Below, piece after piece: positions 1-39,064 of a stretch of DNA of 39,064 nucleotides. The notes under the pieces were generated by a model, which made no database searches, was not told the origin of the DNA, and saw nothing but the letters and a program-made list of their open reading frames with translations. How positions within the stretch are numbered: position 1 is the stretch's first letter; every line of letters begins with the position of its first letter. The stretch is from positions 1 to 39,064 of the forward strand of contig JAHTBO010000001.1 of NCBI GenBank assembly GCA_019166125.1, written 5' to 3'. This DNA is from Alcaligenaceae bacterium CGII-47 (lineage in GTDB: Bacteria; Pseudomonadota; Gammaproteobacteria; Burkholderiales; Burkholderiaceae_B). Made by a program: the position numbers and the translations under genes.

Positions 1-2
1 AT

Positions 3-383
3 TTTCTCCACAAGCTGTCTCATAGGCTGGTTAACGAATTTGACTACATTGCTGTTGGCAACGTGAATGCCAAGGGCCTTGCCAAAACCAGGCTGGCAAA
101 GAGCGTCCATGACGCGGCCTGGTCGTCCTTTCGCAACATGCTCCAGTTCAAAGCGATTACGCACGGGGCAACGGTTGCGCAGGTGAGCGAACGATTGACC
201 TCCCAAACCTGTTCGAGTTGCGGCAATCTGCCCGACTCGCGGCCTAACAGTATCGCAGGGCTTGGAATAAGAGAGTGGGTATGCAGTGATTGCGGTGCTA
301 TGCATGATCGTGATGTAAACGCTGCCTTAAACATTCTCCGTCGCGGACGTGCGACGCTAGCGGTAGGAATCCCCGTCCTTTAG
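3..383 (+). CDS. tnpB: TnpB-type RNA-guided nuclease, C-terminal part (IS200/IS605, IS1341-like)
   Basis: The gene runs in from the left edge, so only about the last 126 residues are present. TnpB proteins are RuvC-fold nucleases guided by an RNA made from the right end of the same element. The fragment holds the RuvC core after the second motif, a four-cysteine zinc knuckle (CSSCG, then CSDCG) and the final HDRDVNAA motif with the last catalytic Asp. The reading frame is open with no internal stop, so the fragment looks undamaged. The segment that usually reads as a beta strand ending in a catalytic Glu (consensus like VVEDLN) reads IAVGNVNAKG here, with Gly in place of Glu. A Glu lies instead in SERLTSQTC just before the zinc knuckle. 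Some TnpB groups are reported to carry such a moved Glu; I recall this rather than having checked it. A tnpA partner would lie outside the window. Confidence 0.88.
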   Translation, partial: FLHKLSHRLVNEFDYIAVGNVNAKGLAKTRLAKSVHDAAWSSFRNMLQFKAITHGATVAQVSERLTSQTCSSCGNLPDSRPNSIAGLGIREWVCSDCGAMHDRDVNAALNILRRGRATLAVGIPVL

Positions 384-400
384 GGCGGGGAGGACGTCAA
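371..400 (+). mobile_element. Right end of the IS200/IS605-type element, with subterminal hairpin
   Basis: Bases 371-378 (CCCCGTCC) pair with 383-390 (GGGCGGGG) around a TTTA loop, with one G-T pair. The hairpin overlaps the tnpB stop codon. It is followed by AGGACGTCAA (391-400), which matches the usual right-end layout of this family: hairpin, short linker, then a cleavage tetranucleotide such as TCAA. The element is inferred to end at or near base 400. In this family the 3' part of tnpB and this hairpin also form the scaffold of the guide RNA, so host DNA from about 401 onward would be the guide. The exact boundary is inferred from the family pattern. Confidence 0.75.
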
Positions 401-409
401 AAAGAGCGC

Positions 410-817
410 TCAACGCCCGATGCCATGGCCATAGACTAGCCGGCCACCTAGCCAGCCTCCGTAGCCGAGGGCAATCAAGCCCGCCGCATCAAGTAGCGCT
501 GCCAGCGCACCCGGTGCCTGAGGTTGCAACTGATCCAGTCCAGACAATAAGCGGGCGGTAAATAGGGCAAAGGCGATAAGCATAATGCCCATGTGCCAAT
601 AGGTGTCACGCAGGGCGGGACCGTCTGGAATCCGGGGTAACTCTATCAGCCCAGCCAGCATGGCGGCCAACGCCATGACACATCCTACGGTCAGCAGTCC
701 GGCGGACCATTGCCATGATGTTTTACCGAACCAAAGACTGGCAAAGTCGGTGACGATCGCTAGCGACCAGCAGGCGATAGGGAAATGCACCAAGGCCGGG
801 TGTAATGGATGGCGCAT
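410..817 (-). CDS. DUF2231 family small membrane protein
   Basis: This is a 135-residue, strongly hydrophobic protein with about four membrane helices. It opens with HPLHPALVHFPIA at residues 3-15, the hallmark of the DUF2231 (COG4244) family, whose members are inner-membrane proteins of unknown biochemical function. Some members are found near haem or cytochrome genes, but nothing of that kind is visible here. It is the second gene of a two-gene operon, starting 4 bases after the stop of the upstream membrane protein. Its stop codon lies only 9 bases from the inferred right end of the tnpB element, so the insertion appears to have landed just past the 3' end without damaging the gene. Confidence 0.82.
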   Translation of the reverse strand: MRHPLHPALVHFPIACWSLAIVTDFASLWFGKTSWQWSAGLLTVGCVMALAAMLAGLIELPRIPDGPALRDTYWHMGIMLIAFALFTARLLSGLDQLQPQAPGALAALLDAAGLIALGYGGWLGGRLVYGHGIGR

Positions 818-821
818 AAAA

Positions 822-1160
822 TCAGAGCACCAGGCTAAGTAGCGTCAGAAAGCCGACGATCGCCAGTGCAGCATGGAGGATGACAACCGCTTTTGGAGGG
901 AGCTGTTTGCGCAGGTGAAATGAAGCAAGGAAAAATCCACCTAAAGCGGCAATCAGCAGGATGATAAAGCCGACCAGAATCTGTTGGGCGACCGTCCCTT
1001 GCACCAGCATGACGATCAGCAGAACCAGTCCAATGGCCCCCAGTAGCGCGTGCAGCAAGGATAATGCCCAGGGTGCAAATTTGCCGCGCAGCACATGGGC
1101 GGCGAGTATGAGGCCACCGATGGCGGCGAGTGCAAAAATCAATAGGGCAGCGGTAAGCAT
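822..1160 (-). CDS. Small four-helix membrane protein, function unknown
   Basis: I do not recognise this 112-residue protein. It is almost entirely hydrophobic, with about four predicted helices arranged as two similar halves. Each half has a long hydrophobic helix and a short loop with His/Arg (HVLRGKFAP and FHLRKQLPP), followed by a helix containing LLHALLG or ILHAALA. This suggests an internal duplication of a two-helix unit. The start is supported by AGGAGA seven bases before the ATG. It is the first gene of the operon with the DUF2231 protein, so the two may work together in the inner membrane. No catalytic or cofactor motif is evident beyond the paired His residues in the repeats. Confidence 0.7.
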   Translation of the reverse strand: MLTAALLIFALAAIGGLILAAHVLRGKFAPWALSLLHALLGAIGLVLLIVMLVQGTVAQQILVGFIILLIAALGGFFLASFHLRKQLPPKAVVILHAALAIVGFLTLLSLVL

Positions 1161-1318
1161 TTAAGTTTTCTCCTGGTAGGGTTCTGACCAGTGGTTCCCG
1201 ATATCGCACCGGTCTTGAACAATAGATGCGTGATCGGTCAGAATCGTTTCACGAGTAGTGATCAATTTGTAGGATCGCCGCAGCCCCAAATTCAGGGATA
1301 ACCATAGCGTCGCCTGGC

Positions 1319-1347
1319 TTGTATTCAAGGTTCCTTTCTCTCATAAT
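1319..1347 (+). promoter_or_regulatory. Candidate promoter of the malonate/liv gene cluster
   Basis: A -35-like TTGTAT (1319-1324, only three matches to consensus) stands 17 bases before CATAAT (1342-1347, five of six matches to TATAAT). The -10 hexamer lies inside the 19-bp palindrome at 1341-1359, so a protein on the palindrome would block RNA polymerase. The predicted transcript starts near 1354, giving a leader of roughly 30 bases. Confidence 0.5.
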
Positions 1348-1359
1348 TATTAATTATGA
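1341..1359. promoter_or_regulatory. 19-bp perfect palindrome, candidate GntR operator
   Basis: TCATAATTATTAATTATGA has 9-bp arms around a central T. It sits 23 bases before the start codon of the GntR/FCD regulator and overlaps its putative -10 box. GntR regulators of the FadR/FCD subfamily commonly bind short palindromes in their own promoters, so autoregulation and substrate-induced relief are likely. The link to this regulator is inferred from position. Confidence 0.6.
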
Positions 1360-1382
1360 ATTAGAAAAAATGAAAGAGACAT

Positions 1383-2111
1383 ATGGTGACTGCCCGGATT
1401 GTTCAGAAAATTCTCTATCAAGAGGTTGCCGATCGTTTGCGCACCATGATTCAGGCACGCGAGCTCCGAGCGGGTGAGTGGATCGATGAGGTTCAGTTAA
1501 CTGGTGTGCTGGGCATCTCACGCACGCCACTGCGTGAGGCGCTTAAGGTGCTCGTAGCCGAAGGGCTTTTACGCCTCGAGCCGCGTCGCGGTTGCTTTGT
1601 TAATGAGCTGTCCACCCGTGATCTGGACGATATCTTTCCGCTGATGGCAATGCTTGAAGGGCGTTGTGCCTACGAGGCAGCGAGTAAGGTCACCGATCAG
1701 GATTTGCTGCGACTCGAGCCCATGCATCAGCAGTTGCAGATCCATGCGATCGCTGGGGATATCGATCAATATTACGCTAGCAATGCGCAGATTCATGAGG
1801 CGATCCAGGCCTTGGCAGATAATCGCTGGCTTTCTGACCTAATTGATAATCTGCGCCAGGTACTCAGCCTGTCGCGCCATAAGAGCCTCGCCTATCCCGG
1901 TCGCGTGAATGAATCTTGTGCCGAACATTTGGCAATTTTTGCCGCGCTTAAAGCGCGCGACCCAGAGGGTGCTGAAGCCATCACGCGTAAGCATTTGATG
2001 CGCCAGCTCGAAGCACTGCATATTCTGGACGAACAGGAATTGGCGACAGAACCTTCAGGCCCGGTGTCTGCCATGTCGGCATTGGTCAAACAGGGGGACA
2101 TTCAAACATGA
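1383..2111 (+). CDS. GntR family (FadR/FCD) transcriptional regulator
   Basis: This is a 242-residue DNA-binding regulator. The N-terminal winged helix-turn-helix (about residues 12-75) is clear from the recognition stretch LGISRTPLREAL and the wing EPRRGCFV. The C-terminal half is an all-helical FCD ligand-binding domain with the usual metal-site pattern: Asn/His in NAQIHEAI, His in EHLAIF and His in RKHLMRQ. FCD domains typically bind carboxylic acids or acyl-CoAs through the metal. The gene overlaps the malonyl-CoA decarboxylase gene by 4 bases (ATGA), the same order as matR-matA in rhizobial malonate operons, so malonate or malonyl-CoA is the likely effector. It probably represses its own promoter through the palindrome at 1341-1359. 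AAAGAG stands just before the ATG as a weak ribosome site. Confidence 0.9.
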   Translation: MVTARIVQKILYQEVADRLRTMIQARELRAGEWIDEVQLTGVLGISRTPLREALKVLVAEGLLRLEPRRGCFVNELSTRDLDDIFPLMAMLEGRCAYEAASKVTDQDLLRLEPMHQQLQIHAIAGDIDQYYASNAQIHEAIQALADNRWLSDLIDNLRQVLSLSRHKSLAYPGRVNESCAEHLAIFAALKARDPEGAEAITRKHLMRQLEALHILDEQELATEPSGPVSAMSALVKQGDIQT

Positions 2112-3400
2112 GTACGCGCGATGTGGCAGGGAGTTCGGTAGCCCTAAAGGTCGTAGACGCTTCCCCGCCTGATAAAAATACAGGTGCCGGGTTGCTGGCG
2201 CGGCTAAGCCGCTGGCTAGAGCGCGATCATCTGCCCAGTGACGCTGATGTGCGCGCACTCTATAGCGCGACATTGACAGATGTGTCGGCAAATAAGCAGG
2301 CCACGCAATGGGGCGCACGTTATCTGGAGGCTGACGGGCCCGAGCGTTGTTCACTGTTGGCGGGTTTGGTGCGGGCTGGGGTTGGGATCGAGCCGCGTGG
2401 TGATCAGGGACTGCGGCTGTTTCGTCGCTTATATGCTCAGTCCGACAGCTTGCAACTGCTCGTTGAGCTGCGCGCCGACATGCTGCGTTGGCGTAATCAG
2501 GTGGCGGGCCTGTCCACGCTAGAGCATGAGCTCGAGACGCTACTATCGAGCTGGTTTGATGTGGGCATGCTGGAGTTGCGTCCGATTAACTGGGATTCTC
2601 CGGCGTCTCTGCTGGAAAAACTCATCCAGTACGAGGCGGTCCATGAGATCCGCTCGTGGGATGATTTGCGCCATCGGGTGGCAGCGAATCGGCGCTGCTA
2701 TGCGTTTTTTCATCCTCGTATGAATAATGTGCCGCTGATTTTTGTCGAGGTCGCCTTTTCCCAACAGATGGCTGATAACGTCCAGGTTTTGCTTGACCCC
2801 GGTAAGCCTGCGGATGATCTGGACAAAAGCCGTTGGGCAATTTTTTATTCTATTTCCAATACGCAGCCTGGGCTGCGCGGAATCAGCTTTGGCAATTTTC
2901 TACTCAAACGCGTTCTCGACGAGCTGCTGCGTGAGCTACCCCGGTTGAAATTCTTCGCCACGCTCTCGCCGATCCCCAAGTTCACCGACTGGCTAAGCAA
3001 GCAGGATGGGGCGGCGATTCAGGCTTTATTGGTTGATAAGGGTGAGCGCCAGGCGGCGCAGGACGACGTGACGGCAGGTGCCAAATGGGTCGAGCGCCTG
3101 CGCGCAGCAGCGGTCGGCCCCCATGAAGAGGCTGTGCGTCGGAGTGGATTACGCCTGGCGGCTCATTATCTGAAAGCCACAAAAAGCAATCAGATTCTGG
3201 ACCCAGTGGCACGCTTTCACCTAGGCAATGGCGCCCGGATCGAGCGTTTGAACTGGGCGGCGGACACCTCAGCCAAGGGCCTGATGCAGTCGTGCGGCAT
3301 GATGGTGAACTATGTGTATGAGCTGGATCAGCTCGACGACAATCTGATTCAATTGGCCGCTGGTAAGCCCAAAACTTCAAGGGCCATCCAATGGCTATGA
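2108..3400 (+). CDS. matA: Malonyl-CoA decarboxylase
   Basis: The enzyme decarboxylates malonyl-CoA to acetyl-CoA in the cytoplasm. The 430-residue length fits bacterial members of the MLYCD family. The N-terminal helical domain is followed by the acetyltransferase-like catalytic domain with family blocks FFHPRMNNVPLIFVEVA, YSISNTQPGLRGISFGNF, LSPIPKF (around residue 285) and FHLGNGA (around residue 370). The last two carry the Ser and His regarded as the catalytic pair in the human enzyme. The C terminus also has the conserved NWAADTSAKGLMQSCGMMVNY block. It overlaps the regulator gene upstream and the crotonase gene downstream, so all are probably translationally coupled. With the malonyl-CoA synthetase two genes on, it completes malonate to acetyl-CoA. 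The symbol follows the rhizobial mat operon. Confidence 0.93.
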   Translation: MSTRDVAGSSVALKVVDASPPDKNTGAGLLARLSRWLERDHLPSDADVRALYSATLTDVSANKQATQWGARYLEADGPERCSLLAGLVRAGVGIEPRGDQGLRLFRRLYAQSDSLQLLVELRADMLRWRNQVAGLSTLEHELETLLSSWFDVGMLELRPINWDSPASLLEKLIQYEAVHEIRSWDDLRHRVAANRRCYAFFHPRMNNVPLIFVEVAFSQQMADNVQVLLDPGKPADDLDKSRWAIFYSISNTQPGLRGISFGNFLLKRVLDELLRELPRLKFFATLSPIPKFTDWLSKQDGAAIQALLVDKGERQAAQDDVTAGAKWVERLRAAAVGPHEEAVRRSGLRLAAHYLKATKSNQILDPVARFHLGNGARIERLNWAADTSAKGLMQSCGMMVNYVYELDQLDDNLIQLAAGKPKTSRAIQWL

Positions 3401-4197
3401 GTGCCCAACCGTCGGCGGTAGGTCGCGTGCGGGTCGCGCACGAAGGGGCCATCGCAACCGTGACGCTCGATCATCCGGGCCGATTGAATGCCCTGACCGT
3501 GCAGATGTGGCGTGAGCTCGCCCAGGTATTTAGCATGCTGTCGGCTGATACGTCGTTGCGCTGTGTGGTGTTGCGTGGCGCTGGCGGGAATTTTGCCGCG
3601 GGTGCCGATATTCGCGAGTTTCCGAATGAGCGCGCCGATCTGGACGGTGTGATGCGTTATCACCTACAGGTGATTGCGCCTGCGTTAGAGGCGGTTGGGC
3701 GCTGTCAACACCCAGTCGTAGCCTGGATAGAGGGGGTTTGTGTGGGAGGGGGCTTGGAAATTGCCAGCCAGTGCGACCTGCGTATTGCGGGGCAGTCTGC
3801 ACGGTTTGGGGTGCCGATTAATCGCCTGGGCTTTCCCATGGCGCCAGACGAGGTGCGTGGCTTGCTCGCACTGGTAGGACGCGCCAGGACGCTCGAGATC
3901 TTGCTTGAGGGCCGGGTTTTTGATGCGGCTGAAGCACTGGCCAAAGGCTTGCTCACGCGTGTCATCCCGGATGATGAGCTTGGCGCCGAGGTTGCGCGCA
4001 CCGCACGGCGCCTGATCCGCAACGCACCCCTGGCGGCACGCCTCAATAAACGCATTGTCACCCGTTTGTGCGCGGCCCCGCATGAGCTGACTCAGGCTGA
4101 GTTGCACTCGTTTTTCAGTTACGCCGAGAGCCGCGATCATCGCCACGGCGTCCAGGCATTTTTGGCTGGCGAAGAGCCCGTCTTTACAGGAGATTGA
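3391..4197 (+). CDS. Enoyl-CoA hydratase/isomerase (crotonase) family protein
   Basis: This 268-residue protein has the crotonase fold that stabilises CoA-thioester enolates. The CoA and oxyanion segments are visible: GNFAAGADI (residues 67-74) and GVCVGGGLEIASQCDLRIA (115-133). Glu123 matches the first catalytic Glu of enoyl-CoA hydratase. The second (the PEI motif in hydratases) is replaced: the sequence reads FGVPINRLG, with Ile143-Asn144. A classical hydratase is therefore unlikely. Crotonase relatives with altered residues include decarboxylases, hydrolases and isomerases. Its place between malonyl-CoA decarboxylase and synthetase suggests work on malonyl-CoA or a substituted malonyl-CoA. 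The first ATG is preferred because AAGGG lies seven bases upstream; a second in-frame ATG at 3397 overlaps the decarboxylase stop. Confidence 0.85.
   Translation: MAMSAQPSAVGRVRVAHEGAIATVTLDHPGRLNALTVQMWRELAQVFSMLSADTSLRCVVLRGAGGNFAAGADIREFPNERADLDGVMRYHLQVIAPALEAVGRCQHPVVAWIEGVCVGGGLEIASQCDLRIAGQSARFGVPINRLGFPMAPDEVRGLLALVGRARTLEILLEGRVFDAAEALAKGLLTRVIPDDELGAEVARTARRLIRNAPLAARLNKRIVTRLCAAPHELTQAELHSFFSYAESRDHRHGVQAFLAGEEPVFTGD
4188..4192 (+). promoter_or_regulatory. Shine-Dalgarno AGGAG that sets the malonyl-CoA synthetase start
   Basis: AGGAG at 4188-4192 leaves seven bases before the TTG at 4200 but only one before the upstream in-frame TTG at 4194, so 4200 is the better start. No ATG or GTG lies near the expected N terminus. 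Confidence 0.65.
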
Positions 4198-4199
4198 TT

Positions 4200-5738
4200 T
4201 TGGAACGCAACGCTAACTTGTACGCCATACTGGCTGCTGGTTTCGCCACGGACCGTGATGCAGTAGCGATCGAGACGCCGACGCGAACTTACAGCTGGGC
4301 GGATATCGAGCAGACGAGTGCCCGGATCGCCGGGCTGCTGCAATCGCTTGGCGTAGCCCCTGGCTCGCGGGTCGCAGTACAAGTCCATAAATCTCCTGAG
4401 GCGCTGATGCTGTACCTGGCGACTTTGCGTGCCGGTTTGGTCTATCTGCCCTTGAATACCGCCTATCACGCGGCCGAAGTCGAGTATTTTCTGACTGATG
4501 CTGAACCGGCCGTGGTGGTCTGTGATCCCGCCAATCAGAAATGGATTGCAGATCTGGCACAACAGGCCGGCACGGCACATGTCTATACCCTGGATGCGGA
4601 CGGGTCGGGCAGCCTGATGGAAGAGGCAGCGAGTCAGGAGGCGGTGTTCCAGACAGTGCACAGCCAGCCCGATGATTTGGCGGCCATTCTGTATACCTCT
4701 GGCACGACAGGACGCAGCAAGGGCGCGATGCTCTCCCATGACAACCTCGCCTCTAATGCCCTGACGCTCAAGCGCTACTGGGGCTGGCGTGCCGATGATG
4801 TCCTGCTGCACATGCTGCCAATTTTTCATGTACATGGCTTGTTCGTCGCCTCGCACGGAGCGTTGCTGGCAGGGGCGAAAATGATCTGGCTGCCTAGGCT
4901 TGATATTGATCAGGCCTTGCATTATTTGCCGCGATGTACCTTGATGATGGGGGTGCCGACCTATTATGTACGCCTGCTCGCTGATCCCCGGTTTACGCCG
5001 GAGGTATGCCGCAATATGCGATTGTTTATCTCCGGATCAGCACCTCTGCTGGCAGAAACTTTCCATCAGTTCCAGCAACGCAGCGGCAATACGATCCTCG
5101 AGCGCTATGGCATGAGTGAGACCGGGATGATCACCTCCAACCCTTATGAGCCTGCGCTGGGCGAGCGCTTGGCCGGAACAGTCGGGCCTGCGTTGCCCGG
5201 AGAGACGGTGCGCGTGGTCGACGACGAGGATCGTCCCGTTGACTTGGGCCAGACCGGGCATGTGCAGGTGCGTGGCCCCAATGTCTTTGCCGGTTACTGG
5301 CGCATGCCAGAGAAAACACGTCAGGAGTTCACTGAGGACGGCTGGTTCCGTACTGGCGACTTGGGGACATTAGGTGGGCCAGGCATTCCAGATCATTACC
5401 TGAGTATTGTGGGGCGTAGCAAGGATCTGATCATCTCGGGTGGCTATAACGTCTATCCGAAAGAAATTGAACTCGTCCTCGATGTTCAGCCCGGAGTCGA
5501 GGAGTCAGCGGTCATTGGGGTGCCACACGCTGATTTTGGCGAGATGGTGGTGGCGATTATCGTGCCCAAGGTGGGGCAGGTCTTGGATATCGAAGGGATT
5601 CAGGCCTCGCTTAAAACTTGTCTGGCCAATTTCAAAATGCCCAAGCAGATCCATGTTATCGATGCGCTGCCGCGCAATACCATGGGGAAAGTGCAAAAAA
5701 ACGTGCTGCGGCAGCAGTATAAGAATTTGCAGCCATAA
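4200..5738 (+). CDS. matB: Malonyl-CoA synthetase (acyl-adenylate-forming)
   Basis: The enzyme activates malonate with ATP and CoA to malonyl-CoA through a malonyl-adenylate. It has the full adenylate-forming layout: phosphate loop LYTSGTTGRSKG (about residues 164-175), FHVHGL, ERYGMSETGM, GWFRTGDLG, the hinge GRSKDLIISGGYN, and the C-terminal lysine region PRNTMGKVQK (about residue 495). FHVHGL and the C-terminal segments closely resemble MatB and the human ACSF3-type enzymes. The length of about 512 residues is normal. The start is taken as TTG at 4200, placing MERNANLYA at the N terminus; TTG at 4194 would overlap the previous stop codon. It is the fourth gene of the overlapping set and supplies the substrate for the decarboxylase. 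Confidence 0.92.
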   Translation: MERNANLYAILAAGFATDRDAVAIETPTRTYSWADIEQTSARIAGLLQSLGVAPGSRVAVQVHKSPEALMLYLATLRAGLVYLPLNTAYHAAEVEYFLTDAEPAVVVCDPANQKWIADLAQQAGTAHVYTLDADGSGSLMEEAASQEAVFQTVHSQPDDLAAILYTSGTTGRSKGAMLSHDNLASNALTLKRYWGWRADDVLLHMLPIFHVHGLFVASHGALLAGAKMIWLPRLDIDQALHYLPRCTLMMGVPTYYVRLLADPRFTPEVCRNMRLFISGSAPLLAETFHQFQQRSGNTILERYGMSETGMITSNPYEPALGERLAGTVGPALPGETVRVVDDEDRPVDLGQTGHVQVRGPNVFAGYWRMPEKTRQEFTEDGWFRTGDLGTLGGPGIPDHYLSIVGRSKDLIISGGYNVYPKEIELVLDVQPGVEESAVIGVPHADFGEMVVAIIVPKVGQVLDIEGIQASLKTCLANFKMPKQIHVIDALPRNTMGKVQKNVLRQQYKNLQP

Positions 5739-5747
5739 GGAGGTGAT
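5736..5747 (+). promoter_or_regulatory. Orphan extended Shine-Dalgarno sequence overlapping the matB stop
   Basis: TAAGGAGGTGAT is a 12-base match to the complement of the 16S rRNA 3' end, far better than any working ribosome site in this window. It begins with the matB stop codon. No ATG, GTG or TTG follows at a useful distance: the next bases are TACTGCTTAG. It may hold terminating ribosomes, or be the remnant of a lost start codon. Confidence 0.5.
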
Positions 5748-5759
5748 TACTGCTTAGTC

Positions 5760-5801
5760 CTTATTAAAACAGTCAATCTGAAAATCATTTCATTTAATAA
5801 G
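5760..5801. promoter_or_regulatory. Nested inverted repeats before the binding-protein gene
   Basis: CTTATTAAA (5760-5768) is repeated in reverse complement as TTTAATAAG (5793-5801). Inside lies a second inverted repeat, TGAAA (5779-5783) and TTTCA (5788-5792). The outer arms share the core TTATTAA with the palindrome at 1341-1359, so this may be a second site for the same regulator and mark an internal promoter for the transporter genes. Confidence 0.45.
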
Positions 5802-5841
5802 AGCAAACATGAAGTTGCCAATCATACTCTGGAGACAATAT

Positions 5842-7020
5842 ATGAAAAAAGTACTGAATACTTTCTTAAAGGCCAGTGCCTTATGCGTGTCGATCGGAAT
5901 GATCGGTGCTGTAACGCCCGCATCGGCCAAGGATGTGGTCAAAATCGCGTTTGTTGGGCCACTGACCGGCGGCTCCTCATCGATTGGTTTGGGCGGCCGT
6001 AATTCGGCTGACCTGGCAATCCGGTTGCGCAATGCTGATCCAAAATCTAAATATACTTACGAATTGGTCGTTCAGGACGACGAGTGCCGTCCGAATATCG
6101 GGGTGCAGGTTGCCACCAAGGTCGCCGCCGACAAGAGCATCGTGGCTGGCGTGACGCATTATTGCTCGGCAGTCGCCATCGCGACAACGGGCGTATACCA
6201 CCGTTTTGGCATGCCCGCGATTGTGTGGGGGGCCGTATTGCCAGAAGTTACCTACGGCAATGACTACAAAGAAGTTTTCCGTGTGAACGGTACGATGATC
6301 AACCAGAACGAGGTTGCCGTGAAATTCATGGCAGATCTGGGTTACAAGAACTGGGGCGTTATTCATGACACGACTGATTATGGCAAGGGACATAACGAGT
6401 ATTTCACCAAGTACCTTAAAGAGCACAATGGAGTCATTCTGTCGTCATTTGGTGTCACTGCAGAGCAGCAGGATTTCACGACGGAGCTGACTAAACTACG
6501 GGAGACAAAGCCGCAGGTCTTGTTTTTCGGTGGTCTGACGCCGCTTGGAGTACGGATTCGCACCCAAATGGACAAGCTCGGGATCAAATCAGTCTTTCAA
6601 GGAACCTCTGGTATTAAGTCAGACGCTTACATCGAGGGGGTAGGTCCCGCGCTGGCCGAGGGCTCACTGTCTTTCCTGGAGGGCGCGCCGCTTGAAAAAC
6701 TGCCGGGTGGTCAGTTTTTCTCTGAACAATATGCGCAACAAAAATACGGCGAGAAGCCAGAGGCCTATGGTCCATTTTCCTTTACGGCTGCGAATCTGAT
6801 CATGGATGCGGTCGAGCAGGTAGGGCCAGATCGTAAAAAGGTTCTCGCAGCACTGAGTGAGACAAAAAACGTGGACACCATTATTGGCAAGGTGACCTTT
6901 GATGATCATGGTCAGAATATCGTCCCGCTTGTCACCAAGTATGTGGTGGATGACGGTAAGTGGGTGGTATGGGAAGACAGCCATTACGGCTCAGGCTCAA
7001 AGAAGCTGCCCGGCCTGTAA
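5842..7020 (+). CDS. Periplasmic substrate-binding protein, Liv-type ABC importer
   Basis: This is the periplasmic receptor of the importer encoded by the next four genes. A signal peptide is clear: MKK, a hydrophobic stretch, then TPASA before KDVVKIAFVGPLTGG. The mature part is a type I binding protein of the LivJ/LivK (peripla_BP_6) kind, with the usual YELVVQDDEC and YGKGHNEYF segments. Two cysteines (DDECRPN and HYCSAV) fit the conserved disulphide near the N terminus of LivJ-like proteins. The start at 5842 is chosen because GGAGA lies 7-11 bases upstream and the signal peptide begins there; the ATG at 5809 would add 11 residues before the signal. Liv-type receptors bind branched amino acids but also urea, short amides and aromatic acids, so the annotation stops at the family. 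The neighbours favour an amide or ureido compound. Confidence 0.88.
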   Translation: MKKVLNTFLKASALCVSIGMIGAVTPASAKDVVKIAFVGPLTGGSSSIGLGGRNSADLAIRLRNADPKSKYTYELVVQDDECRPNIGVQVATKVAADKSIVAGVTHYCSAVAIATTGVYHRFGMPAIVWGAVLPEVTYGNDYKEVFRVNGTMINQNEVAVKFMADLGYKNWGVIHDTTDYGKGHNEYFTKYLKEHNGVILSSFGVTAEQQDFTTELTKLRETKPQVLFFGGLTPLGVRIRTQMDKLGIKSVFQGTSGIKSDAYIEGVGPALAEGSLSFLEGAPLEKLPGGQFFSEQYAQQKYGEKPEAYGPFSFTAANLIMDAVEQVGPDRKKVLAALSETKNVDTIIGKVTFDDHGQNIVPLVTKYVVDDGKWVVWEDSHYGSGSKKLPGL

Positions 7021-7030
7021 TCAGGGCGTC

Positions 7031-7060
7031 GCGGACTGCATTAGGTGCAATGCAGTCCGC
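7031..7060 (+). other. Perfect 12-bp stem-loop between binding-protein and permease genes
   Basis: GCGGACTGCATT (7031-7042) pairs fully with AATGCAGTCCGC (7049-7060) around AGGTGC. No T-run follows, so it is not a standard terminator. Such hairpins after binding-protein genes commonly protect the upstream mRNA from 3' decay and lower expression of the permeases, giving an excess of receptor. Confidence 0.75.
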
Positions 7061-7093
7061 TGCCCAACTTTAGCCTGATCGGTGGGGATGACA

Positions 7094-8023
7094 ATGAGTT
7101 TAATTGGACAGTATGTTTTTAATGGGCTGATGCTCGGTATGATCTACGCGATGGTCGCCGTAGGTTTTACCTTGTTCTTTGGGGTGTTGGATGTAATCAA
7201 TTTTTCGCACGGAGATGTTTTGGTTGTCGGCGCATTTGCAGGGCTTGCCGCATCGGTTGGCGTACTGATGCTGGGCATCGACTCGACATGGATACAACTA
7301 CTTGCTGTTGTCGTGTGTGCTTTATGTGTGACCGCCCTGCTTGGGGCAGCCGTGGCTAAATACCTGATCCTTCCCCTTCGTCATGCCGATCCCCTCAATA
7401 CCTTGCTTGCAACCTTAATGCTGGGGACCGCATTGCGCGAGGCAGTACGGTTGTTTTACCCAGATGGTTCAAACCCCAAACGCTTTCCGACATTATTGCC
7501 GACATCGTCAATCGAGCTAGGCAGCTTTTCGCTTCGTGCCGACAGCATGATTCTGCTTGCATGTGGTTTCGTGTCGATTGTCGGCGTGCATCTTCTGATT
7601 ACCCGCACGCGCCTGGGCAGGGCGATCCGTGCCGTAGCGCAGGATAGTGAGACCGCTCGCCTGATGGGTATCAACTTTGAGGCAGTCGTGCTTCTGACCT
7701 TTGCGCTGGGCTCAGCAATGGCTGCGCTGGCAGGTGTGATGAACGGCTTGTATTACAACGAGATCAATTTCAACGTTGGTTTACTGCTGGGTGTGATCGG
7801 TTTTGCCGCTGCCATTCTGGGCGGTTTGGGCAGTATGTACGGGGCAATCATTGGGGGCTTTTTATTCGCGGGACTGCAGGTACTCGGTAGTGTTGCCTTG
7901 CCAGCGCTGATACCCGATATTCCGAGCGCCTATAAGGACGTCTTTGCTTTTGCAGTGGTCATTGCCTTGATGGCTTGGAAGCCAACAGGCTTGATTGCGG
8001 AAAAATCGAGCGAGCGAGTGTGA
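7094..8023 (+). CDS. Liv-type ABC importer permease (LivH family)
   Basis: This inner-membrane permease of about 309 residues has around eight helices and is half of the translocation channel. The family opening GLMLGMIYAMVAVGFTLFFGVLDVINFSHGD is close to LivH, and the cytoplasmic coupling segment RAIRAVAQDSETARLMGIN is well conserved. GTG and ATG codons precede the chosen start, but GGTGGGG (7081-7087) is best spaced for the ATG at 7094 (six bases). It lies 73 bases after the binding-protein gene, beyond the hairpin. The LivM-type gene starts 2 bases after its stop, so the two are almost certainly coupled. Confidence 0.9.
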   Translation: MSLIGQYVFNGLMLGMIYAMVAVGFTLFFGVLDVINFSHGDVLVVGAFAGLAASVGVLMLGIDSTWIQLLAVVVCALCVTALLGAAVAKYLILPLRHADPLNTLLATLMLGTALREAVRLFYPDGSNPKRFPTLLPTSSIELGSFSLRADSMILLACGFVSIVGVHLLITRTRLGRAIRAVAQDSETARLMGINFEAVVLLTFALGSAMAALAGVMNGLYYNEINFNVGLLLGVIGFAAAILGGLGSMYGAIIGGFLFAGLQVLGSVALPALIPDIPSAYKDVFAFAVVIALMAWKPTGLIAEKSSERV

Positions 8024-8025
8024 GC

Positions 8026-9195
8026 ATGACGAATCAACCAACTCTCAAACACAATTCAGCGGCAGGACTGCTGGCAATCGTTACCTTGTTATCGACCGCA
8101 TATATGTGGGCATTTCTGCATACCCAGAGTCAACTGAGTGTAGTGGCATTGCTTCTCGTGGCGGTGGCTGCATTCATATTGGGTCGCAGGTTTGGCTTGA
8201 TCGAGCGCGTCGAGCAGGCAGCTGCCCTGCGCCCTGGCCTGGCTCGGTTGTGGACCATTGGCGGAATCATCATTCTGATTGCAGCGTTGCATGATTCACA
8301 TTTTGCGCTTCTGATGATCTGCACGGTGTTGTTGTTTACGACTGCTTGCCTCGGTTTGACCATGCAGTTCGGTTTTACAGGTATTGCCAACTTTGCCGGT
8401 GCCGCCTTTTTTGGCATTGGAAGCTATACGACCGCCGTGATGGCCTCGCACACCAGTATTCCGCATGTGTTGATCATTCTTATTTCTGGCCTGGTTGCGG
8501 CGCTGATCGGGTCCTTGTTGATCCTGCCTGTATTACGCACACGCAGTCACTATACGGCGCTGGTGACGATCGCCTTCGGCATCTTGTTCAAGACGTTCCT
8601 TGAAGTGAATGATGTGCTGGGCGGGCCGCAGGGCTTGCACGTCCCGGGGATGAGCCTGTTTGGATATGAGTTCAATCAGGGATTTACCTTATTGGGCTCT
8701 GATGTTTCGTTCTATGTCAGCTATACCTTGCTCAGTCTTGTGATCTGCGCGACCACCTATTTGGTTATCGATCTTATCAAGCGCTCGTGGGTTGGTCTGA
8801 GCATGGATGTTGTGCGTACCGACGAGACGGCCGCAGCGACCTTTGGTCTGCATATCGCGCATTGGAAGGTGGTTGCATTTGTTCTGGGTAATTTCTTTGC
8901 AGGTATTGCCGGAAGTATCTATGGGATGACGACCGAGTTCGTTGCTCCCAATAATTTCACGTTTGCCGATTCATTATTGATGGTGTCGATCGTGATTCTT
9001 GGTGGCCTGGGGAACTCTATCGGTTTGATTCCTGCCGCAATCATCGTATTGGTTCTGCCAGAGAAGCTGCAATTCATCCAAGAGTACCGATTCTTTCTGT
9101 ACGCCGTGCTCGTGATTATCATTCTATTATTCAGGCCCGATGGCTTATTGCCGCGCAAGACACGTCTGTTCTTTAATCGAGGGGTATCGAAATGA
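8026..9195 (+). CDS. Liv-type ABC importer permease (LivM family)
   Basis: This is the second channel subunit, about 389 residues with roughly ten membrane helices. LivM-family features are the segment LTMQFGFTGIANFAGAAFFGIGSYTTAV, the FGI...EVNDVLGGPQGLHVPG region, and the C-terminal MVSIVILGGLGNSIG followed by LLFRPDGLLP. A longer open frame begins inside the upstream gene, but the ATG at 8026 directly after the livH stop gives the family's usual N terminus. It overlaps the first ATPase gene by 4 bases (ATGA). With the preceding permease it forms the heterodimeric membrane core of the importer. Confidence 0.9.
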   Translation: MTNQPTLKHNSAAGLLAIVTLLSTAYMWAFLHTQSQLSVVALLLVAVAAFILGRRFGLIERVEQAAALRPGLARLWTIGGIIILIAALHDSHFALLMICTVLLFTTACLGLTMQFGFTGIANFAGAAFFGIGSYTTAVMASHTSIPHVLIILISGLVAALIGSLLILPVLRTRSHYTALVTIAFGILFKTFLEVNDVLGGPQGLHVPGMSLFGYEFNQGFTLLGSDVSFYVSYTLLSLVICATTYLVIDLIKRSWVGLSMDVVRTDETAAATFGLHIAHWKVVAFVLGNFFAGIAGSIYGMTTEFVAPNNFTFADSLLMVSIVILGGLGNSIGLIPAAIIVLVLPEKLQFIQEYRFFLYAVLVIIILLFRPDGLLPRKTRLFFNRGVSK

Positions 9196-9980
9196 CTCAG
9201 CGCACTATCATGAGCGAGGTCCTCGATCTGTCTATGCGTTTTGGTGGATTGACTGCTCTCGATTCGCTCAATATGCAGATATTCGAGGGCGAGATCCTTG
9301 GCTTGCTTGGGCCCAATGGTTCTGGCAAGACAACGTTCTTCAACGTGTTGACGGGGCTGTATAAGGCAACCAGCGGCACGATTCTGTTCAAGGGCGACAA
9401 TGTCATCGGCAAGACGCCCCAAGAGGTTTATCGTCTGGGTGTGGCGCGTACCTTCCAACGCTCGCGCCTGTCGCTCTCTTTAACCGTCTTCGATAATATC
9501 GTGATCGGAGATTATGAAAATATGCAGCGGGGCCTGATATTCAACTTGTTTCGGCGCCAGGCCTTTCGGGCTGAGTACGACAGATATGTAGAGAAAGTGC
9601 AGGGCTTGCTGCAGATATTTAGCCCGATGCTTGTGGATCGTCTATTCGAGCCGGTCGGCACATTCACTATGATTGACCGTCGCAGAATCGAGGTCTGTCG
9701 TGCCTTGATTAGCCAGCCTTCGTTATTGTTGCTTGATGAGCCCTCTGCGGGGATGACACATGATGAAACGATCGAGCTGATGGACGATATTTTGCAGGTG
9801 CGTGGCAAGCTACAGAATTTGTCGGTGGTCCTGATTGAGCATGAAATGAATGTGATTGAGCGCATTACTGACCGCTGCGTGGTGCTGAACTATGGTCGGA
9901 AAATTGCCGAAGGAACGTATGTGGAAATTACTGCGGATCCGAGTGTCCAGACAGCCTATCTAGGGGAGGAAGTAGCATGA
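9192..9980 (+). CDS. Liv-type ABC importer ATPase (LivG family) with altered signature motif
   Basis: This is the first of two ATPase subunits, 262 residues. Walker A is GPNGSGKTT (residues 40-48), the Q-loop is RTFQRSRL, Walker B ends in LLLLDEPSAGM, and the switch His is in IEHEMNVIERI. The ABC signature, normally LSGGQ or LSYGQ, reads FTMID (residues 158-162), followed by the usual RRRIEVCRAL. The signature Gly is therefore Ile. Since each ATP site of the dimer uses Walker A of one subunit and the signature of the other, the site with Walker A from LivF would be degenerate. It may be a subfamily trait rather than a defect, because the rest of the gene is intact. GAGGGG stands seven bases before the ATG, which overlaps the livM stop. 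Confidence 0.88.
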   Translation: MTQRTIMSEVLDLSMRFGGLTALDSLNMQIFEGEILGLLGPNGSGKTTFFNVLTGLYKATSGTILFKGDNVIGKTPQEVYRLGVARTFQRSRLSLSLTVFDNIVIGDYENMQRGLIFNLFRRQAFRAEYDRYVEKVQGLLQIFSPMLVDRLFEPVGTFTMIDRRRIEVCRALISQPSLLLLDEPSAGMTHDETIELMDDILQVRGKLQNLSVVLIEHEMNVIERITDRCVVLNYGRKIAEGTYVEITADPSVQTAYLGEEVA

Positions 9981-10693
9981 GCACCCTCAATACCTTGAAC
10001 GTCAAGGCGCTGACGACCGGCTATGACAAAGTCAATGTGCTGCACGATGTATCGATTGATGTGGCACCCGGAAAGATCACATGTATTCTTGGTGCCAATG
10101 GCGCGGGCAAGACCACTTTGATCCGCTCTATTCTTGGCCTGACACCGCCGCGTCATGGCGAGATCCATTGGCAGGGCCGTAATCTGGCTGGCGAGAAAAC
10201 GCACAAGATCATCGCAAGCGGTATCTCTTGTATTCCTGAGGGCCGCAAGGTTTTCCCGCGCATGACCGTGGCCGAAAACCTGGTCTTGGGTGCTTTTCTT
10301 GAAAAAGATGATGCGCGTGTACAGGCGCGGCTGGAAAAGGTCTACAACATCTTTCCACGACTTAAAGAGCGTATGCTGCAGTTGGCTGGTACGATGTCTG
10401 GGGGTGAACAGGCGATGGTATCGATTGGTCGGGGCTTGATGGCCGAGCCCAAGCTGCTGGTCATCGATGAACCGTCCCTGGGCTTGTCGCCGCTCTATGT
10501 CAAAGAGAACTTCAATGTAATCCAGCAGATCAACGCCTTGGGGATTACTGTTTTGTTAGTCGAGCAAAATGCGCGCCAGACATTGGCAATTTCCCATTAT
10601 GGCTATGTCTTGTCACAAGGCCGTGTTGTGGCCGAGGGCTCGGCCGAGGCGTTATCGAACAATGATGGCGTTCGTTCTGCCTATTTCGGGTAA
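9977..10693 (+). CDS. Liv-type ABC importer ATPase (LivF family)
   Basis: This is the second ATPase subunit, 238 residues, the usual LivF length. Motifs are canonical: Walker A GANGAGKTT, Q-loop region CIPEGRKVFPRMTVAENL, signature MSGGEQ, Walker B LLVIDEPSLGLSP and switch region LLVEQNARQTL. Its intact signature pairs with the Walker A of the LivG-type partner, so at least one complete ATP site is available. A strong GGGGAGGA precedes the ATG by seven bases, and the ATG overlaps the previous gene (ATGA). It closes the transporter block; the amidase begins 9 bases after its stop. Confidence 0.92.
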   Translation: MSTLNTLNVKALTTGYDKVNVLHDVSIDVAPGKITCILGANGAGKTTLIRSILGLTPPRHGEIHWQGRNLAGEKTHKIIASGISCIPEGRKVFPRMTVAENLVLGAFLEKDDARVQARLEKVYNIFPRLKERMLQLAGTMSGGEQAMVSIGRGLMAEPKLLVIDEPSLGLSPLYVKENFNVIQQINALGITVLLVEQNARQTLAISHYGYVLSQGRVVAEGSAEALSNNDGVRSAYFG

Positions 10694-10702
10694 GGCGTAT
10701 CC

Positions 10703-11986
10703 ATGAGCGATATTTTGGCATTTTCCGTACGTGAACTGGCTCATCGCATCTCTAGCCGCGCGCTGCGTGCGCAAGATGTTGCTCAGGCTTATATCGAATG
10801 TATTCAGGCCAAAGAACCGGCTATTCATGCCTGGCAATTTTTCGATCCCGAGCTGGTTCTAAAGCAAGCGCGCGCGAGTGATCGACAGACGGCGCGTGGA
10901 CCTTTGCACGGCGTGCCGATCGGGGTTAAAGATCTGATGGATACATCGGACATGCCCAGCACGTACGGCTCGCCGATCTATAAGGACCATCGCCCGATCA
11001 ACGATGCGGCATGCGTTGCTGCCAGCCGATCAGCTGGTGCCATTATCATGGGCAAAACCGTGACAACGGAGTTCGCTGCCTTCCAGCCTGGCCCAACGCG
11101 TAATCCACGTAGTCTTGGCGGGGCGCCGCGTACGCCTGGTGGGTCCTCTAGCGGATCGGCTGCTGCGGTGGCAGCTGGAATGGTGCCGCTAGCTTTTGGT
11201 ACGCAGACGGCAGGCTCTATCGTCCGGCCTGCCGCATATTGCGGCATTGTTGGCTATAAGCCAAGCTACGGCACCTTATCTGCGGTAGGTATCAAACCTT
11301 TGTCCGTAGGTCTGGATACCGCAGGTGTATTGGCTCGTTGTGTGGATGATGCGGCGTTCTTTGTTGGTGCCTTGGCCCGCTTGCAACTGGACCCCAAGGT
11401 GGAAGGCAGGCTGCGCGTCGGGGTCTGCCACACCCCTTACTGGAGTCGGGCGAGCGCGGATTCCCGTCAAGCGCTGATGGATGCGGTGCGGCATCTCGAG
11501 CGATCGGGGGCGATCATCAGTGATCTGGATCTGCCGCCAGCGTGTATAGGCTTAAACGAGGCGCAGATCGATATTATGGGCTATGAGGCCGCTGCCGCCT
11601 TTGAGCCCGAGGCGCGTAGGTGTGCTGAGGGTTTCAGTCGTGCGTTTGCTGCCTTGATTGCGACCGGGCGCACAATTAGCGGGGAACGCTACGTTGCCGC
11701 TTTGGATGCGGCTGCCGCCGCCCGCCTGGCATTTGATTCGGTGTTTGAAACGATCGATATCGTGTTGGCCCCCAGCACTGAGGGCGAGGCGCCGCTTGGG
11801 CTCGAGAACACGGGCGACCCGGTTTTCAATCGGATGTGGTCTTTGCTGGGCAATCCTTGCGTACACGTCCCAACCGGTTATGGCGCTGCTGACATGCCGA
11901 TCGGCGTGACGCTGATCGGTCCGATGCGTGGTGACGCCCGCACCTTGTCGGCAGCCTACACCTTAGAGCGCAGCCTTAAAGATTAA
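10703..11986 (+). CDS. Amidase-signature family hydrolase
   Basis: This 427-residue cytoplasmic amidase has the Ser-cisSer-Lys triad of its family: Lys76 in GVPIGVKD, Ser148 in the GGSSSGS loop, and the nucleophile Ser172 in TAGSIVRPAA, spaced as in malonamidase E2 and GatA. The family includes malonamidase, ureidomalonase, allophanate hydrolase, GatA and aryl-acylamidases. Sequence alone does not separate these. It starts 9 bases after livF with AAGG seven bases upstream. Co-location with malonyl-CoA synthetase and decarboxylase points to a malonyl amide such as malonamate or ureidomalonate, which is inference. There is no GatB or GatC nearby, which argues against a tRNA amidotransferase role. 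Confidence 0.88.
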   Translation: MSDILAFSVRELAHRISSRALRAQDVAQAYIECIQAKEPAIHAWQFFDPELVLKQARASDRQTARGPLHGVPIGVKDLMDTSDMPSTYGSPIYKDHRPINDAACVAASRSAGAIIMGKTVTTEFAAFQPGPTRNPRSLGGAPRTPGGSSSGSAAAVAAGMVPLAFGTQTAGSIVRPAAYCGIVGYKPSYGTLSAVGIKPLSVGLDTAGVLARCVDDAAFFVGALARLQLDPKVEGRLRVGVCHTPYWSRASADSRQALMDAVRHLERSGAIISDLDLPPACIGLNEAQIDIMGYEAAAAFEPEARRCAEGFSRAFAALIATGRTISGERYVAALDAAAAARLAFDSVFETIDIVLAPSTEGEAPLGLENTGDPVFNRMWSLLGNPCVHVPTGYGAADMPIGVTLIGPMRGDARTLSAAYTLERSLKD

Positions 11987-12008
11987 CTTTGAACGATATG
12001 GTGCTTCA

Positions 12009-13307
12009 ATGAATCAGCAAGCTGAACTTGCACTGGATCTCGCGCAGCGGGCCCAGGATCATATCGATAGCGAACGTCTCCAGGACGCCATCGCTACCTT
12101 GGCCTGTTTTGGGGGCCGCAAAGACGGCGGGGTATCCCGAGAAACGCTTAGCGATGCGGATCTTGCCGCGCGGCGCTACCTGGTCGATCAGGCGCGCGCC
12201 TTGGGCTGTCTTATTGAAACGGATGAGTGCGCAAACTTGTATTTTCGACGGCCTGGGCTGACTGATCTGCCGCCGGTGCTTACCGGTAGCCACAACGATA
12301 CGCAGCCCGTGGGGGGGAAACTCGACGGGGCCTACGGCGTTGTTGGTGGGCTTGAGCTCATTGCTGCGCTGAATGATGCCGGGATCCAGACGCAGCGTAG
12401 TATCGACGTGGTCGCGTGGACCAATGAGGAAGGCTGCCGATTCGGTCCTGGCGCCATGGGGTCCAGTGCTTTTGTCGTCCCCGCCCGCTTGGCTGCTTAT
12501 CGCGAGTCAGTGGATAGCCAACAGATCACGTTTGGCAGTGCGCTTGATGCGGCACACGCCCAGTTTCCGGATTTAGGGCGTCGACCAATGAGCTCGGCAT
12601 TGTTCGCCTATATCGAGCTGCATATCGAGCAGGGACCCGTGCTTGAGCGCGCCGAGGTGCCGCTGGGCGTGGTGACAGGTATCCAAGGCGTGCGTTGGTA
12701 CCGCGTGACGTGTTCGGGCATGGCTGCGCATGCTGGGACCACGCCCATGGATGAACGGGCTGATGCAATGGTTGCAGCGCTGGGTATGGCGAACCAGCTT
12801 TATGCCTATGCGGCAAGCCAGAGCGTCAGCGCCTTGCGGCTGACGCTTGGGCAATGGCGGGTCAGCCCAGGCTCGGTCAACACGATTCCGGGTGAGGTGG
12901 TATTCACGATTGATGCCCGTTGCATTGACGATGCCGTACTCCAGCGTTTCGAGGACGAATTGCGTGATGTGACGAGGTCCTGGACATGGCGCGGTCATAT
13001 CGATTTTGAGTGCTTTTTTCAGCGCTCGCCGACGGCATTTCCGGATGCGATATTGGATCTGATCGAGCAGTCCTGCCAACGCGCTAGTCGATTGGCGCAG
13101 CGCGCCGCGCCATTACGGTTAAGTTCTGGTGCGTTTCATGATGCTATGTACCTAGCAGATCATTGTCCATCAGGGATGATTTTTGTACCGAGTGAAAAGG
13201 GAATTAGCCACAATGCGGCGGAAGCGACGGCGCCTCGTGACCTTTTTCTGGGCGTGCAGGCGCTTGCTTACACGGTCACCGCATTAGCCACAGGAGTCTC
13301 GTTATGA
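12009..13307 (+). CDS. M20 metallo-hydrolase, carbamoylase / ureidopropionase type
   Basis: This 432-residue protein belongs to the zinc hydrolases that include N-carbamoyl-L-amino-acid hydrolase (HyuC), allantoate amidohydrolase (AllC) and beta-ureidopropionase. Metal and catalytic residues are visible: His95 in GSHNDT, Asp106 in GKLDGAYGV, Glu140-Glu141 in TNEEG, His205 in ELHIEQGP and His401 in GISHNAAE. The lid domain has the usual GVRWYRV and HAGTTPMDER segments. These enzymes split ureido bonds, releasing ammonia, carbon dioxide and an amine or amino acid. No Shine-Dalgarno is evident before the ATG. The stop overlaps the next gene, another M20 enzyme. In this cluster a ureido-bonded substrate brought in by the Liv-type importer is likely. 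Confidence 0.87.
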   Translation: MNQQAELALDLAQRAQDHIDSERLQDAIATLACFGGRKDGGVSRETLSDADLAARRYLVDQARALGCLIETDECANLYFRRPGLTDLPPVLTGSHNDTQPVGGKLDGAYGVVGGLELIAALNDAGIQTQRSIDVVAWTNEEGCRFGPGAMGSSAFVVPARLAAYRESVDSQQITFGSALDAAHAQFPDLGRRPMSSALFAYIELHIEQGPVLERAEVPLGVVTGIQGVRWYRVTCSGMAAHAGTTPMDERADAMVAALGMANQLYAYAASQSVSALRLTLGQWRVSPGSVNTIPGEVVFTIDARCIDDAVLQRFEDELRDVTRSWTWRGHIDFECFFQRSPTAFPDAILDLIEQSCQRASRLAQRAAPLRLSSGAFHDAMYLADHCPSGMIFVPSEKGISHNAAEATAPRDLFLGVQALAYTVTALATGVSL

Positions 13308-14452
13308 GGCAGCAATCGTTGGATATGATTACCCGCTTGGTGGGGTTTGATACGATCTCGCACAATTCGAATCTGGATTTAATTCATTATGTCCGTGCTT
13401 ATTTAGCCGAGCATGGGGTCCAGAGTCATCTGGTTTCCAGCCCAGATGGCAAAAAAGCCAATCTGTTTGCCACCGTGGGGCCGGAAGTAGAAGGGGGTGT
13501 TGTGCTCTCTGGTCATACCGATGTCGTGCCGGTTGAGGGCCAACCTTGGGATACGAACCCGTTTCAGATCGTCCAGAAGGACGGCCGATTGTACGGCCGC
13601 GGTACCTGTGATATGAAGTCTTTTCTGGCTATCGCGCTGGCGATGGTGCCGGATATGCAGAAAAGGAATTTGCAGCGACCGATTCATTTTGCTCTCAGCT
13701 ACGATGAGGAGGTCGGTTGCTTGGGCGCACCGGCCATGATTGATCGCATGAAAGCCGACATTCCCAAGCCCAGCGCAGTCATCATTGGCGAGCCCACCAG
13801 CATGCGGCCGGTCATGGCGCACAAAGGGCTTGCAGTATTGCGCACGACGGTCATTGGTCATGAGGCCCACTCCAGCCAGATTCAGCGAGGCGTGAGTGCG
13901 GTCATGACCGCGGCAAAGCTGATTACCTACCTGGAAGGCATGACAAACGAGAACCGGGCGGCAGCAGCGTCAGATTCCCTTTTTGTGCCGCCATTTTCGA
14001 CCTTGCATGTCGGTATGGTGCGTGGTGGCACAGCGGTCAATATCATTTCCCGTGAATGTTCATTTATGTGGGATGTGCGGGTGCTGCCAGGCGAGACCCT
14101 GCAACGGTACCTGGAACCTTTTCAGGCGTACTGTGATAGTTTGCTGCCCGCTATGTTGGCCATTGCACCGAATGCGTCGATTACGACCGAAGTGATGGCG
14201 GATGCGCCGCCCCTGGCTGATCATGGCGGCGAAGCGCAGGCGCTTGCCCGACAGCTGTCGGGTCATGCGCACTGCGGCGTCGTGCCTTACGGGACGGAAG
14301 GCGGGCTGTTCCAGAATGCCGATTTTTCGGTTGTTGTATGCGGACCCGGCTCAATCGATCAGGCACATCAGCCAAACGAGTACATTGATATTTCGCAGAT
14401 TGATGCGTGCGAGGTATTCATGGATAAGCTGCTGGAACAGTTGGCTGTTTAG
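13304..14452 (+). CDS. ArgE-like M20 deacylase (acetylornithine deacetylase family)
   Basis: This is a 382-residue dizinc amidohydrolase. His71 (SGHTDVVPV), Asp103 (GRGTCDMKSF), Glu135-Glu136 (SYDEEVGCLGA) and the GEPTSM segment mark the ArgE/DapE group. HAHSSQ-like sequence EAHSSQIQRG and the C-terminal QPNEYID also fit ArgE. It is the last gene of the catabolic cluster, with AGGAG before an ATG that overlaps the carbamoylase stop. In this setting the role is more likely removal of an N-acyl group from an imported compound than arginine synthesis, since no arg genes are present. Biosynthetic ArgE remains the alternative. Confidence 0.82.
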   Translation: MRQQSLDMITRLVGFDTISHNSNLDLIHYVRAYLAEHGVQSHLVSSPDGKKANLFATVGPEVEGGVVLSGHTDVVPVEGQPWDTNPFQIVQKDGRLYGRGTCDMKSFLAIALAMVPDMQKRNLQRPIHFALSYDEEVGCLGAPAMIDRMKADIPKPSAVIIGEPTSMRPVMAHKGLAVLRTTVIGHEAHSSQIQRGVSAVMTAAKLITYLEGMTNENRAAAASDSLFVPPFSTLHVGMVRGGTAVNIISRECSFMWDVRVLPGETLQRYLEPFQAYCDSLLPAMLAIAPNASITTEVMADAPPLADHGGEAQALARQLSGHAHCGVVPYGTEGGLFQNADFSVVVCGPGSIDQAHQPNEYIDISQIDACEVFMDKLLEQLAV

Positions 14453-14472
14453 CGAGCAATGCGTGCTGCCGT

Positions 14473-14478
14473 TACAAT
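14473..14478 (+). promoter_or_regulatory. Candidate -10 box of serB
   Basis: TACAAT (five of six consensus bases) lies just after the argE stop and 36 bases before the serB ATG. No convincing -35 hexamer is seen upstream, so this rests on the -10 alone. Confidence 0.3.
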
Positions 14479-14514
14479 GTGCCGTTTGGCTATCCCTCCT
14501 TATGTGCACGCGCC

Positions 14515-15372
14515 ATGCCTCATTTAATTCTACAAGCCCCGAATCTCCTGCCCAGTGACATCGAGCGTCTCGCCGCCTTGATGAGTGCCGGCGGCGTGCA
14601 GGAGGTCGGGCCGACAAATATCAGGATCCTGGATGTCGACCCCGATGGCCTGGATCAGGCCTTGGCCTTGTGCCGGGCTCGTCGCATTGATGCAGCGTAT
14701 GTCGATCAGTTGGTACCGCTGCGTAGCTGTAAGCTGCTTGCGATGGATATGGATTCGACCTTGGTGAATATCGAGTGTATTGATGAAATTGCCGATATGG
14801 TCGGGCGCAAGACCGAGGTAGCCGCCATCACCGAGGCGGCGATGCGCGGCGAAATCACCAATTTCAGCGAGAGCCTGCGGGCCCGCGTGGCATTACTACG
14901 CGGGGCTCCCGCTAGCGCGCTAGAGCGCGTGTTCACCGAGCGCCTGGCTTTGAACCCGGGTGCCCAACGACTCATTGAGGTGGTGCAGGCATCGGGCTTG
15001 CAGACCCTGCTCGTATCGGGCGGGTTCACTTTTTTTACGGATCGGCTACAGCGAGGTCTGGGATTGACTGAGGCGCATTCTAATACCCTCGAGATCGTCG
15101 ATGGTCAATTGACTGGGCGGGTGTTGGGTGCCATTGTGGATGGGCAGGCCAAGGCGGACTATGTGGCAGCCGCTGCAGCGCGGCTGGGTGCCTCACCAGA
15201 GCAGATCATTGTGGTGGGCGATGGCGCCAATGATTTGCAGATGATGGCGCTCGCGGCATATTCCGTGGCTTATCGGGCGAAGCCTGCTGTGCGTGCCCAG
15301 GCACGCTTTTCGTTGGACTACAGCCCGCTGGATGCGATTTTGAACTGGTTCAGGCTGGCGAGCGTGCGCTGA
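14515..15372 (+). CDS. serB: Phosphoserine phosphatase
   Basis: The enzyme catalyses the last step of L-serine synthesis, dephosphorylating O-phosphoserine. The HAD motifs are complete: the nucleophile loop DMDSTLV (Asp78, Asp80), SGGFTFFTDRL, and GDGANDLQMM for magnesium. ECIDEIADMVGRK after the nucleophile is the SerB-specific cap segment. The N-terminal 70 residues form a small ACT-like domain as in E. coli SerB. The ATG at 14515 gives the normal N terminus; a GTG at 14479 would add 12 residues unlike the family. The length of 285 is normal. The gene faces mfd, and their coding ends overlap by 23 bases. Confidence 0.95.
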   Translation: MPHLILQAPNLLPSDIERLAALMSAGGVQEVGPTNIRILDVDPDGLDQALALCRARRIDAAYVDQLVPLRSCKLLAMDMDSTLVNIECIDEIADMVGRKTEVAAITEAAMRGEITNFSESLRARVALLRGAPASALERVFTERLALNPGAQRLIEVVQASGLQTLLVSGGFTFFTDRLQRGLGLTEAHSNTLEIVDGQLTGRVLGAIVDGQAKADYVAAAAARLGASPEQIIVVGDGANDLQMMALAAYSVAYRAKPAVRAQARFSLDYSPLDAILNWFRLASVR

Positions 15373-18300
15373 GTGATTGCAGCAGCTGTCGCAGCGCCAG
15401 CGTGCGCGCGCCCAGGTCCTGACCGCTGGGGAAGGCAAGCTTGAGCCGGTCAGCGCCAGCTAGACGAATATGTTTATTTTGTTGGACCAACTCGATGATG
15501 CGCATGGGGTCGATATTCGGCTTGGCAGAGAACTGAATAGAGGCCTGGGTTTCGCTGGCATCAATTTTGATGATGCCTAGTGGCTCTGCCAGCAGGCGCA
15601 TTCGGTGTAGGGCGAGCAGTGTATGCGCGGGCTCGGGCAGCTTACCGTAGCGGTCAATGAGCTCCTCCTGGATGAGGATGATGTCGTCGTCCTGCGCAGC
15701 GTGTGACAGGCGCTTGTACAGGCTCAGGCGGGCATGCACATCGGGACAATAATCGGCAGGCAAGAGCGCCGGCGCACGTAAGTTCACCTCGCACAGCATA
15801 TCGAAGGGCGAGTCCAGGTCTGGCTCTTCGCCGGACTTCAAGGCGCGGATTGCCGCATTGAGCATCTCGCTGTACATGGAAAAGCCGATTTCCTGGATGT
15901 TGCCAGACTGGGACTCACCTAAAACTTCGCCGCTACCGCGGATTTCCAGGTCATGCATGGACAGGAAAAAGCCGGCGCCCAGCTCCTCCATTGCCTGGAT
16001 TGCCTCCAGGCGCTTTTTGGCGTTGCTCGTGATGGCATCCTCGCCTGGCGTGAGGAGGTAGGCGTAGGCCTGGTGGTGCGAGCGCCCGACGCGACCGCGC
16101 AACTGATGCAATTGCGCCAGACCGAGCTTGTCGGCGCGGTGGATGACGATGGTGTTGGCTGTCGGTACGTCGATGCCGGTTTCGATAATTGTGGTGCATA
16201 GCAGTACATTGCTGCGCTGCTGGTAAAAGCCCTTCATGACGTCCTCAAGCTCGCGCTCTCCCATCTGGCCATGGGCGACAGCGATACGAGCCTCGGGCAC
16301 CAGTTCTTCGAGCATGGCGCGGCGATTATGGATGGTATCGACCTCGTTATGCAGGAAATATACTTGGCCGCCGCGCTTGAGTTCGCGCAGCAAGGCCTCG
16401 CGTATGGTGCTGCCATCCTCGCGACGCACGAAGGTTTTGATCGCAAGCCGCTTTTGTGGTGCGGTGGCGATGACTGAAAAATCGCGTATACCTTCCAGCG
16501 ACATGCCTAGGGTGCGTGGGATAGGCGTCGCCGTCAGCGTGAGGACATCTACCTCGGCGCGCAGCGCCTTTAAGGCTTCCTTTTGGCGAACGCCAAAGCG
16601 ATGCTCCTCGTCGATGACGACCAGGCCGAGTTGCTTGAAGCGCACATCCTTAGAGAGGATCTTGTGGGTGCCGATGACGATATCCACCGTCCCATCCGCC
16701 AAGCCAGCGATGGCCTGCGTCGTTTCCTTGCCGGTACGAAAACGTGACAGCTCGGCGATGCGCACAGGCCAATCGGCAAAGCGCGTACTGAAGTTCTGCG
16801 CGTGCTGCTCGGCGAGCAGGGTGGTGGGACACAGAATAGCGACCTGACGCCCATTCATCACCGCCACAAAGGCCGCGCGCAGCGCGACCTCGGTTTTGCC
16901 AAAGCCCACATCGCCGCAGACCAGGCGATCCATGGGCCGTCCTGATGTCATGTCGCCGATGACGGCGAGGATTGCTGCGGCCTGGTCCGGTGTTTCCTCA
17001 AAGCCGAAGCCCTCGGCAAAGGCCTGGTAATCGCGTGCGGGCAACTGAAAGTGATAGCCTTCGCGCGCCGCGCGCTGGGCATACAGAGCCAGTAACTCGG
17101 CAGCCGTATCGCGTGCCTGGCGCGCTGCTTTGCGCCGTGCTTTCTCCCACTGTCCCGAGCCCAGTGGATGCAGGGGGGCGTGCTCTGGGTCGGCGCCGCT
17201 ATAGCGAGCAATCAGATGTAATTGGGAGACGGGCACATAGAGTGTTGCATCCTTCGCATACTCCAGGTGCAGGAATTCCATGGGGCCTTCGCCCAAGTCC
17301 ATATTGATCAGACCTCGGTAGCGGCCGATTCCGTGTTGGGCATGCACCACGGGGTCGCCCTCGCGCAGCTCGGCCAGGTCGCGCACCATTGCGTCGACAT
17401 CACTGGCGTGCTCCTGGCGGCGCCGAGCGCGCGAGGGACTGCGCGCCTGGCTGGGGTAGAGGTCGTTTTCAGTGAGCAGCATGAGCGTGCTTGCGCGCAG
17501 CCCAAATCCAGCCGTCAGGGGGGCCACGACCAATGCAAAATGCGTATCCGCTGCAATAAAGTCCTGTAAGGTGTCGTAGGCGGCATCGGGCGGCAGGCCG
17601 TATTCAGTCAGCATGTCGGCGATGGTCTCGCGCCGCCCGGCGGTGTCCACGCATAAGGCCGTGCGTACCCCCGCATCCCGGAGGTGTAGGCGCAGGCCAG
17701 CGAGCGGGTCGTCGGCGCGGCGGTTGACAGCAACGGCGGGGCACTGCGTAAAATCAGGATGGCCGATATCGGTGAGGCTTAGCCGAGCAAAAGGCTTGAG
17801 TCGTCCGAAGAAATCCGCCTCGTCGAGGAAGAGGGTCTCAGGGGGCAGGACCGGGCGTTCGCGATCGCTCTTGAGGAATTGCCAGCGACTGTGCGTGTCC
17901 TGATGAAATTGCTGGATAGCAGCTGAAATATTGCCCAGCGTCACGGTGATGGCCTGTTCGGGCAGGTAGTCGAATAGCGTGGCCGTCTGCTCAAAGAACA
18001 GCGGCAGGTAATATTCGATTCCGGCAAAGGCGATACCATTGCCGATGTCCTTATACGGCAGTGCACGTGAGGGATCACCTTCAAAGACCTCACGAAAGCG
18101 CGCACGGAAATGATTGCGTGCGGCCTCATCCATGGGGAACTCGCGCCCCGGCAGCAGTTCAATCTCTTTGACCGGATAGAGGCTGCGCTGTGTGTCGATG
18201 TCAAAGCTGCGGATTGATTCAATTTCGCGGTCAAACAGATCGATGCGGTAGGGCAGCACGGAACCCATTGGAAATAAGTCAATCAGTCCGCCACGTATAC

Positions 18301-18817
18301 AGAATTCGCCCGGTGCGGTGACCTGCGTGACGTGTGCGTAGTTCGCCAGCGTCAGCTGTTGACGTAGTCCCTCCTCATTGAGGACGTCACCTTGGCGAAA
18401 ACTGAAGGTATAGGCTGCGAGGAAAGCGGTGGGGGCCAGGCGGTAGAGCGCCGTGGTGATCGGGACGATGAGCACGTCTACGGCACTCTGGGTGAGCGCG
18501 TGCAGGGTACGCAGGCGCTCGGAGATCAGATCCTGGTGGGGAGAGAAGCTGTCATAGGGCAGCGTCTCCCAGTCGGGCAGAAAACGCACGCGCAGATCGG
18601 GGCCAAACAAGACCAACTCGTCAGCCAGACGCTGGGCGGCGAGTGGGTCGGCACATAGGGCGATCAAGGGTTGCCCGGCAATGCTCGCCAGCGCGGCCAA
18701 TAGGCAGGCGTCACCCGATCCGGGTGGGCGTGGCTGAACATAACGCTGGCCTGGCTTGAGTGCAGACAGCGTCGTGGTGACTGAGGGAATATCCAGAGAG
18801 ATTGGAGAACGGCTCAT
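15350..18817 (-). CDS. mfd: Transcription-repair coupling factor
   Basis: This is a large (1155-residue) DNA translocase that removes RNA polymerase stalled at DNA damage and recruits UvrA. The N-terminal UvrB-like region is followed by the RNA-polymerase-interacting domain (VVHAQHGIGRYRGL, TLYVPVSQLHLI), then the SF2 motor with Walker A GDVGFGKTE near residue 635 and the DEEH box (VIDEEHRFGVRQKE) near 735. Later helicase motifs are TATPIPRTL and QLRGRVGRS, and the C-terminal TRCF domain closes the protein. The start at 18817 gives MSRSPIS; a longer frame reaches 18922 but would be read through a TATAAT box. The spacing suggests a nearly leaderless message. Confidence 0.95.
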   Translation of the reverse strand: MSRSPISLDIPSVTTTLSALKPGQRYVQPRPPGSGDACLLAALASIAGQPLIALCADPLAAQRLADELVLFGPDLRVRFLPDWETLPYDSFSPHQDLISERLRTLHALTQSAVDVLIVPITTALYRLAPTAFLAAYTFSFRQGDVLNEEGLRQQLTLANYAHVTQVTAPGEFCIRGGLIDLFPMGSVLPYRIDLFDREIESIRSFDIDTQRSLYPVKEIELLPGREFPMDEAARNHFRARFREVFEGDPSRALPYKDIGNGIAFAGIEYYLPLFFEQTATLFDYLPEQAITVTLGNISAAIQQFHQDTHSRWQFLKSDRERPVLPPETLFLDEADFFGRLKPFARLSLTDIGHPDFTQCPAVAVNRRADDPLAGLRLHLRDAGVRTALCVDTAGRRETIADMLTEYGLPPDAAYDTLQDFIAADTHFALVVAPLTAGFGLRASTLMLLTENDLYPSQARSPSRARRRQEHASDVDAMVRDLAELREGDPVVHAQHGIGRYRGLINMDLGEGPMEFLHLEYAKDATLYVPVSQLHLIARYSGADPEHAPLHPLGSGQWEKARRKAARQARDTAAELLALYAQRAAREGYHFQLPARDYQAFAEGFGFEETPDQAAAILAVIGDMTSGRPMDRLVCGDVGFGKTEVALRAAFVAVMNGRQVAILCPTTLLAEQHAQNFSTRFADWPVRIAELSRFRTGKETTQAIAGLADGTVDIVIGTHKILSKDVRFKQLGLVVIDEEHRFGVRQKEALKALRAEVDVLTLTATPIPRTLGMSLEGIRDFSVIATAPQKRLAIKTFVRREDGSTIREALLRELKRGGQVYFLHNEVDTIHNRRAMLEELVPEARIAVAHGQMGERELEDVMKGFYQQRSNVLLCTTIIETGIDVPTANTIVIHRADKLGLAQLHQLRGRVGRSHHQAYAYLLTPGEDAITSNAKKRLEAIQAMEELGAGFFLSMHDLEIRGSGEVLGESQSGNIQEIGFSMYSEMLNAAIRALKSGEEPDLDSPFDMLCEVNLRAPALLPADYCPDVHARLSLYKRLSHAAQDDDIILIQEELIDRYGKLPEPAHTLLALHRMRLLAEPLGIIKIDASETQASIQFSAKPNIDPMRIIELVQQNKHIRLAGADRLKLAFPSGQDLGARTLALRQLLQSLSARSPA

Positions 18818-18827
18818 TAGGGTGGAG

Positions 18828-18833
18828 ATTATA
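18828..18833 (-). promoter_or_regulatory. Consensus -10 box directly before mfd
   Basis: TATAAT on the minus strand ends 10 bases before the mfd ATG, with no Shine-Dalgarno between (CTCCACCCTA). Transcription would begin within a few bases of the ATG. No good -35 hexamer is seen at 16-18 bases. Confidence 0.45.
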
Positions 18834-18901
18834 ACGTTGCAGTTTGATTGCGCTCGGGTTCGGCAGCGATCCGATGCGCTTAGGGGGCGGGTTGGTGGGG
18901 A

Positions 18902-18930
18902 TCGACGGTACGCAGTGGACACCGTATTAT
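18902..18930 (+). promoter_or_regulatory. Candidate promoter of the ABC/KDG cassette
   Basis: TCGACG (18902-18907, four of six) and TATTAT (18925-18930, five of six) are separated by 17 bases. They lie 30 bases before the first permease ATG, in the 143-base region between divergent mfd and the cassette. Confidence 0.4.
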
Positions 18931-18960
18931 GGATGATGATCCTTTAGACTTAAGTAAAAA

Positions 18961-19632
18961 ATGAAGTATTCATTTGAATTCGGCCCCGTTTTTGATGCAT
19001 GGCCTTTGCTGCTGCATGGCACGTGGATGACCATCCAATTGTCCTTGCTGGCGATGCTGTTTGGCCTGATGGTTGCCGTCGCCTGTGCATGGGGCAGGGC
19101 AGAAGGTCCGTGGCCGGTACGCTGGGTGATCAAGATCTACGTTGAGGCCATTCGTAATACCCCCTTTCTGGTGCAACTATTTTTCTTTTTCTTCGCCCTG
19201 CCAGCCGCAGGCGTGCGTTGGTCGCCGTATACAGCGGCGTTGGTGGCCATGGTTGTCAACTTGGGCGCTTATGCCACAGAGATCGTGCGTGCAGGCATGG
19301 AATCCATTCCCAAGGGACAGATCGAGGCTGGCCTGGCACTGAACCTGAAGCGGATCGAGATTTTCCGCTACATCATCATAAAGCCCGCATTGAAGGCGAT
19401 TTACCCCGCACTCACCAGCCAGTTCATCTTGTTGATGTTGGCCTCTAGTGTGGTGTCCGTTATTTCTGCCGATGATCTAACCTCTGTTGCCGCAACTTTG
19501 CAGTCCGAGACCTTTCGCAGCTTTGAGATATACATTGTGATTACGGTCATTTACTTGGTTCTGACCTTAGGGTTTTCTTATATGTTCCGGCTGGTATACC
19601 AGTGGGGGCTTGACTACCCGGATCGTCGATAA
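18961..19632 (+). CDS. ABC importer permease, polar amino acid type (HisM/GlnP family)
   Basis: This is a 223-residue inner-membrane permease with about five helices. The family signatures are the N-terminal GTWMTIQLSLLAMLFG, VEAIRNTPFLVQLFF, and the EAA coupling loop EIVRAGMESIPKGQIEAGLALN. It pairs with the following permease, whose ATG overlaps its stop codon (TAATG), and they form the heterodimeric channel. No ribosome site is obvious before the ATG. The PAAT class mostly carries polar amino acids and opines, but here the following genes are for sugar-acid catabolism, so the substrate may be an amino-sugar acid or sugar acid. Confidence 0.9.
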   Translation: MKYSFEFGPVFDAWPLLLHGTWMTIQLSLLAMLFGLMVAVACAWGRAEGPWPVRWVIKIYVEAIRNTPFLVQLFFFFFALPAAGVRWSPYTAALVAMVVNLGAYATEIVRAGMESIPKGQIEAGLALNLKRIEIFRYIIIKPALKAIYPALTSQFILLMLASSVVSVISADDLTSVAATLQSETFRSFEIYIVITVIYLVLTLGFSYMFRLVYQWGLDYPDRR

Positions 19633-20285
19633 TGCGCACATTTGGCTATTCTGATTTTTTGTTCATCCTGGAGGCGGCGCAGTGGACGGTCTTGCTCTCT
19701 TTGATCGCCTTTGCGGGGGGTGGGATTGTCGGGTTGATCATTGCGCTGTCACGGACAGCCGAGAACCGCGTTGCGCGTACATTATCCATGGGTTTTATCC
19801 AGTTGTTCCGTGGCACGCCCTTGCTGCTCCAGTTATTTCTGGTGTTTTTCGGGGCACCGGTGATTGGACTGGATGTCAATCCATGGATCGCCGCAGCGGT
19901 GGCGCTGACCCTGAATGGTGGTGCATTTTTGGGAGAGATTTGGCGCGGCTGCATCGAGGCGGTACCACGAGGACAATGGGAAGCTGCTGAGGCGCTGAAC
20001 CTATCGTATCGCGACAAAATGCGCGACGTGGTCTTGCCGCAAGCTGCCAAGATCGCTGTGCCACCCACTGTCGGCTATCTGGTGCAGCTCATCAAAGGCA
20101 CGTCCCTGGCCTCTATTATTGGCTTTGTCGAATTGACGCGCGCGGGGCAGATCATCAATAACGTCACGTTTGAACCGATGATTGTCTTTTCAATTGTGGC
20201 TGTTTTGTATTTCATGCTGTGTTGGCCTTTGTCGCTATTGGCGGCCAGCATGGAGCGGCGTCTGGCTGTGTCGCAGTCGCGATAA
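19632..20285 (+). CDS. ABC importer permease, polar amino acid type (second subunit)
   Basis: This is a 217-residue permease, partner of the preceding one. It has WTVLLSLIAFAGGGIVGL near the N terminus, the family segment IQLFRGTPLLLQLFLVFFG, and the coupling loop EIWRGCIEAVPRGQWEAAEALN. The start overlaps the upstream stop, so translation is coupled. The next gene, for the binding protein, begins 38 bases downstream with its own strong ribosome site. The order permease-permease-receptor-ATPase differs from the usual receptor-first layout. Confidence 0.9.
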   Translation: MRTFGYSDFLFILEAAQWTVLLSLIAFAGGGIVGLIIALSRTAENRVARTLSMGFIQLFRGTPLLLQLFLVFFGAPVIGLDVNPWIAAAVALTLNGGAFLGEIWRGCIEAVPRGQWEAAEALNLSYRDKMRDVVLPQAAKIAVPPTVGYLVQLIKGTSLASIIGFVELTRAGQIINNVTFEPMIVFSIVAVLYFMLCWPLSLLAASMERRLAVSQSR

Positions 20286-20323
20286 CCTTGTTTTACCAAT
20301 GCTTTAATCTTTGGAGACATGAT

Positions 20324-21130
20324 ATGTTAATCACTAAAAAAATCCGCAATCTGGTCGGCGTCACGTTGTTGGCCGGCTGCACAGCGCTGGCGCTGGGCGC
20401 GACGCCAGTGGGTGCAGAGACGATTGATCAGGTCAAGGCAAAGGGCGAGATCACGATCGGTATGCTTGTGGATTTCCCGCCTTATGGCATCATGAATACC
20501 GAGAATAAGCCAGATGGCTATGACGCGGACGTGGCCAAGCAAATCGCCAAGGATCTAGGCGTAAAAATCAATATTCTTCCGGTTACCGGCCCGAATCGTA
20601 TTCCTTATCTACTGACCAATAAGGTCGATGTGCTCGTCGCGTCGCTCGCCATTACGCCTGATCGCGCCAAACAGGTCCAGTTTTCTCATCCGTATTCGGC
20701 CGCCCAGATTGTTGTGTTCGGTGGCAAGGACACAGCCATCACTAAGCCCGAGGACCTGTCTGGCAAGAGCATTGGCGTCGCACGCGCCAGCACGCAGGAT
20801 ATTGCCGTAACCAAGATCGCTCCTAAGGATGCAAATATCCGTCGCTTTGATGACGATGCGTCCGCTATGCAGGCTTTGCTCTCGGGACAGGTTGATGCAA
20901 TCGGGTGCTCTACGACCGTGGCGGCTGAAATTTCCAAGCGCACGCCTGATCGCTTCGACAATAAGTTTGTCTTGCTGCAGCAGGAAATGGCGGTTGCCAT
21001 GCGCCCGGGTGAGCCCAATACGCTCAAGGCGATCAATGAGGTGGTCGATAAGAACATCCAGAACGGCGAGTTCAGCAAGCTCTATAAAAAATGGTTGGGT
21101 TCACCTTTGCCTGAACTCAAGCAATCCTGA
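20324..21130 (+). CDS. Periplasmic binding protein, family 3 (PAAT type)
   Basis: This is a 268-residue receptor for the importer. The signal sequence is followed by ETIDQVKAKGEITIGMLVDFPPYGIMN, the usual start of family 3 receptors, and by GYDADVAKQIAKDLG, the family signature. ITPDRAKQVQFSHPYSAAQ and the hinge region GKSIGVARASTQD are also typical. The start at 20324 is set by GGAG (20313-20316) seven bases upstream; a longer frame runs back into the permease gene. The signal region contains LLAGC (Cys19), which could be a lipobox, but the hydrophobic stretch continues to PVGA before ETID, which favours an ordinary signal peptidase site. Confidence 0.9.
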   Translation: MLITKKIRNLVGVTLLAGCTALALGATPVGAETIDQVKAKGEITIGMLVDFPPYGIMNTENKPDGYDADVAKQIAKDLGVKINILPVTGPNRIPYLLTNKVDVLVASLAITPDRAKQVQFSHPYSAAQIVVFGGKDTAITKPEDLSGKSIGVARASTQDIAVTKIAPKDANIRRFDDDASAMQALLSGQVDAIGCSTTVAAEISKRTPDRFDNKFVLLQQEMAVAMRPGEPNTLKAINEVVDKNIQNGEFSKLYKKWLGSPLPELKQS

Positions 21131-21147
21131 TTGTATGGCGATAAATC

Positions 21148-21939
21148 ATGACTGATAGGCAGCCTGTACCTGCTGTCGATCCAGCCGATCGTCCCGCCTT
21201 GGGCGGGACGATCATCGAGATCGAAGCCCTTAATAAATGGTATGGCGAGTTCCATGCGCTCACCGACGTCGACCTGAAGGTCGCAGCGGGCGAACGTATC
21301 GTGATCTGTGGGCCATCGGGCTCGGGAAAGTCGACTTTGATCCGCTGTATTAATGGTCTGGAAAAAGTCCAAAAGGGCCGTATCGTCGTCGATAATGTTG
21401 AGTTGGCGGCGGATAGCCGTAATATCGAAGCCGTTCGGCAGGAAGTCGGTATGGTATTTCAGCAGTTCAATTTGTTCCCACACATGACCGTATTGCGCAA
21501 TTGCATGCTGGCGCCGATGCGTTCGCGTGGCTTAAGCAAGGCTCAGGCGCAAGCCCTGGCGACCGAGTATCTGACCCGCGTCCGGATTGGGGATCAGGCA
21601 CACAAATATCCAAGCCAGCTGTCTGGCGGACAACAGCAACGGGTGGCCATTGCGCGTGCGCTATGCATGACACCCAAGATCATGTTGTTTGATGAGCCGA
21701 CCTCGGCGCTTGATCCCGAGATGGTTAAAGAGGTCCTCGATACCATGATTGGGCTGGCAAACGATGGGATGACCATGCTATGCGTGACCCACGAGATGGG
21801 GTTTGCTCGTAGCGTTGCAGATCGTGTGATTTTCATGTCAGAGGGTAGAATTATTGAGCAGGGGCCGCCTGACCAGTTCTTCAGTCACCCACAGCATGAA
21901 AAGACCCGTAATTTTCTAGGGCAGATACTGGATCATTGA
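21148..21939 (+). CDS. ABC importer ATPase, polar amino acid type (GlnQ/HisP family)
   Basis: This is a 263-residue ATPase that powers the importer encoded just upstream. Walker [11 protein letters not shown]-loop [14 protein letters not shown], signature [15 protein letters not shown], Walker [14 protein letters not shown] and switch His in [15 protein letters not shown] are all canonical for the GlnQ/HisP family. The N-terminal 25 residues, before [12 protein letters not shown], are a non-conserved extension. It starts 17 bases after the receptor gene without a clear ribosome site, and the sugar kinase begins 15 bases after its stop, so transport and catabolism are probably co-transcribed. 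Confidence 0.92.
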
Positions 21940-21954
21940 ATTGGAGAGTGGACC

Positions 21955-22899
21955 GTGAGTGACGCTTTGGATGTCGTCACCTTTGGTGAGGCCATGGTGA
22001 TGCTGGTTGCTGATAAGCCCGGTCCTATCGAGCACGTGCAGACTTTTTACAAGCGCACGGCCGGTGCCGAGACGAATGTGGCGATTGGCCTGGCTCGTTT
22101 GGGGTTTGCCGTCGGGTGGGCGAGCCGCCTGGGCGCAGATTCCTTGGGGCGCTATCTGCTCACTGAGCTGCAAAACGAAGGGGTTGATTGCTCGCATGTC
22201 CTGAGTGAGCCAGGGCAGCGCACCGGGATGCTATTCAAAGGACGTGTCACGGACGGCAGTGATCCGCCTGTTGAATACCATCGCAAGGGTTCGGCAGCCA
22301 GTCGAATGCGTGTGGAGGATATTGATGAGCCGTGGTTGTGCAGTGCGCGCCATCTGCATAGTACAGGCGTATTTGCCGCCATTTCAGACAGTTGCCATGA
22401 GGTATCACTGCGCACGATGGCTTTGATGCGGGATGCAGGCAAGACGGTGTCCTTTGATCCGAATCTGCGTCCGACGCTGTGGGCATCGACTGAGGTGATG
22501 AGGACGCAGATTAATCAATTGGCGTTTGCCGCAGACTGGGTGTTACCCGGCCTGGAGGAAGGGAGCCTATTGACGGGGTACACCGCGCCAGAGGATATCG
22601 CGCGGTTTTATCGTGACCATGGCACCAAGCTCGTGATTGTGAAGCTTGGTGCTCAGGGTGCTTATTATGATAGCGGTGACGAGCAGGCCTATGTGCCTGG
22701 GGTCTTGGTACATAAAATTGCGGATACGGTTGGCGCGGGTGATGCCTTTGCAGTGGGTGTGATTAGCGCCTTGCTTGAGGGCCAGTCGGTGCGTCGCGCG
22801 GTAGAGCGTGGCGCCTGGATCGGCGCACAAGCGGTGCAGGTTTTAAGCGATACCGATGGCTTGCCGTCACGCCAGGAATTAGAGCGTTTCAGCCGTTAG
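21955..22899 (+). CDS. kdgK: 2-keto-3-deoxygluconate kinase (PfkB family)
   Basis: The kinase phosphorylates 2-dehydro-3-deoxygluconate to KDPG, the substrate of the aldolase encoded at the end of the cassette. PfkB features are FGEAMVMLV at the N terminus, the substrate loop RTAGAETNVAIGLARLG, SFDPNLRPTLW, and the catalytic/anion-hole DTVGAGDAFAVG near the C terminus. The length of 314 is usual. The start is GTG, supported by GGAGAG eight bases upstream. KdgK is preferred over fructokinase or ribokinase because of the Eda gene close by and the SFDPNLRP segment, but PfkB specificity cannot be proved from sequence. Confidence 0.82.
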   Translation: MSDALDVVTFGEAMVMLVADKPGPIEHVQTFYKRTAGAETNVAIGLARLGFAVGWASRLGADSLGRYLLTELQNEGVDCSHVLSEPGQRTGMLFKGRVTDGSDPPVEYHRKGSAASRMRVEDIDEPWLCSARHLHSTGVFAAISDSCHEVSLRTMALMRDAGKTVSFDPNLRPTLWASTEVMRTQINQLAFAADWVLPGLEEGSLLTGYTAPEDIARFYRDHGTKLVIVKLGAQGAYYDSGDEQAYVPGVLVHKIADTVGAGDAFAVGVISALLEGQSVRRAVERGAWIGAQAVQVLSDTDGLPSRQELERFSR

Positions 22900-22919
22900 C
22901 CTTGCCTAAAAGGAACGTG

Positions 22920-23936
22920 ATGGGTAGAAAACGAGTCTTGGTGTATCGGGCCTTACCTGCCCGGCAGCTGATGCGCATCAAGCAGGTTCATGATGTGGTG
23001 TGCGCTGATCCACGTATTGATGGTCAGATGCAGGCTTTTCAGGATGCCTTGGGTAGCGTGCACGGAATGATTGGTTCCAGTTATGTCATTGATGAGGCGC
23101 TACTGCTGCGTGCACCCCATCTAGAGGTTGTCTCCAGCATTTCTGTTGGCGTGGATAAATATCAACTTGATGCCTTGCACCGACGCGGCATCGTGCTCTG
23201 TCATACACCGGGCGTCTTGACTGAGGCAGTGGCTGATCTTTTGTTTGCTATGGTGCTGACCACGAGTCGGCGTGTGCTTGAGTTGGCGGGGTATGTTCGT
23301 GCGGGACATTGGATAAAAAACATCAGCGAGGATCTGTACGGCTGGAATGTCTATGGCAAGACCCTGGGTATATTGGGTTATGGGCGTATCGGTCAGGCGC
23401 TTGCTCGTCGGGCGGCCTTGGGTTTTGATATGTCTGTGCTTTATCACACGCGTGGGGGCGCCCCCAGGGTGCCACTGATCAAGTCCCCCGAGTCTGATGC
23501 GCCCCCTGATGCGATGGCCGGCAAAGCTCAGGCTGTCGAGTTGGTTGTGCTTCTTGCGCAATCAGATTTTGTCGTGGTGGTTCTTCCCCTCACCGCACAG
23601 ACTCGGGGCATGATCGGCGAGCATGCGTTTTCCATAATGAAACGTGGGGCAATATTGATCAATGGCGCACGCGGGCCGATTGTGGATGAGGCTGCGCTTA
23701 TTGGGGCTTTGGATAGTGGTCAATTACGTGCCGCTGGTTTGGATGTCTTTGATATCGAGCCCTTGCCCGGTGACTCACCGCTGCGCACCCATCCCAAGGT
23801 TTTGGCCTTGCCGCATATCGGTTCGGCTACGCATGAGACACGTGAGGCAATGGCCGAGATGGCGACGAGCAATCTGTTGCTGGCGTTGGCTGGCCAGGCG
23901 CCACTCGCTATTTATCCGACCGCGCCAGCGCGCTGA
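22920..23936 (+). CDS. D-2-hydroxyacid dehydrogenase, 2-ketogluconate / hydroxypyruvate reductase type
   Basis: This is a 338-residue NAD(P)H-dependent oxidoreductase. The Rossmann loop is GILGYGRIGQALA (about residue 150), and the catalytic residues are Arg251 (NGARGP), Glu280 (DIEPLP) and His299 (LPHIGSATHE). GhrB-type enzymes reduce 2-keto-D-gluconate, hydroxypyruvate and glyoxylate. VLYHTR after the Rossmann loop is followed by about 15 extra residues (around GGAPRVPLIKSPESD) compared with typical GhrB. The ATG at 22920 is chosen because AAAAGGA lies six bases upstream; a TTG at 22902 is also in frame. With KdgK and Eda it fits a 2-ketogluconate-to-Entner-Doudoroff route. The last 29 bases overlap the aldolase gene. 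Confidence 0.83.
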   Translation: MGRKRVLVYRALPARQLMRIKQVHDVVCADPRIDGQMQAFQDALGSVHGMIGSSYVIDEALLLRAPHLEVVSSISVGVDKYQLDALHRRGIVLCHTPGVLTEAVADLLFAMVLTTSRRVLELAGYVRAGHWIKNISEDLYGWNVYGKTLGILGYGRIGQALARRAALGFDMSVLYHTRGGAPRVPLIKSPESDAPPDAMAGKAQAVELVVLLAQSDFVVVVLPLTAQTRGMIGEHAFSIMKRGAILINGARGPIVDEAALIGALDSGQLRAAGLDVFDIEPLPGDSPLRTHPKVLALPHIGSATHETREAMAEMATSNLLLALAGQAPLAIYPTAPAR

Positions 23937-24555
23937 TTCCAAGTGTGCAGGCCTGTCGAGCCAGTGCCGTGATGGTTGACCATTGCTTGGCCGCCACGAC
24001 TGTATTGGGTGTTAACCATGAACCACCGACGCATCTGACATTAGGGAGCGCCAGGTACTGCGCCGCATTGTCTGCGTGGATGCCGCCTGTCGGACAAAAC
24101 ACAATATCAGGCAAAGGCCCATAGAGCGACTTGAGTAGGGCAACGCCACCTACCGCCTCGGCAGGGAATAGTTTTTGAGCAATAAAGCCCTGATCGGCAG
24201 CCGCCATGGCCTCAGAAGCTGTTGCCGCGCCAGGCAGAAAGGGGATGCCGGATTGGCGTGCCGCCTGGGCGAGTTCGGGCGTCAGGCCGGGGCTCACGCC
24301 AAAGCGTGCGCCCGCCTCAATCGCAGCGTCCAGTTGTCGGGCATTACGCAGTGTACCGGCGCCCACAAGAGCGCCCGGGACGGCCTGGCTGATCAGCGAG
24401 ATCGCGGATAGCGCGGCATCCGAGCGTAGGGTGATTTCCAGGCTGCATATGCCGCCCGCGACGAGGGCTTGTGCCAACTCTATTGCGGAGTCGATGTCGT
24501 GTACCACAATGACTGGCATGACCGGGCTGTGTGCGAGGAGTTCAAGTGCATTCAT
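23908..24555 (-). CDS. eda: KDPG / KHG aldolase
   Basis: This class I aldolase splits 2-keto-3-deoxy-6-phosphogluconate to pyruvate and glyceraldehyde-3-phosphate. The Schiff-base lysine is Lys128 in AQKLFPAEA. Glu40 and Arg44 in LEITLRS and the phosphate loop around PTGGIHADN and GGSWL are in place. The 215-residue length is normal. The start at 24555 gives MNALELLAHSPVMPV; an ATG at 24591 would add 12 residues. It is transcribed against the rest of the cassette and its 3' end overlaps the reductase by 29 bases. It completes the kinase-aldolase half of the Entner-Doudoroff pathway. Confidence 0.92.
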   Translation of the reverse strand: MNALELLAHSPVMPVIVVHDIDSAIELAQALVAGGICSLEITLRSDAALSAISLISQAVPGALVGAGTLRNARQLDAAIEAGARFGVSPGLTPELAQAARQSGIPFLPGAATASEAMAAADQGFIAQKLFPAEAVGGVALLKSLYGPLPDIVFCPTGGIHADNAAQYLALPNVRCVGGSWLTPNTVVAAKQWSTITALARQACTLGISALARSDK

Positions 24556-24618
24556 GGATGGCGGGGTCCCTATCAAGCAGGTGTGTCGCATTGTAGTCCG
24601 TGTGGCACGCGCCTCAGC

Positions 24619-24624
24619 TAAAAT
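24619..24624 (+). promoter_or_regulatory. -10 box directly before ispD
   Basis: TAAAAT (five of six consensus bases) ends eight bases before the ispD ATG with no Shine-Dalgarno sequence in between (CAGCCGCT), suggesting a leaderless or nearly leaderless transcript. Confidence 0.45.
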
Positions 24625-24632
24625 CAGCCGCT

Positions 24633-25385
24633 ATGGAGAGAACTTTGATTGCAATTGTGCCTGCAGCAGGTGTGGGCGCACGCGCCGCCACTGAAGGCGA
24701 TATGCCCAAGCAATACCGGCAGATTGCGGGTGAGGCGGTGCTGCGTCGTACGGTGCGGGCCTTGTTGGCTGAGCCGCGCGTCACGCAGGTGCGTGTGGCG
24801 GTGTCGGCGCAGGATACTTGGGTGGATGAGGCGCTGGCGGGTCTGCCGCGAACTGTCTGGCGTGCCTGTGGCGGACCGACGCGTGCGGCAACCGTGCGTG
24901 CTGCCCTGCGTGATGCCGCCTTGGCGCCCGGTGCCTGGGTGATGGTGCATGATGCCGCGCGCCCAGGTCTGCCACACGATGCCCTAGCTCGCTTGATTGA
25001 TGCGTGTTACAGGCATGGGCAAGGCGGACTGCTGGCCACACCTGTGACCGATACAGTTAAGCGCGCAGCGCAGGGCGTGCCCACGCAACGCGGTGCGCCT
25101 GGCTCGTGTGCTGATAGGCCGCCCGCCACCGTGGCGCAGACTCTGGATAGAGAGCTGCTGTGGTTGGCGCAAACGCCACAGATGTTTCGTGCGGATGAGT
25201 TACTCGACGCTTTGGATGCCAGCGCAGATGACCCGCGGGTGACGGATGAGGCATCAGCGATGGAGCTGTTTGGGCCTGCAGGGATCGCCGCGCTGCTGGT
25301 GCCAGGCGCGCGTAGCAATACCAAGCTCACCTGGCCCGAGGATTTTGAGTGGCTAGAAATGTGGTTCTCAAGGAGCGATCGATGA
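24633..25385 (+). CDS. ispD: 2-C-methyl-D-erythritol 4-phosphate cytidylyltransferase
   Basis: The enzyme makes CDP-methylerythritol from MEP and CTP in the non-mevalonate isoprenoid pathway. It has the nucleotide loop VPAAGVGAR, the [17 protein letters not shown] segment, [23 protein letters not shown] and the C-terminal LAQTPQMFR followed by TDEASAMEL. The length of 250 exceeds E. coli IspD by about 14, mostly from extra residues around [17 protein letters not shown], before the segment that normally reads like VATVDR. The start at 24633 is preferred to a GTG at 24600. It overlaps ispF by 4 bases and forms a two-gene operon with it. Confidence 0.94.
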
Positions 25386-25873
25386 GGCGTGATGTGCCGT
25401 TTAGAGTGGGCCAGGGCTTTGATGTTCATGCGCTGGCAGAGGGACGCGTGCTGATTATTGGTGGGGTGCAGATTCCGCACACCCATGGCTTGCTCGGGCA
25501 TTCGGATGCGGATGTGTTGCTGCATGCGCTTACAGATGCCGTGTTGGGTGCAGTTGGGATGGGGGACATTGGACGCCATTTCTCTGATCGTGATCCACGC
25601 TGGGCTGGCGCGGACAGCCGGGTGTTTTTGCGCGCCGCAGCGCAGATGGCACGTGAGGCTGGCTGGGGTGTGGTGAATGTGGATGCAACCGTGCATGCTC
25701 AGGCACCACGTATCGGTCCCTATGCTGCAGCGATGGCGGTCAATATTGCCGAGGATTTAGGGGTGGCTGTCGATGCCATCAATATCAAAGCCAAGACCAA
25801 TGAAGGCCTCGGCTATCTGGGGCGTCTGGAAGGGATGGCAGCCAGCACGGTGGCCTTGCTTGCTCGGCTTTGA
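25382..25873 (+). CDS. ispF: 2-C-methyl-D-erythritol 2,4-cyclodiphosphate synthase
   Basis: The enzyme cyclises CDP-ME 2-phosphate to MEcPP, two steps after IspD. It shows the zinc site in GFDVHAL and the second His in [17 protein letters not shown], plus DIGRHF and the C-terminal [16 protein letters not shown]. The length of 163 is typical of this trimeric enzyme. AAGGAG precedes an ATG that overlaps the ispD stop, so it is coupled to ispD. An upstream in-frame ATG at 25349 lies inside ispD and is not needed. The gene faces the peroxiredoxin, with a 42-base spacer holding competing hairpins. Confidence 0.95.
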
Positions 25874-25876
25874 GTG

Positions 25877-25909
25877 CACACATCCAAATCTGAATGTGTG
25901 GATTCAGAT
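25877..25909. terminator. Competing hairpins between ispF and the peroxiredoxin gene
   Basis: ATCTGAAT (25888-25895) pairs with ATTCAGAT (25902-25909). CACACAT (25877-25883) can pair instead with ATGTGTG (25894-25900). The two stems share bases and cannot form together. The place, between two converging stop codons, fits a two-way terminator, but no T-run follows on either strand. Confidence 0.4.
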
Positions 25910-25915
25910 GGAACG

Positions 25916-26464
25916 CTAAAGCGTTGCACCGCCTATTTCCCGGTTGCAGGCGCATAAGCCCTCGGTGAGCAGTGCATCGAGGATGCGCAGGGTCTCGTTG
26001 GGGTTGCGGCCGACATCAAAGTTATTCACTGAAACGTGCTGAATGATGTTATCGGGATCGACGATGAAGGTGGCGCGCAAGGCAACCCCTTCGGATTTGT
26101 CGCGTATGCCCAGCTGATCAATGAGTGAGCCAACCGTGTCACCGAACTGGTAGTGATTGAGCTTGTTGAGGTCTGCGTGCTCGCGTCGCCAGGCGAGCTT
26201 AACGTATTCGTTATCTGATGAACCACCCATCAAAACGGTGTCGCGCTCTTCGAATTCATCGGCTAGGGCATTGAACCCGGAGATCTCCGTCGGGCAGATG
26301 ATGGTGAAGTCCTTGGGGTAAAAGTAGATGACCTTCCATTTGCCTGGAAATGAGCTTTCAGTAATGTCTTCGAACGCGGATACACCGTTTTCTTCGTGGT
26401 GATTAAAGCCGGGTTTGACGCCGGTCACCCGGAATGCTTCCAGCTTGTCGCCTATGGTTTTCAT
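25916..26464 (-). CDS. AhpC-type peroxiredoxin
   Basis: This is a 182-residue thiol peroxidase that reduces hydrogen peroxide and organic hydroperoxides in the cytoplasm. The peroxidatic cysteine is Cys57 in DFTIICPTEI, with the supporting Arg in ALRATFIVDP. Two further cysteines (Cys171 and Cys173, LCACNREIGG) near the C terminus can act as resolving residues. The segment AWRREHADLNKL and the overall length resemble the peroxiredoxin common in Bordetella relatives rather than E. coli AhpC. AGGAG lies before the ATG. A TAGAAT box on the minus strand (26513-26518) overlaps the envZ stop and could be its own -10. No ahpF is present, so the reductant is probably thioredoxin or glutaredoxin based. 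Confidence 0.9.
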   Translation of the reverse strand: MKTIGDKLEAFRVTGVKPGFNHHEENGVSAFEDITESSFPGKWKVIYFYPKDFTIICPTEISGFNALADEFEERDTVLMGGSSDNEYVKLAWRREHADLNKLNHYQFGDTVGSLIDQLGIRDKSEGVALRATFIVDPDNIIQHVSVNNFDVGRNPNETLRILDALLTEGLCACNREIGGATL

Positions 26465-26515
26465 TGGGGCTCCTGAGAGTCTGGTGGGGCTCTGAAATCG
26501 GCCTGTACCCTCATT

Positions 26516-27907
26516 CTACGCTATTGTCTTGTCGGTGGGCCTGGGCCTGATCTTGGGAATTTCGATACGTGCGATCAGTCCGTCGGGTGGGTGAGAGATC
26601 AGCTGAAACTTGGCACCGACTTGTCCGAGTAGACGTTCGACGATGGACAGGCCCAGACCTGCTCCACTCACGCCGGTGCGAGCAACCTCGCCTCGAGTAA
26701 AGGGGCGCAACAGGCGTTGCAGATCCGCTTGTGCGATGCCGATGCCCTGATCCTGTATGTCGATGCGCAAAATATTGCCCAGCTGGTGCGCGCGTAACTC
26801 GATACGTACCCGATCGTCGTGTGGGCTGCGTCCATAGCGTCGGGCATTTTCGATTAAATTGCTGACGACGCGTTTAAGGTCGTTGGCACTGATGCGAGCG
26901 TACAGATTCGCTTCGATATCGGCAGCGAGCACCCCATCCAGCGACTCGGTGTGGGTACGCTCGCGCTCAAACAAATCCCGCAGCACGCGGGAGACATCGA
27001 TACCGGTCTCGGGGACAGCGCCTGCGGGCCGTGCGTATTCCATGAGCTGACCAATACTATGATCTATCTGGGCCAGATCTTCATCAATCGCCTGGCGCGC
27101 CTCATCAGTGACGTGACTCATCTCGATCTCCAGGCGCATGCGTGCCAAGGGCGTACGCAAGTCGTGAGAGATGCCTGCGAGCATGATTTCACGGTCTGCT
27201 TCGTTTTGGCGCAGGTCACGCGCCATACGGTTGAAGGCGATATTCATGTCGCGTATCTCGACAGGCCCCTTCTCTGGGAGGGGGGAGGGCGTTTCGCCCC
27301 GCGCGAGTTGTTGGGCAACCTTGGCGAGTTGGGCCAAGGGCTGGTTAACGAAACGCACGCTTATTGCTGCGCCGATCAGGGCCAGCAATAAGGCGGTGAC
27401 GGCCCAGCCCAGCCATTCAGGTCCTGCAGTCAGACGTAATTGCTCGCGATCAAATACCAGCCAATACTGATCCTCATTGATATGAAAACTTACCCAGACG
27501 CCCGGCATATTATTGACGGACCACATGGTCACCGTTTGGCTGCCTAGATGGCTGCGGATCTCGGCGGTGACGTGGTTCCAATAGTTGGTCTGGGGGAGTG
27601 GCTCGAGGACATCTGTCGGCTCGCGCGGCTGCACACGCAGGCTCTCTTTGGTCGCAAGATCCAGGAGCAGGGCGGGTCGCACGCTAGGTGGCGCATAGAT
27701 TAGGGCAGAGCGAGTGATGCTGACGGCAGTCATGACGCGCTGCGCCATTTGGGTCGCGCGTGGCCCTTCTTCCATGCTGAAAAACACCTGAAGCCAGGCG
27801 CCCAGGCTGACGAGCATCAGAGTGGCGAGCAGCAAAAAGGATCGGCTGAATAGTCCCAACTGAAAGCGGGACCGATTCGAGCCGGATTTCGATTTGAAAA
27901 ACAGCAT
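26516..27907 (-). CDS. envZ: EnvZ-like sensor histidine kinase
   Basis: This 463-residue inner-membrane kinase is partner of the OmpR-type regulator upstream. It has a membrane helix at about residues 21-43, a periplasmic sensor of about 120 residues, a second helix at about 167-187, HAMP to about 239, and the phosphorylated His248 in AGISHDLRTPLARM. The N-box NLIENARRYG, the G1 box DQGIGI and the G2 box GAGLGLSIVERL are intact. The periplasmic domain resembles the EnvZ/RisS group rather than a known small-molecule sensor. It follows ompR by 53 bases, and no strong ribosome site is seen before its ATG. In Bordetella the equivalent pair is called RisA/RisS and is linked to osmotic and intracellular stress. 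Confidence 0.9.
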   Translation of the reverse strand: MLFFKSKSGSNRSRFQLGLFSRSFLLLATLMLVSLGAWLQVFFSMEEGPRATQMAQRVMTAVSITRSALIYAPPSVRPALLLDLATKESLRVQPREPTDVLEPLPQTNYWNHVTAEIRSHLGSQTVTMWSVNNMPGVWVSFHINEDQYWLVFDREQLRLTAGPEWLGWAVTALLLALIGAAISVRFVNQPLAQLAKVAQQLARGETPSPLPEKGPVEIRDMNIAFNRMARDLRQNEADREIMLAGISHDLRTPLARMRLEIEMSHVTDEARQAIDEDLAQIDHSIGQLMEYARPAGAVPETGIDVSRVLRDLFERERTHTESLDGVLAADIEANLYARISANDLKRVVSNLIENARRYGRSPHDDRVRIELRAHQLGNILRIDIQDQGIGIAQADLQRLLRPFTRGEVARTGVSGAGLGLSIVERLLGQVGAKFQLISHPPDGLIARIEIPKIRPRPTDKTIA

Positions 27908-27960
27908 GTTAGACGCGCGCAGGCATCAGGCCCGCACTAGTGGGCGCACCTAAAGATGCT

Positions 27961-28695
27961 CTATTGGCCTCCGTCAGGGACGAAGACGTAGCCCAGTCCC
28001 CAGACGGTCTGAATAAATACCGGTTTGGAGGGGTTGGGTTCGATGAGTTTACGCAGGCGTGATATCTGCACGTCCAGACTGCGGTCAAATGCCTCATATT
28101 CGCGTCCGCGCGCCAGTTCCATAAGCTTATCGCGTGAAAGCGGCACCTTTGGATGGCGTGCAAACACTTTGAGGACCGAGAACTCACCCGTGGTAATGGG
28201 GACAACCTCTTGGTTTTTGGTCAGGGTGCGTGTCGATAGATTCAGGATGTAGGGGCCGAACTCGATCGACTCGTTTTCCTGGCTGGGCGCGCCTGGGTGC
28301 TCTTCTGTGCCGCGCCGTCTTAGGATGGCATTGACCCGTGCCAGCAATTCGCGGGGATTGAAAGGTTTGGTCAGATAGTCGTCTGCGCCCATCTCGAGGC
28401 CGACAATACGGTCGATTTCTTCGGCCTTGGCAGTCAGCATGATGATCGGAGTGTTATCGTGATTACCGCGTAGGCGGCGGCAGATGGACAGACCATCCTC
28501 GCCCGGCAGCATCAGGTCGAGCACCAACAAGTCGAAGTGTTCACGTTGCCAAAGCTTGGCCATTTCCTTGGCGTCTTCGGCAACGTAGACATTAAACCCT
28601 TGTTCGGTCAGGTAGCGACGCAATAGGTCGCGTAGCCTCGGATCGTCATCAACGATCAGAATTTTGCGTATAAGCATTTGATTTTGCGTGTTCAT
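27961..28695 (-). CDS. ompR: OmpR-type response regulator
   Basis: This is a 244-residue regulator. The receiver domain has Asp16-Asp17, the phosphorylated Asp60 (LLVLDLMLPGEDG), Thr88 (MLTAK) and Lys110 (LTKPFNPREL). The C-terminal winged helix contains FSVLKVFARHP, the recognition segment EAFDRSLDVQISRLRKLIE and the wing TVWGLGYVF. The FNPRELLARVNAILRR linker is OmpR-like. It is transcribed before the EnvZ-type kinase. Bordetella RisA is the likely counterpart, and there the regulator can act partly apart from its kinase. The sequence upstream of the ATG has no Shine-Dalgarno. Confidence 0.93.
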   Translation of the reverse strand: MNTQNQMLIRKILIVDDDPRLRDLLRRYLTEQGFNVYVAEDAKEMAKLWQREHFDLLVLDLMLPGEDGLSICRRLRGNHDNTPIIMLTAKAEEIDRIVGLEMGADDYLTKPFNPRELLARVNAILRRRGTEEHPGAPSQENESIEFGPYILNLSTRTLTKNQEVVPITTGEFSVLKVFARHPKVPLSRDKLMELARGREYEAFDRSLDVQISRLRKLIEPNPSKPVFIQTVWGLGYVFVPDGGQ

Positions 28696-28809
28696 GCGGA
28701 AAATGTAACAGGCGCCGGAAATCCAGTACAGCGCTTATAACAACATATTACACAATAAGCATTTAGTAGGCTTTTCCGCGTAGCGTGATTCGGATAAAAG
28801 CACTTCATT

Positions 28810-28815
28810 TAAAAT
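28810..28815 (+). promoter_or_regulatory. -10 box directly before tsaB-rimI
   Basis: TAAAAT ends eight bases before the ATG, the same geometry as at ispD, with no good Shine-Dalgarno (AGCTGGAT). A leaderless transcript is likely. Confidence 0.45.
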
Positions 28816-28823
28816 AGCTGGAT

Positions 28824-30062
28824 ATGAACGAATTACAGATACTGGCCTTTGAGACATCCCACAATGTGTGTGGTGTTGCGCTGCTCTCGCGCGTGGGGAA
28901 TCGGGTGCGCTTGCGCACGGCGCACCACGAGGAACGAGGCCAGCACGCCGAGCGCCTCTTGCCAATGGCTGAGGCGTTGCTAGAGGACGCTGGCCTGGAT
29001 CGCGCGGCGCTCACGGCTGTGGCCTTTGGGCAGGGGCCAGGTGGGTTTACAGGTTTGCGTGTGGCCTGTGGTGTGGCGCAAGGCATGGCGCTGGCGCTAA
29101 GTATCCCCGTGGTACCTATTGGCTCTTTGATGGCTGTAGCCGCCCAGCATGCAGGCGATGCACCTGATGGGTGGCATGTCGTGCTGCAAGACGCTCGTAT
29201 GCGCGAGGTTTATGCTGCCGTATATCGCTATGCGGCGCAAGGGGGATGGCAGACCGTGCAGGCACCAAGGCTTTTGGCCTTGGCGGATATTCCACACTGG
29301 CTGGCTCAGGGCGTTGCCTTGTGGGAGTGTGGGGCTGCCTTGCAGGTGCATGGGGATGCCTTGCTGGTTTTTGAGGGGCTGGCCGCACAACTGACGGATC
29401 GCGCTTATGTGCTCAGTCCTGGGCAGGATATCAACCAAGCTCGAGCGCAGGTCGCCATGATAGCCAGGCTGGCGCTGTCGGCTTGGGACGCCGGCTGTAC
29501 GGTCAGTCCCGAGTTGGCAGCACCGATTTATGTGCGCGATAAAGTAGCTTATACGACAGAAGAGCGTGCGCAGGGGATGGGTGGCAATCCTCAGGCCCCG
29601 GTTTTGGCCGATAGTTTGCACATCATGAATAAATCAGACCTGGACGAGGTGGCAGCCATCGAGTCTTTGGTGCAGGCCTTTCCCTGGCAACGTAATCATT
29701 TTGCGGACGGGCTGATTGCGGGTTATCAAGGCTGGGTCGTGCGTCAACAAGACAGAATAGTGGGCTTTGCCATGGTCATGGATACCCCTGATATGGCCCA
29801 CCTACTCGTCATTGGGGTGCGCCCGGATGCGCAGCGCCAAGGGGTGGGTGCGCGTTTGCTTGCACAGTGCCAGGTGCACGCACAAGCCCAGGGCTTGAAT
29901 GCCTTGACCCTAGAGGTGCGCCCGAGTAATACACAGGCCATTAGTTTTTATCGTCAGCACGGCTTTGATCATGTTGGAACGCGCAAAGCATATTATCCTC
30001 TTGGGCGGGATACGCGTGAGGACGCTTGGATCATGACTAAAACCTGGGTAGGATCGGTATGA
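28824..30062 (+). CDS. tsaB-rimI: TsaB-RimI fusion: tRNA t6A factor plus ribosomal-protein acetyltransferase
   Basis: This 412-residue protein joins two usually separate enzymes. Residues 1 to about 235 are TsaB, the ASKHA-fold partner of TsaD in making t6A37 of tRNA: ILAFETSHNVCGVAL, HHEERGQHAERLLPM, GQGPGGFTGLRVACGVAQG. After a linker of about 25 residues (AYTTEERAQGMGGNPQAP), residues from about 262 form a GNAT acetyltransferase of the RimI type, which acetylates the N-terminal Ala of ribosomal protein S18. Evidence is LLVIGVRPDAQRQGVGARLL for acetyl-CoA binding and LEVRPSNTQAISFYRQHGF. No stop or frameshift lies between the parts, so this is a true single frame. Such fusions are known in some proteobacteria. 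It overlaps the DNA glycosylase gene by 4 bases. Confidence 0.92.
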   Translation: MNELQILAFETSHNVCGVALLSRVGNRVRLRTAHHEERGQHAERLLPMAEALLEDAGLDRAALTAVAFGQGPGGFTGLRVACGVAQGMALALSIPVVPIGSLMAVAAQHAGDAPDGWHVVLQDARMREVYAAVYRYAAQGGWQTVQAPRLLALADIPHWLAQGVALWECGAALQVHGDALLVFEGLAAQLTDRAYVLSPGQDINQARAQVAMIARLALSAWDAGCTVSPELAAPIYVRDKVAYTTEERAQGMGGNPQAPVLADSLHIMNKSDLDEVAAIESLVQAFPWQRNHFADGLIAGYQGWVVRQQDRIVGFAMVMDTPDMAHLLVIGVRPDAQRQGVGARLLAQCQVHAQAQGLNALTLEVRPSNTQAISFYRQHGFDHVGTRKAYYPLGRDTREDAWIMTKTWVGSV

Positions 30063-30814
30063 GCTTGTGCGTGACGCCTTTGCAGGAAGCCTGGCTGACC
30101 GAAATTGGTGTCGATGCGCAGTGGTTGGCACGATTTCGCGCAGCCCCTGCCCGCGTGGCGCCACAGCCAGCATCCCCTGATGTATTGGTAACGGACGCTG
30201 TTCCAGACCGTCTCACTGAGCCTGATCACCCGGACTTGGCGACACTTCACGCACGCATCCTCGTTTGCGAGGCTTGTCCCCTACATACGGGGCGCACTCA
30301 TGCTGTCCCAGGTGCAGGCGAGACCCAGGCGCCTGATCTTCTGATTGTGGGTGAAATGCCCGGGGTGGACGATGATATGTCAGGCCTGCCGTTTCAAGGC
30401 ACGGCGGGGGACTTGCTGCGGGCGATGCTCGCAAGCGCAGGCCTGGCGCAGAAAACAGTCTTCATGAGTACCGTCATCAAGTGTCGCCCCTCGGGGGGGA
30501 GGGCCGCGCATCCAACTGAGGTTGCGTCCTGCCTGCCGTATTTGCGCCAACAAATTGAGCTATTGCATCCCCAGCATATTCTCGCCCTGGGTCATTTGGC
30601 TGCCCAAGCAGTGTTGGGAACAGATAAATCGTTGTCAGCCTTGCGTGGTCAGATGCATCACTACCAGACGCTCGAGGGGCAGTCGATTCCGGTATGGGTC
30701 ACGCATCACCCCGCATCCTTATTGCTACGCCCAGGGCATAAGGCTGAGGCCTGGCGCGACCTGCTGCAACTTGCCACGTACGGTGCAGCCCTTGCCGGGC
30801 CGCTATCAAGCTAA
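30059..30814 (+). CDS. Uracil-DNA glycosylase, family 4-like (iron-sulfur)
   Basis: This is a 251-residue base-excision repair enzyme removing uracil from DNA. The four cysteines of the 4Fe-4S cluster are Cys70 and Cys73 (VCEACPL), Cys142 (VIKCRPS) and Cys158 (ASCLPYLR). Motif A reads GEMPGVDDDMSGLPFQG, close to the GEAPG..ED..G.PF.G of family 4, and the second motif is THHPASLL. The N-terminal 60 residues are a poorly conserved, Pro/Ala-rich extension. AGGA before an ATG overlapping the tsaB-rimI stop indicates coupling; the pairing is common in Alcaligenaceae as far as I recall. The end overlaps the convergent transporter gene by 4 bases. Confidence 0.9.
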   Translation: MSLCVTPLQEAWLTEIGVDAQWLARFRAAPARVAPQPASPDVLVTDAVPDRLTEPDHPDLATLHARILVCEACPLHTGRTHAVPGAGETQAPDLLIVGEMPGVDDDMSGLPFQGTAGDLLRAMLASAGLAQKTVFMSTVIKCRPSGGRAAHPTEVASCLPYLRQQIELLHPQHILALGHLAAQAVLGTDKSLSALRGQMHHYQTLEGQSIPVWVTHHPASLLLRPGHKAEAWRDLLQLATYGAALAGPLSS

Positions 30815-32130
30815 GATTCGGATGATTGACGCAACGCGGTGCCGTGTCCGTGTTGGCCGATCAGGTGGATGAGGCCTGGATTGGCGCGTTGGTTCAAGGC
30901 ATTCCAACGCATGAATACCAGCATCAGGCAGGATACGAGCAGACCAAATATAGCGATGATCGTGTTGATGGATAGTCCCATCCAGAGCATCAGGCTATAG
31001 AAGGCCAACATAAACAGGATATTCATTTGTTCGTTGAAGTTCTGCACGGCGATGGAGTGGCCCGCCGAGAGCAGGACGTGGCCGCGGTGTTGTAGCAGGG
31101 CATTCATCGGTACGACAAAGAACCCTGACAGCGCGCCAATGATTAGCAAAAGAATATAGACCGCCCAAGTATTGTGTACCGTGGGCATGAGCAGGACCAC
31201 CAGGCCCATGGCAACGCCTACGGGTAGCACCGATAGGGCGCGGCGTAGGGGTACGCGGCCTGCGAGTATCGAGCCCACCACCGTGCCGACTGCGGCGACA
31301 CCCATAAGAATCGAGGCTTGGTCCAGCCGGTAGCCCAGGTGTTGCGCCCCCCATTCGATCACAATGAACTGCAAGGTCGCACCCGCACCCCAGAACAGCG
31401 TCGTGACGGCCAGCGAGATTTGGCCAAGCTTGTCGCGCCAGAGGATGACGACATAGGTGCCAAAATTACGGATCAAGCGCGTCGGACAGGTTTGTTGTTT
31501 GGGGTAGGTCGCGTGGGTGTCCGGAATGAGTAGATTGCATAGCGCGGCGGCCACATAGACGCAGCCGATCACTAGAATCGCTGATTGTGCAGAGTTCGCC
31601 GAGATTGCACGTACCCATTCGTGTGACATGATCTGGGCCGAGACCGTGGGGTTGATCAGCACGCCACCGAGCACGGTGCCAACAATCACCGAGAGCACCG
31701 TCAGGCCTTCAATCCAGCTATTGCCCTTGACAAGCAAATCGGGCGGCAGCATTTCCGTGACAATGCCGTATTTGGCGGGTGAGTAGGCGGCCGCGCCAAT
31801 ACCCACCAGCGTATAGGCGACAAAGATCATGATCAGTTGGTTGTCTTGGGCAATGCCCAAGTGGTTGTAGCCAAACATCAGCAGACAGCCGCAGATCTTG
31901 ATGGCGTTGGTGGTAAACATCACCCGGCCCTTGGGAAATGAATCCGCAAAGGCACCCACAAAGGCAGCCAGCAAGACGTAGGCCAGGGCAAACCACCACT
32001 TCATCATGGGGGCCATCCAGTCCGGTCCGCTTAGATCGGCGATCAGCGAGATGGCGGCAATCAGCAGGGCGTTGTCTGCGACAGACGATAGCGCCTGAGC
32101 AGCCATGACCAGAAAGAAGCCTTTTTTCAA
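30811..32130 (-). CDS. lplT: LplT-like lysophospholipid transporter (MFS)
   Basis: This is a 439-residue membrane protein with about twelve helices. The start MKKGFFLVMAAQALSSVADNALLIAAI and the loop GAFADSFPKGRVMFTTNAIKI match LplT, which flips lysophosphatidylethanolamine inward for re-acylation. In E. coli lplT is next to aas, the acyltransferase-synthetase; no aas is seen here, so the acyltransferase would be elsewhere. The start codon is TTG at 32130, supported by AGGA (32137-32140) six bases upstream on the minus strand. No ATG gives the family N terminus. The gene is divergent from smc. Confidence 0.88.
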   Translation of the reverse strand: MKKGFFLVMAAQALSSVADNALLIAAISLIADLSGPDWMAPMMKWWFALAYVLLAAFVGAFADSFPKGRVMFTTNAIKICGCLLMFGYNHLGIAQDNQLIMIFVAYTLVGIGAAAYSPAKYGIVTEMLPPDLLVKGNSWIEGLTVLSVIVGTVLGGVLINPTVSAQIMSHEWVRAISANSAQSAILVIGCVYVAAALCNLLIPDTHATYPKQQTCPTRLIRNFGTYVVILWRDKLGQISLAVTTLFWGAGATLQFIVIEWGAQHLGYRLDQASILMGVAAVGTVVGSILAGRVPLRRALSVLPVGVAMGLVVLLMPTVHNTWAVYILLLIIGALSGFFVVPMNALLQHRGHVLLSAGHSIAVQNFNEQMNILFMLAFYSLMLWMGLSINTIIAIFGLLVSCLMLVFMRWNALNQRANPGLIHLIGQHGHGTALRQSSES

Positions 32131-32194
32131 TGATGATCCTGCCGACGAGGGATTGCGAGGGGGTCTGGGTGTTCAATAAAAAAAACTGTGATGC

Positions 32195-32200
32195 AGTATA
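32195..32200 (-). promoter_or_regulatory. Candidate -10 box of lplT
   Basis: TATACT on the minus strand (five of six consensus bases) would start transcription near 32188, giving a leader of about 58 bases that includes the AGGA ribosome site. No clear -35 is seen. Confidence 0.35.
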
Positions 32201-32316
32201 GCTGTTACGAGAAGGTCTGTTTTTGAATGATAGCGCACGTCTAAGCTCGCATCTGGCGCGAAGGCAGCGGCATGGTGCGTTATCATACGGGCACTGCACT
32301 GACAGAATCCTTTATC

Positions 32317-35300
32317 GTGCGCCTGACCCAGATCAAACTTGCCGGTTTCAAGTCCTTTGTCGAACCGACGGTGATCCCTACGCCCAGTGAACTGGTAGGC
32401 GTGGTGGGGCCGAATGGCTGCGGCAAATCCAATATCATCGATGCGGTGCGATGGGTGCTGGGCGAGACCAAGGCCTCGGAGCTGCGCGGCGCATCAATGC
32501 AGGATGTGATCTTTAATGGATCAAGCCAGCGTAAACCCGCTGCCCGCGCCTCTGTTGAACTGGTGTTTGATAATACCGATGGTCGGGTGCCGGGTCAGTG
32601 GAGTACGTATGCCGAGGTCGCCGTCAGACGTGTTCTTACGCGGGACGGCGCGAGTAGCTATTTCGTCAATGGTCAGCAGGTTCGCCGCCGCGATATTCAT
32701 GATATTTTTTCGGGTACCGGACTAGGGACGCGTGGCTACGCGATCATTGGACAGGGTATGATCAATCGCCTGATTGAGGCCCGCCCCGAGGAGTTGCGCG
32801 TCTACCTGGAGGAGGCCGCAGGCGTATCGCGCTACAAAGAGCGTCGCCGAGAGACGGAAAACCGCCTCTCGGATACGCGTGACAACCTGGTCCGCCTAGA
32901 GGACATCCTGCGCGAGCTGGCGGCACAGCTTACTCGTCTGGAATCCCAGGCGCAGGTCGCGCAGCAATATCAGAGCCTGCAGCGCGATGGCGAGAACAAG
33001 CAGCATGCACTATGGCTATTGCGAGAAGATGCTGCGCGGCTGTCGCAGCAAGCGATGTCGGTGCGTATCGAGGCGTCTCAGGCCGCGTTGGAGGCGGCTA
33101 TTGCACAACTGCGCGCGCGTGAGGCCGAGATCGAGACGCGCCGCCAGGCACACTTCAATGCCAACGATGCGGTCCATGCCGCCCAGGGCAAGGTCTTTGA
33201 GGCAGGCGCCCAAGTCAGTCGTCTGGAGGCCGAGATCCGGCATGTCGTGGATGCGCGTAATCGCTTGCAGTCGCGTCGCGCACAGCTGCAGTCACAATTG
33301 CAAGAATGGGGCGATCAGCAAAGCCATAGCCAGGCCTCGATTGAGGACATCAGCGATCAGATTGAGGAGGCTGTCGCGCGTGCAGAAGATCTGCGTGCCC
33401 AGAGCGAGGCGTCGCGGGACCGCTTGCCTGATCTGGATACGGCGTTGCGCACGACAGCCGCGCAGCGTGATGCCCTGCGTGGTGCGCTCTCGCGTATCGA
33501 GCAGGATCTGGCGCTGGCGGCCCAGATCCAGCGCGAAGCCGATGGTCAGTTACGTAGCCTTGATGAGCGTGAGCAACGGTTGATTGATGAGCGCTTGGCG
33601 CTCGGTGCTCCCGATACCCTCGAGATCGAGCGGCTGACCGAGGAGTGCGAGACCTCTGCGGCACGCCTGGAAGATGCCCAGGAACACCTGATTACTTTAG
33701 AGGAATCACTGCCTGCCTTAGAGGCCGAACGGACGCGTGCTCAGCAGGCAAGCCATGATGCCCGGTTGAGCTTGGAGAAGCTCGATGCGCAGCGCCAGGC
33801 ACTGATTGCGCTGCAAGCCGAGGTGCAAAATAAAGATGCGCTCGAGCCGTGGCTGCAGCGTCACGAGCTGACCAGCTTGGGCCGCCTCTGGCAGAAAATT
33901 CATATTGAACCAGGTTGGGAAAATGCCCTCGAAGCGGTACTGGGCGAGCGCTTAAGCGGCTTAGAGCTGCGCCAACTCGAGCACGCACAAGCCTTTGGTA
34001 GCGATACGCCTCCTGCGCGCCTCGCGTTTTATCAGCTTGCCAGCGATCGGTCGGCCCAGAAAGGGACGATCCGGGCGGGGCACCAGCCGCTCGCCTCAAA
34101 GCTGCGCGTCACGCATCCCGAGACCTTGGCCATATTGGAAAAATGGCTGGATCGGGTCTATATCAGCCCGGACTTGCCCCAGGCCCTGCGCGAGCGTGAA
34201 GCGTTACCCGAGGGCGCGTGTTGGGTAGTACGTGAAGGCCATCGTGTGGATGCACATAGTCTGAGATTTTATGCGGCGGACACCGAGCAGTCGGGTTTAC
34301 TGGCGCGTCAGCAACAGATCGAGGACCTGCAGCTTGGAATCCGCGCGGGGCAGTTAATTGCCGATGAGGCACTGGCACATTTGGCGCGCGCTGAGGGGGC
34401 AACCCAGCGTATCGCACAGGAATTGGCGCCAGCACGCCAACGTATTGCCGAGCTTACTCGAGGCTTGCATGCGGCCGAGATCCAGCTACATCGCTTGCGC
34501 CAGCAGGCCGAACAGTCGGGGGAGCGCGCCCAGAGAATTGAACGCGATAGAGCAGAGATTGGCGTGCAACGCCAGGCGCTCGCGCTGCGTCGTTCTGAGG
34601 CGGAGGCGCGTTTCGAGGCGCTTGACGAGCAGCTCGCCGCGCAGCAGGAACACTATGCCGAGCTTGATCTGGCGAGCGAGGATCTGGCGCGACGCGCAGA
34701 GCAGTCGCGCGAGCAAGCGCGCGATCAGGAACGTGCTGCCCAAGAGGCAGAATACGCGGCACGCAGTTTGCAAAATCGCCTGGAGGAGTTGCACCGTACC
34801 TTGCAACTTGCAGGCGAGCAGGCTCGTCGTTCAGGCGCCGAGCTCGAGTCTTTGCAAGGCGAGCTGTTTGAACTTGATGAATCCATGACGCAGGCGGGTT
34901 TGCAGGATGCGATTGCGGTGCGTGTTGAGCTCGAGGAGGCCTTGCGTATTGCACGCATCGCTCAGGATGAACTGGCGGCGAGCTTACGTCAGGCAGATGA
35001 GGATAGGCTGCTTATCGAGCGTTCGCTCGAACCCTTGCGTGCACGCGTGACTGAATTGCAACTGCAGGAGCAGGCGGCACGCCTGGCGCTTGAGCAGTTC
35101 GCCGAGCAGCTTGATGCGCATCAGGTTGATCGGGTGGCATTACGCCGGTTCATAGAGGAACAGCCCGAGGATTGGAGCCGAATAACGTGGCTGCAGTCAG
35201 AAGTACAACGCCTCACTCGTCAGGTCGAGGCCTTGGGGCCGGTCAATCTGGCTGCTTTGGATGAGATGAGCGCTGCACGTGAACGTAAGACCTTTTTGGA

Positions 35301-35847
35301 TGCGCAGCAGGCGGATGTGTTGTCTGCGATTAACACACTGGAAAACGCCATTCGCAAGATTGACCGTGAGACGCGCGAATTGCTGCAGCAGACCTTCGAT
35401 GCGGTCAATACGCATTTTGGGGTCTTGTTTCCGCAACTCTTTGGGGGGGGCGAGGCGCGCTTGTCCATGACGGGTGACGAGATTCTGGATGCGGGGGTAC
35501 AGGTGATGGCTCAGCCGCCAGGTAAGCGTAATAGCACGATACACTTGCTCTCGGGCGGAGAAAAAGCCCTGACAGCAACGGCTTTGGTGTTTGCCTTGTT
35601 CAAACTCAATCCGGCGCCGTTTTGTCTGCTCGATGAGGTGGATGCGCCCTTGGACGACGCGAATACAGAGCGCTATGCCAATTTGGTGCGTAGTATGAGC
35701 AAACAGACACAGTTTTTGTTTATTTCTCATAATAAAATTGCGATGCAGATGGCCAAGCAGCTGGTGGGTGTCACCATGCAGGAACAAGGGGTTTCGCGTA
35801 TTGTGGCGGTAGACATGGATTCGGCCCTGCAGTGGGCCGAAGGATAG
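32317..35847 (+). CDS. smc: Chromosome partition protein SMC
   Basis: This 1176-residue condensin ATPase folds the chromosome with ScpA and ScpB. The N-terminal ATPase lobe has Walker A GPNGCGKSNIIDAVRWVLGE. Long coiled coils (rich in Glu, Arg, Gln, Ala) run to and from a central hinge at about residues 505-650, which contains EAVLGERLSGLEL. The C-terminal lobe has the signature LLSGGEKALTATALV and Walker B FCLLDEVDAPLDD. The start is taken as GTG at 32317, placing MRLTQIKLAGFKSF at the N terminus; an ATG at 32272 adds 15 residues unlike the family. No clear ribosome site precedes the GTG. smc-zipA-ligA is a conserved order in beta- and gammaproteobacteria. Confidence 0.95.
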   Translation: MRLTQIKLAGFKSFVEPTVIPTPSELVGVVGPNGCGKSNIIDAVRWVLGETKASELRGASMQDVIFNGSSQRKPAARASVELVFDNTDGRVPGQWSTYAEVAVRRVLTRDGASSYFVNGQQVRRRDIHDIFSGTGLGTRGYAIIGQGMINRLIEARPEELRVYLEEAAGVSRYKERRRETENRLSDTRDNLVRLEDILRELAAQLTRLESQAQVAQQYQSLQRDGENKQHALWLLREDAARLSQQAMSVRIEASQAALEAAIAQLRAREAEIETRRQAHFNANDAVHAAQGKVFEAGAQVSRLEAEIRHVVDARNRLQSRRAQLQSQLQEWGDQQSHSQASIEDISDQIEEAVARAEDLRAQSEASRDRLPDLDTALRTTAAQRDALRGALSRIEQDLALAAQIQREADGQLRSLDEREQRLIDERLALGAPDTLEIERLTEECETSAARLEDAQEHLITLEESLPALEAERTRAQQASHDARLSLEKLDAQRQALIALQAEVQNKDALEPWLQRHELTSLGRLWQKIHIEPGWENALEAVLGERLSGLELRQLEHAQAFGSDTPPARLAFYQLASDRSAQKGTIRAGHQPLASKLRVTHPETLAILEKWLDRVYISPDLPQALREREALPEGACWVVREGHRVDAHSLRFYAADTEQSGLLARQQQIEDLQLGIRAGQLIADEALAHLARAEGATQRIAQELAPARQRIAELTRGLHAAEIQLHRLRQQAEQSGERAQRIERDRAEIGVQRQALALRRSEAEARFEALDEQLAAQQEHYAELDLASEDLARRAEQSREQARDQERAAQEAEYAARSLQNRLEELHRTLQLAGEQARRSGAELESLQGELFELDESMTQAGLQDAIAVRVELEEALRIARIAQDELAASLRQADEDRLLIERSLEPLRARVTELQLQEQAARLALEQFAEQLDAHQVDRVALRRFIEEQPEDWSRITWLQSEVQRLTRQVEALGPVNLAALDEMSAARERKTFLDAQQADVLSAINTLENAIRKIDRETRELLQQTFDAVNTHFGVLFPQLFGGGEARLSMTGDEILDAGVQVMAQPPGKRNSTIHLLSGGEKALTATALVFALFKLNPAPFCLLDEVDAPLDDANTERYANLVRSMSKQTQFLFISHNKIAMQMAKQLVGVTMQEQGVSRIVAVDMDSALQWAEG

Positions 35848-35882
35848 CTAGGACAGCCAGCAATGACGGGACGAGGCAGCAT

Positions 35883-38959
<3,077 letters not shown>

Positions 38960-39010
38960 CTCAAAGCGGCTACGTCGCGGCCTGGATGCCCAGTCCAATG
39001 GGCTCACAGT

Positions 39011-39064
39011 AAAAGCCACTTGAAAATTATTGAGCGTGCAACGGCGGTTGCACGCGGCTTTTTT
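39011..39064 (+). terminator. Strong intrinsic terminator after ligA
   Basis: GCGTGCAAC (39034-39042) pairs with GTTGCACGC (39047-39055) around GGCG, followed by GGC and at least six T residues to the window edge. AAAAGCC (39011-39017) can also pair with GGCTTTT (39056-39062), enclosing the hairpin, and gives a T-rich tail on the minus strand. It may work for both directions. Confidence 0.8.

Follow-up and report, generated by a model that had tools for sequence, protein, structure and literature searches.

The window analysed here, a stretch of 39,064 nucleotides from Alcaligenaceae bacterium CGII-47, whose genome belongs to the genus Castellaniella, carries at positions 1383-14452 twelve closely spaced open reading frames, all on the forward strand, which couple genes for malonate use (mat genes) to a Liv-type ABC importer and three hydrolases (Table 1). 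We tentatively propose, with a confidence that falls a little short of even, that they constitute one GntR-controlled operon for importing bound malonate and freeing malonate inside the cell. A malonyl amide, a ureide or an N-malonyl conjugate would enter through the importer and be cut intracellularly by the amidase and one or both of the M20 hydrolases, yielding malonate and ammonia or an amine; MatB would convert malonate to malonyl-CoA, and malonyl-CoA decarboxylase (MCD) would turn malonyl-CoA into acetyl-CoA and CO2. Malonate as the product, the substrate and the order of the cuts are what we infer. No description of such an operon was found in the open-licence literature searched. If bound malonate has a route of its own, certain malonamidase-type enzymes would acquire a physiological role, and the few candidate substrates that the locus points to can be tested directly. 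Malonate is abundant in many legumes and acts as a competitor at succinate dehydrogenase, according to the excerpted text of PMC5237526.

The ORF list bears out the original prediction of twelve co-directional and often overlapping genes: overlaps measure 4-10 bases at six junctions and 49 bases at LivH-LivM, and the widest intergenic gap, about 100 bases, lies between the genes for MatB and the periplasmic binding protein (SBP, start at 5842). Judged by eye, ATG 8026 is a more probable start for LivM than TTG 7975, the one given in the list. The family assignments made earlier (GntR/FCD, MCD, crotonase, MatB, Liv-type SBP and permeases, amidase and two M20 enzymes) were upheld by profile scores. 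A scan for promoters and terminators was uninformative: it gave 11 and 19 sites, where shuffled sequence gave means of 9.1 and 15.0.

Table 1. Predicted operator and genes of the malonate-importer-hydrolase cluster; positions are those of the window.
Feature	Position	Strand	Basis
Predicted GntR (MatR-type) operator ATAATTATTAATTAT	1343..1357	+	consensus ATAATTATGAATTAT; inferred from sequence
GntR-family FCD regulator (matR-like)	1383..2111	+	PF00392, PF07729
Malonyl-CoA decarboxylase MCD (matA-like)	2108..3400	+	PF05292, 331 bits
Enoyl-CoA hydratase/isomerase family protein (crotonase)	3391..4197	+	PF00378
Malonyl-CoA synthetase MatB	4194..5738	+	NF005702, 822 bits, cut-off 558
Periplasmic binding protein (SBP), Liv-type ABC importer	5842..7020	+	PF13458
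LivH-type permease	7082..8023	+	PF02653 (BPD_transp_2)
LivM-type permease	8026..9195 (ORF listed from TTG 7975)	+	PF02653 (BPD_transp_2)
LivG-type ATPase	9192..9980	+	named from translation and gene order
LivF-type ATPase	9977..10693	+	named from translation and gene order
Amidase-signature (AS) hydrolase	10703..11986	+	PF01425
M20 hydantoinase/carbamoylase-family hydrolase	12009..13307	+	TIGR01879, 352 bits, cut-off 204
M20 ArgE-type deacylase	13304..14452	+	TIGR01892, 417 bits, cut-off 298

The cluster bears the marks of a mat operon, namely MatB, malonyl-CoA decarboxylase and a GntR-type regulator with a shared predicted operator. It resembles matRABC of Rhizobium and matPQMAB of Sinorhizobium, which in the excerpted text of PMC5237526 comprise the GntR regulator matR, malonyl-CoA synthetase and malonyl-CoA decarboxylase, in having these three components, but it contains neither MatC nor a TRAP gene and carries a Liv-type importer and three hydrolases in their place. 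In other Castellaniella and across the wider family, mat loci (GntR-MCD-(crotonase)-MatB) share the predicted operator and have related first four genes, but DctP (TRAP) or Bug (TctC) stands where the window has the importer-hydrolase set. The window regulator is 67-82% identical to the MCD-adjoining GntR of 14 mat loci, and the MCD is the sole one of its genome. An operator-like site (at most 2 mismatches) lies upstream of GntR in 31 of the 32 regions whose GntR is at least 60% identical (genome G314 being counted twice) and in 1/10 regions with a GntR below 60%. At no more than 1 mismatch the site occurs once in the window genome, before the first gene, and no further occurrence was found elsewhere in that genome (G000) or in Castellaniella sp. 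S9; as a control, the reversed pattern matched once in S9 and not at all in the seven remaining genomes. The site would be the operator of a presumed single transcript. The crotonase, treated in the original prediction as the odd one out, turned out to be a common neighbour and was rejected as an anomaly: a same-strand copy at least 40% identical accompanies MCD at 37/83 loci (42/83 by a looser count) and in 36/55 loci with MatB. These 83 loci are a selection from the MCD matches, with L175 (a barbiturase region that has no MCD) left out, and neighbouring genes were detected by tblastn, by which small or divergent ones may be missed.

Gene content supports the predicted coupling of mat genes to an importer and hydrolases, and none of the operon's twelve genes encodes a MatC, TRAP or Bug carrier. 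DctP adjoins MatB at 78-100% identity in 8/12 genomes searched, these being six other Castellaniella (one of them the DctP query's own genome) and two outgroups, whereas the mat-type DctP has no close homologue in the window genome (best 24%) or in S9 (best 28%). A search for the whole gene set in other genomes, as the original prediction had suggested, found a second occurrence only in Castellaniella sp. S9, where the order matches that of the window at 61-88% identity (the S9 stretch L064 does not include GntR, which is present in the overlapping S9 locus L086); this recurrence makes the arrangement more than a coincidence. The cluster consists of three units that are separate elsewhere: GntR-MCD-crotonase-MatB, a seven-gene SBP-LivHMGF-amidase-carbamoylase module and an ArgE-like gene. 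In the amidase and carbamoylase trees the window is not joined with S9, a topology that counts against the import of bound malonate, as does the restriction of the module-mat linkage within Burkholderiales to one genus.

The seven-gene module was found in identical order, made up of related genes and with no linked mat genes, at 10 loci in Burkholderiales. The original prediction had regarded routine occurrence of the importer or hydrolases apart from mat genes as evidence against it; such separation was in part observed, in these mat-free loci and in the other neighbours of ArgE, and both count against the proposed use of bound malonate. Unlike the window, the stand-alone module has no adjoining ArgE gene and usually has an XRE-cupin regulator and a palindrome of its own. 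The regulator lies downstream of the module in 9/12 stand-alone loci, and TTCAAG-N3-CTTGAA (at most 1 mismatch) precedes SBP in all 8 of the XRE-cupin loci whose upstream DNA was covered. Two second-tier modules (L121 and L156) also have XRE-cupin relatives; the palindrome is present with 2 mismatches in L121 and absent in L156. Neither regulator nor palindrome was found in the window or in S9. The absence of the mat-type DctP and of the module's regulator and palindrome, with one GntR-type site left, suggests integration: the module and the ArgE-like gene may have come into the DctP (TRAP) position of a Castellaniella mat operon and thereby have fallen behind the mat regulator. The locus is a clear case of operon rewiring, with regulator and enzymes unchanged, the uptake system different and the module's usual regulator and palindrome absent. 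A third Castellaniella with the module (G506), in which it is unlinked to mat, has no XRE regulator, no palindrome and no MatB at E<=1e-100, so that the module has lost its own control outside the fused arrangement as well; this loss without a mat link also weighs against bound malonate as the substrate. MCD is present in 11/14 module carriers and, within the family, in 5/6, against a family background of 156/268. With no clear excess over that background, co-occurrence with MCD was rejected as proof of malonate production by the module, and the lack of an excess in carriers counts against the proposed route.

The window holds a complete Liv set, with the SBP and two permeases identified by Pfam and two ATPases by translation. 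The SBP is 64-84% identical to 15 homologues, and in S9 and the 10 stand-alone modules the LivG-type ATPase is 77-83% and the LivF-type ATPase 77-85% identical. The positions of Thr102, Tyr202 and Glu226 in the E. coli leucine-binding protein (LBP), presumably the residues that hold the amino acid, are V, L and S in 16/16 SBP homologues, the window included. Because these residues are absent, the predicted pocket argues against plain leucine or isoleucine as the ligand.

The nearest solved relative of the window amidase is malonamidase E2 (PDB 1ock and related entries; E=6e-72, compared with 8e-40 for GatA), which we take to be the Bradyrhizobium japonicum enzyme, at 38% identity over 422 aligned positions. 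Equivalents of its K62, S131, S155 and R158 are all present in the alignment, and the Ser-cisSer-Lys triad (K76, the Ser of GGSSS and S172) is invariant in 6/6 sequences. Arg158, which we assume to be a substrate-binding residue, corresponds to R175 and is kept in 115/116 distinct relatives at least 40% identical, and was accordingly rejected as a mark of specificity. In closeness to malonamidase E2 the window amidase ranks only 108th among 147 tblastn rows from the collected loci, which weakens this closeness as strong evidence; the rank and the near-universal Arg158 equivalent both count against the bound-malonate proposal. Many amidase cousins are closer to malonamidase E2 than the window copy, which differs in adjoining mat genes; its hydrolysis of malonamate is putative. 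A link of malonamidase E2 itself to MCD was set aside: the MCD-proximal amidases of genus g275 (five loci) are other enzymes, with 26-28% against malonamidase E2 in the two checked (L286 and L292). A malonyl amide or ureide, as originally predicted, is a fair guess because the carrier is missing, mat genes and hydrolases are coupled and malonamidase E2 is the nearest solved relative; the substrate itself is still a prediction.

The carbamoylase, above the TIGR01879 cut-off, has metal-site motifs, and its H/D/E/H and Asn/Arg motifs are invariant in 12/12 sequences; removal of N-carbamoyl groups is its putative activity. All 12 have SGAFHDA, compared with SGAGHDA in 5 aligned PDB chains. Relatives of the ArgE-like enzyme at E<=1e-110 occur in 33/268 family genomes, the window's included. 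In 13/16 other loci the gene lies near peptide-type ABC genes, and its neighbours there and in the window do not suggest a role in arginine synthesis; the peptide-type neighbours also weakened the idea of a malonyl-specific deacylase. Only the two fused genomes have the gene beside the module; none of the 10 stand-alone modules does, as far as their DNA was covered (less than 1 kb downstream for L063 and L087).

Only the carrier might have been replaced, with the Liv importer, which occupies the position of DctP in other Castellaniella, carrying malonate in its free form and with the amidase and M20 enzymes as passengers of the module. Such an exchange would fit the rhizobial loci, matRABC and matPQMAB being enough for malonate use in rhizobia in the excerpted text of PMC5237526. 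We nevertheless consider it distinctly unlikely: the importer accompanies the amidase and carbamoylase in the 10 mat-free loci, its ligand would therefore be tied to those enzymes, and neither fused genome has an interrupted hydrolase frame. Amino acids and amides, moreover, are among the known ligands of Liv-type importers. Somewhat unlikely is a chance union of two functions under one switch, in which a module that scavenges nitrogen from an N-carbamoyl or N-acyl compound other than a malonate derivative joined the mat genes. It would account for the module being mostly separate from mat, for the frequency of MCD in the family, for the six Castellaniella that retain mat genes without the amidase (E<=1e-70) and for G506, which lost the module's regulator without any mat link, but hardly for a gene order maintained in two species with 61% identity between their amidases, for the absence of the mat-type DctP from both fused genomes or for the recurrence of amidase-mat neighbourhoods with unrelated amidases.

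Within the proposal of bound malonate, two substrates can be weighed. The oxidative pyrimidine (barbiturate) pathway comprises barbiturase and ureidomalonase, uses an amidase-signature enzyme and ends in malonate. With ureidomalonate as the substrate, the carbamoylase would take off the terminal carbamoyl group to yield malonamate, and the amidase would yield malonate, which would amount to the last steps of barbiturate breakdown without urea; carbamoylase-family and malonamidase-E2-like enzymes, MatB and MCD make up the full chain on paper, and a protein of the DUF1989 family, which is linked to nitrogen-rich ureides, heads the operon of genome G971. We regard this as very improbable. M20 carbamoylases act on amine-linked ureido groups and are not known to act on acyl-ureides, and barbiturase (PF09663) was found, in agreement with the original prediction, in 0/14 amidase-carbamoylase genomes searched, including that of the window and some incomplete MAGs; for want of it the barbiturate route was rejected as the main reading. 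N-malonyl amino acids or arylamines, with ArgE or the amidase as the deacylase, also appear unlikely, the relatives of ArgE near peptide-type ABC genes giving no hint of malonyl specificity and both fused cases belonging to one genus. ArgE-type enzymes do, however, strip acyl groups from N-acyl amino acids, the ArgE gene adjoins the module only in the fused genomes, and the SBP does not have the glutamate that LBP carries at position 226. Such compounds are natural: the excerpted text of PMC4542470 describes fungi that couple malonyl groups to arylamines, for example in N-(2-hydroxyphenyl)malonamic acid.

At the genome level, the earlier statement that amidases are absent from known mat operons does not stand. 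Other lineages have amidases unrelated to that of the window close to MCD-MatB, in one case together with a Liv importer; the survey covered 40 loci selected from the MCD matches and spread over 30 genera, with raw counts that ignore amidase number per genome and phylogeny. AS-MCD-MatB run in one direction in 3/3 genomes examined of one genus, the order in G971 is DUF1989-SBP-LivHMGF-AS-MCD-MatB, and an opposite-strand AS lies about 2 kb from MCD-MatB in 2/3 loci examined from the family of G971. It is possible, though on balance we lean towards doubt, that amidase-malonate operons, some with an importer, are recurring, independently assembled catabolic units in Pseudomonadota that harvest bound malonate, with the Castellaniella cluster, the PRK07486-type amidases with MCD-MatB and the Liv-AS-MCD-MatB set of G971 as members. 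If so, a free-acid operon would have become a bound-acid operon through a changed uptake system and changed control. A plasmid search returned 10 records, the best of which (59.8%) is an unannotated region of Cupriavidus campinensis.

Open reading frames and family assignments bear out the twelve co-directional, tightly packed genes described at the start of the window, and the observation is sound: neighbouring genes overlap or lie at most about 100 bases apart, and a serB-like reading frame, recognized by eye, comes after the cluster. The window's genome (3.45 Mb in 41 contigs) carries one malonyl-CoA decarboxylase (MCD) gene. The search for the same gene set in other genomes yielded one further case, Castellaniella sp. 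S9, where MCD-crotonase-MatB-SBP-LivHMGF-amidase-carbamoylase-ArgE (SBP, binding protein) stand in identical order at 61-88% identity and GntR precedes the set in the overlapping locus L086. Among the loci compared, the full fused set was not seen outside these two genomes. An amidase lies within 9 kb of MCD in two of 83 other MCD loci (S9 counted among them), namely S9 and L222, where a 39% relative lies on the other strand.

Features of the window and of two loci compared with it
Sequence	Position	Strand	Feature
Window	1383-14452	+	Twelve-gene cluster, ordered as in the next three rows
Window		+	GntR/FCD regulator, MCD, crotonase-family protein, MatB
Window		+	Liv-type binding protein, two permeases, two ATPases (ATPases named from translations only)
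Window		+	Amidase-signature hydrolase, hydantoinase/carbamoylase-type M20 hydrolase, ArgE-type M20 hydrolase
Window	3-383		TnpB/Cas12f1-like protein, C-terminal part (PF07282), lying at the very start of the contig, roughly 1 kb before the GntR gene
Window	18961-24591		ABC genes of polar amino-acid type, PfkB sugar kinase, D-2-hydroxyacid dehydrogenase; KDPG/KHG-aldolase-family gene on the opposite strand; looks like a separate catabolic cluster
L064 (S9)	1-4748		Phage-like translations (by eye) near the operon
L310 (genome G971)	670-10467		DUF1989-SBP-LivHMGF-amidase-MCD-MatB, all co-directional

The expectation that importer and hydrolases would not routinely be found apart from the mat genes failed in part, for the module SBP-LivHMGF-amidase-carbamoylase, which occurs without them and in the same order in ten loci (L083, L084, L085, L087-L090, L062, L063 and L065). 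Hosts of the first seven are a Gammaproteobacteria MAG, two Polaromonas, an Oxalicibacterium, a Ramlibacter MAG and two Cupriavidus, and the amidase-carbamoylase pair only is found in L066 and the 4-kb contig L082. An XRE-cupin regulator directly follows the module or pair in 9 of these 12 loci, the exceptions being L063 (0.9 kb downstream examined), L065 and L066. In related loci GntR-MCD-(crotonase)-MatB is accompanied by a DctP (TRAP-type) or Bug gene. Of 268 family genomes, 33 have ArgE relatives, the window's among them; peptide-type ABC transporter genes lie nearby in 13 of 16 loci examined (families checked in L192 only).

Both carrier and control appear rewired. A search of 12 genomes, covering DctP rather than DctQ or DctM, placed a DctP beside MatB, with 78-100% identity to the query, in eight: six other Castellaniella (one being the query's own genome) and two outgroups; best matches in the remaining four were 24% (the window's genome), 28% (S9), 29% (G352, another Castellaniella) and two fragments of about 40% (G506, likewise Castellaniella). 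Of 32 regions whose GntR is at least 60% identical (one genome counted twice), 31 carry the predicted GntR site ATAATTATGAATTAT upstream of that gene, the exception being G506; below 60% one of ten does. In the window's genome and S9 the site occurs, at up to one mismatch, nowhere else, the backward-pattern control giving one match in S9. All eight XRE-cupin-bearing stand-alone modules with upstream sequence carry TTCAAG-N3-CTTGAA (at most one mismatch) before SBP, and neither this motif nor the regulator was detected in the window, S9, L065 (G506) or L063. We infer from sequence that both palindromes may be operators. Lacking its usual site and regulator, the module in the fused operon would stand behind the mat switch instead. 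Since G506 also lacks them, loss of the module's own control may predate the fusion or be independent of it.

In a tree of concatenated importer sequences the window, S9 and G506, three Castellaniella, form one group with local support of 1.0; amidase and carbamoylase trees pair S9 with G506 and place the window with support in neither. G506 has module, ArgE and MCD at separate places. The simplest reading, not proven, is a single fusion in a Castellaniella ancestor, later broken up in G506. Split malonate gene sets occur within the genus: G506 has MCD and no MatB at E<=1e-100, G352 MatB without MCD.

The original statement that known mat operons carry no amidases was not borne out at the level of genomes. 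Among 40 MCD loci outside the order, nine, spread over 4 of 30 genera, have an amidase within 9 kb. Genus g205 has co-directional amidase-MCD-MatB in all three genomes examined (L273, L274, L318), and the G971 set resembles the window's operon in design, with distant proteins. Three more amidase loci were examined in G971's family: one lacks mat genes, and in two MCD-MatB lies about 2 kb off on the other strand. In L272, one of two loci of its genus, the amidase adjoins a GntR-DctP-...-MCD-MatB set; in five g275 loci it lies 3-5 kb from MCD on the opposite strand. The L273 and L272 amidases are PRK07486 members, L310's falls below that cut-off, and all three are only 26-27% identical to malonamidase E2. 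The recurrence of unrelated amidases near MCD-MatB speaks for a connection of amide hydrolysis with malonate, in counts uncorrected for phylogeny and for amidase abundance, amidases being numerous in these genomes.

The window's amidase has malonamidase E2 as its best solved relative (6e-72, 38% identity; GatA 8e-40) and retains the catalytic Lys, both Ser and the Arg158 equivalent. A strong malonamidase reading is weakened because this Arg is kept in 115 of 116 distinct relatives of at least 40% identity and because, with malonamidase E2 compared against all loci in the collection, the amidase ranks only 108th of 147 rows; malonamate is a candidate substrate, not a conclusion. The carbamoylase retains the metal and Asn/Arg motifs; its SGAFHDA takes the place of SGAGHDA in five aligned PDB chains. 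At the positions of Thr102, Tyr202 and Glu226, which hold the amino acid in the E. coli leucine-binding protein, V, L and S are found in the window's binding protein and 15 homologues; these replacements speak against free amino acids as its ligand. Most likely the operon serves uptake of a bound malonyl compound, which it would import and from which it would free malonate inside the cell. The system is a mat operon variant, not a separate category. Searches of open-licence PMC papers turned up no account of an operon of this kind; a comparative malonate-regulation study cited in PMC4494728 may already cover the operator or the sets of mat genes.

No barbiturase had been seen at this cluster, and none was found in the 14 genomes searched that carry the amidase-carbamoylase pair, some of them incomplete MAGs. 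In four second-tier modules (L067, L121, L151, L156; from G573, Thalassospira, Salinisphaera and a MAG) the importer's SBP is 64-67% identical and is accompanied by an M20 hydrolase of ArgE/DapE type and by an amidase of 44-49% identity; one of these four genomes has a barbiturase.
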